From assembly GCA_018457135.1 (NCBI GenBank), contig JAGGDU010000007.1, positions 1 through 64,000 of the forward strand: a DNA stretch of 64,000 nt, in the 5' to 3' direction. The notes below the pieces were generated by a model. It saw only the letters and a list, made by a program, of their open reading frames with translations. It ran no database searches and was not told the DNA's origin. Source of the DNA: Trichodesmium erythraeum GBRTRLIN201 (GTDB taxonomy: Bacteria > Cyanobacteriota > Cyanobacteriia > Cyanobacteriales > Microcoleaceae). Positions 1 to 64,000 of this stretch are shown here, in pieces (the first letter of the stretch is position 1; the number at the start of each line of letters is the position of its first letter). Both the position numbers and the translations under genes were made by a program.

Positions 1-803
1 CTCATAAAGAGAGTTTAGGGTTTGTTTGGGCTTGAAATTTGCTAAAGTCCCGATACTAGCGATCGCTCTGTAGCTAAGTAGGAAATTTGGGAAGCAAGTT
101 TGAGCTATCTATTTATTATTTTTTTTTTGAGTTTTGATATCTCACCTACTTTTCTGAAAAGTTCAAATCAAGATATTAATTGAAAAAGCTAATATCAGAT
201 TAAATGAAATAGTAGAGGATTTGAGTGTTATAATAGACAAAGTTTATGAGAGGTAAATAAGTATAGTAGGATATTTAAGAGTTTTGCCAACAGAATATAC
301 TTTTCAGTACACTACCAGACTTGATATTACTAAATCTAACACCAGATTATATCAAGCCCCAAAAATTAACCATTCAGGCTTCAGCTTTTGAACATATTCA
401 ATTAACTACTAAGTCTAAGGTCGTAACCAATTTTACTTAGACTTCACTTTCTAGAGACTAAGTCCTCCTAGACCTGCAATAAATTGATAGTTTAATAGGG
501 AAGTTCAGATCCAGGGAGCTAGCTAATAGCTGACAATAGTGCCAAAACTTGCTCAATACTTCATTTATTAAATAAAAAGTAAAGTCTAGCATCAATAAAT
601 ACACTAACCTTACTAAATATTTTGAAGTATAATATCGTGTGCTCCTAAATAGTTAGACTTTAGTGTAAAAAAGGCGCCAGAAGAGAAAGCAGAAAGGTTT
701 CTTCTAACTGTGACTTAATTTTATACACAAGGGATGCTACCGGGCATAAATATAAAAAGTGTTTTTTGTTTTCAGATAAAAAATTTCCAAAAGTAACTCA
801 AAA
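1..803. other. Intergenic region, no gene recognised
   Basis: AT-rich stretch with no convincing reading frame on either strand. It holds one HIP1 octamer (59-66), a cyanobacterial signature without known gene-specific function, and scattered short AT repeats. The promoter of the downstream flavoprotein gene must lie here, but no clear -35/-10 pair was identified. Confidence 0.6.
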
Positions 804-1409
804 ATGGAACTCAACTCATTAGAGGAAAAAGAACTAGCACCTTGGCGATCGCCCCTAGCGAGAGCCATACATAAAAACCAAAGCCTTGTCTATGCTCGTT
901 ATCTCCAGCTAGCAACAGTAACCCCAGAAGGTCAACCTGCTAATCGTACCATCGTATTTCGGGGCTTTTTACAACAAACTAATCAGCTAAAATTTATCAC
1001 CGATAGTCGTAGTCAAAAAGTAGAGGAAATAGATAAAAATGCCTGGGGTGAAGCCTGCTGGTACTTTCCCAAAACCAGAGAACAATTTCGGCTTAAAGGA
1101 AAACTAACTCTAGTTAAAGCGGATAACCCCCACCCCAAACTTACTAAAGCAAGACTTACTATATGGCAAGAAATTTCAGACAATGCTAGACAGCAATTTA
1201 CCTGGCCTCATCCAGGAAAAAATAAAGTACAAGCAAGTGCTTTTAAATTACTTCCACCAGACAGAACCAAGCCCTTATTCAACTTTTATATATTATTGCT
1301 CGAGCCAACAAAAGTTGAGCATTTAGAACTAAGAAAAGAACCACAAAATCGCTGCCTCTATCAAAGTGATGTCCATGGAACTTGGTCTATTCAAGAGATT
1401 AATCCTTAA
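804..1409 (+). CDS. PPOX-type FMN-dependent flavoprotein (pyridoxamine 5'-phosphate oxidase-like)
   Basis: A 201-residue soluble protein of the pyridoxamine-phosphate-oxidase-like fold that binds FMN; it resembles the cyanobacterial Npun_F5749/Alr4036 group. Visible hallmarks are the N-terminal segment with ARYLQLATV followed by PANRTIVFRGF (residues about 30-55), the strand and phosphate-binding stretch FITDSRSQKVEEI, and a C-terminal WSIQEINP. Members of this group are annotated as flavoproteins of uncertain substrate; a true PdxH role is possible but the group is distinct from classical PdxH. It is a single gene with no operon partner: the next gene, cysE, converges on it. Confidence 0.8.
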   Translation: MELNSLEEKELAPWRSPLARAIHKNQSLVYARYLQLATVTPEGQPANRTIVFRGFLQQTNQLKFITDSRSQKVEEIDKNAWGEACWYFPKTREQFRLKGKLTLVKADNPHPKLTKARLTIWQEISDNARQQFTWPHPGKNKVQASAFKLLPPDRTKPLFNFYILLLEPTKVEHLELRKEPQNRCLYQSDVHGTWSIQEINP

Positions 1410-1565
1410 CATCCTCATAGCGTTTTTTAGATACATGGCCTTACATCACAACTAAAAACACAGTAGGGAAATTCTTAGGTTTACCCATAAAAAATCCCTA
1501 TATGTCATATCCAATTTTTTTCATTTACCTTTACCTTAAAGAGGGTTACAATTGTGGTGATAAGG

Positions 1566-2474
1566 TTAGATTCCTGAGCCATCGAAAAAATCCTGAATTT
1601 CTAAATCTTGGAAATCATAATTAGAATAATTATTAGCAGAAGATTTGAGGGGAGGCTTCGCTACAGTAGAGTCTAACTCTAGTAATTGAGACTGTAAACT
1701 TTTGATCAACTTCACTTGTTCCTCAAGATAATTAATTCGATTAAACAATGCTAAATCTGTGAGACGATAATTAGAATGATTAGCAAAAGATTTGAGGTGA
1801 GGCTTTGCCACAACAGACTCTAATTCTGGCTCTTGAAATTGTAGAATTTTGATCAACTGCACTTGTTCCTCAAGAGAATTAATTCGATTAAATAATGCAC
1901 GCATGACTTTAGCTTCAGAATCAGGCAAACTACCATGTTCTAAAGGATTTACTTTAACTCCAGAACGATCTACAACTCTACCTGGTATTCCCACCACTGT
2001 ACAATTAGGAGGAACATCTTTCAAAACTACAGAACTAGCACCAATACGAACATTACTACCAATGTTAATATTACCAAGAATCTTTGCTCCTCCGCCAACA
2101 ACTACATTTTCTCCCAAAGTAGGATGTCGTTTACCAGTTTCTTTACCAGTGCCACCAAGAGTTACTCCTTGATAAATCAAGCAAGAGTCTCCTATAATAG
2201 CAGTCTCTCCAATTACAACACCCATACCGTGATCAATAAACACACCTTGACCAATAACAGCCCCTGGATGAATTTCAATTCCAGTTAAAAACCGGGCTAT
2301 ATGAGAAATTAAACGAGGTAGGAAAGGAACTTTGTGAAAATACAAACTATGAGCTATGCGATGAAATACTAAAGCCTGAAAACCAGGGTAGCAAGTGAGA
2401 ACCTCCAACCAGTTTCGAGCAGCAGGGTCTCTCTCAAAAATAATTCGGAAATCAGCCAACAGAGTATTAAACAC
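1566..2474 (-). CDS. cysE: Serine O-acetyltransferase with duplicated C-terminal tail
   Basis: Catalyses acetyl-CoA + L-serine to O-acetylserine, the entry step of cysteine synthesis, in the cytoplasm. Residues about 1-190 are a standard SAT: a helical N-terminus, then left-handed beta-helix hexapeptide repeats with [22 protein letters not shown], the [18 protein letters not shown] stretch and the VVGIPGRVV end. The start is GTG, with an AAGAAGG ribosome-binding site about nine bases upstream on the minus strand. At 302 residues it is longer than usual (about 240-270): residues about 190-290 hold two copies of a roughly 48-residue unit beginning ALFNRIN.LEEQV.LIK, predicted helical. This tail is the odd part. 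The core function is very secure. Confidence 0.95.
1600..1900 (-). repeat. Tandem duplication (about 147 bp x2) inside the cysE 3' end
   Basis: Two diverged in-frame copies, roughly 1606-1752 and 1753-1900, each encode the ALFNRIN-LEEQV-LIK helix followed by an AKP.LKS linker. They are clearly similar at the DNA level (shared blocks such as cacttgttcctcaaga and ttaattcgattaaa), so this is a duplication rather than convergence. Confidence 0.8.
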
Positions 2475-2960
2475 AGAAATTTACCTTCTTAGTTAGAATA
2501 GTCACTTCACATTATACTAAAATCTAAATCAAATTAATTATTTAAATTTTTTAAAAAATACTATATATTGTGTTTTTATTCATAATTACTATAGTATATT
2601 ATCCTTGATAGCTATAGTATTTATCTTAATTTAACCTAGTTTTACTAAGATTATCTATATGTTAAAGATGATTCGGAAGTCATTTCAGTTATCAATTATT
2701 CGTACCTCCTACTTAAGTAGAGGCCTTGAAGTTAAAAGTTAAATTTTTGATCTCCTTGAAATACAAAGCTTAACATCTTTTGATTCCGTTTGCTAATAAG
2801 GTATTGAGCAGAGAAATTCACCCTTTCTACTTGAAAATGTTATTTTAGAAAATGTTATTTTATACTATACTCTAATTGAAATAAAATTAGTTATTTACAT
2901 TTGCCAAAAAATACTATTATTATGTCTTTATTCCTAATCACTATAGTATTAATATTGAGT
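2475..2960. repeat. Decayed duplicate of the cysE 5' end and upstream region
   Basis: The segment 2452-2600 (cysE start codon, RBS and upstream DNA) is repeated in diverged form at about 2785-2955. Shared blocks include the minus-strand RBS and start context (GTGAATTTCT-CTG against TAAATTTCT-GTG), and the outer block with tttattc.taatcactatagtat. The distal copy has lost its start codon (CTG), so it looks like a dead promoter and 5' end. Confidence 0.6.
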
Positions 2961-3080
2961 TGGTTAATGACGAATGTCTTGATTTTAAGACCAATGGACT
3001 TAATACAATGGCTACATATTCCCCTATGGTTTTGTATGTCAATAGTCTTAGTAGTTATTTTTTGGTGTTTAGGAGATTAA
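2922..3080 (+). CDS. Possible small hydrophobic membrane protein (52 aa)
   Basis: An open frame from ATG at 2922 to TAA at 3078-3080 encodes MSLFLITIVLILSWLMT at the N-terminus and a second hydrophobic stretch, LWFCMSIVLVVIFWCLG, at the C-terminus, separated by a short polar turn with LRPMDLIQW. The two predicted membrane helices and the conserved-looking LRP(M/L)D loop resemble tiny conserved cyanobacterial membrane proteins of unknown function. There is no good Shine-Dalgarno sequence, and the start lies inside the duplicated cysE upstream DNA. Chance ORFs in AT-rich DNA can look hydrophobic, so confidence is moderate. Confidence 0.45.
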   Translation: MSLFLITIVLILSWLMTNVLILRPMDLIQWLHIPLWFCMSIVLVVIFWCLGD

Positions 3081-3318
3081 AACTCAATATTTATTTTATT
3101 TAATTACTATAGTTTTAATTTGCCTTTTTTATGCTTCCTTATTTAGTTTACCCCTTTTATCCCTTGTTTTACCCTATTATCCATATTATTTTATTCTCAA
3201 TAATCTACCCTCCCCCAGCTACTCCCTCAAAAAAATTGTAGCTTATCACTATGATATTTTTCAGGTCAAAAAAATTAAATGATTAACCTTAAAATCCTAC
3301 TTTATAAATTAAAAACCT

Positions 3319-5130
3319 ATGGTACGTGAATTTTCTTTTTCTTCTTGGTTTCGGAAAACAGAAGAGAATAACCTCCCAGATCAGGAACGCCAGTCACCTT
3401 TAATATTCCGAACAATAGTCATAGTTTTATTGACCACAACTACCATAGGTCTACAAGTGACTCGTCTGGCTCAAATACAATTAATTCAAGGTCAACAAAA
3501 TAGGGAACGAGCAGAAAACAACCGAATTCGACCCATTCCAGTCCCTTCTAATAGAGGACTAATTCTAGACCGTAATGGCAAAGCCTTTGCATCTAACCGT
3601 CTTAAGCATGCCATATATTTATGGCCAAAAGAACAACCATTACAGCAATGGAAAATTACTGCAGCTAAACTCAGCCCCATTATTGATATACCAGCCGACA
3701 AAATTATTAAAAAAGTAGAACAGGCAATTACTTCAGGAGAAAGGAATATACATCTTAGCGATCAAGTTAGCCGTAATACTTTTATCACTTTACAAGAAAA
3801 GACTGGGGAGTTTCCTGGTGTAGAAGTTAGACCAGAGTCAACTCGTTATTATCCTTATGGACAATTAGCATCCCATGTGATAGGATATCTTGGTGAAGTT
3901 ACACCAGCAGAACTAGAAGCTAACCCAGAATACCAACTAAGAATGATGGTTGGTAGAATAGGAGTTGAAGCTAGTGCTAATGATGTACTAGCAGGAAAAT
4001 GGGGTCAGGACTTGATAGAAGTCAATGCCCAAAACCGCGAAGTAAGAATTTTTGAAGAAGAAGAAAAAGAGGCTAAAAGTGGAAAAACGGTCAAGTTAAC
4101 CCTTGATATAAACCTTCAAAAAGCAGCAGAAACAGCTCTGGGTTTTCGCAAGGGAGCAGTAGTTGTGTTAGATGTGAATACAGGGGAAGTTTTAGCAATG
4201 GCAAGTTATCCCAGATTCAACCCCAATGTCTTTACAAAGCCTATGCCTGAAGAAAAATGGCGAAGTCTTCACAGTGAAGAACAATCATTTTTAAATCGGT
4301 CTCTCCAAGGTTACCCTCCAGGTAGTACATTTAAAATAGTTACTGCTGCTGCTGCTTTAGGGTCTGGCAAGTTTTCTCCCTACTCAATTATTCAAACTTC
4401 TGATTCTATTTATGTTGGAGGTATTCTTTTCAATGAACATAGTGGGGGATATGGTGCTATTGGTTTTAGAACTGCATTAGCTTATAGTAGTAATACTTTC
4501 TTTTATCATGCTGGTATGACTATTGGTCACGAACAGATAGCTCAATGGGCATATAAACTTGGTTTAGGGGGCAAAAAATTAAACCTTCTGGGCATACCTT
4601 CTGCATATAATGGTCTCATTCCTACTGAAGAAGATAAACGGAGAATTTATAATGATGCCTGGTATTTGGGTGATACAATTACAATGGCAATTGGTCAGGG
4701 TTTGGTTTTGGTGACGCCTTTAGAGTTAGCAACAGCAACAGCAACGATCGCTAATAGTGGTAAACAGGTTACACCTCACTTGTTTGCACATGAAACTAAC
4801 TCTCCAGAAATGAAACCTATTCCCATAGGGTTGAAACCAGAATATGTCAATACGATTAAAAAAGGAATGATTGATGTTGTTGAATACGGTACAGCACAAT
4901 TACTTAATGATGGCACAATTCCACTCACAGGAGGAAAAACAGGTACATCAGAAGTAATGGGACAAAAGTCTCATTCATTGTATGTGGGATTTGGGCCTGC
5001 CGAAGAATCAAAAATTGCGATCGCTGTGATTGTTGAAAATGGTGGTTATGGTTCTTTTTCCGCTGCTCCAGTTGCGAAAAAGGTTTTTCAAACTTATTTC
5101 AGTAAATATAGCCAAGCTAAACTGAATTAG
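3319..5130 (+). CDS. mrdA: Penicillin-binding protein 2 (peptidoglycan D,D-transpeptidase)
   Basis: Inner-membrane class B PBP that cross-links peptidoglycan during elongation with RodA. 603 residues. One transmembrane anchor lies at about residues 28-48 (IVIVLLTTTTIGLQV). The dimerisation/PBP-dimer domain follows, with RPIPVPSNRGLILDRNG and the HVIGYLGEV region. The transpeptidase domain carries all three catalytic motifs: S336-T-F-K339 (nucleophile and lysine), S390-S-N392 and K540-T-G542. Length and motif spacing match the family. It is a single gene, followed by a strong terminator at 5181-5231. Identification is very secure; the mrdA symbol is chosen over ftsI because the N-terminal layout is PBP2-like. 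Confidence 0.93.
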   Translation: MVREFSFSSWFRKTEENNLPDQERQSPLIFRTIVIVLLTTTTIGLQVTRLAQIQLIQGQQNRERAENNRIRPIPVPSNRGLILDRNGKAFASNRLKHAIYLWPKEQPLQQWKITAAKLSPIIDIPADKIIKKVEQAITSGERNIHLSDQVSRNTFITLQEKTGEFPGVEVRPESTRYYPYGQLASHVIGYLGEVTPAELEANPEYQLRMMVGRIGVEASANDVLAGKWGQDLIEVNAQNREVRIFEEEEKEAKSGKTVKLTLDINLQKAAETALGFRKGAVVVLDVNTGEVLAMASYPRFNPNVFTKPMPEEKWRSLHSEEQSFLNRSLQGYPPGSTFKIVTAAAALGSGKFSPYSIIQTSDSIYVGGILFNEHSGGYGAIGFRTALAYSSNTFFYHAGMTIGHEQIAQWAYKLGLGGKKLNLLGIPSAYNGLIPTEEDKRRIYNDAWYLGDTITMAIGQGLVLVTPLELATATATIANSGKQVTPHLFAHETNSPEMKPIPIGLKPEYVNTIKKGMIDVVEYGTAQLLNDGTIPLTGGKTGTSEVMGQKSHSLYVGFGPAEESKIAIAVIVENGGYGSFSAAPVAKKVFQTYFSKYSQAKLN

Positions 5131-5180
5131 TTTCATGGGAAAGCAATAAACATCTCCAAAAACTCTCACTTCCCTTACTA

Positions 5181-5231
5181 TAACTATCTTTACTGGAGCC
5201 AGCAAGCGCTCCTCCAGATAGTTATTTTTTT
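5181..5231 (+). terminator. Rho-independent terminator of mrdA
   Basis: Inverted repeat aactatct ... agatagtt with inner arms tggag/ctcca, followed by a run of T (5225-5231), about 50 bp after the mrdA stop. Confidence 0.8.
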
Positions 5232-5605
5232 ACGCGAACTAAACATAATAATATTATGATGAATTAATAATACAGTTGTTTAGTGTAGGAAAATTTAAAA
5301 TTATCAAACAAAAACTTACTATATAAGGTTTTCATTATTTAAGACCTAAAAAGCACTATAAACCTCAACTAAGAAGGGTTTTAGTCATTTTTTTTTAGAT
5401 ATGTAAAGGCTAAAACCTTTACCTATAAATACTTTTATATTTATCTAATTAATTAGACTTGATATAACCCTTTCTGGGACATTGCATGCAACGTCCCGCT
5501 CTTTATAGTCTACTAATCATGAAAAGTGCTCTAGGCAAATCTGCATAAGTTCCTTAATGCTCTCTGCTTTCCTTCCACTAAAGCGTAACCATTCAACCAG
5601 ACTGC
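5232..5605. other. Spacer between mrdA terminator and converging Ycf45-like gene
   Basis: No gene. It contains a 7-bp hairpin at 5403-5422 (gtaaagg ctaaaa cctttac) without a T-run on either side and a near-perfect palindrome at 5476-5497 listed separately. Confidence 0.6.
5476..5497. repeat. Dispersed palindrome gggac-ttgcatgcaa-gtccc
   Basis: A 22-bp palindrome with one mismatch (a/c at the sixth pair) lies centred on ttgcatgcaa. A decayed relative lies at 47462-47490. This type of GGGACGTTGCATGCAACGTCCC palindrome is a common intergenic repeat in cyanobacteria. Confidence 0.65.
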
Positions 5606-7378
5606 TCAAGCTGGATAAATACGCAAACGCCGGTTAGGTTCATCTCCAAAACTAGCAGACTTCAAACGATAATGCTCAACCAACTCATGCTGCATTTTAC
5701 GCACTTTCGGAGACCGAGGCAAAAGTTCAACAGGTTGCCCATTAGGAATCACAATTTGCTCTACCGCTAATCGTGTTTCCTCCAACGCCTCCATCTCATC
5801 TTCTGAAGCTGAAGCAGCAAACAAATTTAAATCAGCAAACTCAGGAGTAGCAGGATCTTCCATATCTAATAAACGTCGCAACGCCTTAGCAATTTGAGGC
5901 AAACCGCTATTTTTAATCACATGAATAGGCACATGACGAGTTTTAGCTGCATGACGTAACTTAGATTGTTTCCGGGTATGTGATCGCAAAGCCAAAACCA
6001 CATCCGCACTATCAATATCCTTAGTCAAAACCACAGGTAAACCTAAAGTAGTAATCACCTGCTCCATTTGATGCCGTGGAATAGCATAAGGATAGATATG
6101 CAAAGGTAAATCCTCACCATTCGGCCCTGCATCTTTATTATCCCAACGATCTCCAGTATCATGAGAAAACATCCCATTACCAGACAAAGACTCATCCAAC
6201 AACTGTTCAAAAGATTTGGCCTCAGAAAACTCCAAAGGCTGACTAATTTTACCCGTATTTGATAACGGCATCATATAACCAGAGTCCCGAAAACTACCAC
6301 CCGAAATCAACATCTCACCCGACTGTTCGAGTAATCTCCCTGCATTGCGATTAACTCCCGAGCCAAATCCAGGGGAACTATTAAACTCTCGCTTAATTTT
6401 TACCTCACCATTATCATCCATAGTTCTCACCTCTGGATTAGGTTTTTTCCCACGCAGCAAAGCATCAACAGTATCAGCTACCTGCTCGTGAACCACCCAA
6501 CGATGCCTTTCTAACATCTCCACAGCAATTTCAAAAGTTGGCGGTGCTTTACGTTCCAAAACAGTCTTTTGAGAACTCCGCCGTCGAGCCTCATCATCTC
6601 CCAAAGTTACAGCTTGAATACCCCCGATTAAATCAGATAAAGTGGGATTTTTTACCAAATTTTCAATCTGATTTCCATGAGCAGTACCCACCAACTGCAC
6701 ACCACGTTCTGCAATTGTTCTTGCTGCCAGAGCTTCCAATTCTGTGCCAATTTCATCAATCACAATCACCTCTGGTGTATGATTTTCCACCGCCTCAATC
6801 ATTACGCGATGCTGTTGTTCTGGACTAGCAACCTGCATCCGACGGGCTCGACCAATAGCAGAGTGAGGAACATCTCCATCTCCAGCAATTTCATTAGAAG
6901 TATCAATAATTACGACCCGTTTTTCTAATTCATCAGCAAGCACCCTTGCAATTTCTCGTAGCGCCGTTGTTTTTCCTACACCGGGGCGACCAAGCATTAA
7001 AATTGATCTTCCCGTTTCCACTAATTCACGAATCATAGCAATTGTGCCAAAAACCGCCCGCCCCACTCGGCAAGTTAAACCAATAACTTCTCCAGTGCGA
7101 TTGCGCATAGCACTAATCCGATGTAGCGTCTGTTCAATACCTGCCCGATTATCGCTGCTAAAAGTACCAATTCGTTCCATAGAATAACTCAAGTCTTTTC
7201 TTGAGACAGGAATTTCCGCCAAATATTCTACATGGGATGGAAAACGAGCCTCTGGGAGACGACCCAAATCCATCACAATTTCAATCAGATGATTTCGCTC
7301 TTGATGCTCCTGTAAAGGCCGTCTGATTTTATCAGGCACAATTTCTAATAGTCTATAAAGGTCGTCTGTAATGTGCAT
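5606..7378 (-). CDS. R3H/AAA ATPase, Ycf45 (SpoIIIAA-like) family
   Basis: A 590-residue cytoplasmic protein, homologous to chloroplast Ycf45 and to the SpoIIIAA ATPase fold. Residues about 1-100 form the SpoIIIAA-like N-terminal part. A Walker A (GRPGVGKTTALRE, about residue 130), a Walker B (VIVIDEIGTE) and an RRSSQKT arginine cluster follow. The middle (about 310-400) is low-complexity linker. Residues about 410-500 hold a Rossmann-like segment (VVLTKDIDSADVVLALRSHTR), and the C-terminus (about 545-585) is an R3H single-stranded nucleic-acid-binding domain (RSPKVRKMQHELVEHYRLKS). The biochemical role in cyanobacteria is not established; RNA/DNA binding with ATP hydrolysis is the family expectation. 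Stand-alone gene. Confidence 0.87.
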   Translation of the reverse strand: MHITDDLYRLLEIVPDKIRRPLQEHQERNHLIEIVMDLGRLPEARFPSHVEYLAEIPVSRKDLSYSMERIGTFSSDNRAGIEQTLHRISAMRNRTGEVIGLTCRVGRAVFGTIAMIRELVETGRSILMLGRPGVGKTTALREIARVLADELEKRVVIIDTSNEIAGDGDVPHSAIGRARRMQVASPEQQHRVMIEAVENHTPEVIVIDEIGTELEALAARTIAERGVQLVGTAHGNQIENLVKNPTLSDLIGGIQAVTLGDDEARRRSSQKTVLERKAPPTFEIAVEMLERHRWVVHEQVADTVDALLRGKKPNPEVRTMDDNGEVKIKREFNSSPGFGSGVNRNAGRLLEQSGEMLISGGSFRDSGYMMPLSNTGKISQPLEFSEAKSFEQLLDESLSGNGMFSHDTGDRWDNKDAGPNGEDLPLHIYPYAIPRHQMEQVITTLGLPVVLTKDIDSADVVLALRSHTRKQSKLRHAAKTRHVPIHVIKNSGLPQIAKALRRLLDMEDPATPEFADLNLFAASASEDEMEALEETRLAVEQIVIPNGQPVELLPRSPKVRKMQHELVEHYRLKSASFGDEPNRRLRIYPA

Positions 7379-7574
7379 TCTTTATTTAAAGTGACTTTAT
7401 CTACATGGGCGATAAAAAAGATCAATGAAAGGCAAAAACTGAAACCTCAGTTGATTAAAGCTCACATTAAGGAAGCGATCAGCAATCACCTAATATCATT
7501 TGGTTTAGGATGACAAGGAGATTTTAACTTAATTTTAAATAGCTGATAGCTAATTAATTTAGACTCTTGCCTAT

Positions 7575-8792
7575 CTACAATCTTTTAATTTGGGAAACCA
7601 AAGAATTAGCTAAACTAACAGCTTCCCAAAGAATTTCTGGTATAGTTTCTAGCTTTGTTAATTGAGACTTTTTACTCTGGTTTTGATTAACATCTTTTGT
7701 ATTGACACTAGCTGTATCGTAAGCAAATTCAATTGCCTCTAGTTGTGATTTATGCATTTTTTCTAATTTTTCCAAGATTGGTGATAATAGAATACGGGCA
7801 TAGCTACCATAAGCTACACCAGCAACAAATTTATTTTCTGAAATGGGAATATTGAAATTATTGATGTAATCTTTATCTTGTTTCAGACTCTTATTCGCTA
7901 GCAAACCCAGAGCAATTAATTTGACTACGGTAGAATTATTTGTACCACCTGCTAGTTGTACATACCCCGGTAATCCTGCGTCTAGCACTTTTTGACTCAA
8001 TTTAATTGTAGCTGCGGTAGTACCTACACCAATATCCCCACTCATGGGCTTACCATCAGTTTGCCAAATTAGGCTACAAGGAAGAGGAGAAATAATTTTA
8101 TATAGACTCTGTAAATATTCTATTAACCCCTCGTCGTCTTGACAACTAATAGCAATTAGTTTTAATTGATTGACCCAAGGCTTTATACTTTTCCAGAGTC
8201 GCTGAAAATCAGTTTCTCTTCCCACTTGAGTGTGAATTTCTATTGCATCTACACCAGTCTGCAATATTAATGATGCAATAGAACTAGGAGTAGAGACATA
8301 AGAGCGAGCTTGTATTAGTTGATTCGGACATACAGATAAACACCTACCACAACCATAGCAAAGTTCATCTATAACTCCTGAATTACCAAGATTTATAGCA
8401 TTATCTTTTTCAAAGAAAACTATAGCTTCTGCAGGACATACCTTCTCACAAGGCCGCCAACATTCTATAGGACAAATGGTAGAGTCAAATTCAGCTTTCC
8501 GAAAATGAGGATCTTCTCCATCATTTATGCTGGCCATTATTAATGGCCTTGCTTGGTAGCCAAATTTATGATTTTTAGCCCAAGACTTAAGCTGAGATGC
8601 GACCTCTACAGCCTCTTTCGTCGCAGCAATTGCCGCAGGGTCTGCAGCCACATCAATACAATCTGCACCCGCCAAAGTATAAGCTAATGTTAAATTTCTC
8701 ACCGTTGGCAGGTGTTGAAAGCTTGCCCCACAGATTAATTTAAACCAGTGGCCTTCTTTTAAGGAATTTAAAGGATAGTAGCGTTCTCTCAA
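7575..8792 (-). CDS. ldpA: Light-dependent period protein LdpA, iron-sulfur protein
   Basis: LdpA is a redox-sensing iron-sulfur protein that feeds light/redox state into the Kai circadian clock in Synechococcus; it has been found near CikA, KaiA and SasA. The 405-residue sequence begins with the conserved block through LICGASFQHLP and LAYTLAGADCIDVAADP. Two ferredoxin-like clusters follow: CPIECWRPCEKVCPAEAI and CYGCGRCLSVCP (about residues 108-155). The C-terminal half contains YVQLAGGTNNSTV. The gene lies just downstream of ndhN on the same strand, an arrangement seen in other cyanobacteria, with a 294-bp spacer here. Family identity is strong; the exact clock role in this organism is inferred. 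Confidence 0.9.
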   Translation of the reverse strand: MRERYYPLNSLKEGHWFKLICGASFQHLPTVRNLTLAYTLAGADCIDVAADPAAIAATKEAVEVASQLKSWAKNHKFGYQARPLIMASINDGEDPHFRKAEFDSTICPIECWRPCEKVCPAEAIVFFEKDNAINLGNSGVIDELCYGCGRCLSVCPNQLIQARSYVSTPSSIASLILQTGVDAIEIHTQVGRETDFQRLWKSIKPWVNQLKLIAISCQDDEGLIEYLQSLYKIISPLPCSLIWQTDGKPMSGDIGVGTTAATIKLSQKVLDAGLPGYVQLAGGTNNSTVVKLIALGLLANKSLKQDKDYINNFNIPISENKFVAGVAYGSYARILLSPILEKLEKMHKSQLEAIEFAYDTASVNTKDVNQNQSKKSQLTKLETIPEILWEAVSLANSLVSQIKRL

Positions 8793-9086
8793 GCTTAATA
8801 TGGTAATTTTTAGCTCTATAAAATTCGAGGTACAAAGGTGAGATACTCCAATAAAGCTGTGTTATAATTGAATTTTATTGTTTCACCCACTAATTCCTCA
8901 CTACATAAATTATATATTGGACTTAATCTAATCTAAGTAGTAATTTCCAACTTTTTTATCCATAGTATTGCAGCCTATTCAACAACCTTGCTTCCCAAGG
9001 CATATGAATATTCTTTTGCATGTGCATATTAAAATTAGCAGGCTAATTTTAACTCTCTTCTCCAAAAGTTTGAGCTGGAAAAAATC

Positions 9087-9563
9087 TTAGGCAGGAACCA
9101 AAGTATTTTGGAGTGGTGTCCACCGAAAAAAGCGATCGCCACCCATTTCCACTATCACCTTTACTCGTGGTTCTGACTTAGGTAGGACAGTCAAATACTC
9201 AATTTCTTGACTAGATAGAATTTGACCCTCCATAATCCAAAGAACCAAACCCTTAGCTTTGGGTGGTAGATGTTCCAACTTATAGTTCACAATAGGTGGT
9301 ACATAGTAGACATACCCAACTGCTGGACCATTACCCACAGTTTTTTTACCTAAGTGAGGAGGTCTAACCCCATGTACCCCCGTGAGATACATGGCCAAAT
9401 CCCCTAGTCCCCTAGCAGTAATACTCTCACTTACATACCCAGATGCTCTTAAACGACGTTGATAACGCCCTTCAAATCCTCCTTCCAAAGGAGGATAAAC
9501 CGCCAAAGATCCAGATTTCTCTAAATCCCGAATCATTCCTCGACCAGTTGTAATCAGTGCCAT
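9087..9563 (-). CDS. ndhN: NAD(P)H-quinone oxidoreductase subunit N
   Basis: Peripheral, cytoplasm-facing subunit specific to the photosynthetic NDH-1 complex, which oxidises ferredoxin in cyclic electron flow and respiration at the thylakoid membrane. The 158-residue length is normal. Recognisable segments are ALITTGRGMIRDLEKSGSLA, YQRRLRASGY, GVHGVRPPHLGKK and YYVPPIVNYKLEHLPPKAKG. It has no membrane helix, as expected. It is transcribed toward ldpA, and the two are probably co-expressed. Confidence 0.95.
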   Translation of the reverse strand: MALITTGRGMIRDLEKSGSLAVYPPLEGGFEGRYQRRLRASGYVSESITARGLGDLAMYLTGVHGVRPPHLGKKTVGNGPAVGYVYYVPPIVNYKLEHLPPKAKGLVLWIMEGQILSSQEIEYLTVLPKSEPRVKVIVEMGGDRFFRWTPLQNTLVPA

Positions 9564-11304
9564 ATTTATTTTATTCCTAATTCTTTGATCCTAGATGATT
9601 ATACTTGGTATATATTATAGTTCCATATAGCAAATATGCTTGCTCTCTTAGCAACTTCAAAAAAAATTATTCAAATCTATAGACAAATGCTAGTAAATAC
9701 TATACAATGACATATTATTGCCTAAAACAAGGTTAATAATATAGCCAAAAAGCCATTGGCTACCTATCATACTCTAAAAAGTGAAGAAAGAATTAATTTT
9801 TTTTGTTTGAAAGTTAATTTATATTGAGCCACTAGTTTAATATCAATAGTCTATAGACTAAAAAAGCTTCATACTTAATTAGGATGAGATAGGAATTATT
9901 TGTTAGCAGTTGTTAAATAAACTTTCAGCTCTCAGCTAATTAGATCATTGTTTTTGAAATTTAGAATGGAATTTAAACCCATCCTAAAGTAACTGGGGCA
10001 ATTAGCTAAATGCTAAAAGCTGATAGGTTAGTAGTTAACAAATAATAGGAAAAGATACTGAGTAGCAAGCTACTCAAGTCTTGGCAAATATACAGTCATA
10101 ATTAGATAAATAAAAGCCAAAAATTCAAGTAAATAGTGTAGCAAGTAAGGAGTTATCGTTTTTAACAGACGATAACTATCTAGACTTTTGAGTATTAACT
10201 CCATAATTTTTTTGATATAATATTTTTTTATATAATATTTAGGAGAAAATTTTTAGATAATACCTCACATCTTCAATCTAGGAAAAATACAATGTCTTAT
10301 CCTGACTGTATTTTTTTGTAGTTATTAATGATTCTGTTCCCTATTGAAAAATAACAATTAATAGATTTAGCCTAAAAATTTTACCTATCTAAATTAAAAA
10401 TAGGCAAAATAATTGAAGATCGGAGTAATAAAAATCAAGACATTACTAAAATAAGAATAATACCTGTCCTTGTTTGACTGAAAAAAAATTGGTTTAAATT
10501 AGGTACCATTGTAAAATTCTTAGTTTTTTTTGAATATATATGTTATTATTCTTTTTGGTTCATTAGTCACCTATAGTGTGGTGTGAGAAAAAAACGGAAG
10601 TTAAGGTAAGCATAGTACTAGTGTCAAGCTAGTAAGAGTTTATTGATAACTGAGTGCATACTAAGTGCCAAAGTAATCCAGATTTTATCTATGGCTCAGT
10701 AAAGCTCTTTTCATACCTAAAAGCCGGGGAGTATTTAAACTAGATAACTATCTGACAAGAATACTCGCGCTTCTGTCTGAGCAAGCGAGCATCCTATAAG
10801 AATGGCAACCAATATTGCGGTTTTTACAGAAAAATTAGGTTTATAGCCTCTGCCTATAGGCAAAGAACTTTTTAGTTATTTTTTTAATATACTTTATGTT
10901 GTTATTTTATTGAGTTAGTTATAGTTAGGCAGTCTGAAATAAAAAATGGACGCAACAGGTAGGTAGAACTAACCTCTCTTATAGGATGGATATATTAGCC
11001 TGTGAAAAGTAAACCTGCTCTTAGGCTTTCCCTAGGTAAGAGTTCTCCCCAGTGTCTAACAGCTATGGAAAATGTCAAACATATAGCATTCTAAGCATAG
11101 GTTAAGACATCAATTTAGGTTTCTACAGAAATCAGGAATAGTTAAGGGTCTTAATCTTTCGTTTGATTGCTATAAGGTAATATTTATAACTCAACTGTAA
11201 AAAAAATAATAAATAGGTAGTAGATGCTTGAGAAAGGATAAAACCTAATTTTTACTCTACTGCAGAACAAGAAAACTTATTAAAGATAGCTAAATATTAG
11301 GAAA
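9564..11304. other. Long gene-free region upstream of the ribosomal operon
   Basis: About 1.7 kb between the divergent ndhN and rplC genes with no supported gene. It must contain both promoters and probably a long rplC leader. It holds an inverted-repeat pair (attatttgtta at 9895-9905 and its complement at 10036-10046) that may delimit a small 152-bp element. A possible hairpin around 10727-10765 has arms gagtatt/aatactc. Confidence 0.55.
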
Positions 11305-11335
11305 TCCCGCTCTGTTTTGTAGAGCAGCTTCGGGA
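11305..11335 (+). promoter_or_regulatory. Leader hairpin just upstream of rplC
   Basis: Nested arms tcccg/cggga and ctct/agag enclose gttttgt, ending about 60 nt before the rplC GTG. There is no T-run, so it is unlikely to be a terminator. Ribosomal operons are commonly autoregulated through leader structures; whether this one binds a ribosomal protein is unknown. Confidence 0.4.
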
Positions 11336-11395
11336 GTATGTTAATTGAATTAACAAATGTTGTTGTAGTGCATAAATAAATAGAGGAGAGCGACA

Positions 11396-12079
11396 GTGGT
11401 AGTTGGTATCCTTGGCACAAAACTAGGCATGACACAAGTATTTGAAGCTGAAACTGGAAAAGCAATTCCTGTAACAGTAGTTGAAGCTGGTCCATGTGTA
11501 GTTACCCAGATAAAAACAGAACAAACAGATGGTTACACTGCAGTTCAAATTGGATATGGTGAAGCCAAAAATAAGACTCGTCAACTAAATACAAAAGAGC
11601 CAAAAGAAGTTAATAGGTATTTGACTAATGCTCAAGAAGGGCATTTAGTTAAATCTGGCGGTACTCCTTTACGTTATCTACGAGAATACAGAGTAGATAA
11701 TACAGGTAACTTTGAATTAGGTCAACAAATAAAAGTTGATTTATTTGAAGCAGGTCAACTGGTTGATGTCACAGGAAAAAGTATTGGAAAAGGCTTTGCT
11801 GGCTATCAAAAACGTCATAACTTTAGACGTGGACCAATGGCACATGGTTCTAAAAACCATCGTCTACCAGGTTCCACAGGTCCGGGAACAACTCCAGGGC
11901 GCGTTTATCCAGGAAAGAAAATGGCAGGGCATCTAGGAAATGTGCGAGTCACTACTAGAAAACTGAAAATAGTAAGAATAGATCCCGAACGAAACCTATT
12001 ACTAATCAAAGGTAGTATTCCTGGAAAATCAGGCACATTAATAAGTATTGCACCAGCAAACATAGTAGGTCAAAAATAG
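11396..12079 (+). CDS. rplC: 50S ribosomal protein L3
   Basis: First gene of the operon; L3 is an early assembly protein of the large subunit near the peptidyl-transferase centre. 227 residues. The N-terminal signature [13 protein letters not shown] and the C-terminal loop [20 protein letters not shown] are intact. The start is GTG at 11396, supported by a GAGGAG Shine-Dalgarno sequence at 11383-11388. rpsJ does not precede it; in cyanobacteria rpsJ usually sits with the str genes. rplD follows after 22 bp. Confidence 0.97.
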
Positions 12080-12101
12080 AGAAAATTTTTGAGAAATAAA
12101 G

Positions 12102-12740
12102 ATGGTTGATTGTGTAGTAAAAAACTGGCAAGGTGAAGAAGTTGGGCAAGCAACTCTCAACTTACGTGTAGCTAAGGAAGAAAGTGCCGCACATATTGTT
12201 CACAGATCCCTAAGACTACAAATGGCAAATAATCGCCAGGGAACAGCTAGTACCAAAACTAGATCCGAAGTAAGAGGTGGTGGTCGTAAACCTTGGCGGC
12301 AAAAAGGAACAGGTAGAGCAAGAGCAGGTTCAATTCGTTCTCCCCTATGGCGTGGTGGTGGTGTAATTTTTGGTCCTAAACCAAGAGACTATTCCCATAA
12401 AATGAACCGAAAGGAAAAACGTCTAGCACTTAGTACTGCTTTCCAAAGTCGCTCAGAAGACTTAATAGTTATAGAGGACTTAAGCGAACAATTTACTAAA
12501 CCAAAAACTAAAGAATTGGTGCAAGCGATCACTCGCTGGGGAATAGATATACAAGCTAAAATTGTGTTAGTTTTGCCAGAAAAACAGGAGAACGTTTATT
12601 TATCAGGTCGTAACATTGCCAAGCTAAAAATTATCCTAGCCAACAATTTGAATATTTACGATATTCTAGCAGCAGACAAAATCATAGCAACTGTAACAGC
12701 AATTGCTAAAATTCAGGAGGTCTACGGGAATGAAACTTGA
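12102..12740 (+). CDS. rplD: 50S ribosomal protein L4
   Basis: Large-subunit protein whose loop lines the exit tunnel. 212 residues, with the basic extended loop [20 protein letters not shown] at about residues 60-80. Its last 11 bases overlap the start of rplW, implying translational coupling. In E. coli L4 is also the autogenous regulator of the S10 operon; that role has not been shown for cyanobacteria. Confidence 0.97.
12715..12720 (+). promoter_or_regulatory. Shine-Dalgarno site deciding the rplW start
   Basis: AGGAGG inside the 3' end of rplD, nine bases before ATG 12730. It favours that start over an upstream in-frame TTG at 12703. Confidence 0.8.
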
Positions 12741-13035
12741 TTCACGAGACTTAGTAGATATCATTAAAAACCCAGTTGTTACAGAAAAAGCTACTAGGTT
12801 AATGGAGCTAAATCAATATACATTTGATGTAGATCCAAGGGCAACAAAGCCAATGATAAAACAAGTAATTGAGCAAATATTTGAGGTCAAAGTAATAGGT
12901 ATTAATACCCTAAATTTACCTAGAAAAAAACGTAGAGTGGGTAAATATATAGGTTTCAAACCTAGATATAAGAGAGCTATTGTTACTCTAGAAGATGGGG
13001 AACCAATTCGGAAAGTTCTATTCCCAGACCTCTAA
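12730..13035 (+). CDS. rplW: 50S ribosomal protein L23
   Basis: Exit-tunnel rim protein that docks SRP and trigger factor. The ATG at 12730 ([21 protein letters not shown]) gives 101 residues, the normal size; an upstream TTG in the same frame would add nine unlikely residues. The conserved [16 protein letters not shown] and the basic RKKRRVGK segment are present. It overlaps rplD by 11 bp. Confidence 0.95.
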
Positions 13036-13101
13036 AAAAAATATATCTCAACTCAATTTCAATTAATCTGTAAAATATTCAACTGAGATAGAGAAGAAAT
13101 T

Positions 13102-13965
13102 ATGGGTATTCGTTCCTACCGACCCTATACTCCAAGTACCCGAGAACATAGTGTTTCAGACTTTGCGGAGGTAACAAAATCAAGACCAGAAAAAACTCTG
13201 GTAAAATTTAGACATAGAAAAAAGGGTCGCAACAACCGGGGTGTAGTTACCTGTCGTCATCGAGGCGGAGGTACTAAGAAACTATATCGTGTTGTAGACT
13301 TCCATCGCAATAAACATAATATTCCAGCGAAAGTAGCAGCAATAGAATACGACCCCTACCGGAATGCCAGAATAGCACTCCTACATTATCAAGATGGAGA
13401 AAAGCGCTATATCCTCCATCCCTTAGGATTAAAAGTTGGTCAATTAATCACCTCTGGGGTCAACGCTCCACTAGAGATTGGTAATGCTTTACCTCTAAGT
13501 AAAATTCCTTTGGGTACAGATGTTCATAACGTAGAACTTGTTCCTGGTAAAGGAGGACAAATGGTGCGTTCTGCTGGTGCTGTAGCTCAAGTAGTAGCAA
13601 AAGAAGATCAGTATGTAACAATCAAACTTCCCTCTGGTGAACGACGTAAAGTTAGAGCAAGCTGCTATGCAACTTTAGGCCAAATAGGTAATATAGAGCA
13701 TAGGAATATTAGTCTAGGTAAAGCAGGCCGTAATCGCTGGAAAGGTAAGAGACCAACTGTTAGAGGTAGTGTAATGAACCCAGTTGATCACCCTCATGGT
13801 GGTGGTGAAGGTCGGGCACCAGTTGGTAGAAGTGGGCCTGTTACTCCTTGGGGTAAACCAGCATTGGGCATGAAAACTCGCAAGAAGAAAAAACAGAGTG
13901 ATGCTTTAATTGTACAACGTCGACGTAAATCCTCGAAAAGAGGTAAAGGTGGTCGTCAAAGCTAA
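13102..13965 (+). CDS. rplB: 50S ribosomal protein L2
   Basis: Primary 23S rRNA-binding protein needed for subunit association and peptidyl-transferase activity. 287 residues, full length. The signature [20 protein letters not shown] with the functional histidine is intact, and the C-terminus is basic ([28 protein letters not shown] region). A GAGAAGAA-type RBS precedes the ATG. Confidence 0.97.
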
Positions 13966-14138
13966 AACTTACTTATGCTTAAAGAAGTGCTTAGAATTCA
14001 GTAAGATAATTTTTTTCCTAAGGAAAAGAGTATATCAACCCATCTTACTAAATAGGGTCTTTGAATCCCAAGCTATAGATACGATGGCCACTTAAGTTCT
14101 CGAATATTGTATTAATTAAATCAATCATAAGTTCAATT

Positions 14139-14414
14139 ATGTCTCGTTCATTAAAAAAAGGACCATTTATTGCAGATCATTTATTAAAAAAAATAGAAGC
14201 TTTAAATGCTAAAAATGAAAAACAGGTAATTAAAACTTGGTCAAGATCTTCAACTATTATTCCTGATATGGTCGGTCACACTATAGCAGTACATAACGGG
14301 CGTCAGCACGTTCCTGTATTTATATCAGATCAGATGGTAGGTCATAAATTAGGTGAATTTGCACCGACTAGAACATATCGGGGTCACGGTTCAGATAAAA
14401 AGTCAAAAAGATAA
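14139..14414 (+). CDS. rpsS: 30S ribosomal protein S19
   Basis: Small-subunit head protein that contacts S13 and tRNA. 91 residues beginning [20 protein letters not shown], with [21 protein letters not shown] and the [12 protein letters not shown] signature. Its stop is separated from a palindromic mobile element by only five bases, so its mRNA 3' spacer now carries that hairpin. Confidence 0.97.
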
Positions 14415-14419
14415 ACAAC

Positions 14420-14519
14420 AGGACTTACGCACCCAAACAATAAACCAGGTTTATTGACCCAATTTATTGTTGTTCCCAAGTAATGGGGAATTTTTTGAAC
14501 CAATTTCTGCGTAAGTCCT
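14420..14519. mobile_element. MITE-like element between rpsS and rplV
   Basis: A 100-bp element bounded by perfect 12-bp terminal inverted repeats, AGGACTTACGCA at 14420-14431 and its complement at 14508-14519. A second internal palindrome, aataaacc-a-ggtttatt, lies at about 14439-14455. The AGGACTTACGCA end is a frequent IS/MITE terminus in filamentous cyanobacteria. No transposase is encoded. A clear target duplication was not identified. Confidence 0.85.
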
Positions 14520-14552
14520 CAATAACAAAAAAATTGATAATTGGAGAGGGGT

Positions 14553-14912
14553 ATGCCCATAGATACCAATACAGAAGTCAAAGCAATAGCGCGTTATATC
14601 CGAATGTCTCCGTTTAAAGTACGACGGGTGCTTGATCAAATCCGTGGCATTTCTTATAGGGAAGCATTAATTATCCTGGAATTTATGCCATACCGATCTT
14701 GTGTTCCGATCCGAAAAGTACTGTGCTCAGCAGTAGCAAATGCGGAGAATAACAAAGGAATAGATCCAGACACTTTAGTTATATCCAAAGCTTTTGCAGA
14801 TCAAGGACCTTGCTTGCCACGTTATCGACCCCGTGCTCAAGGCCGTGCTTACAAAATCCGTAAGCCTACTTGTCACATTACAGTGGCAGTTGCTTCTTTA
14901 GTTGATGATTAA
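14553..14912 (+). CDS. rplV: 50S ribosomal protein L22
   Basis: Tunnel-lining protein. The ATG at 14553 gives 119 residues ([20 protein letters not shown]), preceded by the purine-rich RBS GGAGAGGGG; an in-frame TTG at 14541 lies inside that RBS and is rejected. Conserved motifs [18 protein letters not shown] and [20 protein letters not shown] are present. The 138-bp gap to rpsS is filled mainly by the MITE-like element. Confidence 0.95.
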
Positions 14913-14968
14913 CTAAATTTTTTGGTTATAAATTCCCTAGATTAAATTAAAACACTATATGAAGAGTA

Positions 14969-15697
14969 ATGGGACAAAAAATACATCCAACTGGTTTTAG
15001 ACTGGGTATTACCCAAGAGCATCGTTCTCGTTGGTATGCTGACCCTAAGAACTATCCAGATACCTTGCAAGAAGATCACAAAATTCGTCAATATGTGAAG
15101 GCGACTCTTGCTAATGCAGGAATTTCTCAAATCAGAGTTGAGAGAAAAGCAGAGCAGATTGATTTAGAAGTTAGAACAGCTAGACCAGGTGTAGTAGTTG
15201 GTCGGGGCGGTGCAGGAATTGATTCTTTGAGGGTAGGGTTACAAAAACTTTTGGGTAGTAACCGTCAGATCAGAATCAATGTTGTTGAAGTCACAAAAGT
15301 AGATACTGATGCTATGCTCATTGGTGAATATATTGCTCAACAACTAGAAAAAAGGGTTTCTTTTCGTCGGGTTGTACGTCAAGCTATAACTAGAGCACAA
15401 AAAGCTGGTGTAGAAGGCATTAAGATACAAGTTAGTGGCAGGGTCAATGGAGCAGAAATTGCTCGTACTGAGGTTACCAGAGAAGGTAGTGTACCTTTGC
15501 ATACATTAAGAGCTAATATTGATTATGCCTACTGTACCGCTAAAACAATTTACGGTATCCTTGGTATTAAAATTTGGGTTTTTAAGGGAGAAATAATTCC
15601 TGGTCAAGAAGAAATTGCCAATGCAAAAGTAAATCAACCAAAACGTAGACAACAAAAACGTCGTCAACAATATGATGATAGGTCTAACGAAGGGTGA
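14969..15697 (+). CDS. rpsC: 30S ribosomal protein S3
   Basis: mRNA-entry-site protein with helicase-associated role on the small subunit. 242 residues. The N-terminus is [14 protein letters not shown], the type-II KH domain has [13 protein letters not shown], and the C-terminal domain has [14 protein letters not shown]. The C-terminus ends in a basic [12 protein letters not shown] tail. Confidence 0.97.
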
Positions 15698-15870
15698 ATT
15701 TTACATAAATAATAAAGTTAAAAGCAATTCTTGATCAGCACTTCATTTAAAAAATAGGTTGACAATCAAATAAAATGTATAGGGTATAACATCTTAACAT
15801 TTTTCTCAATTATTAACCTTTGTGATTACTGCCATAACCAAATAGCAAATCAAGAAGAGAACATTAGACT

Positions 15871-16284
15871 ATGTTAAGTCCTAAAAGAACAAAATTCCGG
15901 AAACAGCAGCGTGGACGGATGAGAGGTAATGCAAATAGTGGCAATAAAATTAGCTTTGGTCAATATGCACTCCAAGCATTAGAACCATCTTGGATTACTT
16001 CCCGTCAAATAGAAGCTGCTCGTCGTGCTATGACTCGTTACATCCGTAGGGGTGGAAAAATTTGGATTCGCGTCTTTCCAGACAAACCAGTTACAATGAG
16101 AGCCGCAGAAACTCGTATGGGTTCTGGTAAAGGTGCCCCTGAATACTGGGTTGCAGTGGTCAAGCCAGGTCGTATTATGTTTGAGTTGGGCGGAGTGGTA
16201 GAAGAAATAGCTCGTGAAGCTATGCGTTTGGCATCATTTAAGTTGCCAATAAAGACAAGGTTCATTGTACGTGAGGAGGATTAG
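15871..16284 (+). CDS. rplP: 50S ribosomal protein L16
   Basis: Large-subunit protein at the A-site tRNA elbow. 137 residues starting [19 protein letters not shown], with [15 protein letters not shown] and [18 protein letters not shown]. It is followed after three bases by rpmC, so the pair is surely co-translated. Confidence 0.97.
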
Positions 16285-16287
16285 TCT

Positions 16288-16536
16288 ATGCCTTTCCCAA
16301 AAATAGCAGAAGTTAGGGAATTGAGTGATGAAGAAATTGCTAATGAAATAGCTAAGGTTAAGCGGGAATTGTTTGATTTACGCATCCTTAAAGCTACAGG
16401 AAGAATAGAAAAAACACACCTATTCAAGCATAACCGCCATCGACTGGCTCAGTTATTAACAATAGAAAAAGAACGGGAATTAGCTAAAAATGCAGAAGCT
16501 TCTACTACTGTTTCCACAGTAGAGAATACTCAGTAA
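16288..16536 (+). CDS. rpmC: 50S ribosomal protein L29
   Basis: Small helical-hairpin protein at the tunnel exit. 82 residues; the conserved LSDEEIANEIAKVKRELFDLR and NRHRLAQLLTI segments are visible. The C-terminal ten or so residues (AEASTTVSTVENTQ region) are a short low-complexity extension. Confidence 0.95.
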   Translation: MPFPKIAEVRELSDEEIANEIAKVKRELFDLRILKATGRIEKTHLFKHNRHRLAQLLTIEKERELAKNAEASTTVSTVENTQ

Positions 16537-16663
16537 GCATTAAAATTTAAGATGGTGTTTCAGTTACTAGAATTTTAGTATTTTAGTAAAATATTAATTG
16601 CTAACACTATATAAAAAAATTATCCTTCGGGTAACAGGAAAGAACACTTTTAACTTATAAAAT

Positions 16664-16669
16664 AGGAGG
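16664..16669 (+). promoter_or_regulatory. Shine-Dalgarno site deciding the rpsQ start
   Basis: AGGAGG lies one base before ATG 16671 but seven bases before ATG 16677, so the second ATG is the better start. Confidence 0.75.
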
Positions 16670-16676
16670 TATGATT

Positions 16677-16928
16677 ATGGCAGCTAAAGAAAGAGTAGGT
16701 GTAGTTGTCAGCAACAAAATGCACAAAACAATAGTAGTGGCAATAGAAAACCGCTCTGCTCATCCTAGATATGGTAAAATAGTAGTTAAAACTAAAAAAT
16801 ATAAAGTTCACGATGAAGAAAATAAATGTAATGAAGGTGATCGGGTTCGGATTAGAGAGACTCGCCCTCTGAGTCGTACTAAACGTTGGGAACTTTCTGA
16901 AATTATCGGTTCTAAGGCTACTTTATAG
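16677..16928 (+). CDS. rpsQ: 30S ribosomal protein S17
   Basis: Primary 16S rRNA-binding OB-fold protein. From ATG 16677 it is 83 residues ([20 protein letters not shown]), normal length. [19 protein letters not shown] and [14 protein letters not shown] are intact. The start is chosen by RBS spacing, as noted for 16664-16669. Confidence 0.95.
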
Positions 16929-17048
16929 TTGGTTTTAAAGGTTTGAGTAAAACTTTAATATAACAACTGAATGTACTTTTAATGTACTGTAATCTTATTC
17001 TCTAGTCAAAAGTAAATTTGGTTTTGCATAAACATAATAAAAACCACC

Positions 17049-17417
17049 ATGATTCAACAACAATCTTTACTAAATGTAGCTGATAATAGCGGTGCCCGAA
17101 AACTAATGTGTATCCGAGTAGTGGGTGGTGGAAATCGTCGATATGCTCACATAGGTGATGTAATTATAGCTGTAGTCAAAGATGCATCTCCTAATATGGC
17201 TGTGAAAAAATCAGATGTAGTAAGAGCTGTTGTGGTTCGCACTAAAAAAGGTTTACGTCGAGATAGCGGTATGAGTATTAGATTTGACGATAACGCAGCA
17301 GTGATCATTAACCAGGATGGAAACCCACGTGGTACTCGTGTTTTTGGCCCAGTTGCTCGTGAATTACGAGACAAAAATTTTACTAAAATTGTATCCTTAG
17401 CACCGGAGGTACTGTAA
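17049..17417 (+). CDS. rplN: 50S ribosomal protein L14
   Basis: Intersubunit-bridge protein of the large subunit. 122 residues, [22 protein letters not shown], with ending [23 protein letters not shown]. The stop codon overlaps the rplX start by one base (TAATG), a translational coupling junction. Confidence 0.97.
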
Positions 17418-17785
17418 TGTCTAGAAAGAAAAAACCCTTAATGAGTGCCAGAGGAAAACCTATACGCTATAAAGTTCACGTTAAGAAAGGTGACACAGTT
17501 CAAATAATTGCTGGAAAAGATAAAGGTAAAGTAGGTGAAGTGCTTAAGGTATTACCGAAGGTTAGCAAAGTTATAGTTAAAGATGTTAATATTATAACAA
17601 AGCATGTTAAGCCTCAGCAAGAAGGAGAATCAGGTAAAATTGTTACTACAGAAGCTCCTATTCACAGCTCTAACGTGATGCTTTATTCTACTAAACAAAA
17701 AGTAGCTAGTCGCATTTGTTATACATTTACAGATGATGGACGTAAAGTGCGAATGCTAAAAAAAACAGGAGAGGTTATAGATTAA
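17417..17785 (+). CDS. rplX: 50S ribosomal protein L24
   Basis: Assembly initiator of the large subunit. 122 residues. The KOW motif [23 protein letters not shown] region lies at about 23-45, followed by [16 protein letters not shown]. The ATG shares one base with the rplN stop. Confidence 0.96.
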
Positions 17786-17884
17786 ACAGAGGGAAAATGA
17801 ATCAAGAATAGTCGATATTTTCAAGTAAAGACTAAAAAAGTGCATTTATTTTCTCAGTAAATTTTTCAATAAATAACCGAAAAT

Positions 17885-18430
17885 ATGTCAGATACACTCA
17901 AGAAATACTATTACAAAAAAATTGTTCCTAAACTAATTGACCAATTTAAGTATAAAAATATTCACCAAGTACCTAAGCTGGTAAAAGTAACAATTAATCG
18001 TGGTTTAGGGGAAGCATCTCAAAATGCTAAAGCTTTAGATTCATCTATAAAGGAAATAGCTACAATTACAGGTCAAAAACCAGTAGTAACTAGAGCAAAA
18101 AAAGCGATCGCTGGATTTAAAATCCGTCAAGGAATGCCAGTAGGAGTAATGGTGACTCTTCGTTCTCAGAGAATGTATGAGTTTATAGAGCGACTAATTA
18201 ACTTAGCATTACCTAGAATTCGAGATTTTCGAGGCATAAATCCTAAAAGCTTTGACGGTCGAGGCAATTATAGTCTAGGTGTCAAAGAACAACTAATTTT
18301 TCCAGAGATAGAATATGACAAGATCGATCAAATTCGAGGAATGGACATTTCAATTATTACCACAGCTAAAACTGATGAAGAAGGCCGTGCCCTACTTAAA
18401 GAAATGGGAATGCCCTTCCGGAGTAATTAA
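17885..18430 (+). CDS. rplE: 50S ribosomal protein L5
   Basis: Binds 5S rRNA in the central protuberance. 181 residues, with [29 protein letters not shown] and [18 protein letters not shown]. rpsN (S14) does not follow it, as usual for cyanobacteria; rpsH comes next after 28 bp. Confidence 0.97.
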
Positions 18431-18458
18431 CTAAAGTAGTTAAAGAAAAGGGGAAAAA

Positions 18459-18860
18459 ATGGCGGCTAACGACACAATATCAGATATGTTGACGCGAATT
18501 CGCAACTCCTGCATGGCGCAGCATACAACAACAAAAGTTCCAGCAACAAAGATGACTCGCAGTATTGCCAAAGTTCTGAAAGATGAAGGTTTTATTGGTG
18601 AGTTTGAACAGGAAGGGGAGGGTATTAAAAAATACTTAGTAATTTTTTTAAAATACAAAGGTAAAAATCGCCAACCCATCATTAGATATTTGAAGCGAGT
18701 TAGTAAACCAGGGCTCCGGGTTTATAAAAATCGTAAAGAATTGCCACGAGTTTTAGGTGGAATAGGAATAGCTATTATTTCTACATCTAGTGGAATTATG
18801 ACTGATCGAGAAGCTAGAAAAAGAGGTATTGGAGGGGAAGTTCTTTGCTATGTTTGGTAG
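18459..18860 (+). CDS. rpsH: 30S ribosomal protein S8
   Basis: 16S rRNA central-domain binding protein. 133 residues; [20 protein letters not shown] at the N-terminus and the C-terminal signature [19 protein letters not shown]. It is followed by a 224-bp AT-rich spacer with no visible gene. Confidence 0.97.
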
Positions 18861-19084
18861 ATAGCGATAAGCACAGGTCAAAAGTTGAAAGTAGTCTGTA
18901 ACAAAAAAAATTAGGTACTGATAACTGACCAACTGAAATGACTGAGTTGTAGATACCAAAATGTTCCTCAAACGGGACTTAATAATTTCCCTGCCCTAAA
19001 TACATAGTTCTATATAACCAAAATGAATAAATAGCCATTGATCAAGCAAAAAAACAGCTACCAACCTAAATATAAGAAAAAGTT

Positions 19085-19624
19085 ATGTCACGAATTGGTA
19101 AACTTCCAATCCCAATACCTAAAAAAGTAACTATTACTATTGAGGGTCAAAAAGTAACAGTAAAAGGCCCATTAGGTGAGCTGTCTAGGGTCTTGCCACC
19201 TGAGATAGCAGTGAAAGAACAAGAAAATACTATTATTGTTAAACCACAAGAACAATCTCGTAGGGCACGTCAGCGATATGGTTTATGTCGCACTCTTGTT
19301 GCGAATATGGTCGAAGGTGTATCTAAGGGATATGAAAAACGACTGGTGATTCAAGGGGTAGGTTATCGTGCCCAAGTTCAAGGTAAGACTTTGGTATTAA
19401 ATGTGGGTTACAGTAAACCAGTGGAAATGCCAGCTCCTGAAGGTATAAATATAGCTGTAGAAAATAATACCAACGTAATTGTTAATGGTATTAATAAAGA
19501 ACTGGTGGGAAATACTGCCGCTAAAATCCGCGCCGTTCGTCCACCAGAAGTATATAAAGGAAAAGGTGTTCGTTATGCTGGAGAAGTAATTAAACTTAAA
19601 GCGGGTAAGTCAGGTAAAAAATAA
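19085..19624 (+). CDS. rplF: 50S ribosomal protein L6
   Basis: Near the sarcin-ricin loop of the large subunit. 179 residues with [39 protein letters not shown] and the C-terminal [15 protein letters not shown] signature. rplR starts three bases after its stop. Confidence 0.97.
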
Positions 19625-19627
19625 ACA

Positions 19628-19990
19628 ATGAAGTACACTCGTAAAGACTCAATTATCAAGCGACATCGCCGAGTGCGAAAAAAGGTATTTGGGACGTCAG
19701 AACGTCCAAGGTTATCAGTATTTCGCTCAAATATGCATATCTATGCACAAGTGATTGATGATACTAAACAGCATACCTTGGTTGCAGCGTCAACTTTAGA
19801 AGCAGAAGTAAAGTCAACCATTAAATCAGGTGCTAACTGCGATGCTTCTATACAAATAGGTAAATTAATTGCTCAGCGATCGCTAGAAAAAGGAATAGAA
19901 AAAGTAGTTTTTGACCGTGGTGGCAACCTTTATCATGGTCGAGTCAAAGCCTTAGCTGAGGCAGCTCGTGAAGCTGGGTTAGACTTCTAG
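19628..19990 (+). CDS. rplR: 50S ribosomal protein L18
   Basis: 5S rRNA-binding protein. 120 residues; [18 protein letters not shown] in the middle and [20 protein letters not shown] at the C-terminus are standard. Confidence 0.97.
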
Positions 19991-20140
19991 CTATCAAAAG
20001 TTATACCAAATATCAAAAAGTTTGCTATTTATCCTAATTTGGAAATATGGAGAGTAATAAAGGTAAAAATAAAATATAGCATTACTATTGAGAAATGGTA
20101 TTACACAAAAAAATAATGAAGTTGACAAAAGGTAAGAACT

Positions 20141-20674
20141 ATGGCAGAACAGCAACAACGTAGGAAAAAAAGTAGCCGTACCAAAGAAAAAGAAATTGAA
20201 TGGCAAGAAAGAGTTGTCCAAATTCGCCGAGTCACCAAAGTTGTAAAAGGTGGTAAAAACCTCAGTTTTCGCGCTATTGTCGTAATAGGCAATGAGCGGG
20301 GTCAAGTGGGTGTAGGAGTGGGTAAGGCAGCAGATGTTATAGGAGCTGTAAGGAAAGGAGTTGCTGATGGTAAAAAACATATCATAGAAGTCCCACTGAC
20401 TAAATCTAACTCTATTCCTCACCCTGTAAATGGTTTTGGTGGTGGAGCTAAAGTAATGATGCGACCTGCGGCACCAGGTACAGGAGTTATTGCGGGAGGA
20501 GCTGTAAGAACTGTTCTTGAACTGGCAGGTGTGCAAAATATACTAGCAAAACAGTTAGGTTCTAATAATCCATTAAACAATGCGAGAGCTGCTGTTAACG
20601 CTTTAGATGCTTTGAGAACATTAGCAGATGTAGCTCAAGAGCGAGAGGTACCCATAGAAAATTTATATGTTTAG
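20141..20674 (+). CDS. rpsE: 30S ribosomal protein S5
   Basis: Decoding-fidelity protein with an N-terminal double-stranded-RNA-binding-like domain. 177 residues: [36 protein letters not shown], and the second domain with [16 protein letters not shown]. No rpmD (L30) follows, which is normal in cyanobacteria; a 255-bp spacer separates it from rplO. Confidence 0.97.
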
Positions 20675-20929
20675 TGTCTAATTAGACTAGTTGTAAATTC
20701 GAGAATTAACACCTATAGCAATTTACATACTCAAACAAAAAGCTGGCTTTATTACCCCAGTATTATTTTTAAAATCACGAAATTTCCTGCGGTTAACCTG
20801 GTTTATGCCTACAACTTAACCTAAATTTTATGACCTCAACGTTAGTTGGAGATCAAAAGTTTTGGTTTATCGCAGCTTTGGGAGAAAAATAAAATCCAGG
20901 TAAATTAATAGGTAACAAGACAAATAAAT

Positions 20930-21415
20930 ATGCGATTAAAAGATGCAATTCCAAAAAAAGGTTCCCAACAGCGCGGTCGTAGAGTTGGCCGGGGAATCTC
21001 AGCAGGTCAAGGTGCAAGTTGTGGTAAAGGGATGCGCGGTCAAAAATCTCGTTCTGGTGGCAGTACTAGACCAGGTTTTGAAGGAGGCCAAAATCCCCTA
21101 TATCGTCGCTTGCCAAAATTAAAAGGTTTTCCGATGGTAAATCGGAAAAAATACACGATTATAAATGTTAGTAAGTTATCATCATTACCAGCTAACACTG
21201 AGGTAACTCTTGCTTCCCTGATTAAAGTTGGAATTATTACTACGGATGATGGTCCACTTAAAATCTTAGGAGATGGAGACTTAAACATTCCACTTAAGGT
21301 TTATGCAGCAGCTTTTACAGCTTCAGCTCGGAGCAAAATAGAAGCAGCAGGTGGTAGTTGTGAAGAAATTGGCCCTGCTCAAGCTGTCTCTAATGAGGAT
21401 TCAACAAAGGAGTAA
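20930..21415 (+). CDS. rplO: 50S ribosomal protein L15
   Basis: Late-assembly protein of the large subunit. 161 residues: [20 protein letters not shown], a glycine-rich arm, [19 protein letters not shown] and a C-terminal [17 protein letters not shown]. The extra SNEDSTKE end is a short acidic tail. Confidence 0.96.
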
Positions 21416-21479
21416 GATAACTTCAGCTAAAAATTCAACAAAGTAATAAAACAACCAATATATCTGGAAGCGGAGGATT

Positions 21480-21542
21480 ATGCCCAACTCTGCTAAAATC
21501 AAAAATATAAAAAATCAAATCTCAAATAGATATGGACATTAG
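21480..21542 (+). CDS. Possible 20-codon leader ORF overlapping the secY start
   Basis: An ATG at 21480 preceded by GGAGG (21472-21476) opens a frame of 20 codons, beginning MPNSAKIKN, that stops at 21540-21542, ten bases inside secY in another frame. The spacing of the Shine-Dalgarno sequence to this ATG is short (three bases). secY itself lacks an obvious RBS, so coupled translation is conceivable. Purely a sequence-based suggestion. Confidence 0.3.
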   Translation: MPNSAKIKNIKNQISNRYGH

Positions 21543-22872
21543 TAGAGATAAGGCACCAACTGCTCAAGAGACATTCTTGCAGATGGCCCAAGCAGCAGGA
21601 TTGCGAGGGCGACTGCTAGTAACAATAGGTTTACTTCTATTAGTGCGTTTAGGTGTTTATCTACCAGTACCAGGAATAAATAGAGAAGCTTTTCAAGCTA
21701 GAATTGGAGACCAGGCTTTAACAGGCTTCCTAGACCTTTTTTCTGGTGGTGGTTTTTCAGCATTAGGTATTTTTGCATTAGGGATTATACCTTACATTAA
21801 CGCATCAATTATTATTCAATTGATGACGGCAGCGCTACCAAGTTTAGAAAACTTGCAAAAAAATGAGGGTGAGGCAGGACGTCGAAAGATTTCTCAAATT
21901 ACTCGCTATGTAGCACTGGGTTGGTCGGTTTTACAAAGCTTTGGTTTAGCTATATATCTTAATAGCTCATCTGTAGATATTAATGGAGAACTGGTAACTG
22001 TATCAATTAATCCAGGATCTCTATTTATTGCTAAAACTATTTTGGCAATTACAGCAGGTTCAATGTTTGTGATGTGGATATCAGAACTAATTACAGAAAG
22101 AGGTATTGGAAATGGTGCATCCTTACTTATTTTTGTAAATATTGTTGCTGTACTGCCTCAGTCATTAGGTGACACTATTAAACTTTTTGAAGGAGGAGAC
22201 CGAGCAATAGTTGGTCGGGCAATTATTTTGCTGCTGGTATTCCTCGTAATGATAGTAGGTATTGTATTTGTACAAGAGGGCAGTCGCAGGATACCTATAC
22301 TTTCAGCTCGTCGTCAAGTGGGTAGAAAATTATATAGGGAAACAAAAAGCTATCTACCTTTACGGTTGAACCAAGGAGGGGTAATGCCAATTATTTTTGC
22401 CTCAGCAGTTCTGATATTACCTGTATCCTTAGCTCAGTTTGCGAATAGCCCTATTATATCTCAGATTGCTACTGCTATAAGTCCTAGTGGTCCTACACCC
22501 TGGCTATATGCTTTATTTTATTTCGTTTTGATCCTTTTCTTCAGTTACTTCTACGCTTCTCTAATTATGAACCCAGTGGATATGTCCCAAAATCTGAAGA
22601 AAATGGGGGCAAGTATTCCAGGTATTCGTCCAGGTAAAACGACCAGTGACTATATAGAGAAAGTTTTGAATAGGTTGACTTTCCTAGGAGCTATTTTTCT
22701 GGGTTTAGTAGCTATAGTTCCTACTATAGTAGAAAGTGCTACTCGTGTACCTACATTTAGAGGATTAGGAGCTACTTCTCTATTAATTCTAGTAGGTGTA
22801 GCAATAGATACAGCCAAACAAATTCAAACTTATGTTATCTCTCAAAGATACGAAGGAATGGTTAAGCAATAG
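21532..22872 (+). CDS. secY: Protein translocase subunit SecY
   Basis: Channel subunit of the Sec translocon, serving plasma and thylakoid membranes. 446 residues with about ten hydrophobic segments. Visible family marks are PVPGINREAF, the plug-region GGGFSALGIFALGIIPYINASI, the ITERGIGNGASLLIF loop, LPLRLNQGGVMPIIFAS and the C-terminal SFLGAIFLG-like helix. The stop overlaps the adk GTG by one base. Placement between rplO and adk is the classical spc-operon order. Confidence 0.97.
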   Translation: MDISRDKAPTAQETFLQMAQAAGLRGRLLVTIGLLLLVRLGVYLPVPGINREAFQARIGDQALTGFLDLFSGGGFSALGIFALGIIPYINASIIIQLMTAALPSLENLQKNEGEAGRRKISQITRYVALGWSVLQSFGLAIYLNSSSVDINGELVTVSINPGSLFIAKTILAITAGSMFVMWISELITERGIGNGASLLIFVNIVAVLPQSLGDTIKLFEGGDRAIVGRAIILLLVFLVMIVGIVFVQEGSRRIPILSARRQVGRKLYRETKSYLPLRLNQGGVMPIIFASAVLILPVSLAQFANSPIISQIATAISPSGPTPWLYALFYFVLILFFSYFYASLIMNPVDMSQNLKKMGASIPGIRPGKTTSDYIEKVLNRLTFLGAIFLGLVAIVPTIVESATRVPTFRGLGATSLLILVGVAIDTAKQIQTYVISQRYEGMVKQ

Positions 22873-23447
22873 TGGTAAAACTGGTATTTTTAGGTCCACC
22901 AGGAGCGGGGAAAGGAACACAAGCATCTCTCATAGCAGATTTTTATAAAGTTCCCCATATTTCTACTGGTGATATTCTGCGCAGTAACGTAGCAGAAAGA
23001 TCTCCTTTGGGTATTAAAGCCAAAGACTATATGGATAAGGGAGATTTAGTCCCTGACCAACTCATTCTTGATATGGTTAAGGAAAGACTGGAAAACCCTA
23101 ATGCTCAAAATGGTTGGATTCTAGATGGCTTTCCCCGGACTGTAACTCAGGCAGAAGAGTTTTTCAAAAAATATGAGAGTGAAGGAGAAGAAGCTAAGAG
23201 TAGTAGTTCTTTTCACGTAATTAATTTACAAGTACCGGATGATGTTTTAGTAGCTCGTTTGTTATCAAGAAAACGTGAAGATGATCAGGAAGAAACTATT
23301 AGAAATCGTTTACAAGTTTATTATCAACAAACGCAACCTTTGATTGAGTTTTATCAAGCACGTGAACAGTTAATTATTATAGATGGAAATAATCCTATTG
23401 AAACTGTGACTAATGCTATAAAACAAGAGGTTGATAAAATTACCTGA
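22872..23447 (+). CDS. adk: Adenylate kinase (short form)
   Basis: Interconverts ATP + AMP and 2 ADP. 191 residues. The P-loop GPPGAGKGTQAS is at the N-terminus, with the AMP-binding ISTGDILR and DGFPRTVTQAEEF. The LID is the short type (RKREDDQEETIRNRL) without zinc cysteines. The start is GTG, sharing one base with the secY stop (TAGTG). map, which follows adk in many bacteria, is absent here. Confidence 0.96.
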   Translation: MVKLVFLGPPGAGKGTQASLIADFYKVPHISTGDILRSNVAERSPLGIKAKDYMDKGDLVPDQLILDMVKERLENPNAQNGWILDGFPRTVTQAEEFFKKYESEGEEAKSSSSFHVINLQVPDDVLVARLLSRKREDDQEETIRNRLQVYYQQTQPLIEFYQAREQLIIIDGNNPIETVTNAIKQEVDKIT

Positions 23448-23674
23448 AGTAACTTGGAATAAAATTTTGAAGGTGGAAAAATTAAACTTTTTATACCTCC
23501 AACTAGAATTATTGAAGCTACTTATTTCAGATAAATATTTGTAGAGATATTATTCCTCCTGCTTAACCTCTAAAAATCAAAAATTTTTGATAAGATATGT
23601 TAATAGAATTAGCATAAAATAATAGGCTGTTCCTAAACTAAATCGGTTATTTGCAGGGTTGAGGTTATTAAAAA

Positions 23675-23899
23675 TTGTCTAAACAAGATCTCATAGAAAT
23701 GGAGGGAACAGTGACGGAGTCCCTACCTAATGCAATGTTCAGGGTAGATTTGGATAATGGGTTTAATGTATTAGCTCATATTTCCGGTAAAATCCGTCGC
23801 AATTACATCAAAATTCTACCAGGCGATCGAGTCAAGGTAGAGTTAACACCCTATGATTTGACAAAAGGCCGAATTACTTATCGACTTCGGAAAAAGTAG
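23675..23899 (+). CDS. infA: Translation initiation factor IF-1
   Basis: Binds the ribosomal A site during initiation. 74 residues, OB fold; [20 protein letters not shown] and [20 protein letters not shown] are characteristic. The start is an uncommon TTG at 23675 ([10 protein letters not shown] follows); no in-frame ATG gives the full conserved N-terminus. Rare TTG initiation on a highly conserved gene is noteworthy. Confidence 0.94.
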
Positions 23900-24009
23900 G
23901 ATTTATAAAACTTACTAGAGATTTTGTCATATTCTTAAAGGTTTAGCTTAGTTGCTAAAAATATATCTAAATGATATAATATTAAATTTATGGTGTTGCC
24001 AAAAAGGGC

Positions 24010-24123
24010 ATGAAAGTTAGAGCATCCGTCAAAAAAATTTGTGAAAAGTGTCGTGTCATTCGTCGTAGAGGACGAGTAATGGTGATATGTGTTAACCCCA
24101 AACACAAACAACGTCAAGGTTAA
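24010..24123 (+). CDS. rpmJ: 50S ribosomal protein L36
   Basis: A 37-residue zinc-ribbon protein starting [20 protein letters not shown] and ending NPKHKQRQG. The ligands C-x2-C ... C-x4-H are all present, so this is the zinc-binding (C+) form. It is easily missed because of its size; its position between infA and rpsM is the standard one. Confidence 0.95.
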
Positions 24124-24211
24124 ACATACTTAGACACGTAAATTAGAGTATCTGTTGCATACTCATCAAGCTTATGTAAGTTCTATTTAAAGCTTAGGGA
24201 GAACAAGTAAA

Positions 24212-24595
24212 GTGGCACGAATTGCTGGAGTAGACCTCCCACGCGATAAGCGTATAGAAATTGGTCTGACATACATATATGGAATAGGACTATCTCGGTC
24301 CCAAGAAATTTTAGCTGAAACAGATGTAAATCCTGATACCCGTGTGAAGGATTTAAGTGATGCGGATGTAGCAGCTATTCGTTCTGAAGTCCAAAATAAT
24401 TATGAGGTAGAAGGAGATCTCAGAAGGCTAGAAGCCATGAGTATCAAGCGATTGATGGATATTGGTACTTATAGAGGTCGCCGACATAGAATGGGCTTAC
24501 CCGTTAGAGGACAACGGACTCGCACTAATGCCAGAACTCGCAGAGGTGTACGCCGAACTGTAGCTGGTAAGAAGAAAGCTAGCGCTAAGAAGTAG
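24212..24595 (+). CDS. rpsM: 30S ribosomal protein S13
   Basis: Head protein contacting P-site tRNA and S19. 127 residues starting at GTG 24212 ([20 protein letters not shown]), with the helix-two-turn-helix [12 protein letters not shown] and the C-terminal signature [30 protein letters not shown] precedes it. Confidence 0.96.
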
Positions 24596-25355
24596 AAGCC
24601 TGCTTGTAAATATATTTTGAGCAGCTATTAAGGCAAGAAAGATTAGTATCACTAATAATGTTCTAATTAAAAAAATCTGAGTTAGATTGACTTAAAACTT
24701 GAATAATAAGCATTATTTTATGAGATCGTTTGCTTATTTATAAATTGTATTTAGCTAACTTAAATACAGATAATTTGACTGTCAATTCATGTAAACTAGC
24801 TGAGATTATGAATAATTGATATTAATTATGGTAATATAAACAAGTCTAATTAAAAATATTAATTGGATTAAATTGCAAATTTTAAAAGTCAATTATTCTG
24901 GTCTAGTTATGGCTATATATTTAGGAGAAAAAAAATATTTCCGATATATTTTATAGAATTTAGGAAAGAAAATTTCCAAAGGAGAAAACTTAAAGATTAG
25001 CTATTTTTACTTTTGTAGGAATTGTAGACTCATACTTCTACACTGAAGGGAGAAAAAATCTATATCTGATCCAAAAATCATCAAATCAACAAGTTAGGTA
25101 TATCTGTTTTGGACTGCTGCTAGTATTAAAACTATAATAGATGATTTAATGTCTTAAAAATTTAATAGCTAGGCAAGCAAGGTAATAGCTAACAGATTAT
25201 GTAATCTAAAACCAATAAAATTATTTCTACTCAGTAAGGATTTAAGAAGTATAGTTATTAGAATACTCAAAAAACTTCTTCTGAGATTAGAAGTAAGTAT
25301 ACTTGTTGTTAGAAAAATGCATTATTAATCTTATATCCTACTCATAGAAAGAAAT
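24596..25355. other. 760-bp AT-rich spacer between rpsM and rpsK
   Basis: No gene, hairpin terminator or recognisable IS remnant was seen. In most bacteria rpsM and rpsK are adjacent within tens of bases, so this is an expansion; it may contain an internal promoter for rpsK-rpoA. Confidence 0.6.
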
Positions 25356-25751
25356 ATGGCACGACAACCAACAAAAAAAACAGGCCCGAAAAAACAAAAA
25401 AAGAATGTGCCCAATGGGGTAGCTTACATCCAGTCTACCTTTAATAATACGATTGTAACTATTGCTGACCTAAATGGTGAAGTAATTTCTTGGGCTTCGG
25501 CAGGTTCAAGTGGTTTCAAGGGGGCCAAAAAAGGAACTCCCTTTGCAGCACAGACAGCAGCAGAAAGTGCAGCACGCCGAGCCAACGATCAAGGAATGCG
25601 TCAGGTTCAAGTGATGGTAAGTGGGCCAGGGGCAGGAAGAGAAACTGCAATTAGAGCTTTACAGGGGGCTGGTCTAGAAATAACTTTGATTCGAGATATT
25701 ACCCCAATTCCTCATAATGGTTGCCGTCCACCAAAACGGCGTAGAGTCTAA
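25356..25751 (+). CDS. rpsK: 30S ribosomal protein S11
   Basis: Platform protein near the E site. 131 residues: [36 protein letters not shown] and the C-terminal [13 protein letters not shown]. rpoA follows 45 bp later. Confidence 0.97.
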
Positions 25752-25783
25752 TCAAATTATTAACTCTGGGGTTCAATGGAAAA

Positions 25784-25789
25784 GGGAGG
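25784..25789 (+). promoter_or_regulatory. Shine-Dalgarno site deciding the rpoA start
   Basis: GGGAGG seven bases before GTG 25797. An upstream in-frame ATG (25776) lies before this site and lacks its own RBS. Confidence 0.75.
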
Positions 25790-25796
25790 TTACTCC

Positions 25797-26741
25797 GTGG
25801 CGCAATTTCATTACGAGTGTGTAGAGTCTAAAACTGACAAAGATCGAAGTCAGTACGGAAAATTTATTATAGAACCACTAGCTCGTGGTCAAGGTACAAC
25901 AGTAGGAAATGCACTAAGGCGGGTTCTGCTATCTAACTTAGAAGGAACAGCTATTACATCAGTAAGGATAGCTGGTGTTAATCATGAGTTTGCCACAATT
26001 AAGGGGGTAAGAGAAGATGTCCTAGAAATCCTACTGAATATGAAAGAGGTTGTTCTCAAAAGCTATTCTGAGCAACCACAAATTGGCAGGCTGCGGGTAG
26101 AAGGACCAGCGACAGTAACTGCTGATCGATTTGATGTGCCTTCAGAGGTTGAAGTAATAGATCGCAGTCAATATATTGCTACTCTATCCCCAGGCTCCAT
26201 TCTGGAGATGGAATTTAGAATTGAGAAAGGAACTGGTTATAAAGCAGTAGATCGTACTCGTGATGATGTGGCGACTCTTGATTTTCTGCAAATAGATGCT
26301 ATTTTTATGCCAGTTCGTAAGGTTAACTATACGATTGAAGATGCCCATATAGGTAGTTCTTTAGAACAAGACCGACTAATTATGGATATTTGGACTAATG
26401 GCAGTTATACGCCTCAAGATGCCTTGAGTAATGCCGCTGGTATTTTAATGAGTTTGTTTGAACCACTCAAAGATATTACCAATATGGCAGATATTCCATC
26501 AGGAGAAACGACAGACCCAACAAGTCAGATCCCAATAGAGGAATTACAGTTATCAGTTAGGGCTTATAATTGTCTAAAAAGGGCTCAAATAAACTCAGTT
26601 GCAGACCTGCTAGATTATAGTCAAGAAGATTTGTTAGAAATCAAAAACTTTGGTCAAAAGTCTGCAGAAGAAGTCATAGAAGCTTTACAAAAGCGCTTGG
26701 GAATAACTTTACCTCAAGAAAAAGTAGCTAAAGCTACTTAG
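25797..26741 (+). CDS. rpoA: DNA-directed RNA polymerase subunit alpha
   Basis: Alpha subunit that dimerises to nucleate RNA polymerase. GTG 25797 gives 314 residues beginning (M)AQFHYECVES, the usual cyanobacterial N-terminus. The N-terminal domain carries LARGQGTTVGNALRRVLLSNLEG; the C-terminal domain (about 245-310) carries LSVRAYNCLKRAQINSVADLL with its helix-hairpin-helix and contact residues. The linker SGETTDPTSQIP is clear. Confidence 0.96.
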   Translation: MAQFHYECVESKTDKDRSQYGKFIIEPLARGQGTTVGNALRRVLLSNLEGTAITSVRIAGVNHEFATIKGVREDVLEILLNMKEVVLKSYSEQPQIGRLRVEGPATVTADRFDVPSEVEVIDRSQYIATLSPGSILEMEFRIEKGTGYKAVDRTRDDVATLDFLQIDAIFMPVRKVNYTIEDAHIGSSLEQDRLIMDIWTNGSYTPQDALSNAAGILMSLFEPLKDITNMADIPSGETTDPTSQIPIEELQLSVRAYNCLKRAQINSVADLLDYSQEDLLEIKNFGQKSAEEVIEALQKRLGITLPQEKVAKAT

Positions 26742-26891
26742 AAATGAGGAAAAAAGGTTAACAACCGGAAATGTTATTACATTCAAATTTGTAGAATTAA
26801 GTTCTTTTAACTGCTAGTAAAAGTAGACTAGAAACTAATTATAAACATTTCCTAAACATTAGTTCAAATATTCTAAGTATTTAAGGTAGTC

Positions 26892-27242
26892 ATGCGTCAT
26901 AGTTGTCGTGTTCCAAAGTTAGGTAAGCCAACAGACCAGCGTCGCGCTCTGCTGCGATCTCTGGCAACTCAGTTAATTCGTCATGGTCAAATTAAAACAA
27001 CAAAACCTCGTGCTAAAGCCGTACAGTCAGAAGTAGAAAGAATGATTACTTTGGCAAAGGATGGTTCCTTAGCAGCTCGTCGTCGGGCTTTAGGTTATCT
27101 CTATGACAAAAAACTAGTTCATTCTTTATTCAACGAGGCACAAGAAAGATATGGTTCTCGCAATGGAGGTTATACCCGTGTTTTGAGAACTATTCGTCGT
27201 CGTGGAGATAATGCAGAAATGGCAATTATTGAACTGATTTAA
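26892..27242 (+). CDS. rplQ: 50S ribosomal protein L17
   Basis: Tunnel-exit protein. 116 residues, [37 protein letters not shown] and [22 protein letters not shown]. Placed after rpoA as in most bacteria. Confidence 0.97.
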
Positions 27243-27354
27243 GGTTGATGCTAAAAGGCAGTGGGAAGATAGAAAAGGTTAATTTGACCATTTAAAAGTA
27301 AGAGCTTAATGTTAATAGATATTGACTTTTAAGCTTTAGAGACTAACAATTCTC

Positions 27355-28173
27355 ATGGCTAATAACCAAACTTTAGTTCAGCGCGTTGCCCTTGTGATTC
27401 AATATCAAGGTACTCATTTTCATGGGTGGCAAAGACAGCCAAATCAACGAACTGTCCAAGAAGAGATTGAGAAGACTATTGCTTCTTTCATTAACGAACC
27501 TGTGACGTTACATGGGGCGGGTAGAACAGATGCTGGAGTTCATGCAGCAGCTCAAGTTGCTCACTTTGATGTTTCAGGTCCTATCCCTGCTCATAAATGG
27601 GCTACTATTCTAAACTCACGACTGGCTAATGATATATTGATTAGAGGTTCGGCTAGAATAGATTATGCTTGGCACTCCCGGTTTACCGCAATTTGGCGAC
27701 GTTATCGCTATACTATTTATACAGATAAACAACCAAATTTGTTTGTGATGCCTTTTGTTTGGCATTATTATCAAGCTTCTTTAGACCCACAATTGATTCA
27801 AGCAGCTTTGAATCCTTTAATTGGTCATCATCATTTGGCTGCTTTTCAAAGAGCTGGATCCTGTCGTCCCCATTCTTGGGTAGATGTACAAGAGGTAATG
27901 TGTGAAAGGAAAGGTCCATTTATCTATATAGAGGTTCAAGCAAGTGGGTTTCTGTATGGAATGATGCGATTATTGGTAGGGTTGCTTATTCAAGTGGGTA
28001 CTGAAGAGCTATCTCTGGAAAGTTTTACGGATATTTGGGTTAATCAAAGGAGGGACATTGTGAAGCACTCAGCTCCAGCTAGTGGTCTTTGTTTATTGCG
28101 GGTTGGTTATCCAGAATTTCCTTTTCCTCAAGAAGTTTGGTATGACAATATGCCTAGATTTATCCTTGGTTAA
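27355..28173 (+). CDS. truA: tRNA pseudouridine(38-40) synthase
   Basis: Isomerises uridines 38-40 in the anticodon arm of tRNAs. 272 residues. The catalytic Asp lies in GAGRTDAGVHAAAQVAHFD (about residues 55-73); YQGTHFHGWQRQPNQRTVQ and the C-terminal HSAPASGLCLLRVGY are standard. Its presence between rplQ and rplM is the usual cyanobacterial order. Confidence 0.95.
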   Translation: MANNQTLVQRVALVIQYQGTHFHGWQRQPNQRTVQEEIEKTIASFINEPVTLHGAGRTDAGVHAAAQVAHFDVSGPIPAHKWATILNSRLANDILIRGSARIDYAWHSRFTAIWRRYRYTIYTDKQPNLFVMPFVWHYYQASLDPQLIQAALNPLIGHHHLAAFQRAGSCRPHSWVDVQEVMCERKGPFIYIEVQASGFLYGMMRLLVGLLIQVGTEELSLESFTDIWVNQRRDIVKHSAPASGLCLLRVGYPEFPFPQEVWYDNMPRFILG

Positions 28174-28779
28174 TTTAAATAAGTAGTCAGTACTCTACAA
28201 TTTAGTCAGATCGATCATTTTTTTATTTGGCAGAAGGGTATTTCAAGATAAAGATAATTATAAAAAATTATACATCTTTTGTAATATTATGTCCGGATAA
28301 TTTAGTGAGAAAAAAGCATTATGCTTTGTGGTATTGCTTTCGCTTTTGAAATATTTACCATAGAGCTTTTGCACTACTATAAGGTTTAACTATAACTATA
28401 ACCGGACATGGTATAAGCATTCCAGCAAGGAAATGCTAAAAACTGATGTGGTGTTTTTAAATGAGATATAAAACAAGGGAGAGTAAAAAGTCAGGTAAAC
28501 TTTTTTAAGTGTTTGCTATATGCTTTTTTTTCAAAAGCAGCCTAGCTTTTCACCAAAACTTATACAGCCCTTTTAGTTTCCGGTAAGCTACACTCACCCG
28601 CTCAAAATGTATTTACTACAGAATTTTCACCATTTACACTGTACATTATTTGCTCGAAATATGTTGTATAAATTCTTATAACTAGTCAATAGGAAAATTA
28701 TCAGTTGCAGCACTGTTTTTCAGTCTTTAAAATTAAGACAAATATAAATAATTCAAAACAATAACTAACTCAGAAAATA
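28174..28779. other. 606-bp spacer between truA and rplM
   Basis: No gene. It contains an inverted-repeat element (28289-28409) and a palindrome agcattcc-agcaa-ggaaatgct (about 28416-28437), both listed or discussed separately. Confidence 0.6.
28289..28409. mobile_element. Possible MITE with ATGTCCGG ends
   Basis: A 121-bp segment bounded by atgtccgg (28289-28296) and its exact complement (28402-28409), with no coding capacity. The same tatgtccggt motif recurs singly near 55685. Short ends and unknown copy number keep confidence low. Confidence 0.4.
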
Positions 28780-29235
28780 ATGAACAAAACTTACTTGCCA
28801 CCACAGGATATTGAAGGCAAAAAATGGTATGTTATTGATGCTGAAGGTCAGCGTCTAGGGAGATTGGCAACTGCTATAGCCATGATTATTAGGGGTAAAA
28901 ATAAGCCGACTTATACTCCTCATATGGATACAGGAGACTTTGTAATTGTAGTTAATGCTGAAAAAGTAACTGTAACTGGTAAAAAAAGTAGTCAGAAACT
29001 TTATCGTCGCCATTCGGGAAGACCAGGTGGTATGAAAACAGAAGTTTTTTCTAAATTACAAGCTCGTTTGCCTCAAAGAATTATTGAGGAGGCAGTTTTT
29101 GGAATGCTGCCTAAAAATTCTTTAGGCAGAAAGCTTCACAACAAATTAAAAGTTTATCCTGGTTCTAATCACCCTCACGAAGCTCAAAAACCTGAAAAAT
29201 TAACTATTCAAACTATTCCAGGAGGAGAAAGATAA
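28780..29235 (+). CDS. rplM: 50S ribosomal protein L13
   Basis: Early-assembly 23S rRNA-binding protein. 151 residues: [39 protein letters not shown] and [14 protein letters not shown]. Its stop overlaps the rpsI ATG by one base (TAATG), and the AGGAGG in its 3' end serves rpsI. Confidence 0.97.
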
Positions 29236-29645
29236 TGCAAGACAAAGAAAGTGGCCGTGCTATGTACTGGGGTACTGGTCGTCGTAAATCTTCTGTCGCA
29301 TCAGTACGCTTAGTTCCAGGTACAGGTAAATTGATTATTAATGGCAAAGAAGGTGAAATATACCTGCAATATAATCATAATTATTTATCATCTGTAAAAG
29401 CTCCACTAGACACTTTAGGTTTTGAAAATGAATATGACATTCTAGTTAAAGCAACAGGAGGCGGGTTAACAGGACAAGCTGAGTCAATTAGATTAGGTGT
29501 AGCTAGAGCCTTGTGCCAATTAGACCCAGAAAATCGTAAACCTCTAAAGATAGAAGGATATTTGACTCGCGACCCTCGTGCTAAGGAACGGAAAAAGTAT
29601 GGTTTACGCAAAGCACGTAAAGCATCTCAATATTCCAAACGATAA
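29235..29645 (+). CDS. rpsI: 30S ribosomal protein S9
   Basis: Its C-terminal tail reaches the P-site tRNA. 136 residues: [19 protein letters not shown] and the canonical end [22 protein letters not shown] with the terminal Lys-Arg. The start at 29235 overlaps rplM. Confidence 0.97.
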
Positions 29646-29960
29646 TATGTAGCTGAAATCAGAAGTTCGTTCTTTAGAAGTCAGAAATCAAATTCGTAGC
29701 ATGGACTATATTTGAGCAGATGGACAATGTCCTCCTCAGTAATGGCGACTTCTATACATTTGAGACAACAAAGTTAATTTGCCAATTTTTACTATTCATC
29801 CTGTAAAAATTGGCAAATAATTTGATACAATAAAATTAACTGTTAATCATTAAAATCTAGTTTATTGGTGAATTAAATTATCTCAAAGAACTACTAAATA
29901 TGATTATGTTAAAACAGTTAAGAGTAAAGAAAATATTTGTAATTAAGTAAAGTCAAGAAA

Positions 29961-30233
29961 ATGCCTAAAGCTGATATTCATCCTGAATGGTATCCAGAAG
30001 CTAAAGTTTATTGCAATGGTGAAGTTGTAATGACAGTTGGTTCTACACAACCTGAAATTCATGTTGATGTTTGGTCGGGAAATCATCCCTATTTTACCGG
30101 TACTCAGAAAATTATTGATACTGAAGGAAGGGTTGAAAGGTTTATGCGTAAATATAGTAAACAAGAGGGTAGTGGATCTAAATCTAATAAATCTAAATCT
30201 ACTAAATCTAAAAAGGGTAAAGGCAAAAAATAG
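29961..30233 (+). CDS. rpmE: 50S ribosomal protein L31, zinc-independent type with basic tail
   Basis: Central-protuberance bridge protein. 90 residues. The core MPKADIHPEWYPEAKVYCNG and HPYFTGTQKIIDTEGRVERF are L31, but the zinc cysteines are mostly lost: only one Cys (VYCNG) remains and the usual CxxC before HP(Y/F) reads WSGN. This is the C-minus form. The last 20 or so residues are a repetitive Ser/Lys tail (SKSNKSKSTKSKKGKGKK). A 7-bp hairpin lies 60 bp downstream (30293-30310) without a T-run. Confidence 0.94.
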   Translation: MPKADIHPEWYPEAKVYCNGEVVMTVGSTQPEIHVDVWSGNHPYFTGTQKIIDTEGRVERFMRKYSKQEGSGSKSNKSKSTKSKKGKGKK

Positions 30234-30599
30234 TGACAACGTAAATTGTCCTTAATTAGTTGTATATCATTTCAGTTATTATTTATTAGTATCTCCTACT
30301 GAATTAGGAGGAAAGATAAAAACCCTTGAAAACTTATTTATTGGTTAAACATTACAGGCAACAATTAAAATTAAAATCCCAAATAAAGTTGTTAAATAAT
30401 GAAAATGGCGGTTCCCACTTAAATGAGGAATACTAAAAGCTTTAATTCACAGCTTTTCAGCTTTAAATATGGACCTCACTAGCATGGGAAATGCTATGGC
30501 TAAAACAAAGCAAAAGAAGTAGTGCTCAATATGTAATGATAGAGATGTAAAAGTTATTGTTTTCTATCTATGGCTACTTTTCCCAGGTGTGAATATTCA
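30234..30599. other. Decayed spacer after rpmE
   Basis: No intact gene. It includes a small palindrome tagcat-gggaa-atgcta (about 30483-30499) of the agcat type also seen near 28416 and 55470, and it merges into the IS1-type remnant that follows. Confidence 0.5.
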
Positions 30600-31000
30600 A
30601 AAACTAAACTGTCAAAAATGGCCATATTATATATTAAGATAAGTATGAGTTTTTGTGTCATGAATGTGGACGACAATTGCTAAAAAACTTTACCTAGAAC
30701 TGGATTAAACAAGCTATTCCCATCGCTGATTGAACGACTGTTTAAGATCAGGATTTCGATGGCTGGCATTACTCGTGTAGTCCAAGTTACGGATCAATGG
30801 CTACAAGCAGGATATTAACCAGACATAAGCAAAAATACCTAAAAGCGATAAGGTTCAGCCTAAAGAAAGAGAGGAAACTCCCAATTCAATGTGATGAATT
30901 ATGTTAAGAGTATGGGTAACAAAGCTAATAAGCAATGGAAGTAGAGGGTTGTGAAATTTTGTTTGTTACTATAAGCCTGTAGGATTAAGAAGTAGCTATA
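30600..31000 (+). pseudogene. Remnant of an IS1-family transposase
   Basis: Fragments in shifting frames match cyanobacterial IS1-type transposases: a zinc-finger end FLCHECGRQ (about 30645-30675), the helix-turn-helix block ERLFKIRISMAGITRVVQV followed by TDQWLQAGY (30732-30815, then stop), the DDE-region IQCDELC (about 30884-30904), and GNKANKQW (30915-30938). Stops and frameshifts interrupt every part, so it is dead. Terminal repeats were not found. Confidence 0.7.
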
Positions 31001-31430
31001 AATTTGTAGCAGTATTGGTCTTAAATTTATCGTTAATGTGTGATTGTTTTAAGAATGGGTAGCATAATCCCATGAACTAATTTGTGGAGTGTAAGAACGT
31101 TGTGCTCTACTTAATGTTTATTCGCAAAAATTAGTAATATTATTTTTTGTATGGCCTCTTTTTGGTCTCTTGGTTCAAAGCTTTTTTAGGAGCTCAATGA
31201 GTATATTAACTTATGCAATTAGAGATTAGTAAACGACATAAAGCACTCTGAAAAGAAATAGGGGGGGATTTATTAAATTGAACTATTCAATAATATCATT
31301 TGAGAAATGGTATCTAGGTATGGGTGTAAAAAAACTCAGTCTATCTCCAAATTAGCTTGAAAATAACATTGGTATCATTTTGCATTTTATCCATCGCTAT
31401 AATCAATCATTACTTGTTTAGCACTACTGC

Positions 31431-32587
<1,157 letters not shown>

Positions 32588-33276
32588 CTAATATGTTCAT
32601 TCCCCTTTATGAGAGGAATTGTGGCACTTTTTCTCAAATCTTCTCAGGGTTGTGTTTTGGATTTAGGAAAAACACCAATAGATCGGCAGTTTACCGAAGG
32701 GTCTATGTCCTCCATACTGTTTAATGCTATGTTGGCTAGTGGTAATACTACACCCTAATGGGGTGTTCCTTGTTCTATAAATTAAGCAAACCAACCTAGA
32801 ATTAAAAATTTCCACAGCCCCTTTTTGATTTGTTGGGAGAAAATTATATTTGACATCATCAAGCTGTGGCTAATTCTGTAGAAATATTTTTCAACGTCTA
32901 GTTCCATTACTTCTTTATTTTGACTTCCTTTATGGCCAAAAAGTTTGAATAAAACGTACTTTTATTTATTCTTAGTAGCTCTGAGTGCTCTAAATCCTGA
33001 GCTTTAGGGTTAACAGGTTCCTTTATAGAAAATTTATAAGGCTTATTTAACAATAAATTACCATTCTTTATCTACTATAGTTAGGACTTCTAGGGTTATA
33101 ATTTTACCATTCTTTTTGGGCATGTTGACTTTCCTTTATTCTCGATTATCCCAGTTCTTCGCTTTTTTTAGCTTTTCAGCCTAGCAGCCAAGCATGGACA
33201 TAAAGAGTATCAAAATTAAGAGAAAACTAGGAATGAGTTGGTGAAAGATAAAGAGGAAAAACTTATAAATATAAAG
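32588..33276. other. Intergenic, no gene recognised
   Basis: AT-rich sequence with short broken frames, one reading GCVLDLGKTPIDRQFTEG near 32645, that I could not assign. A small hairpin acaccc-taat-ggggtgt lies at about 32748-32765 with no T-run. Confidence 0.5.
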
Positions 33277-34158
33277 TTAATAATTGTAATTAATTTTGCC
33301 ATTCGGCATAATTGTTTCCTGAAGATTAGCGTCTACTAGGTTAATATTGTCAATTAAAGCGTCAGTAAGATTAGCTTTATTTAGGTTAGCTCCCCTGAAA
33401 TTTGCTCCTCTTAAATCTGCTCTGATTAAAATAGCTTCACTTAGGTTAGTACCTCGGCAATAAGTTTCCTGTAAATTTGCATCTTGAAAGTTAACTTTTT
33501 TGAGTTTAGCAAATCTCAAATCTGCTCCAGACAGGTTAGCTTCTATCAAAGAAGAATTTAATAAATAAATCCCAGTTAGATGAGCTTTAATAAGATTAGC
33601 TTGGTGAAAATTAGCTTGATAAAAATAACCTCCAATTAATTCAGCTTGATGAAGATTAGCATAACTAAAATTAGCATAACTGAAGTTTGCTTCCATTAAA
33701 TCTGCTTTGGCTAAGTTACTTCTACTGAGATCTGCTGAAGTACCATCAACATACCTACAGTTAGAATTTTGTAAATCAGTTCCAATTAAATTAGCATCTA
33801 CTAAATTAGCTTCGATTAAATTAGCAAGCCTTAGATTAGCAGAAATAAAATTAGTATTTTTTAAATTTGCGCCCTGAAAATTAATAGCAGTTAGATTGGC
33901 ATTAATTAGTTGAGCTGAAGTAAAAATAGTATCTCTACAATTAGCATTAATTAACCGAGCTAAAGACAGATTAGCTCCTGTTAAATTCAATCCTTTTAAA
34001 TTAAAACCTTCTAGATTAAAGCCTCTCAAGTTAGCATTAGAAAAGTCTGGTTGTAAATGTAGATTTTTATATCTCCATTCATTCCATGTCACTACACCAC
34101 GATTCAGTAAGGCTAGATATTCTTGATTCGCCATATTTTCATTAATAGCTATTGGCAA
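33277..34158 (-). CDS. Pentapeptide-repeat protein
   Basis: 293 residues, of which about 45-285 are tandem A(N/D)LxX pentapeptides (for example ANLRGFNLEGFNLKGLNLTG and ADLRGANFRGANLNKANLTD). This forms a right-handed quadrilateral beta-helix. The N-terminal 40 residues (MANQEYLALLNRGVVTWNEW region) are the usual cyanobacterial lead-in. There are no membrane helices or extra domains, so it is probably soluble. Such proteins are abundant in cyanobacteria and mostly of unknown function. Alternative in-frame starts: ATG at 34158 or the ATG encoding MANQEY a few codons later. Confidence 0.9.
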   Translation of the reverse strand: MPIAINENMANQEYLALLNRGVVTWNEWRYKNLHLQPDFSNANLRGFNLEGFNLKGLNLTGANLSLARLINANCRDTIFTSAQLINANLTAINFQGANLKNTNFISANLRLANLIEANLVDANLIGTDLQNSNCRYVDGTSADLSRSNLAKADLMEANFSYANFSYANLHQAELIGGYFYQANFHQANLIKAHLTGIYLLNSSLIEANLSGADLRFAKLKKVNFQDANLQETYCRGTNLSEAILIRADLRGANFRGANLNKANLTDALIDNINLVDANLQETIMPNGKINYNY

Positions 34159-34659
34159 TATATAACAATGGCTATTATTAAATTAGAGCTATAACTTACA
34201 AATATTTATAATACCATAATCAGTTTCAATTCTCTAGAAAAATATCAATAGGACTTACACACTTGCGCACCTGACTTTTAGGAGCAATTGTTATCTTTAA
34301 GAACATGTATCTACAAAAAATGCAGTTTCTAGGTTAACCTTGGTAAATTCTGATCAACTTCAGCCTTTGTTGACTTACAGTAGTTTTCATAATTAGTAGA
34401 CCATAGTAGGGAGGTTAAATTAAATGTCCCTAAGATGTTTTTGTTGTGAAGATGTAGTTTATAAATCTGAAAAGCACTAAAAATTGCACTACGAAAAAGT
34501 GTTATACAAAGCGTGATCAATATTTGCTACAAATTATAAACTATTGATCAAGACTCCTCCTTACTCCCCTAAAAATGAGAAATCAGGAGTCAGAAGGAAT
34601 GACTTCAATATAATTTTTTAGTTCGGAAATTATCTTTTTTGTCAAAAGGACATTTTCTA

Positions 34660-35562
34660 TGAACCTATGCCACTAATAAAATGGGATTAATCTACATAAG
34701 TATAGTGGCGAGCGCTACAAAAGCACCAAAACAAGCATAAATAGGCCCCCATCTTACAACTAGGCGACGATATTTACCTTGATACCAGGCAAAACAACCC
34801 TCTTGTTGAAAACGAGGTACAGAAATTTTGATCCCTCGTCCTGGTTTCTTTTTGTCTTTCCAAAGTCGTTTGGGCAGTTGAGGTCTAATCCCTCTTTGAT
34901 ACCTTGCTTGTCTTTGTCGTTGACAATCATATCCTTTATCAGTGGTAATAACTTGGAATTGCTTACGTGGAGGGCCCCGTTTTTAAGTTTTCACACTTAG
35001 TACTATCAATTAAGGGAATTAGCTGTTCTCTTTCATTGCCATTAGAGGGGGTAGTACAGTTAGCTACTGGTAATCCATTTTCTTCTCTCAAGGTATGAAT
35101 TAAAATCCCCTTCCTTTTATGGCCATAAGCTACATCCTCTCCTCTACCCTGACCGGGGTAAAAAGAGCCGTCCACGGCTGTGTAGCTCCAATTAATTAGT
35201 CCTTAGTTTTCTGGAATTCCTAAAATTCGTCCTTGTAGGTATTTGAGAGTTCTATCTTCTTCCTAACGCTTCAGCCATCTGTGTACTGAACTCTTGGAGG
35301 CCCAAATCTCTCGAGCTGTTACATCACAACAATGACAACCTGTTATTAATATGTAGAGAAGAGTATGATTGTACATATCGTACGGGGAGTATGAGGCATA
35401 CGTTTACCTCTTTTTTGTGGTGAAATAGGAAAAATATCTTCAAATAACTTCTATTCTATGTCACTTAGTCCTTCAAATTTACCTGGCATCCTCTTTCAAT
35501 TTACCATAACTGAGTAACGCTTATCATAGTATTATCATTTGACTATTAGTGGGATAGATTCA
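34660..35562 (-). mobile_element. Decayed IS5-family element (903 bp) with terminal inverted repeats
   Basis: Bounded by a 19-bp inverted repeat, tgaacctatgccactaata at 34660-34678 against the complement of 35544-35562 (17 of 19 positions match). A TA dinucleotide flanks each side and may be the target duplication. It contains the transposase pseudogene listed separately. Confidence 0.8.
34687..35489 (-). pseudogene. IS5-type DDE transposase, inactivated
   Basis: On the minus strand from ATG 35489 (MPGKFEGLSD). Recognisable parts, in order: LFEDIFPISPQKRGKRMPHTPRT, then a frame with VDGSFYPGQGRGEDVAYGHK (DDE Asp region) and NGLPVANCTTPSNGNEREQL, then after a frameshift near 34980 VITTDKGYDCQRQRQARYQRG, RFQQEGCFAWYQGKYRRLVV and the C-terminal YACFGAFVALATI. 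Several in-frame stops make it non-functional. Confidence 0.8.
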
Positions 35563-36392
35563 TAAAGTCTTTTAATCATACTTACAGTATATTCCAAGTA
35601 CATGAAGTACAAATATTAACAATTAAATCTTTGCAATGCCAGTATCTCGCTCTTATGGGTGTACCTCACTAAAGTAGAATCTGCTGTATTATTTAATCCC
35701 TATTCTTTTTTAACCTTTAGTATTAGGGCATTAAGTACCTCTTCAAAATTATTTACCTATTTTAATTATCTGTGCTTTTAGAAGGCCAAGAGTTCACCTT
35801 CTATAAATGTGTAATTAATTTTGCAAGACCACTTAATAGAATTGAAATCCTTTACAGTTAATAATTTTGACTTAAGCTGATAGTTCTGAAAATCAATAGG
35901 CTAAATATTATATCATATTAAGCTTGTTTTAATTTTAATCATTTATTAAATTAATATATAATTAAGAAATATTAACAAATACAAACTAGATGTTAAGTAA
36001 AATGATTCGGAATTAGGGTTAAACTAAAAATCGACACTAAAGATAAACTTTAGAAATCAATGGGAGAAATTTATAAAGCTGTTTTGACGATTGACTAACC
36101 ATTGCTGATTTGCTAATATTTGTTTACAATAAGTTATATAATGTTAAGACAATGATACAAATCAGGTCCCATAGTCAGAAGCAATAAGAATACTTTACTT
36201 AATAAAGTAAAGGATTAAAAAAGCAGCTAACCGAATGAGGTTAAAGATTAGGATTCTCCTATGACTGAGCTGCATCAAAGGACAGCTTTGTTATTGGTTC
36301 ATAACTTTGATGTAATTTTACTGTTAATTTTTGAACTTTCTTGAACTAGAATCAAATCTAATAGTAAACTCATAAGCAAGTCAGTTAGACAA
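35563..36392. other. Intergenic, no gene recognised
   Basis: AT-rich decayed DNA. It contains a strong palindrome ctttactt-aat-aaagtaaag at about 36193-36212 and complementary agcagct/agctgc segments around 36222-36275, shortly upstream of a TnpB remnant. Confidence 0.5.
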
Positions 36393-36660
36393 ATGTTGAG
36401 CTGGGTACATTATAGATTTGAACTTTTTTTAAAGCATAAAGCTACTAAGTATAGTAAGGTTGTCTTAGATGTTTCAGAAGTGTATACTAATAAAACTGTT
36501 AGTTAGACTCGAGAAGCCTCAAATAATTTAGGTTATAAAAAAGTGATTGCTGATCAAGATGATTTTCGCCTTGATCGTTACTAGAATGGTGATTGTGGGA
36601 TTTTTATAAAAAGCTTGGTAGAAAAGCTTTCTACCCTATTCCTTAGATATCCCCTAAAGT
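36393..36660 (+). pseudogene. TnpB (IS200/IS605) C-terminal remnant
   Basis: In one frame from 36393: MLSWVHYRFELFLKHKATKY, SKVVLDVSEVYTNKTVS, stop, TREASNNLGYKKVIADQDDF, RLDRY, stop, NGDCGIFIKSLVEK. This corresponds to the RuvC-III end of TnpB, where intact proteins read LDVSEAYTSKT ... RDLNGARGIFLRAL. Two in-frame stops, loss of the CxxC zinc ribbon pairs and no N-terminal part mark it as a fragment. Confidence 0.75.
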
Positions 36661-37742
36661 AAGTTAGTCTTGTTGCTTATTGTTAAAAAGTGTTAGCACT
36701 AATAGTATGGTCTTATTAATCATAACAGGTACGATTTACCTCAATGCCAATATATTAAGATAATGAAACTTTGCTAGCGGGTAAGCTCAGGATGAACTTT
36801 TCTATTGGGTACTTGATAAACCTGTGTCTAATCAACAGTTTATCTCCTATAAACAATAGACAAATTTTGACCCCCTCTATTAGTGTTAGGTATTAGAATG
36901 TGAAAATGCTTATGTAGTATGCCCTCAAGCATAAGTGATTTTAAGATATCTAGAAGCTAACTAAAGTAATAATTCAATAAATTGATGTTGGTACAATTAA
37001 AACTCGTGGTAAGTTCCATTAGTCATGAATCAAGAATTTGACAACTATGCTAAACCCCATAATTATTAGGCAACTGTTAAATCAAGGTCAAAACATGAAT
37101 CACCGTTATAATCTAAATTGGAAGCTAGAGGAGAAGGAAGAAGAGAAAATTTGTACTATAGAACTGTGGAGAACTAGAAGAATAAGGGAAGACTAATAAG
37201 TATTAGTTTAGTTTTGCTATCAATAATAAGGAAGCTGAACCAAATACTCTCAAGGAAAAGTTATTACATTATACTATCTTCTATGTTAGGAAGATTGTCT
37301 AGTTTACTGTGGATAAAATTGAGGTAACATAAGTCTGTGCAGGATTCATACCACCAAGATTCCAGAAATCAAAATGCTTTTTGATAAAAGCAAACAAAAA
37401 GGTGAGATGGTAAACTTTAATATGCCGATACTTAGGCGTAAAATAGAGATAAAAATAATGGTATTCGTTTATAGGTAGTGATTCTTGTAGTTAATTTATC
37501 TTTACAGTCAAAGAAGTTTACTTATAAGTATTACTGCATTTAGAGAATTACCAAAATAATTACTCTATCATTCAATACTTAGAAACCACTCAAAAAAATG
37601 GTATATCCTTTGGGTTATGTTCATCTCAATAATAAGGTGTTAATTTAAGCTCTTACACTGACTTCAGGTGTAGGCAGACTGGTTTGTTGTGCAATAACAT
37701 CAGACAATACCTCTAAAGCAAACAATTACCTAAATACAAATC
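36661..37742. other. Decayed DNA upstream of mysA
   Basis: About 1.1 kb without an intact gene. Short coding-like pieces exist but none could be assigned. The promoter of mysA is presumably near 37500-37740; I cannot point to specific boxes. Confidence 0.45.
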
Positions 37743-39092
37743 ATGAGCAACGCAATATCAACCTCTGTACCAGTAATTGAAAAAGTCAACAAGCCAGACT
37801 TCGTATTTGATCCAAGTATTCGGCGCGATCATGCAGAACAATATCGTACTTCAGAGTGGTATGATGGTCGTGGAGAAATAAAGGCAGTGGATGATGGTCG
37901 CTCATTCGAGATTTCTGCAACATTTACCCTCAAATCAGAAGTCAAATTAGTAAATGGAGTTTTAGATCCATCTAACCCTATTTTAGCTAATATCTATAAA
38001 AGTCGTAATCGATGCGTAGCAGTTGTCGATCACATGGTAGATGAACTTTATGGAAAATCATTGACAAATTATTTTGAGCAGAATGATATTCCTCTGAAAA
38101 CTCTTGTCTGTCGTGCTTGGGAGTCAGACAAAAATACTGATACGGTCCATAAAATATTGCAATTCTTGGGCAAAGATGGTTGTGATGTATCTCGTAACGA
38201 ACCTGTTTTGATAATTGGAGGTGGTGTACTCAGTGATGTTGCTGGTTTAGCCTGTAGTTTACAACATCGGCGGACACCTTATGTAATGATTGGAACATCA
38301 GTTGTTGCTGCTATTGATGCTGGACCATCTCCTCGTACCTGCACAAATAGTAAGCTATTTAAAAATGGTATTGGAGCATATCATCCCCCTGTGATGACTA
38401 TAGTAGACCGTACTTTGTTCCGTACTTTGGCAAAAGGTCATATTCGCAACGGAATGGCAGAAATTATTAAAATGGCAGTTACTGATGATCAAACATTATT
38501 TGAATTGCTGGAAAAATATGGTCGACGTTTAGTTGAAACTCATTTTGCTAATTTTGATGCAGATGAGGAACTGGTAAAAATATCTGATGAGGTGATTTAT
38601 CGTGCTTTGTATTCTTATATGAAGCATGAAGGAACAAATATGTTTGAAACCTATCAAGACCGACCTCATGCTTACGGTCATACATGGAGTCCCCGTTTTG
38701 AGCCAGTGGTCAAACTAATGCACGGTCATGCTGTAACTATTGGTATGTCTCTTGGAGCTACTTTAGCGTTAGAGATGGGTTGGATAACAACAAATGAACG
38801 TGATCGAATAGTTAACTTGTGTCATTCTATGGGTTTGTCTGTTTACCATGAAATTATCGAAGATACAGAGTTAATGCTTCAAGCTCAGAAAAATATAACT
38901 CGTAAGCGCGGTCGTAGGTTGTGGGCACCCCTACCTACAGGTATTGGTTCTTGTAGTTTTGCGAAGGAAATATCTCCAGATTTATTAACATCTGCTGTTG
39001 AGGAACATAAGAAATTTTGTGCTTCTTTTACTTCTTTTGGTAGTCAAGGAAAAGGTGAAGAAATGTATTTAAGCGACCTAGGTTTGGAGTAA
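37743..39092 (+). CDS. mysA: MysA: desmethyl-4-deoxygadusol synthase (sugar-phosphate cyclase)
   Basis: First enzyme of mycosporine-like amino acid synthesis; converts sedoheptulose 7-phosphate to desmethyl-4-deoxygadusol with NAD+ and a divalent metal. 449 residues, dehydroquinate-synthase superfamily. The NAD-binding part has EPVLIIGGGVLSDVAGLACS (about 155-175) and GTSVVAAIDAGPSPRTCTN. Probable metal ligands are E240 (NGMAEIIK), H313 (AYGHTW) and H329 (MHGHAV), at the spacing expected for the fold. The DAGPSPRTC signature separates this clade from true dehydroquinate synthase. EEVS (2-epi-5-epi-valiolone synthase) is the nearest alternative, but the adjacent mysB and mysC fix the pathway. 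Confidence 0.93.
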   Translation: MSNAISTSVPVIEKVNKPDFVFDPSIRRDHAEQYRTSEWYDGRGEIKAVDDGRSFEISATFTLKSEVKLVNGVLDPSNPILANIYKSRNRCVAVVDHMVDELYGKSLTNYFEQNDIPLKTLVCRAWESDKNTDTVHKILQFLGKDGCDVSRNEPVLIIGGGVLSDVAGLACSLQHRRTPYVMIGTSVVAAIDAGPSPRTCTNSKLFKNGIGAYHPPVMTIVDRTLFRTLAKGHIRNGMAEIIKMAVTDDQTLFELLEKYGRRLVETHFANFDADEELVKISDEVIYRALYSYMKHEGTNMFETYQDRPHAYGHTWSPRFEPVVKLMHGHAVTIGMSLGATLALEMGWITTNERDRIVNLCHSMGLSVYHEIIEDTELMLQAQKNITRKRGRRLWAPLPTGIGSCSFAKEISPDLLTSAVEEHKKFCASFTSFGSQGKGEEMYLSDLGLE

Positions 39093-39767
39093 AAAAATAG
39101 GGAGTCTGCTAATAACCCCTTATGATATGCAATTCTCAAGATAGAGAAATGCGGTTAGCTTAAATGTTTATCATTGTCATAGTTGTGCTGCTGACAGGTA
39201 AAAATTGAAGCTGAAAGTAAATATTAAAATGTCATAATTAGTGACATTTATATCAATTTTCTGATTTCTGAAAATAATTAGGAAAAATTCCGGGCGTATA
39301 AAATTATGCACTATCTGTAGGGGTGAACGGTTGTTTATCCCTATTAGATATGTTATACCTCTCCAAAAATGCCGATTTGGGAACGGCAGGGTAAGAGCTT
39401 AAAAAATCTTTTCTTGAGATATCTATTAGCTTATGCCTCAGTCCTGACGATAGATTTTTTTTCTTCTCCTTTTTGGGAGAAACGTTTAAAGTGGGCAAAT
39501 ATGAGAAAATTTTCGATTAGTTGAGTACAGATAACTCAATATTAGCCCACCTTACTAGTGTGTCTAGATTGAAAATGTAGGTAAGTTGGAGAATATACTG
39601 TTCCTTCCCTGAACCCTCTCCTATAAGTAGAAGGGAGAAACATTTTTCCACTTCGAGTCTATCTGTTATCAGGGAAAATTTTAGTGATTTGAGGCTTAGA
39701 TTTTACCTATAATTTTTGTCTAGATGCTCTACTGCTCTGCTGTTATTAAGTAGTAAGGGATAAAAAT
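39093..39767. other. Spacer between mysA and mysB
   Basis: 675 bp without a supported gene. It includes a decayed palindrome gtaggggtgaacgg.. (39317-39344) of a type common between cyanobacterial genes, and a block starting ttactagtgtgtctaga (about 39551) that recurs near 58310. Confidence 0.55.
39317..39344. repeat. Dispersed palindrome gtagggg-gaacgg type
   Basis: 28-bp imperfect palindrome resembling the widespread GTAGGGGCGAACGGCCGTTCGCCCCTAC repeat of cyanobacteria. The 64-codon minus-strand open frame crossing it is not considered a gene. Confidence 0.5.
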
Positions 39768-40598
39768 ATGACAACCGTTGTGAAAACAGAAACTGCCAGA
39801 CCAGTTACACCATTAGGTATTTTGGTAGAGCAACTTGAAAGAATTGTCAAGATGGCAGAAACTGCAGAAATACCACCAGAATTATCTAATGCTATTAAGC
39901 AAGCGTATCAATTAGGGGCAGGTCTTGACCCCTATTTAGAAGAAAATACCACTCAAGAATCTCCTGCTTTGACAGCATTAGCAGAAAAGACTCGTCAAGA
40001 ACCATGGAGTTCAAGATTTTCCAATAGCGAGACTGTGCGTCAATTAGAGCAGGAAATGTTATCTGGGCATATTGAGGGACAAACCTTAAAAATGTTTGTT
40101 CATATGATTGGGGCTAAAAGTATCCTGGAAATAGGGATGTTTACTGGGTATTCAGCATTGGCAATGGCGGAAGCTTTACCACAAAATGGGCGGATGGTTG
40201 CTTGTGAAGTGGATGAATATGTATCTAACTTTGCTAAATCTTGTTTTGATGGGTCTCCACATGGAAGCAAAATCTCGGTGGAAGTTGCACCTGCTCTAGA
40301 AACCATTAAGAAGTTGGCAGATGCAGGAGAAACTTTTGATTTAGTCTTTATTGATGCTGATAAAAAAGAGTATATAGAGTACTTCAAAATACTTTTGGAT
40401 ACAAGTTTGTTAGCAACAAATGGATTTATTTGTGTCGATAATACTTTACTTCAAGGGGAACCCTATCTACCGAAAGAAAAACGTAATCTTAATGGAGAAG
40501 CGATCGCTCAATTTAATCGCTTTGTTGCAGAAGATCCTAGAGTAGAACAAGTTTTACTACCTTTACGAGATGGGTTAACTATTATTAGGCGAAAGTAG
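39768..40598 (+). CDS. mysB: MysB: O-methyltransferase forming 4-deoxygadusol
   Basis: SAM-dependent methyltransferase that methylates the MysA product to 4-deoxygadusol. 276 residues, about the usual MysB length. Class-I Rossmann fold: motif I SILEIGMFTGYSALAMAEAL (about 120-140), the acidic strand end MVACEVDEY, and metal-dependent motif FDLVFIDADKKEYIEYF with CVDNTLLQGEPY, typical of the caffeoyl-CoA O-methyltransferase family. The N-terminal 90 residues (ARPVTPLGILVEQLERIV) are the MysB-type extension. It lies 675 bp after mysA, with no closer partner. Confidence 0.93.
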   Translation: MTTVVKTETARPVTPLGILVEQLERIVKMAETAEIPPELSNAIKQAYQLGAGLDPYLEENTTQESPALTALAEKTRQEPWSSRFSNSETVRQLEQEMLSGHIEGQTLKMFVHMIGAKSILEIGMFTGYSALAMAEALPQNGRMVACEVDEYVSNFAKSCFDGSPHGSKISVEVAPALETIKKLADAGETFDLVFIDADKKEYIEYFKILLDTSLLATNGFICVDNTLLQGEPYLPKEKRNLNGEAIAQFNRFVAEDPRVEQVLLPLRDGLTIIRRK

Positions 40599-41385
40599 TT
40601 ATGATTTGAGGAAAATATTATGACATGAGGAATTAGTAAAAGTTTACAACCTTTTGTCAGCTCATTTTAACTTTTTACCTTTTGCCTGATCCGTAGAAGC
40701 ATAAGTTCCTCAAGATTTGGTAGCATTTATAATGTTACCGAATATACCAGAACTATCATTAAGTGCGACTGAGGGAAGTAAATTAAATAATACTGGAAAT
40801 TTGTAGCTTGTGCCTGGGAAATTTATTGAGCGTAATTAACTTTCTCCGGCTTCTGGCTTGTTCTCATTTCCAACTATTTTTAATAATAAACTACATCAAC
40901 TCACAGGAAATAAAGCACAGTTATACTACGAAATTTTAATTACTATTGAAGAAGAACTACTAAAAACTGCTAATATTCAATTATCAGTAGTCAATATTAA
41001 CAATGGTTAACCCTTAGAAATCTACACTATTCCTGAGGAATTGATTTGTTATATTGTGTGTCTCAATGGCTTTGTTGCCAAAATTAATGCTATTTATGAC
41101 AAGATAATAGTTATTGCTTATGCTCAAATAACCCCATAAAAAGTACTTTTACTGAACAATTATTTTGAAAACTTCGCCCGCCTATCGGGGAATTTCTATA
41201 ATTAAGATTGGTTTGAATACCCGACTTGTCTCATAAATAAATACTATAGAAAAGAAAAAGTCTCTTGAAACTCTCCAAAGTTTAGAGTTGAACTTGGAAA
41301 GCTTTCAGGCTAATGATCACCTTCTTTTCACCAAAGCATAAATGAAGACTCATAAAATATTGTTATCTCTACAAAACTACTAAAG
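40599..41385. other. Spacer between mysB and mysC with broken frames
   Basis: 787 bp without an intact gene. A broken frame around 40860-41130 (reading ELLKTANIQLSVVNINNG, stop, PLEIYTIPEELICY) looks like former coding sequence, but I do not recognise the family. Confidence 0.4.
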
Positions 41386-42750
41386 ATGGGACTAATATTA
41401 TTTATTCAAGTACGTGCTTATGCATTGTTCCAAAATATCGGAACTATTGCATTATTATTGATTTTTTTACCATTTAATTTATTAAGGGTAATACCTTTAC
41501 TACTCTGGAATTTAATCAGTCTACCATTTACCAAAAAATTAGTGGCAGATAATCCCAAAAATATCTTAATCACGGGCGCAAAAATGACAAAATGCTTGCA
41601 ACTTGCCCGTTCATTTCATGCAGCAGGTCATAAAGCTTTTATATTAGAAACAAATAAATATTGGTTATCAGGAAATAGATTTTCTAATGCCGTTACAGGT
41701 TTCTATACAATACCTGCTCCAAATAAAGATTGGGATGGTTATTGTCAGGGATTATTAGAGATTGTAAAAAAAGAAAACATAGATGTATTTATTCCAGTAT
41801 CTAGCCCAGTAGGAAGTTACTATGAATCTTTAGCAAAACCACTTTTATCTGAATATTGTGAAGTTTTGCACTTTGACGTAGAAGTAACTCAAATGTTAGA
41901 TAACAAGTTCACATTTATGGAAAAAGCTAAAAGTTTTGGTTTATCTGTACCAAAATCTTTTTTAATTACAGACCCAAAACAAATTCTCAATTTTGACTTT
42001 GCTGCTGATGGGAGTAGATATATTCTTAAAAGTATTCCTTACGATTCAGTACGTCGTTTAGACTTGACAAAATTGCCCATGAATTCAAGGGCAGAAATGG
42101 AACAATTTGTTGGAAATTTGCCTATTAGTGAAGAGAAACCATGGATTATGCAAGAGTTTGTTAAAGGCAAAGAATATTGTACTCATAGCACTGTTAGAAA
42201 AGGGAAAATCAGACTGTATTGCTGTTGCGAATCATCAGAATTTCAAGTCAATTATGCTCATGTTGATAATCCACAAATTTACGATTGGGTAGAAAAATTT
42301 GTTAGAGAATTAAATATTACTGGTCAAATTTCATTTGATTTTATTCAGACAGAGGATGGTCGAGTTTTTCCCATAGAATGTAATCCCAGAACTCATTCAG
42401 CAATTACAACTTTTCATGACCATCCAGGGGTAGCAGATGCTTATTTAAAAGATAGTCAAAATGATAATGAAAACCCAATATTACCGGGACTAAATAGTCA
42501 ACCTACTTATTGGACTTACCATGAATTATGGAGGCTAACAGGAGTTAGGTCATTAGAGCAATTGAAAGCTTGGATTAGAAGAATTAATCAAGGAAAAGAT
42601 GCTATTTTTCAAGTGAATGACCCCTTACCATTTTTGATGGTTCACCACTGGCAAATTTTCTTATTACTACTCAATAATTTACGCAAATTTAAAGGTTGGG
42701 TAAGAATTGACTTTAATATTGGAAAACTGGTAGAGTTGGGAGGGGATTAA
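41386..42750 (+). CDS. mysC: MysC: ATP-grasp ligase forming mycosporine-glycine
   Basis: Couples glycine to 4-deoxygadusol, activating the enol with ATP, to give mycosporine-glycine. 454 residues, normal for MysC. Residues about 12-48 are strongly hydrophobic (ALLLIFLPFNLLRVIPLLLW) and may attach the enzyme to a membrane. The N-terminal PreATP-grasp part has NILITGAKMTKCLQLARSFH; the ATP-grasp core has LDNKFTFMEKAKSFGLSVPK, IMQEFVKGKEYCTHST and the metal-binding end FPIECNPRTHSAIT. A 787-bp spacer separates it from mysB. Confidence 0.93.
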   Translation: MGLILFIQVRAYALFQNIGTIALLLIFLPFNLLRVIPLLLWNLISLPFTKKLVADNPKNILITGAKMTKCLQLARSFHAAGHKAFILETNKYWLSGNRFSNAVTGFYTIPAPNKDWDGYCQGLLEIVKKENIDVFIPVSSPVGSYYESLAKPLLSEYCEVLHFDVEVTQMLDNKFTFMEKAKSFGLSVPKSFLITDPKQILNFDFAADGSRYILKSIPYDSVRRLDLTKLPMNSRAEMEQFVGNLPISEEKPWIMQEFVKGKEYCTHSTVRKGKIRLYCCCESSEFQVNYAHVDNPQIYDWVEKFVRELNITGQISFDFIQTEDGRVFPIECNPRTHSAITTFHDHPGVADAYLKDSQNDNENPILPGLNSQPTYWTYHELWRLTGVRSLEQLKAWIRRINQGKDAIFQVNDPLPFLMVHHWQIFLLLLNNLRKFKGWVRIDFNIGKLVELGGD

Positions 42751-43059
42751 AGGTCACTATTTAGCTATTTGTCTTTTCTAGACAAGATACTTATTTATTT
42801 GCAAGCAGCGTTTACAAGTCAGCTAAAAACTCAAGGCTACATAAGCTGTTAGCTATAATCTTGTAAGTTTATAACAATTCATGCAAGTAAGCTGGATATC
42901 ATAACCCAAAATATATTAAATCATAACATGGGTAATCAAGGTGGTAACATCAAATTTCCGACTGCAATTTATCTGCATAAACTTTTAGTAGCAATAGTTA
43001 AACCGAAAAAAAACTATTCGTACTAAGCAGTTTCACTTAACACCTCCTTGATATGCTTT
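42751..43059. other. Intergenic, no gene recognised
   Basis: AT-rich spacer after mysC, leading into a TnpB remnant. No promoter or terminator could be identified with confidence. Confidence 0.5.
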
Positions 43060-43370
43060 GAGGTATTGTTTCAGTTGCTTGGAAACGAAAATTTACCAAA
43101 GTGTATGGTCAACCTAAACTCAAGAAAAAAAGGCAGAAATGATAGTTTTACCCTTAATGGTTCCATACCTACATCTATCAACTTAGTGGTAGGGGAGTCA
43201 GGGGGGTAGGTCGTTTAAAGTTACCTCAAATTTGATGGCTGAAAACTTATGAAATATTGCCACATGATTTTAATCCCAAGTTTGTAACTTTTAGCAGAAA
43301 AGCTAATAAATAGTTTGTCAGCTCTAAAGAAGTAGAACCTCGCCTCCCTCCAACTTGAGAAATCATTAGA
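43060..43370 (+). pseudogene. TnpB (IS200/IS605) N-terminal-half remnant
   Basis: Pieces in shifting frames resemble the first half of TnpB: WKRKFTKVYGQPKLKKKRQK (near 43080-43138), then GRLKLPQI, stop, WLKTYEILPHDFNPKFVTFS, RKANK, stop, FVSSKEVEP (about 43210-43340). Intact relatives read GRVKLPKIGWLK ... ISRKADKWFISF. Stops and frameshifts show it is dead. Confidence 0.65.
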
Positions 43371-43404
43371 TACAGCAGAATAAAATAAGATATATTATTA
43401 TATT

Positions 43405-43721
43405 ATGTTTTGCTGTTGTGTTAGGGATAGCTCTGATAATAAATAATAGTATATTTGCTTTGGTGATTTTCTCCTGGTAAATTTTAGCCTGTGCTTTGGG
43501 TCGGTTATTGGTATTGCCAGTGTGGCAAAAAACTATAAGTGTTCCAGTAGCAATAACAATGATTGATAATGATTGCAGGTATAATTATTGCCATTATCTG
43601 GAATAAAGAACTTAACCTAATCAATTGCTATTAATGAAGTCTTACCTGGCATCGTCGCAGGTTTTATTTTTTTGGAATTGCTAATTTTACGGTTTTGCCT
43701 AAAAGTTTGAGTAAACAATAA
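43405..43721 (+). pseudogene. Decayed C-terminal copy of the downstream symporter gene
   Basis: The 317 bases are a diverged duplicate of the last ~310 bases of the neighbouring symporter gene (44875-45185): shared blocks include aatagt.tatttgctttgg, gt..caataacaatgat and the final agtttgagtaaacaataaaat. Stops and frameshifts (for example SW-stop for SWSV) inactivate it. The remainder of the upstream copy is missing and is replaced by the TnpB remnant. Confidence 0.85.
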
Positions 43722-43748
43722 AATAATACTACAATTTAATAGTGAAAA

Positions 43749-45185
43749 ATGGAAAAACAAATTTGGATTGGGATAACATTTATAGCCTTTTTGCTATCAT
43801 TTACAGTAGTAGGCATTTACTCCGCAACACAAAAGCAAAATACAACAACTGATTACTTACTTGCCAGTAGAAATGTTAATCCCTGGTTGACAGCACTATC
43901 CGCAATGGCAACAGGTCAGAGTGGGTTTCTATTTATTGGTTCGATAGGTTTTATCTATAAAGTTGGATTTGCTGCTATTTGGATACCCCTTGCTTGGACA
44001 ATAGGAGACTATATTGCTTGGTTGTTAATATTTAAAAGGTTGAGGTTAGTTTCTCAGGAAACAGACTCAGATACAATCTCCTCATTCTTAGGTCAAGAAA
44101 ATCTAAGTCCAAAAAATCAAGGGCGCTCGATTACAATAATTTCAGCACTAATTACCATAGGAATTCTGGGTACTTATGCTGCAGCTCAACTGGTAGCAGC
44201 AAGCAAAGGACTGAATGCTATATTTGGTTGGAACTATGAACTGGGTATTATTGCTGGGGCTGTAATTGTGGTTGTCTACTGTTTTTCAGGAGGTATCCGT
44301 GCTTCTATATGGACTGACTCTGTGCAGGGAATTTTAATGATATTATCTCTGTTGATTTTGTGTATAGTAAGTTTACTGGCTTGTGGAGGGTTGACAGAAC
44401 TTTGGGTCAAGCTTAATGCCATTGACCCCACTCTAACAAATTGGATGCCTACTAATTTACCTTGGGGGTTTTTTCCTTACTTTTTGGGGTGGTTGGTGTC
44501 AGGCTTGGGTGTTGTCGGTCAACCTCATGTATTAGTAAGAGCAATGGCAATTGACTCTGCAGATAATATAGCGTTAGCTCGTAACATAAAATTAGTCTGC
44601 GGTCTAATGAATTCGGCTACAGCTTTTGGTATAGGATTAACTGCCAGAGTTTTGTTACCTGAATTAATGACATCTGGTGACCCAGAGTTAGCATTACCGA
44701 ATCTATCTATAGAATTATTGCCAGCAGTTTTAGTAGGGTTGATGTTAGCAGGACTTTTTTCTGCAGCTATTTCTACAGCAGATTCTCAAATATTATCATG
44801 TTCTGCTGCACTAAGTCAAGATTTAGTTCCCAGTGGATCTAACTCTTATCGAAAAGCTAAAATTGCTACCTTAGCTGTTACTGCTTTTGTATTAGCGATC
44901 GCTCTCATAACAAACAATAGTGTATTTGCTTTGGTCATTTTCTCTTGGTCAGTTTTAGCCTGCGCTTTAGGTCCGTTGTTAGTATTGCGAGTGTGGCAAA
45001 AACCTGTAAGGGTTCCAGTCGCAATAACAATGATGATTACTGGTATAGTAGTTGCGATTATATGGAATAAAGGCTTTAACCTATCAAGCGCTATTTATGA
45101 AGTCTTGCCTGGTATGGCAGCAGGCTTTATTGTTTATGGAATTGCTAATTTGCAAATTTGGCCTAAAGATTTGAGTAAACAATAA
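43749..45185 (+). CDS. Sodium:solute symporter family transporter (PutP-like)
   Basis: Integral membrane Na+-coupled uptake protein. 478 residues with about 12-13 hydrophobic segments. The SSS signature regions are visible: ATGQSGFLFIGSIGFIYKVG near the N-terminus, GAVIVVVYCFSGGIRASIWT, and LLPAVLVGLMLAGLFSAAIS-TADSQILSCSAALSQDL (TM8, with the Na+-site Ser/Thr cluster). It is closest in style to proline symporters, but substrate cannot be assigned from motifs. It sits inside the MAA locus, 1 kb after mysC, and 43 bp before the DMT gene, so import of an amino-acid precursor or movement of a product is possible. Confidence 0.85.
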   Translation: MEKQIWIGITFIAFLLSFTVVGIYSATQKQNTTTDYLLASRNVNPWLTALSAMATGQSGFLFIGSIGFIYKVGFAAIWIPLAWTIGDYIAWLLIFKRLRLVSQETDSDTISSFLGQENLSPKNQGRSITIISALITIGILGTYAAAQLVAASKGLNAIFGWNYELGIIAGAVIVVVYCFSGGIRASIWTDSVQGILMILSLLILCIVSLLACGGLTELWVKLNAIDPTLTNWMPTNLPWGFFPYFLGWLVSGLGVVGQPHVLVRAMAIDSADNIALARNIKLVCGLMNSATAFGIGLTARVLLPELMTSGDPELALPNLSIELLPAVLVGLMLAGLFSAAISTADSQILSCSAALSQDLVPSGSNSYRKAKIATLAVTAFVLAIALITNNSVFALVIFSWSVLACALGPLLVLRVWQKPVRVPVAITMMITGIVVAIIWNKGFNLSSAIYEVLPGMAAGFIVYGIANLQIWPKDLSKQ

Positions 45186-45227
45186 AATCATACTACTACT
45201 TTTTCAATTTCAGCAATTAGAAAAAAG

Positions 45228-46205
45228 ATGAACAATCAAGCTAGATTATTACCATTAAACCATTTCTCATCAATACCTATAGACTGTTTAGCTGCATTAA
45301 TTGGCAGTCTAATCTGTATATCTTTTTCACCAATTTTTATCCGTTTAAGCGAGTATAATCTTGGTCCAAATGCTACAATATTCAATCGTTTTTGGATTGC
45401 AGCTATTCCCTTTTGGTTACTAAATGGATTATTAACTTTAAATTACCGAAAACAAAAAAATAAAACTCAAATTGAATTAAATAAACCAGAACTAGTTAAA
45501 AAAGGAATGCTACTGATAGCAGATGGGATCCTTTTATCTATTGGTCTGATACTTTGGGCTTGGTCTTTAACCATGACAAGCATTGCTCACTCTACTATGC
45601 TCCATAGTTTAGTGCCTATATTTACTGTGTTAGGAGCATGGTTAGCTTTAAGTCAAACCTTTGACCATAAATTTCTACTTGGTATGTTTGTGGCGATATG
45701 TGGTTCTGCCTTGTTAGAAGTGAATGATATTTTCTCATTTAGAATTAGTGAACAATTACTAGGAGACTTAGCAGCTTTACTCTCAGCAGTATTTTTTGGT
45801 ATACACCCACTTATAGTTCAGAAACTTCGCACTCAATTCAACCCAGTTACAATTATGACTTGGTCTTCAACAACGAGTGCCTTATTGCTCTTACCTGTAG
45901 TTCTAATTACTGAGGATCAACTTTTTCCAAGTTCATTAACTGGTTGGCTTGCAGTCATTATTCAAGCTCTTTGTAGTCAAATGATAGGTATAGGGCTGTG
46001 GGCTTATTCTCTCAAAAAATTATCTGCTGGGTTTACTAGCTTAGTTGCATTATGTGCTCCTGCTCTTAGTATGATCGAAGGTTGGATAATTTTCTCGGAA
46101 AATATTAATCTCTGGAGTTCGGTAAGCTTCTCAATAATTTTATGGGGAATGTATTTGGCTATATCAAGTAAATCTGTTAATACAGGAGTTGAGTCTTCTA
46201 ATTAA
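45228..46205 (+). CDS. EamA/DMT-family transporter
   Basis: 325 residues with about ten transmembrane segments arranged as two EamA repeats: first repeat from SLICISFSPIFIRLSEYNLG to GSALLEVNDIF, second from LLGDLAALLSAVFFGIHPLI to the C-terminus. Members export amino acids, nucleotides or other small metabolites, although many are uncharacterised. It lies 43 bp after the symporter gene and 148 bp before the oxygenase gene, all on one strand. Export of an MAA or removal of intermediates is a reasonable inference only. Confidence 0.85.
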   Translation: MNNQARLLPLNHFSSIPIDCLAALIGSLICISFSPIFIRLSEYNLGPNATIFNRFWIAAIPFWLLNGLLTLNYRKQKNKTQIELNKPELVKKGMLLIADGILLSIGLILWAWSLTMTSIAHSTMLHSLVPIFTVLGAWLALSQTFDHKFLLGMFVAICGSALLEVNDIFSFRISEQLLGDLAALLSAVFFGIHPLIVQKLRTQFNPVTIMTWSSTTSALLLLPVVLITEDQLFPSSLTGWLAVIIQALCSQMIGIGLWAYSLKKLSAGFTSLVALCAPALSMIEGWIIFSENINLWSSVSFSIILWGMYLAISSKSVNTGVESSN

Positions 46206-46353
46206 TTAAGTTTAATTATTGCATCTACCACAATTTTCTCTTAATGTATTTTTTGGCCGACAGTTCCGTGTTTAAATACATCAGTGTGTGAAAGTTGAAA
46301 AATAATCAAAAAAAATACAAACAAAAACTAATAATAGTAACAATTTTTCAGCT

Positions 46354-47454
46354 ATGCTAACAATTGAAAAACTACCAAATTATCTGTCATCAAATATTAA
46401 ATTGCGGTTTTTACGCGATGAGGAAAAAAGTTTTACTACCGGTGAAAAAAAACTACCTTTAGTCATAGAACCAGTCCAGAAAAAATCCTTCTCAGTTCTC
46501 GCTGAATTAGTCAGGGAAAATAGAGATTGGTTTCATAGACAGCAAGACAACTACGGCGCTCTATTATTCCGGGGATTTGAAATAGAAACTGCGGCACAAT
46601 TTGAAAATATCCTAGAGCTATTGAATGTTAAATTGGCATCAAAGTATCATTTTGGCAGCTCTCAAAGAAATCGAATAACTGATAAAGTTTTCACCTCTTC
46701 CGAAGCACCAGGGAATTTGATAATACCTCCACATAATGAACTGAATATGGTGCCAGTTAGGCCCATGTGTCTGGCTTTTTTCTGTCAAATTGAACCCACT
46801 TTATATGGCGAAACTCCTATTATTAATACAGAAAAAATCTTTAACGAATTGTCTCCTAATTTGCAGCATAAATTCGCTAATACACCTCAGAAATTTGTGA
46901 GAAATGTTCCTAATCATTTATTAGGAATAGTTTTCGAGGAACTCTCGCGAGAGGAAATTACAAAAATGCTTGAAGACGGGGAATTTTATTTTGAGTGGAA
47001 AGCTGATGGTTCTCTTTATTTTGAATGTTCTTACATTCCCGTGTTCCATCACCCAAGAACGGGCAAACTGTGCTTTTGTCTCAGCACTTTTGATTCTTTT
47101 GTTGCCAGAGAATGGTATCGCAGCATTGCGCAGCGCTATCCATTCAAAGAAATAATATACTACAATTTTTTGCCTTCTAAATTGTATAGAAATCTGGAAG
47201 GGATAGACAATGCACAACCAAAAATGTACTTGGTTAATGAAGAAGGAAACAATACGAAAATAACAGAGGCAGAGGCAAAAGAATTAGGGGAAGCTGAATG
47301 GAAAAATGCTACAGTGTTTCCCTGGAGACAAGGAGACATTTTAGTAATAGATAACCTACAGGTTGTCCACGGTAGGCTCAATGTTCAACCACCGCGTAAA
47401 ATTCTCACCGCTTTCGGAAATATGTGTAATATTCGCGATATGAAAAAGAAGTAA
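46354..47454 (+). CDS. TauD/SyrP-type Fe(II)/2-oxoglutarate-dependent oxygenase
   Basis: 366 residues, non-haem iron dioxygenase fold. The facial triad is visible: H-x-E in PPHNELNMVP (about residues 128-131) and the distal His in DNLQVVHGRLNVQPPRK, with the 2-oxoglutarate-binding Arg after it. The GETPIINTEKIFNEL stretch is typical of the TauD/SyrP branch that hydroxylates amino acids or peptidyl intermediates. The oxygenase known from MAA pathways, MysH, belongs to the phytanoyl-CoA dioxygenase branch, so this is a different enzyme. Its position between transporters and mysD suggests tailoring of an MAA or of its amino-acid substrate. Confidence 0.85.
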   Translation: MLTIEKLPNYLSSNIKLRFLRDEEKSFTTGEKKLPLVIEPVQKKSFSVLAELVRENRDWFHRQQDNYGALLFRGFEIETAAQFENILELLNVKLASKYHFGSSQRNRITDKVFTSSEAPGNLIIPPHNELNMVPVRPMCLAFFCQIEPTLYGETPIINTEKIFNELSPNLQHKFANTPQKFVRNVPNHLLGIVFEELSREEITKMLEDGEFYFEWKADGSLYFECSYIPVFHHPRTGKLCFCLSTFDSFVAREWYRSIAQRYPFKEIIYYNFLPSKLYRNLEGIDNAQPKMYLVNEEGNNTKITEAEAKELGEAEWKNATVFPWRQGDILVIDNLQVVHGRLNVQPPRKILTAFGNMCNIRDMKKK

Positions 47455-47461
47455 GGGAGTA

Positions 47462-47490
47462 GGTAGGTAAGTTGTATGCAACATCCCTAC
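47462..47490. repeat. Decayed copy of the ttgcatgcaa-type palindrome
   Basis: gtaggtaagttgtatgcaac followed by atccctac: an imperfect palindrome of the same family as 5476-5497. Confidence 0.45.
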
Positions 47491-47635
47491 ATAAGAAGTA
47501 AACATAAGAATAATTAACACACTTATAGCTTATAATTATCAAAAAAGTTATTCGACCTATGTTAATTACTTAATAATTGAAGTATCAAAATTCCTAAATA
47601 CTGTTAGTATAGAACAATCTAAAATAACAATAATT

Positions 47636-48721
47636 ATGAAGTTAGAAAAAATCAATCAAAATCAACACTCATCCTTAGCCACAATGAATAGATTACAAGT
47701 CTTGCACCTGGCAGGTTCCCGTGTTTCCGAATTCTACTACAACCTATCAATACTCTATGCCAAAGAAGTAGTGCAACCAGTTGGAGTCAGCAGTTATTAT
47801 GCAGTAGTACATCCTGATGGTCTTTGGCAGTTGGGAGCTTCTTTAGATTCATTATCAGAAAAGATGTTACTTCAGGACATGATTCTGCAACTACCTCAAA
47901 TTGATGTTGTAGTTCCCCACATGTTCTGCTTTCTTGGTATGACCAGTTTCCGAGCATTTTTTGAGGATATGCTTAATCTACCTTTAGTGGGGTCACCATC
48001 CTATTGTACGGCACTAGCAACTAACAAAGCTCAGACGCGGAATGTTGTTTCGGCATCTGGGGTACAAGTAGCTAAAGCGCAGCAACTACGGCGGGGAGAA
48101 ACTTTAACAATGAAGCCTCCTTTTGTTGTGAAACCAACTTCGGAAGACAATTCTTTGGGCGTAACATTGGTGTGGGATGAATCTCAGATAGAAGCAGCCT
48201 TGGATAAGGGGTTTGAATTAGACAATAAATTGTTGGTTGAAGATTATATTCCTGGAAGGGAATTGCGTGTAGCTGTAGTTGAGCGAGAGAGTAAGTTGTC
48301 TGTCTTGCCGATGATAGAATATTTAGTCACAGAAGAACACCCTATTAGAACTGTACATGATAAATATGTACTTCAATCTGATGGAACTCCTGGAAAGCAA
48401 CCTGAGAAACCTATAGCTCAACCAATTTGTCCGGCGAATGTTACTCCAGAGTTATTTGAAAAACTAGTAAACGCAGCTAAAAATGCTCATATTGCATTGG
48501 GTTGTCGCGACTATTCTTTGTATGATTTCCGGGTACATGCTGAAACTAATGAGCCATATTTTCTGGAAGCAGGCTTATTCTGGGGTTTTGGGAAAATTAG
48601 TATGATTTCGCGGATGCTTCAAGCTGATGGGCAAAGTTTGGAGGATGTATCCCTAGAGTTGTGGAGTGCAGCAGCAGGAAGAACTCGTGTGGCTTGTGGT
48701 TCTTTATTTAAGTGGAATTAA
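47636..48721 (+). CDS. mysD: MysD copy 1: D-Ala-D-Ala-ligase-like MAA ligase
   Basis: ATP-grasp ligase that joins a second amino acid (serine, threonine or others) to mycosporine-glycine, giving imino-MAAs such as shinorine or porphyra-334. 361 residues. Family marks: PHMFCFLGMTSFRAFFED and LPLVGSPSYCTALATNKAQT (N-terminal), then PPFVVKPTSEDNSLGVTLVW, VEDYIPGRELRVAVVE and the C-terminal YDFRVHAETNEPYFLEAGLF metal-site region. It is followed 60 bp later by a near-identical copy: bases 47654-48222 match 48800-49368 exactly. It differs from copy 2 at 19 residues, 18 of them after residue 195. Confidence 0.92.
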   Translation: MKLEKINQNQHSSLATMNRLQVLHLAGSRVSEFYYNLSILYAKEVVQPVGVSSYYAVVHPDGLWQLGASLDSLSEKMLLQDMILQLPQIDVVVPHMFCFLGMTSFRAFFEDMLNLPLVGSPSYCTALATNKAQTRNVVSASGVQVAKAQQLRRGETLTMKPPFVVKPTSEDNSLGVTLVWDESQIEAALDKGFELDNKLLVEDYIPGRELRVAVVERESKLSVLPMIEYLVTEEHPIRTVHDKYVLQSDGTPGKQPEKPIAQPICPANVTPELFEKLVNAAKNAHIALGCRDYSLYDFRVHAETNEPYFLEAGLFWGFGKISMISRMLQADGQSLEDVSLELWSAAAGRTRVACGSLFKWN

Positions 48722-48781
48722 AAAAGCGGATAACTGTTAGTATTTAATTAGTCAAAAAATATAAAATAAAAATAATTAGTA

Positions 48782-49867
48782 ATGAAATTAGAAGAAATTA
48801 ATCAAAATCAACACTCATCCTTAGCCACAATGAATAGATTACAAGTCTTGCACCTGGCAGGTTCCCGTGTTTCCGAATTCTACTACAACCTATCAATACT
48901 CTATGCCAAAGAAGTAGTGCAACCAGTTGGAGTCAGCAGTTATTATGCAGTAGTACATCCTGATGGTCTTTGGCAGTTGGGAGCTTCTTTAGATTCATTA
49001 TCAGAAAAGATGTTACTTCAGGACATGATTCTGCAACTACCTCAAATTGATGTTGTAGTTCCCCACATGTTCTGCTTTCTTGGTATGACCAGTTTCCGAG
49101 CATTTTTTGAGGATATGCTTAATCTACCTTTAGTGGGGTCACCATCCTATTGTACGGCACTAGCAACTAACAAAGCTCAGACGCGGAATGTTGTTTCGGC
49201 ATCTGGGGTACAAGTAGCTAAAGCGCAGCAACTACGGCGGGGAGAAACTTTAACAATGAAGCCTCCTTTTGTTGTGAAACCAACTTCGGAAGACAATTCT
49301 TTGGGCGTAACATTGGTGTGGGATGAATCTCAGATAGAAGCAGCCTTGGATAAGGGGTTTGAATTAGAGGATAAATTGTTGGTTGAGGATTATATTCCTG
49401 GAAGGGAATTGCGTGTAGCTGTGGTAGAGCGCAAGGGTGAGTTGCAAGTTTTACCTATGATAGAATATTTAGTCACAGAGGAACATCCTATCAGAACTGT
49501 AAATGATAAGTTGGTACTTCAATCTGACGGAACTCCTGAAAAGCAACCTGAGAAACCTATAGCCAAGCCAATTTGTCCGGCGAATGTTACTCCAGAGTTA
49601 TTTGAGAAACTAGCGAATGCAGCTAAAAGTGCTCATATTGCATTGGGGTGTCGCGATTATTCTTTGTATGATTTCCGGGTACATACTAACACCAATGAAC
49701 CATATTTCCTGGAAGCAGGCTTATTCTGGACTTTTGGGAAAATTGCTATGATTTCGCGGATGCTTCAAGCAGATGGAGAAAGTCTGGAGGATGTAGCTCT
49801 AGAGTTGTGGAGTGCAGCAGCAGGAAGAACTCGCGTAGCTTGTGGTTCTTTGTTTAAGTGGAATTAA
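48782..49867 (+). CDS. mysD: MysD copy 2: D-Ala-D-Ala-ligase-like MAA ligase
   Basis: Same length (361) and function class as the preceding gene. The N-terminal half is identical in DNA to copy 1, while the C-terminal ATP-grasp half has diverged: for example VVERKGELQVL against VVERESKLSVL, and LFWTFGKIA against LFWGFGKIS next to the metal-binding EAG. Differences are confined to the half that in ATP-grasp enzymes binds ATP and contributes to the amino-acid pocket, so altered amino-acid preference is conceivable. Retention of both open frames suggests that both are used. Confidence 0.92.
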   Translation: MKLEEINQNQHSSLATMNRLQVLHLAGSRVSEFYYNLSILYAKEVVQPVGVSSYYAVVHPDGLWQLGASLDSLSEKMLLQDMILQLPQIDVVVPHMFCFLGMTSFRAFFEDMLNLPLVGSPSYCTALATNKAQTRNVVSASGVQVAKAQQLRRGETLTMKPPFVVKPTSEDNSLGVTLVWDESQIEAALDKGFELEDKLLVEDYIPGRELRVAVVERKGELQVLPMIEYLVTEEHPIRTVNDKLVLQSDGTPEKQPEKPIAKPICPANVTPELFEKLANAAKSAHIALGCRDYSLYDFRVHTNTNEPYFLEAGLFWTFGKIAMISRMLQADGESLEDVALELWSAAAGRTRVACGSLFKWN

Positions 49868-50373
49868 AGAAGCATACCAAGGATTTTATGAATTTTTGAG
49901 ACAGCTTGAGTAGATGGGACTTGTTGGCTGGGAAAAAACTCTCTAAAGTAGATAGAAAAACCTTTTCAGTCAATACATGAAACATAAAACATCTATCTTT
50001 GTAGGTGAAATTCCTTCTGCCTTGTTGTTGGGTTAATAGTGTAGACCATACGGTAGAAACTGGAAATTAATCCGTATGGTATAATTCAAAAGTTGCGGTA
50101 GTTGATAGGTTTTTCCCATTTTCTTATAACAGTTGTCATGACTGTTAGATTCCTAAATTATCAAATATAGTCCGTGCTGCGAATTTAACTTCTGACTCCT
50201 GAATTTAGCTATAAAACCTAGCACCTACTAACTACTAATACCAAATTAGATTCATAAAAAGCTCGTTTTTCCGAAGCCTTCTGACTCTTTTGCCTAAAGC
50301 TTCCTGACCTTTTAACCCTTCTGCCTCCTGCCAGAAAGCATAAGTGTTTTACTCTTTTAATAAATCTTCTATG
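49868..50373. other. Intergenic after mysD copy 2
   Basis: No gene. It contains a hairpin accatacgg ... ccgtatggt (50045-50080) with 9-bp perfect arms and an 18-base loop, not followed by a T-run. Confidence 0.55.
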
Positions 50374-51363
50374 TACACCGGACTTAATATAAATATGTCA
50401 CCAAGTAAAAATACTTCAGAAACAAACCCCCCACTTAATTATCCCACGCTCGGTATCATTGGTTGTGGAAATATTGGAGGGCGACAAGCAGCTAATTTTA
50501 TTGCCCAGGGTTACCCAGTTTATGTCTACGATATAAATTTAGATAGAATGACAGAGTTAGAGTCTTTAGGCGCTCATATTACCCATAGTTGTGCTGAACT
50601 TGCTACCTATTCAGATGTAATTTTTACTTCTCTACCTACTCCTGCTGATGTTGTTAGGGCTGTACTAGAGGGTGACGGCAACCTGAGTCAAGGGTTGCGA
50701 TCGCGAAGTATTTATATAGATATAACCACTAATTCTCCAGAAACAATATTCAAACTCAGCAAAGCTATGGAAGAACTGGGGGTTGAGATGTTAGACGCTC
50801 CTTTTAATGATTGCCCTGAAGGTGCAAAAAGCGATGGAGGTATGGGTTTAGCTGTTATGGCAAGTGGTTCTAGGAAAACTTTTGAGAGAGTTGAACCTAT
50901 CCTCCAACTGATGGCAGATCGCGTTATCTATTGTGGGACCTTAGGGAATGGGACTCGATGTAAGCTGATCCATAATGCGGTAAACGCAGTTGCTGTTCAA
51001 GCAGTTACAGAAGGAATTACATTGGGTTTAGCTCAGGGAATTCCCCTAGAAACTATTTGGGATGCTTTACGCTTCGGTGCTTTTGGTCAGAACGCTGGAG
51101 ATATTCATGGCTTGCCTCACTATTGGTTTTCCCGACGTTGTGATGACTTGTCTCAGCATCCTGACTTTACTGTTAAGTTACTACATAAAGATTTGCAACT
51201 AGCTCTAGAGATGGCTAGTCAGCAAAATATATCTGTTCCCCAGTTCAGCTTGACAGTAAAAGATTATGAAGAAGCAGTGCGCAGGGGGTTTTCTGATTAT
51301 TCTACTACTAAAGTTCGATGCTTGCAAGAAGAGCAAGCTAGAGTAATGGCTAAAACTACTTAG
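50374..51363 (+). CDS. 3-hydroxyisobutyrate-dehydrogenase-like NAD(P)-dependent oxidoreductase
   Basis: Beta-hydroxyacid dehydrogenase family. From ATG 50374 about 329 residues; ATG 50398 (MSPSKNTSETN) is also possible and a GTG at 50344 less so, since none has a good RBS. The Rossmann motif GIIGCGNIGGRQAANF is close to the N-terminus, with DITTNSPETIFKLSKAMEE in the substrate region and the catalytic Lys in GTRCKLIHNAVNAVAV. The C-terminal all-alpha domain is complete. Substrate is not predictable. It lies between mysD copy 2 and the NRPS; oxidation or reduction of a beta-hydroxy-acid such as a serine/threonine-derived group on an MAA would suit the family chemistry but is inference. Confidence 0.85.
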   Translation, partial: YTGLNINMSPSKNTSETNPPLNYPTLGIIGCGNIGGRQAANFIAQGYPVYVYDINLDRMTELESLGAHITHSCAELATYSDVIFTSLPTPADVVRAVLEGDGNLSQGLRSRSIYIDITTNSPETIFKLSKAMEELGVEMLDAPFNDCPEGAKSDGGMGLAVMASGSRKTFERVEPILQLMADRVIYCGTLGNGTRCKLIHNAVNAVAVQAVTEGITLGLAQGIPLETIWDALRFGAFGQNAGDIHGLPHYWFSRRCDDLSQHPDFTVKLLHKDLQLALEMASQQNISVPQFSLTVKDYEEAVRRGFSDYSTTKVRCLQEEQARVMAKTT

Positions 51364-51470
51364 CGATCGCTCCTAAGATAAAGTCTTAATTAGTTACCTG
51401 TAATAAAATTTTTTTTCTCTTTCAAGTTTATATTTCTTCATTTACTCCCCTATTCCCTATTATATAAACG

Positions 51471-54400
51471 ATGAATTATCAAGGTATTTCTACTTTAATA
51501 TCTCCTTCTACCTCTCACATACAGCAAGCAAATTGGTTTCTGTATAAGTTCAACCCAACGGGTCTAGCAGATAAAATATCTATAGCAATTCAGATGGTAA
51601 ATTCTGTAGATATTCCAACTGTTAAAAATACACTACAAATATTAATGAAACGTCATTCTATTCTCCGTAGTGTATATTCTGAAAAAGATGGAAATATTAT
51701 TTCCCAGATTCGGGAAAATGTGGAGATTGACTGGGAAAAAATAGATGCTTATTCCTGGAATAATATCGAATTAAATGAACAATTGTCCGCTCGAATGAGG
51801 CTTCCTTTTAATCTGGAAACTGGTGGAGTATTTCGTGCTTGTTTATTTTGTATTTCGGCAACAGAAAATATTTTATTGTTGACTCTGCATCAAATAGCAG
51901 GCGATCGCTATTCCATATCAATATTAGTGGATGAATTTGTAACTATTTACGAGTCAAAAATTAATAATACTAACTCAAATTTAATCCCAATAAATACGAA
52001 TTATGTTAATTATATCAATGAAGAATTAGAATTTATAAATAGTTCAGAAGGAAAACAAATTGGTGATTATTGGCAGGAAAAGTTAGGGGGTGAATTACCC
52101 ATCCTAGAATTACCAACAAATTTTTCTCGCCCGAGTATTAGAACTTATAATGGTACTGCTCTAAAGTCAACTATAAACTTCCAATTAAATCAGAAAATTC
52201 AACAACTCGCAAAAACACTAGAAGTCAAAAAGGAAGAGATAATATTAGCAGTATTTAAAGTTCTACTTTACCGCTACACAGGAGAAGAAGATATTCTGGT
52301 TGGTTTATTACAAAGCCGAGAAAATCAACCATTATTTGAACAAGTAGTTGGCAATTTTACTAATATTACAGTTCTCAGAAATTTAATCTCAGGAAACATT
52401 AAGTTTACAGATTTTTTGAATCAAGTTAGCAAAAATATATTTGAAGTTGAGAATTATCAAAATTACCCTTATTCTTTGCTTATAAAACAATTAAAATCTG
52501 CTAATTTGAGTCACTATCCAATCTGTCAGGTTGCTTTTAGTTATCATAAATTTCATAAATTATTTGAGGCAAAAGAACTAGAATTAGAATATTATGAACT
52601 TCCACAACAAAAAGTAGACTTTGAACTAAATTTAGAAATCATAGAATTACCTGAATCTCTGTTAGCTAACTTTAAATATAATAGTGATGTATTAGAGGCT
52701 CAAACTGTTGCTCAAATTGCCGAACATTTCCAGAATTTACTAACAGCAGTTGTCGAAAATCCTGAGACACCAGTGGGTAAATTATCAATGCTGAGTGAAA
52801 GGGAAAAACAGAAAATATTAATAGCATGGAATGAAACAAAAACAGATTATCCTCAAGACATATCTATTCATCAGTTATTTGAGAGTCAAGTAGAGAAAAC
52901 CCCAGATGCAATAGCAGTAGTTTTTGAGTCAGAAAAGCTGACTTACTCCGAGTTAAATAATAAAGCAAATCAACTCGCTCACTATTTACAAAAATTGGGA
53001 GTAAAACCAAAAGCACACTTAGGCATTTGTGTGGAACGATCTCTCTCAATGGTTATCGGTATATTAGGAATTCTCAAAGCAGGAGCAGCTTATGTCCCCC
53101 TAGATTCTAGCTACCCCTCAGAACGTTTGGCTTATATGATTTCTGATGCACAAGTGTCAGTGTTACTCACCCAGGAATCATTATTGACATCCTTGCCTAA
53201 ACATCAAGCACAAGTTGTTTGTTTAGATAGAGACTGGAAAGGGATCAAGGAATTTTCTACCGTAAATTTGAGCAGTGGAGTCACCCCAGAAAATCTAGGT
53301 TACATCATCTATACCTCGGGTTCCACAGGTAAACCCAAGGGAGTTGCCATGAGTCAACGCGCTTTAGTTAACTTGATTATGTGGCAGCAAGAAGAAGCAA
53401 CTGTAGGTCAAGGGGCCAAAACATTACAGTTTACTCCTATTAGTTTTGACGTATCCTTCCAAGAAATTTTTTCAACCTGGTATTCAGGAGGCACTCTGGT
53501 TTTAGTTTCTCAAGAAGTAAGACGTGATAGTTTTGCTTTGATGGCATTCATGGTTGAGAGTCAGATAGAGAGAATATTTCTTCCTTTTGTAGCTTTACAG
53601 CAGTTAGCTACAGTTGCTCCTCAATGTCAAGTTTTACCCCCATTCTGTGAAATTGTGACAGCAGGAGAACAATTGCAGGTTACTCCAGACCTAGTGGCAT
53701 TAATGAACCGACTTCCTAACTGTAAAGTCCAAAATCAATATGGACCCTCAGAAAGCCATGTTGTTTCTGCTTACACTTTACAGGGCGCTGCTACGAATTG
53801 GCCAAAACTACCTCCTATTGGTCGTCCTATTGCTAACAATCAACTTTATATTTTCAACACAGATTTACAGCCAATTCCCATCGGCGTTTCTGGAGAACTG
53901 TATATTGGTGGAGTCGGTGTGGCCAATGGTTATCTTAACCGCCCAGACTTAACTGTAGAAAAATTTATTACTATAGAAGGGAACAAGGAACAGGGAATAG
54001 GGAACAGGTTGTATAAAACTGGAGATTTAGCTCGTTATCTATCTGATGGGAACATCGAGTTTTTAGGTCGCATTGATAACCAAGTGAAAATTAGGGGTTT
54101 CCGCATAGAAATTGGAGAAATTGAAACTACTCTCAGTCAACACCCTATAGTCAAAGAAACGGTAGTATTATTGAGAGAAGATAAACCTGGTAATAAACTT
54201 TTAGTCGCGTATATTGTGCCTGAAACTGAAGGTGCTCAGAATGTTGTCCCCCAATTAAAACAATATCTGAAAGAAAAATTGGCGGAATATATGGTGCCTT
54301 CAGCTTTTGTGGTGTTGTCGAAACTACCCTTAACTCCCAGTGGGAAAGTTAACCGTCGCGCTCTACCTGCACCTGATATTTCTAGTTTTAGTCAGAGCGA

Positions 54401-55466
54401 TAATTTTGTGGCTCCGCGCGATCGCATAGAGCAACAATTAGCACAAATGTGGTCAGAAATTCTAAATATTCATCCAGTAGGAGTTAAAAGTAATTTCTTT
54501 GAATTAGGAGGCCATTCTCTCTTAGCAATTAATTTAATGGCCAAAATCCAGGAGAGCTTTGGCCAACAACTACCTTTATCTACTCTATTCACCAACCGGA
54601 CAATTGAAGATTTAGGCCGTTTAATTCGAGGAGAAAGTCAAGTTAGTTCTTCTTCTATAGTTCCCCTGCAAACTCAGGGAAATAAACAACCATTTTTTTG
54701 CATACATCCTGCCGGAGGTCATGTATTTTATTATCATGATTTATCCCATTATTTGGGGAATAATCAACCATTTTATGGGATACAAGCACAGGGATTTAAT
54801 GAAGGGGAAAAAATCTTCACAAATGTGGAAGATATGGCTGAATTTTATGTCCAAACTCTACTAGAATTTCAACCAGATGGTCCTTATCAAATTGGCGGTT
54901 GGTCTTTTGGAGGAGTTGTTGCTTTTGAGATGGGACAGCAGTTACTTCAGCAAGGTAAAGAAGTTAGCTTATTGGCTTTGTTAGACCCTTGGGTTCCCAT
55001 TTTATTAGACCCTAATAAAAAAATTGATAATTTGTATATGAAGGGTGTATTAAGTCGCTACTTTGGAGGTATGTTTGGTATAACTGATTTAGTTACCGAA
55101 GATGAATTATTAGGTTTAAAATCAGAAGAACAAATAGAGTTTATAATTGATAAGGCAGAGAAATTAAAGTTATTTCCCAAGGAAGCTACTCGGGAACAAA
55201 ACCGACGCTTTATTGATGTAATAATTGGCACTTTGAAGGCAACTTATACTTATAAACGTCATCCTTATCCAGGAAAAGTAACGGTTTTTCGGGCGCAAGA
55301 AAAGCATCCCCATGGCATAGATCCCCAATTAGTCTGGGTAGAAATGTATGCTATTTTAGATGTAGCTGATATAGAGGTAGTTATGGTTCCTGGTAATCAT
55401 TTTACATTTATAAAAGAATCAAATAATAAAGTATTAGCAGAATGTTTGAGTGAGCATTTAAAGTAG
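51471..55466 (+). CDS. NRPS with C-A-T-TE domains, MysE-like position
   Basis: A 1331-residue nonribosomal peptide synthetase module. Condensation domain at about 1-440: its catalytic motif, normally HHxxxDG, reads H140-Q-I-A-G-D145-R, so the second His is lost. Adenylation domain at about 465-965: A3 YIIYTSGSTGKPKG from Y611, A5 YGPSESHVV, A7 YKTGDLARYL, A10 K959. Pocket residues by alignment to GrsA read D660 V661 Q664 F703 V729 A731 Q756 V764 V765 K959, close to proline codes (DVQ-F-I/V-A-H-V-V-K). Thiolation domain with GGHS, Ser1016; thioesterase with GWSFGG Ser1145, probable Asp1172 and His1310. MysE in Anabaena is A-T-TE and activates serine. Here the substrate may differ. Confidence 0.9.
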   Translation: MNYQGISTLISPSTSHIQQANWFLYKFNPTGLADKISIAIQMVNSVDIPTVKNTLQILMKRHSILRSVYSEKDGNIISQIRENVEIDWEKIDAYSWNNIELNEQLSARMRLPFNLETGGVFRACLFCISATENILLLTLHQIAGDRYSISILVDEFVTIYESKINNTNSNLIPINTNYVNYINEELEFINSSEGKQIGDYWQEKLGGELPILELPTNFSRPSIRTYNGTALKSTINFQLNQKIQQLAKTLEVKKEEIILAVFKVLLYRYTGEEDILVGLLQSRENQPLFEQVVGNFTNITVLRNLISGNIKFTDFLNQVSKNIFEVENYQNYPYSLLIKQLKSANLSHYPICQVAFSYHKFHKLFEAKELELEYYELPQQKVDFELNLEIIELPESLLANFKYNSDVLEAQTVAQIAEHFQNLLTAVVENPETPVGKLSMLSEREKQKILIAWNETKTDYPQDISIHQLFESQVEKTPDAIAVVFESEKLTYSELNNKANQLAHYLQKLGVKPKAHLGICVERSLSMVIGILGILKAGAAYVPLDSSYPSERLAYMISDAQVSVLLTQESLLTSLPKHQAQVVCLDRDWKGIKEFSTVNLSSGVTPENLGYIIYTSGSTGKPKGVAMSQRALVNLIMWQQEEATVGQGAKTLQFTPISFDVSFQEIFSTWYSGGTLVLVSQEVRRDSFALMAFMVESQIERIFLPFVALQQLATVAPQCQVLPPFCEIVTAGEQLQVTPDLVALMNRLPNCKVQNQYGPSESHVVSAYTLQGAATNWPKLPPIGRPIANNQLYIFNTDLQPIPIGVSGELYIGGVGVANGYLNRPDLTVEKFITIEGNKEQGIGNRLYKTGDLARYLSDGNIEFLGRIDNQVKIRGFRIEIGEIETTLSQHPIVKETVVLLREDKPGNKLLVAYIVPETEGAQNVVPQLKQYLKEKLAEYMVPSAFVVLSKLPLTPSGKVNRRALPAPDISSFSQSDNFVAPRDRIEQQLAQMWSEILNIHPVGVKSNFFELGGHSLLAINLMAKIQESFGQQLPLSTLFTNRTIEDLGRLIRGESQVSSSSIVPLQTQGNKQPFFCIHPAGGHVFYYHDLSHYLGNNQPFYGIQAQGFNEGEKIFTNVEDMAEFYVQTLLEFQPDGPYQIGGWSFGGVVAFEMGQQLLQQGKEVSLLALLDPWVPILLDPNKKIDNLYMKGVLSRYFGGMFGITDLVTEDELLGLKSEEQIEFIIDKAEKLKLFPKEATREQNRRFIDVIIGTLKATYTYKRHPYPGKVTVFRAQEKHPHGIDPQLVWVEMYAILDVADIEVVMVPGNHFTFIKESNNKVLAECLSEHLK

Positions 55467-55782
55467 GCAAGCATTTCCTACGGAATGCTGGCAAACAGTA
55501 GTCAGCTATCAGCTAGCCTCCTGGGTCGGAACTTCCTCCAGGTCGGGATTAGTTCTTAATTCATTATCACAGTTCCAGGAGGAATTAGTCTCCAAAAAGT
55601 GAAATCTGAATGAAATTGGTCGCGACTTTAACCTTACTATTTTATTACCTTCAAAAGTTGAAGACTTATTAAAGTAGTAAAATTATGTCCGGTTTAATAA
55701 TTAGATTTTCGTGGATGTTGGCATAAGGCAGAAGTTTTTTTGCCATTCTTTTAACTGATAACTGATAACTGAATAAGAAATT
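55467..55782. other. Intergenic after the NRPS gene
   Basis: 316 bp, no gene. It starts with a palindrome agcatttcctacggaatgct (about 55470-55489), a relative of those near 28416 and 30483, possibly acting as a transcript-end hairpin although no T-run follows. A tatgtccggt motif lies near 55685. Confidence 0.5.
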
Positions 55783-56353
55783 ATGCCTGACAGTAAATTC
55801 ACCTTAGATGAACTTCAACAAAAATTCAATATAATATTGACAGGCAACAAAGGAAAATTTAACAACTTACCAGAAGTTGCTCCTAGTCAATTTATTCTTG
55901 AAGCCTTAGATGAATATTTACCCTTAGCAGTGGCAATTGGTTCTGAAAAAGCTCGTTCTGAATTAATAGTTGCACCAATCTTAGTGGCAATTAAAAAACA
56001 TTTAAACAAACAGATAAGTTTATTTTCTGGCATTGAGTTTAATGTTGACATAGAACTTGGATTAAATAGTTTTGGCGATTTTATTATTAGCAATTCAACC
56101 CAACAATTTTTCATAGAATCGCCAGTTATTGTCTTAGTAGAAGCTAAAAACAATAATCTCAAATCTGGTTTGGCTCAATGCATGGCAGAAATGGTTGCTG
56201 CTCAAATTTTCAACCAACGTCAAGATAACGAGGAATGAAAAAATTTATGGAGTTATTACTACTGGAACTGTTTGGCAATTTTTAGAGTTAGAAGGTGAAG
56301 CAGTAGTATTAGATTTACAGGAATATTCTGTTGAAAACTTACCAAAAATTTGA
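55783..56353 (+). pseudogene. Frameshifted PD-(D/E)XK-like nuclease-fold hypothetical gene
   Basis: The open part (55783-56238, 151 codons) contains a GD ... ExK pattern: FGDFIIS followed by VIVLVEAKNNNLKSGLAQCM. This is the core of PD-(D/E)XK-type folds seen in a cyanobacterial family of unknown function. After QDNEE a single extra base near 56236 shifts the frame. In the next frame the family continues as EKIYGVITTGTVWQFLELEG and VVLDLQEYSVENLPKI before a stop at 56351. One indel therefore separates it from a gene about 190 codons long. It is unrelated to the MAA genes around it. Confidence 0.7.
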
Positions 56354-56385
56354 GGAATATTGACCAGTTTTGTTAGTTAGTAATT

Positions 56386-56775
56386 ATGAAATTAGAAACA
56401 ATTAGTCAAACTCAACCTACCGAGTCTAAATTATGAGTATTGTACCAGGAAAGTTCTTAACTCTTGAACCTGAAAAGCTAGCAGTGAAATTTGCCTGTCG
56501 TGTTAATATCATACCAGATAGGGAAAAATCTGTGATGCAGGGAAGCGGGCACACATATCTTTAGGCTGTCGCGAATTCTTCCTGTATGATTTTCGAGTAC
56601 ATGCTGAAAACAATAAGCCATGTATGTTGAAGACACTTTTGCTTAGTTTTTTCAGCAAAATAGGCATGATTTCCCCAATGTTCCAGAGGATAGTCAAAGT
56701 TTGTCGGAACTAGCATTAGATTTATGGTGTGTTGCCGCATTGCGACAAACTCATGTGTCTAGTAGTATAAATTTC
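56386..56775 (+). pseudogene. Third mysD copy, internally deleted and broken
   Basis: It starts MKLETISQTQPTESKL then stop, matching the MysD N-terminus MKLEEINQNQ. After a large internal deletion a second frame gives CDAGKRAHISLGCREFFLYD, FRVHAENNKP and KIGMISPMF, and another gives DLWCVAAL, matching the MysD C-terminus (NAHIALGCRDYSLYDFRVHA ... LELWSAAA). It is clearly non-functional and more diverged than the two intact copies. Confidence 0.85.
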
Positions 56776-57147
56776 AGTACATTCAATCATATCAATGACT
56801 TAAGTAATTAAGTAGAATTAATTGCACATACTTTACTATAATAATATTAAATAGTTATGCATAATTAATTACACATACTTTTCATATCAGAGGTATATAT
56901 TATATATGAAAACTAGGTAGTTAGTTGTGCATAAGCAGTTACTATAGAATAGTTTTAAATAGCTTAATAGATTGTTATTTAGGTTTTAATAATATAAATT
57001 AAATATGTTATTTAACAAAAAAAAATCAATAATAGAATATTATCTCATTTTTTTTACTTGGGATTAGCAATCTAAAAATAGTGATTAATATTACAAAAAA
57101 AAAGACTAAGCTGCTGTTTAAAACATTCAAATATTTAGAGGTTAATT
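56776..57147. other. AT-rich spacer before the second methyltransferase
   Basis: Very AT-rich, with short repeats (attaattgcacatacttt and related around 56815-56885). No gene. It presumably carries the promoter of the methyltransferase gene. Confidence 0.5.
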
Positions 57148-58185
57148 ATGTTAGGAAAAGCATCAGAATCTAAGAAAAAAATTTACCAAATAATCTACGG
57201 TTACTGGCAAAGTCAGTGCGTTTATACTGCCACAAATTTAGGTATCCCAAATTTACTACATTATGGACCGCAAACTGTTGAAATAATAGCAGAAAAAACT
57301 GGAACAAAATCAGAAAAACTTTATGTTGTACTGCGTGCTTTAGCTCATTTAGGAATATTTGTAGAAAAGCCAGGCCGTGTTTTTGCTGCTACAGAATTAT
57401 CAGAACTTTTAATGACAGATGATTCCCCATCTATAGGTCATTTTTTAATGCACATTACAGAGCCCAATATGTGGGATAGTTGGCGAGAATTAGAAAGTGG
57501 TTTAAAGACTGGAGAAGTACCTTTTAAAATAGCTAAAGGACAGGATTTTTACACTTCTTATATGACAGAAAATCCTCAGAGCAAGAATTTGTTTAATAAT
57601 GCTATGAGTTTCTTAACTGCTGAAGCTGTCGATCCATTATTTGAAGTTTATAATTTTAGTCGTTTTAAAACAGTGATGGATATAGGAGGAAATCAAGGAA
57701 CATTAATCGCTAATATTGTTAAAAAGTTTGGTTGTCAAGGAATTTTATTTGATTTACCCCATGAGGTAGAAACTGCTCCTAATAATATCTCTAAATATGG
57801 AGTTCTTGACTCAGTAAAAATCATAGGTGGTAGTGCTTTAGAATCTTTACCAAAGGGTGCTGATGCGATTATAATGAAGTATTTTTTATCAGTATTTAAT
57901 CAGGAAGATTCAATTAAAGTGTTGACTAACTGTCGGGAAGCTCTCCCTCAAGATGGTAGGGTAATACTTTTACAAACTTTAGTTCCTTCTTTGGGAGCGC
58001 CTGTAGAATATCCCGATGGCACAATACCTGCTTTGGCAGCAGTGCAAATGATGATTACTAACCCAGGGGGATACTGGCGCACAGAGGAGGAATACAAAAA
58101 TTTGTTTGCAGCTAGCGGTTTTAAACTAGAACAAGTGGTTTATACTGGTACCAGTCTTACGGTTATGGAGTTTAGTCCCTGTTAA
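57148..58185 (+). CDS. O-methyltransferase-family protein with atypical active site
   Basis: 345 residues of the plant-type/HIOMT O-methyltransferase family. Residues about 1-100 form the dimerisation winged helix (YQIIYGYWQSQCVYTATNLG, LYVVLRALAHLGIF). The SAM domain has motif I VMDIGGNQGTLIANIVKKFG, ILFDLPHEVE and VKIIGGSALESLPKGADAI. In the usual catalytic segment (KWxLHDWxDE) this protein has KYFLSVFNQED, so the catalytic His is replaced by Ser and the Trp by Phe. It may methylate a nitrogen or a very acidic oxygen, or act differently. It is the last gene of the co-directional block after the mys genes. RBS AGAGG precedes it. Confidence 0.85.
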   Translation: MLGKASESKKKIYQIIYGYWQSQCVYTATNLGIPNLLHYGPQTVEIIAEKTGTKSEKLYVVLRALAHLGIFVEKPGRVFAATELSELLMTDDSPSIGHFLMHITEPNMWDSWRELESGLKTGEVPFKIAKGQDFYTSYMTENPQSKNLFNNAMSFLTAEAVDPLFEVYNFSRFKTVMDIGGNQGTLIANIVKKFGCQGILFDLPHEVETAPNNISKYGVLDSVKIIGGSALESLPKGADAIIMKYFLSVFNQEDSIKVLTNCREALPQDGRVILLQTLVPSLGAPVEYPDGTIPALAAVQMMITNPGGYWRTEEEYKNLFAASGFKLEQVVYTGTSLTVMEFSPC

Positions 58186-58792
58186 AGTAGCACTCAGTGG
58201 TATAGTTGCAGTCAGTAGGGACGAGTAGACAGTAATGGTAAGTTTGCAGCGCGGACTAAATTTGAGAACGGTGAGAATTTACTGATAATAATAGCGACTG
58301 TTATAAATTCCTACTAGGGTGTCTAGACTAAAATTATGAGTAATTTTAGTGCTGGCTTTCCTTAAGATATTTTCTACTACCCTTCTCCTTCCATAAAAGG
58401 GGAGAGCTTCTCTCCCTTGGATCTGTCTCTTTGAAAGCTATGCTTTATAAATATTTTTACTTAACATATAAAACTTGACAAATTCTTGACAAAAGCTAAA
58501 AAGTAAAATGTTACTTTTAAAGTTAGTAAATTTTTGAACAAGGGAATACTCCTACCCAACAAAGAACTAAAAGCTATCAAAATAAAGAGCTGGTCGTAAA
58601 TTAAGCGACATTAAAAAATGGACATCTTTGTTTTTACAGTGCTGAGAGCAAGCAGGCTTCGAGCCTCCAAAAAGCATCTTGTCGTCAAACAGCAAGACAA
58701 TACCCGCAACAGCCGTCACTTTTATCAGTGATGCTATACAAATTCAACAAAGTACATAGTTTTGAGTAAGTTAAATGTTGCACCCGCTACTA
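58186..58792. other. Intergenic with a repeated block
   Basis: No gene. At about 58310-58335 the sequence ctactagggtgtctagacta resembles the block at 39551 in the mysA-mysB spacer; both are followed by ccttctcc/ggagag-type inverted stretches. Confidence 0.5.
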
Positions 58793-59140
58793 CTTAACTT
58801 GACATCCTCCCAGACAGTTAAGCTCAGGGAGACTTCTAAGGAGGGTGAGCTTCTTCGGTGAGTTGACGTTTTGTTAGCGCAAAGATCCATGCAGGTCACT
58901 GCACCCACCCCAAGCAAGCCCCAAGAGGGGTGGCTAAAGAAGAACTAAGATCACGTCTGAAGAATTATTTATAGTGATCCAACAAAACCTTCGGATGCTC
59001 TCTATCTTCTCAATTTATATAGAAACCGAAAAGGTTTTTGAATAAAAATAGTTAAGAGTTGGCTCCCCATGGCGAACCGCCAGAGTCGCATGAAGTTAAG
59101 TGTGAAGATCGTCAAAATTGTCATGCACTATATATAGTGT
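58793..59140. ncRNA. Structured RNA-like block beside an IS605-type end
   Basis: About 345 bases with many mutually compatible stems and no coding frame: cttaact/agttaag (58793-58799 with 58816-58822), tgcag-gtca-ctgca (58890-58903), ccacccc/ggggtgg (58905-58911 with 58927-58933), gatcac/gtgatc (58949-58954 with 58974-58979), aaaaccttcgg/ccgaaaaggtttt (58984-58994 with 59026-59038, two-base bulge) enclosing tctat/ataga, tggcg-aac-cgcca (59070-59082), and cactatatatagtg (about 59126-59139). The start ttgacatcctccc (from 58799) resembles IS200/IS605 element ends. Strand is undecided. It could be a transposon-encoded guide-type RNA, a HEARO-like RNA or just a non-autonomous element. Confidence 0.5.
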
Positions 59141-59562
59141 ATTTGTATAAGTCCTGACATAGTTTTCTATCATTACCGCAAGTAAACATTTATGCAAGGT
59201 AATTCAATTGCACTGGGTCATTTTTTCATTAATTTATATCCCTTGATACAAGTATTTAATCCCCACTTATAAGCATGACGTTAGCGAAGCTGTTCATCAG
59301 CAAACCACTCCTGCGTATTTGGCAAGTATTGTTTTTTGGTAATTGTTAATTTTTAACTTGGTCTTAATTAATTTCATTTTGACTGGTAAGCCATAGAAAA
59401 AAAAGTCTTTAGATAATTATTAAAGATGATTAAAATATATGACAGCATATAATCAGTAGATTTGTAAAATTTCTTAATAATTGGATAACTTAGTCCAATT
59501 ATTCGGCTTTAGTAGTTAGCCCCACCTCTAACTATACAATAACTATTCAACCGGATTTGATA
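59141..59562. other. Intergenic, no gene recognised
   Basis: AT-rich spacer between the structured block and the kinase gene; nothing assignable on either strand. Confidence 0.5.
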
Positions 59563-60441
59563 TTAGACCCAATTTTTTGCTAAAAGTTGCTGAATCATTA
59601 TTTCTGCTTGAGAAGCATAACCACCACCAAATAAATTAAAATGATTCAATATATGATATAGATTATAAAGGGCTTTGCGGTGTTTGTAACCGTTATCTAA
59701 AGGCCAAGCTTCATTATAACCACGATAAAAAGCAGTAGGAAAACCACCAAACAATTCTGTCATCGCCAGATCAACTTCGCGATCGCCCCAATAAGTTGCC
59801 GGATCAAAAATTATCGGTTCCCCATCCACTGTAAATGAAGCATTTCCACCCCACAAGTCACCATGAACTAGAGAAGGTTGTGGTTGATGACCTGCTAATA
59901 ATTCTGGAATAATTTTCAGCAGGCGATCACCACCACTAAAACTAACACCCCTACCCTTTGCTAACTTAAGCTGATAACCAATGCGATGTTGTACCCAAAA
60001 TTCTGCCCAGTCTCCACACCAGCTATTAATCTGAGGTGTAGAACCAATAGTATTATTATGAGCCCAACCAAATTCGCTCTTTCCTTGATGACGGTGCAAA
60101 GCAGCTAAGTTCTGCCCCATATTTTCCCAAGATTTATCGTTACCGCGATCGCCTAACTCTAACCATTCCAATACTATATAACAATTATTTCCTTCTGTTC
60201 CATAACAAAAAGGTTTAGGAACTCGAATAGTCTGAGTTTCCCACATTTCCTCTAACCCTAATGCTTCTGCTCGAAACATTTCCACTAGGGAAGCTTGATT
60301 AATTTTGACAAAATAGCTACGAGTGCCATCAGTCAGTTTATAAGCAGTATTGATGCAACCTCCTCCAACTAAACAATGGTCAGTAACTTCAAAATTTTCG
60401 ACCGTTACTTGCGTGATATGTTCAGCGATTTTTTTCCACAT
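59563..60441 (-). CDS. Fructosamine/ketosamine-3-kinase family protein
   Basis: 292 residues, protein-kinase-like fold that phosphorylates the 3-hydroxyl of fructosamine/ribulosamine adducts on proteins, leading to deglycation. Marks: the VGGGCINTAYKLTDG glycine loop, YFVKIN lysine, the catalytic loop PSLVHGDLWGGNASF (about residues 185-200) and the metal-binding EPIIFDPATYWGDREVDLAM. C-terminal YNLYHILNHFNLFGGGYASQ is characteristic. Single gene; no obvious functional link to the MAA genes, although both are encoded close together. Confidence 0.9.
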   Translation of the reverse strand: MWKKIAEHITQVTVENFEVTDHCLVGGGCINTAYKLTDGTRSYFVKINQASLVEMFRAEALGLEEMWETQTIRVPKPFCYGTEGNNCYIVLEWLELGDRGNDKSWENMGQNLAALHRHQGKSEFGWAHNNTIGSTPQINSWCGDWAEFWVQHRIGYQLKLAKGRGVSFSGGDRLLKIIPELLAGHQPQPSLVHGDLWGGNASFTVDGEPIIFDPATYWGDREVDLAMTELFGGFPTAFYRGYNEAWPLDNGYKHRKALYNLYHILNHFNLFGGGYASQAEIMIQQLLAKNWV

Positions 60442-61353
60442 AATATATAAGTATTAACTTTGATAAAAAAAACTGATTGATTTTTACCAGATGTCTATTT
60501 AATATTATTTTAGGTGAGAACATCTTACAATTATACCATATTCGGATAATCACAGGATTTTTTATTAACAATTGAATACTAAAAAAGTATATTATTTTAG
60601 GGAAAGTATTAAATACCCTACTATACTAAGATGTATCTCCCATAAACATGGTTTCTTATACCAATTTCATTAACTTAGCTTACACGGCTTTACTTAATTT
60701 GTTTATATCATTTCATTACCTTAGTATTATGTGTAGCTATACTTAAAAAAATTTATATTATAATAATATACTCACAAATATATTTTTAATAACCTATCAA
60801 ATTTCAAACATACTTATTTTCTTTCTGTAGTTTACCTTTGCAAAAACCTTTATATTTACAGTATCTTTCATGATTAGTAGACTACAAATAGTGAGACTTT
60901 CTATAAAAAATCCCTTACAGAATAATCATTTTTTTTACTATTCATTTACAAACAGCTAAAATATAAGTAGTGGTGTAGAAGTAGTAATTTTTGCAGTTAG
61001 ACTCCTGAGAGTCAAAGGGATTTACTTAGAAATATCACTATATCTACAGGACTACCAAGATATATCGTTTCTCAATCCTACTCCCTACTCCAAATTTTTT
61101 TCATAAAAAAAATATAAATTACTCAAACAAGGGTTGCTTTTTTTGGATAAGAGTATTAATATACAAATTAATATATAAATTAACTAAGCAACAGTGAAAC
61201 TTATTAAAAAAAAATGATTTTAATTTATAAGGATGAATTATAATATTTAAATATAGGTCTTGATTTAAAATACTTCATTTAATCTTAGAGCTATTAAGGT
61301 TGCTAGTACCACAAATTCGTTATTTATCAGCTATGCATAATCTATACAATTAA
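60442..61353. other. Gene-free AT-rich region
   Basis: About 0.9 kb of very AT-rich DNA with no supported coding sequence or IS remnant. It separates the kinase gene (minus strand) from the candidate small RNA. Confidence 0.55.
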
Positions 61354-61359
61354 TATAAT
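61354..61359 (+). promoter_or_regulatory. TATAAT box of the candidate small RNA
   Basis: Exact TATAAT, about seven bases before the proposed RNA start. No good -35 hexamer lies 16-18 bases upstream, so promoter strength is uncertain. Confidence 0.4.
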
Positions 61360-61365
61360 ATTACT

Positions 61366-61431
61366 GAAAAATCAAAAGCATTTTGTTGGTAAATCTGTTG
61401 GCTACAGGGGATTGGCATCCCCTGTTTTTTT
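61366..61431 (+). ncRNA. Candidate small RNA (~66 nt) with its own terminator
   Basis: A TATAAT box (61354-61359) followed by about 40 bases and a textbook terminator forms a free-standing transcription unit more than 900 bp from any gene. There is no open frame of note. It lacks the ACUCCUCACAC motif of cyanobacterial Yfr1, so the family is unknown. Confidence 0.45.
61404..61431 (+). terminator. Rho-independent terminator of the small RNA candidate
   Basis: Perfect 8-bp stem acagggga/tcccctgt with loop ttggca, immediately followed by seven T. No gene precedes it on this strand within 900 bp. Confidence 0.85.
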
Positions 61432-61814
61432 CTTATTAAATTTAACCATAAGACCCTACTTTAAGAGTTTTCTGTTGCTTTGATGGTATCTTATACTTTA
61501 ATGGGACAGATAAATGGACATTCTCCCATGCCTAAAGTCTTATTAATTCCTACTAAATCTGAGATTTCTCACTGTTTTACATTTTGCACTTAGCGCAGGC
61601 TCAGTGCTCGGTCAGCTTGCTTTAAAGTAGGTTACATAGCATCAGTATCCGTTTTTTGTTTCGGACTGAACCTGTAGAATTTATTTATTCACACCTATAT
61701 TAACATATATTCTTAATAATAGTTAGTTTTTCACTAAGAGTATAATCTTCCTCAATAAAGTGCCTCTTTACTTCTTTCTTGTGAGTTTAAAAATTAAGAT
61801 AACTATTAAGGTTG
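61432..61814. other. Intergenic, no gene recognised
   Basis: Decayed AT-rich DNA between the small RNA candidate and a short coding-like fragment at 61815. Confidence 0.5.
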
Positions 61815-61954
61815 CAACTGATAACTAAAGTAACAGAATCTATTTCTTGGCAACAACGCTATCTAAATTTTATTGACCATATTATAGAAATTACTCTTCA
61901 AGGTAAAATTCACTTGAAAGGACAAGTATATCAAATGCTTGTTAAAAGAATTAG
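61815..61954 (+). pseudogene. Coding-like fragment cut off by an IS1 element
   Basis: An open stretch reads LQLITKVTESISWQQRYLNF, IDHIIEITLQGKIHLKGQVY, QMLVKRI and then enters the IS1 terminal repeat. Composition (helical, charged, conserved-looking Trp and Arg) suggests the start of a real protein, family not recognised. It could be the severed N-terminal part of the caspase-like gene further downstream, but that is speculation. Confidence 0.4.
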
Positions 61955-62730
61955 GGCGTTGGTGAGTTAAGCTATGAACGATAAGGAATAGGAATATCTT
62001 TTAAAGATAATGAATAAGTAAACCGACAGAATACTTAAACATTTCCACTGACTTGTGACTTACACAAACTTTTTCCGTGTAGCCTAGCTAAATAGTGCCT
62101 AACTCTTGTATTTTCTCCTTCGACTCTGGTCATATACGTTTTACTAATAATCTGATCTCCATCTGAGATCAACTGTAGATATACTTTTCATCCATCAGCT
62201 CACATAGAAATCACAATTCCACTTTTCTACCTGTGCCCATAAGGGTTCAAAGGTTTCTGTACTATGCTCTCCAATTACCCACTCTAAAAGATCTCTGTTA
62301 AAATGATTTACAGCGCTCCATATCCAAATCTTGTTTCTTTAAAAGTCTCCAGTTCATCTAGTTCTCCTACCTGTGGAGTCCTAAGGTGGAGAATAACTAT
62401 TAGATAATAACTCACCCACTTATTTAATCCAATTGATTATGGTAGCATGCTATTTTTTTTGACAAAGAGCACTCGCTCTTTACCCCATTCCATTAACATA
62501 CATTGTTAAACATTCATGTTAAAATTTATCATAATAACCCTGCTCTAATTGATAATTATCAATGAATTGGCGATAACAATTAACACAGATGTAGTTTTGT
62601 TTCCCTTGTCAATATATTCCGTTTTTGCGGATATGATCAGATTTACATTCTCGACATTCCATGATTTGAGACTATAGAATCAAAACTTATTTTAATAATA
62701 CATTAATTCATATCTTGATTCACCAACGCC
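61955..62730 (-). mobile_element. Decayed IS1-family element (776 bp)
   Basis: Terminal inverted repeats GGCGTTGGTGAGTTAAG (61955-61971) and the complement of 62714-62730 (GGCGTTGGTGAATCAAG), 15 of 17 matching. The 776-bp size is typical of IS1. A matching 8-9-bp target duplication was not apparent. It interrupts an IS630-type remnant. Confidence 0.8.
61985..62662 (-). pseudogene. IS1-type transposase, inactivated
   Basis: Starts at ATG 62662 (MECRECKSDHIRKNGIY then stop, QGKQNYICVNCYRQF; a C-x2-C zinc-finger head). Later frames give HFNRDLLEWVIGEHSTETFE, PLWAQVEKWNCDFYVS, YMTRVEGENTRVRHYLARLH, RKSLCKS and YSVGLLIHYL, which follow the order of intact cyanobacterial IS1 transposases. Many stops and frameshifts. 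Confidence 0.8.
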
Positions 62731-63240
62731 AAATTTTTTAATAACTTTTTCTAGCAGTTCTGGCATTTTTTTTTACTCTTCAATATCTGTTAGGTTTTGT
62801 TTAATATTTACTGGACGAGGTACCTTAAATTTAGCCTTTAAGTGATAATAAACATATTAAGTATGGTAGATTAATATCACATACTGCTTTTAACCATTTT
62901 TGTATTTCATTATAACTATTAAAACTCTCTAATTCTTCTAGTTTAGTTCTAAATTTATTTTCTAATATGGGTGATATTTTTCTCGGTCTACCAACAATTT
63001 ATTGTTCAATAAACCTTCTATTTCCAATTTTCTGTAGGTAGCAAACCATCGTGATACAATTGTACGATTACATCCTAATAACATTGATATCTATTCAATA
63101 TATCTTCTGCTCCTATTAAGAGGCAATATAATGTCTGTACTTTTGAAGAGAGAAACAATTGCTGTCTGTCAGGATAATATTTATTGAAGTTATTGGGCCA
63201 ATTCCAGAATATCTAGCTTAACAAGACACACTATATTATT
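62731..63240 (-). pseudogene. IS630-type transposase N-terminal remnant
   Basis: Minus-strand pieces: LGCNRTIVSRWFATYRKLEI, EGLLNNKLL and, after a frameshift, GRPRKISPILENKFRTKLEE, LESFNSYNEIQKWLKAVCDI, HLKAKFKVPRPVNIKQNLTD and KMPELLEKVIKKF, where the IS1 end begins. This is the helix-turn-helix and linker part of IS630/Tc1-like transposases; the DDE half is missing. Confidence 0.75.
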
Positions 63241-63356
63241 TACTGTTTTCATGTACATTAAAGTATAGCATTGTTTTTGAGAAATAGTATAACTTTCTCT
63301 AAGAGAAGAATAAAGGTAAATGTACTTTACTTTTTTCCAAAAGCCCAGTTAACGCT

Positions 63357-64000
63357 TTGACTGATCAAGAACTCAAAGCAGTCAAGCTCGACCTTTCAAC
63401 AGTTCACTTTATCCTGACACGTTTAGAACAAGGAAGTTGTAGAACTGATAGACCAGCACTAATAAACGAGTGTAATAGACGGGCACATTTTGAAGAAAAA
63501 TTACGTAATGTCCTATATGCCTGGGATATTAAGGATCAATTAGTTTTTTACTTTTCAGGACATGAAGATATTCGGAAAAATCATTTATATTGTCTAAAAA
63601 TAGGATTAAAAGATTCTCATTGGTATCCCTTTAATAATTTAATGAATGACGTAAGTGCGGAAGAGTTTCAACGTGCTATTCTTGTTCTCGATACTTGGCA
63701 TAATAGTGCAATAATTCCAGGAATTAAGAACTCAAATGATAGTATTTCTAATATAAAAGAAAGTATGGAAAATTCCAAAATTCCTAAAGTAATTGCTATG
63801 ATCACTTCGTCTCAAAAAGCTCAAAAGAGTCATGAACTATCATATAGATCTTATAGTGTATTCACTGACCTTTTTTGTAATCCTATTTAAACGAGTCTGG
63901 ATGAAAATGGTACAAATTACGGGCATATTTATATTAAACAGATTTTTGAATATATTAATAAAAATTTACAGACAGATAAACAATACTCAAATTTTAAATT
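63357..64000 (+). pseudogene. Caspase-like (peptidase C14/metacaspase) gene, degenerate, runs off the window
   Basis: From TTG 63357, 177 codons to a TAA at 63888-63890. Beyond the TAA the same frame stays open to the window end (TSLDENGTNYGHIYIKQIFE and onward), so the stop looks premature. The caspase p20 core is visible: QLVFYFSGH with the catalytic-dyad His69 (followed by Glu, not Gly) and ILVLDTWHNSA, where the family has DxCHSG, so the nucleophile Cys is Trp114. The first ~50 residues expected before ELKAV are missing. It is either a pseudogene or part of an inactive pseudo-caspase. Confidence 0.7.

Follow-up and report, generated by a model that had tools for sequence, protein, structure and literature searches.

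The mycosporine-like amino acid (MAA) locus of Trichodesmium erythraeum GBRTRLIN201 carries an NRPS-like gene, and the question it raises is which amino acid the encoded enzyme activates and to what that amino acid is attached. The window analysed here is the whole stretch of 64,000 nucleotides at the start of contig JAGGDU010000007.1, and all features described lie on its forward strand. Positions 51471–55466 form a single open reading frame of 1331 amino acids, with Pfam matches in the order Condensation (residues 15–450; 51513–52820), AMP-binding (residues 470–822; 52878–53936, the large part of the adenylation domain, also recovered by genome search), AMP-binding_C (residues 883–959), PP-binding (residues 988–1052; 54432–54626, a thiolation domain with the motif LGGHSL) and Thioesterase (residues 1074–1322; 54690–55436). 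The thioesterase contains the serine of GWSFGG, the aspartate of LLDPW and the histidine of GNHFTF, which we take to be its catalytic triad. The A-T-TE order, the intact thiolation serine and triad residues, the position of the thioesterase within a single clade of 27 MysE rows (support 100/100) and the presence of mysABC in the same locus (37743–42750) place the enzyme in the MysE family of NRPS-like ligases, with the architecture C*-A-T-TE and a proline-type pocket.

The pocket residues D660, V661, Q664, F703, V729, A731, Q756, V764, V765 and K959 read DVQFVAQVVK, the same string that the preliminary description had obtained from the A4-A5 region. Compared with DVQFIAHVVK, two of the ten positions are changed (V for I at 299 and Q for H at 322), and the proline-domain residues D235, V236, Q239, A301, V330 and V331 are all present. 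The code does not match the serine signature DVWHxSLIDK. When the 141-residue A4-A5 block was searched against the PDB, the scores were 77.7 bits for TycB1, 70.8 bits for GrsB1 and 36.5 bits for EntF, of which the first two activate proline and the third serine; the weakest of the 14 matches was the stand-alone prolyl-carrier-protein ligase 7thn (29.5 bits). Among solved structures, the proline modules TycB1 and GrsB1 thus have the most similar block, but they are peptide synthetase modules with working condensation domains and not MAA enzymes. The code, the nearest PDB blocks and the pocket tree agree in grouping the A4-A5 block with proline domains, which bears out the earlier suggestion of a proline-type rather than a serine-type pocket, and activation of proline is predicted on this basis. 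For an NRPS of Streptomyces formicae KY5, a published table lists this very string, DVQFVAQVVK, as proline (PMC9113097).

The substitutions Q322 and V299 leave room for another imino acid, and the low score of the prolyl ligase 7thn likewise counts against the proline reading. H322 of the reference code is absent and Q322 occurs in all nine linked Pro-class MysE, as might be expected if the pocket accepted pipecolate, methylproline or hydroxyproline; however, none of the locus genes read was recognised as modifying proline or forming pipecolate, and Q322 is also found in domains tabulated as proline (PMC9113097). Such a substrate was judged quite unlikely.

The condensation domain does not conform to a canonical C-A-T module. 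In place of HHxxxDG it reads HQIAGDR (residues 140–146; 51888–51908). Of 23 named MysE of nearly full length, 21 have lost the catalytic histidine (HH is retained in loci L098 and L103), whereas the motif is intact in 8 of 9 other NRPSs in which it could be read. The shinorine maker Chlorogloeopsis fritschii PCC 6912 likewise has a MysE with a condensation domain that has lost the motif. An intact condensation domain in the window enzyme was ruled out by HQIAGDR and the comparison of the 23 MysE, and the domain is probably inactive.

The separate parts of the enzyme have different relatives. In the condensation domain tree, 16 MysE rows formed one clade (100/99), as did the thioesterases. In the pocket tree, seven Pro-class MysE were nested in a clade with nine adenylation domains of proline-type code from stretches without MAA genes (100/99, unchanged with or without three long-branched rows); these cyanobacterial comparators, one of which reads DAEFIAQVVK, were chosen by code, so that their proline substrate is itself a prediction. 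For the pocket, uniting 26 MysE of the Pro, Ser and Gly classes in a single clade was rejected (p 6.4e-4), and so was a clade of Pro and Ser MysE (p 4.3e-7). Conversely, a grouping of Pro-class MysE with the Pro-code NRPSs was rejected for the thioesterase (p 1.2e-49) and for the condensation domain (p 4.6e-6). Identities of the window enzyme to six Ser and Gly MysE were 25–35% in the pocket, 46–51% in the condensation domain and 59–64% in the thioesterase; to the nine Pro-code NRPSs they were 58–78%, 28–37% and 36–42% (the last where aligned). Since the thioesterase and condensation domains lie in the MysE clade and the pocket block lies among the Pro-code domains of other NRPSs, the sequences show a pocket swap, in which the proline-type block probably came from a different cyanobacterial NRPS. 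Supported by the codes, PDB matches, identity profile, trees and tests, the exchanged segment covers approximately residues 656–775 (53436–53795).

The same tests bear on whether the enzyme activates serine despite its code and makes shinorine. Its thioesterase and condensation domains are indeed those of MysE, but we find this hardly credible: the serine signature is absent, the pocket is separated from that of serine MysE by the second of the above tests, and the adjoining MysD could already cover serine. The preliminary description had named a serine-activating MysE with the same pocket as the case that would speak against its claim. That case was not borne out: in C. fritschii PCC 6912, reported to make shinorine with MysE (PMC7693272), the MysE pocket (L087) reads DVWHISLIDK.

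The Pro-class code, in which position 299 may be V or I, was read from genes linked to mysC or mysD in nine genomes, one of them that of the window, and from fragments on short contigs in two more (G373 and G247). The relatives carrying it belong to Trichodesmium, Okeania, Symploca and Hormoscilla. Because membership of the class depends on the code itself, its recurrence across genomes is no independent test. Nor are the counts independent of each other, since the genomes are relatives and each named Pro-class locus comes from a genome that is also listed by number. Hydrocoleum sp. CS-953 (L076, identical to G369) has a thioesterase of the same clade and a different pocket code, with W at position 331. 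Among four genomes of a presumably Moorena-like genus, only a thioesterase remnant was found, next to mysC, in G084, and a search of plasmids gave only matches below 60% identity.

The locus contains mysA (37743–39092, AroB/EEVS family, from NCBIfam and synteny), mysB (39768–40598, an O-methyltransferase gene named from its position and its homologues in MAA loci) and mysC (41386–42750, ATP-grasp, from NCBIfam and an order-wide search). These are followed by a sodium:solute symporter gene (43749–45185, SSF, Pfam), an EamA-family transporter gene (45228–46205, Pfam), a TauD-family dioxygenase gene (46354–47454), two mysD copies of the D-Ala-D-Ala ligase family (47636–48721, from Pfam and homology, and 48782–49867, an open reading frame with 94.8% DNA identity to the first) and a gene for a 3-hydroxyisobutyrate-dehydrogenase-like enzyme (50344–51363, from Pfam, PDB matches and linkage to mysD). 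The true start of the latter may be the ATG at 50395, as the alignment with most homologues starts at about residue 16. Beyond the MysE gene lies a MysF-type methyltransferase gene (57148–58185, Methyltransf_2 by Pfam, named by class association). The symporter, described earlier as PutP-like and as fitting, though not proving, a proline substrate, is commoner beside the Pro class (6/9 named loci, against 4/25 for Ser and 0/17 for Gly), yet locus comparison found it also in 11 of 12 MAA stretches showing no NRPS; it is therefore common in the MAA loci of the group and not specific for proline.

The gene mysC is present in seven of nine named Pro-class loci, the two others being a short contig (L080) and a contig that begins at the dioxygenase (L124), and either mysC or mysD accompanies the enzyme in eight of nine. 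This argues against the idea that the enzyme is in the locus by accident and makes some small prolyl product that has nothing to do with MAAs. Gly-class relatives are often apart from mysABC, with any of mysA, mysB or mysC in 8 of 17 named loci, which would suit that explanation, but the window enzyme shares its thioesterase clade with serine MysE: of the 53 named loci whose thioesterase matches closely, 25 carry the serine code, and 24 of these 25 have mysABC genes (the MysE of Anabaena variabilis was not among the loci fetched). An MAA-independent product is considered very improbable.

MysD was found near the enzyme in all nine genomes with a linked Pro-class gene, in one of them frameshifted, and in 10 of 11 Pro-code genomes when the two fragmentary cases are counted, versus none of 12 fetched Ser-class genomes. 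The window enzyme is therefore probably not merely substituting for MysD. One published case weighs against this pattern: the chromosome of Nostoc sp. NIES 2111 is reported to carry mysABCE and a plasmid of the strain mysABCD (PMC10510106), so that a single genome can hold both MysE and MysD. As MysD may already occupy the second ring carbonyl, its presence speaks against simple imine formation by the window enzyme. The pairing would favour a different outcome, in which proline is activated but the thioesterase acylates a hydroxyl of shinorine or porphyra-334, either on the Ser/Thr side chain or at the ring hydroxymethyl, giving a prolyl ester ([M+H]+ about 430.18 for prolyl-shinorine, by hand arithmetic). 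Acyl transfer to a hydroxyl is ordinary thioesterase chemistry, which counts for the ester. On the other hand, the thioesterase shares a clade with that of serine MysE, an enzyme reported to bring about ring condensation. In Hormoscilla GM7CHS1pb mysD is frameshifted and MysE is full-length, and in Symploca sp. SIO2E6 (G247/L080, a Pro-code fragment) mysC is present and no MysD match was found. The ester was judged unlikely.

We slightly favour a MysE-family ligase with a swapped-in proline-type pocket and an inactive condensation domain, in which the thioesterase couples proline to the MAA. The adenylation domain would adenylate L-proline, or a cyclic imino acid very similar to it, and load it on the thiolation domain; the condensation domain would play no catalytic part, and the thioesterase would hand the prolyl group to the scaffold built by MysA, MysB and MysC. 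The behaviour of serine MysE leads one to expect, first of all, that proline condenses with mycosporine-glycine at its second ring carbonyl. The predicted prolyl MAA, C15H22N2O7 with [M+H]+ 343.1500, would carry a tertiary, permanently charged iminium.

Serine MysE of the A. variabilis and C. fritschii type resembles the window enzyme in its thioesterase clade, chassis and position after mysABC, and in a condensation domain that is degenerate or absent in most; it differs in the serine pocket, in the absence of mysD from the fetched genomes and in the absence of a MysF-type gene from all 25 named loci. Gly-specific MysE, as in Nostoc sp. UHCC 0926, shares the thioesterase clade and the MysF- and MysI-type genes, but has the pocket DILQLGLIWK and, judged by length, a truncated condensation domain in 14 of 17 named loci; mysD lies inside none of the 17, and on another contig in three of six fetched Gly-class genomes. 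A precedent is found in a 2023 paper (PMC10510106), in which Ser-, Gly- and Pro-specific MysE were distinguished by antiSMASH prediction. Its sole proline case, Moorena producens PAL-8-15-08-1, has a C-A-CP-TE enzyme in an MAA locus and a truncated mysD. A proline-like MAA enzyme, held to be new in the preliminary description, had thus already been predicted, from a single genome. The pocket swap, its breadth, the degenerate condensation domain and the MysD pairing were not found in the open-licence PMC papers searched. The degenerate condensation domain, the swap and the co-occurrence with MysD also go beyond the preliminary description.

Given its exchanged, proline-type pocket, the product of the enzyme may be a sunscreen molecule containing proline that has not been described so far. 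Trichodesmium is among the main nitrogen fixers of the open ocean. It is rich in MAAs, two of the most abundant of which are reported as unidentified (PMC3083659). A wider proposal, which we regard as rather doubtful, is that MysE is a ligase chassis with exchangeable pockets (Ser, Gly, Pro, and in Hydrocoleum a Gly-type adenylation domain with an inserted methyltransferase), and that the proline version beside MysD in Trichodesmium and relatives produces a prolyl-iminium MAA with a permanent positive charge, which may be one of these two. The locus supplies an exact mass to look for and an enzyme to test. Pocket exchange on a constant chassis indicates that a sunscreen ligase has been re-targeted by nature more than once, which may be useful toward designed MAAs, and the MysD pairing questions the view that MysD and MysE can stand in for each other at the last step.

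The TauD-family dioxygenase was assigned by Pfam and homology and shares 59–64% identity with its MysI-type counterpart in Gly-class loci (name from PMC10510106). We dropped the idea that it is present to hydroxylate the prolyl group in the manner of MysI, because in one locus of the same genus group that has no NRPS (G281), a TauD gene 79% identical sits between two mysD genes and the dioxygenase therefore does not need MysE. No close TauD was scored in the nine named Pro-class loci; a 98% identical piece of the dioxygenase, cut off by the end of the contig, is present in L124.

The ten pocket positions of the NRPS (51471-55466, forward strand) read DVQFVAQVVK, and the best PDB matches of its A4-A5 block were TycB1 (77.7 bits) and GrsB1 (70.8 bits), with EntF at 36.5 bits and a stand-alone prolyl ligase at 29.5 bits. 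The proline-like pocket of the preliminary description was thus confirmed, and proline is the best reading of the substrate from sequence. Homologues were sought in 388 genomes of the order, part of the matches listed being examined, and the best 80 places of a scan of named genomes gave 79 loci, 53 of which carried a closely matching TE (at least 56% identity, the next best 42%). Three main pocket codes were found among the matches listed, DVQF[VI]AQVVK (Pro-type), DVWHxSLIDK (x = I, F or M) and DILQLGLIWK, the latter two of which we take to denote serine and glycine. This meaning agrees with the division of MysE in PMC10510106. Assigned by hand from their codes, the 53 named loci from the best 80 places comprised 9 Pro-, 25 Ser- and 17 Gly-class MysE, with L076 (another code) and L079 (a fragment without the pocket) outside the count. 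The nine Pro-class loci belong to genomes also present in the order-wide search, and the two sets are not independent.

By antiSMASH prediction, MysE is serine-, glycine- or proline-specific according to PMC10510106, and the only proline case named in the available part of that paper is M. producens PAL-8-15-08-1. While the pocket observation stood, this 2023 prediction weakens the claim that proline on an MAA would be new; the additions of the present work are the pocket swap and the pairing with MysD described below. The word proline is absent from the main text of the review PMC10384724, in the part available. PMC3083659 gives as unidentified two MAAs that rank among the most abundant in Trichodesmium.

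The pocket swap was read from trees of separate parts of the protein. All 27 MysE rows formed one clade in the TE tree (support 100/100), as did all 16 in the C-domain tree (100/99), whereas in the pocket-block tree seven Pro-class MysE joined nine domains of other NRPSs with Pro-type codes, one of them reading DAEFIAQVVK, in a 16-row clade (100/99) that was the same with or without three long-branched rows. A single clade of 26 MysE was rejected for the pocket block (p = 6.4e-4), and Pro-class MysE with Pro-code NRPSs as one group was rejected for TE (p = 1.2e-49) and C (p = 4.6e-6). Pairwise identities along the protein shifted in the same way. Since the comparators were picked by code, one would in part expect them to group together in the pocket tree; the information lies in how that tree contrasts with those of C and TE. 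At E≤1e-15, the remaining genes of the window's locus matched nothing in the ten comparator stretches of 6.8-20 kb (nine with a Pro-type code, one with a Gly-type).

The original biochemistry of MysE is reportedly that of Balskus and Walsh in 2010. In the enzyme studied here the A domain would load proline, the T domain would carry the prolyl group and the TE would move it onto an MAA, with the C domain silent. The C-domain motif reads HQIAGDR where HHxxxDG is expected, the second histidine being catalytic. Both histidines were kept in two (L098 and L103) of 23 of the 24 named MysE of at least 1250 aa, L076 with its separate C frame reading HQIAGDC being left out, and in 8 of the 9 comparators with a readable motif. 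Eleven of the 25 Ser-class named MysE are at most 922 aa long, too short for any C domain, and 14 of the 17 in the Gly class, at 1110-1161 aa, have a truncated one. C. fritschii PCC 6912 is described as making shinorine with MysE (PMC7693272), and this MysE, with a serine code and the motif HCIASDT, supports the C domain being dispensable.

Joined at the ring carbonyl, the prolyl group would give a tertiary iminium with a computed [M+H]+ of 343.1500. A serious rival is attachment at a second MAA site, which is favoured by MysD usually accompanying Pro-class MysE. According to PMC9918943, the fourth gene of the MAA cluster is mysD or mysE. MysD was found in all nine genomes of the 388 with a Pro-class MysE linked to mysC or mysD, the copy of G180 being frameshifted. 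The Pro code also occurs on short contigs in two more genomes, G373, with MysD, and G247 (Symploca sp. SIO2E6), in which mysC but no MysD match was found. Short contigs included, MysD is thus present in 10 of 11 Pro-code genomes versus none of the 12 Ser-class genomes examined (Fisher's test, 9.6e-6, overstated as the genomes are related), and on other contigs in three of the six Gly-class genomes examined (G265, G356 and G303). MysE and MysD can share a genome, however: in Nostoc sp. NIES 2111, mysABCE is chromosomal and mysABCD plasmid-borne (PMC10510106). Within the named loci, MysD occurs in 8/9 Pro-, 0/25 Ser- and 0/17 Gly-class loci, and a MysF-type methyltransferase in 8/9, 0/25 and 16/17 respectively; the Pro-class exceptions, L080 (MysD) and L128 (methyltransferase), end at contig ends. 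MysF and MysI have been described (PMC10510106), and PMC11888242 reports two further genes conserved in MAA clusters, with its chosen example from Pseudonocardia.

The 3-hydroxyisobutyrate-dehydrogenase-like gene (50344-51363; loci L181-L187, L193, L083 and L084) was found in 15 of the 388 genomes at E≤1e-70, sharing a contig with mysD in 13. No NRPS was seen in the examined stretch of eight of these 13, some on short contigs. It appears to be a tailoring gene linked to MysD, and our literature search gave no description of it; perhaps it oxidises the Ser or Thr hydroxyl, whereupon CO2 loss would give asterina- or palythinol-type MAAs.

The MAA locus further holds mysA (37743-39092), mysB (39768-40598), mysC (41386-42750), a sodium symporter, an EamA-family transporter, a dioxygenase of the TauD family, two copies of mysD with 94.8% DNA identity and a Methyltransf_2 gene (57148-58185). 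Between about 47325 and 58198 the DNA is collinear with that of Trichodesmium sp. MAG_R02 (L124), in pieces 93.6-96.1% identical, which places the organism in Trichodesmium or very close to it. Directly upstream of the intact symporter gene, at 43346-43718, lie pieces that resemble remnants of another copy; L189, of the same genus group as Okeania hirsuta, has two tandem full-length symporters. MAA loci of the order that match in other respects carry two distant types of MysA, at 38-40% identity to that of the window, as in L057. An MAA locus of a related lineage (G084, L180:9998-10483) has a MysF-type gene 83% identical, a MysE reduced to part of the TE with one stop read, and a mysD remnant, and is apparently in decay.

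L076:1579-5991 of Hydrocoleum sp. CS-953 (G369:C172) has the MysE chassis, with T 86% and TE 91% identical to the window. Its glycine-type code DILQLGMIWK and a methyltransferase domain (Pfam Methyltransf_12) inserted in the A domain suggest N-methylglycine, on a contig with single-N joins and 203-210 bp exact overlaps where the assembly may be at fault. A plasmid MysE with a glycine code was also found in Nostoc sp. UHCC 0926 (G265:C7, NZ_CP117772.1), a producer of aplysiapalythine E (PMC10510106).
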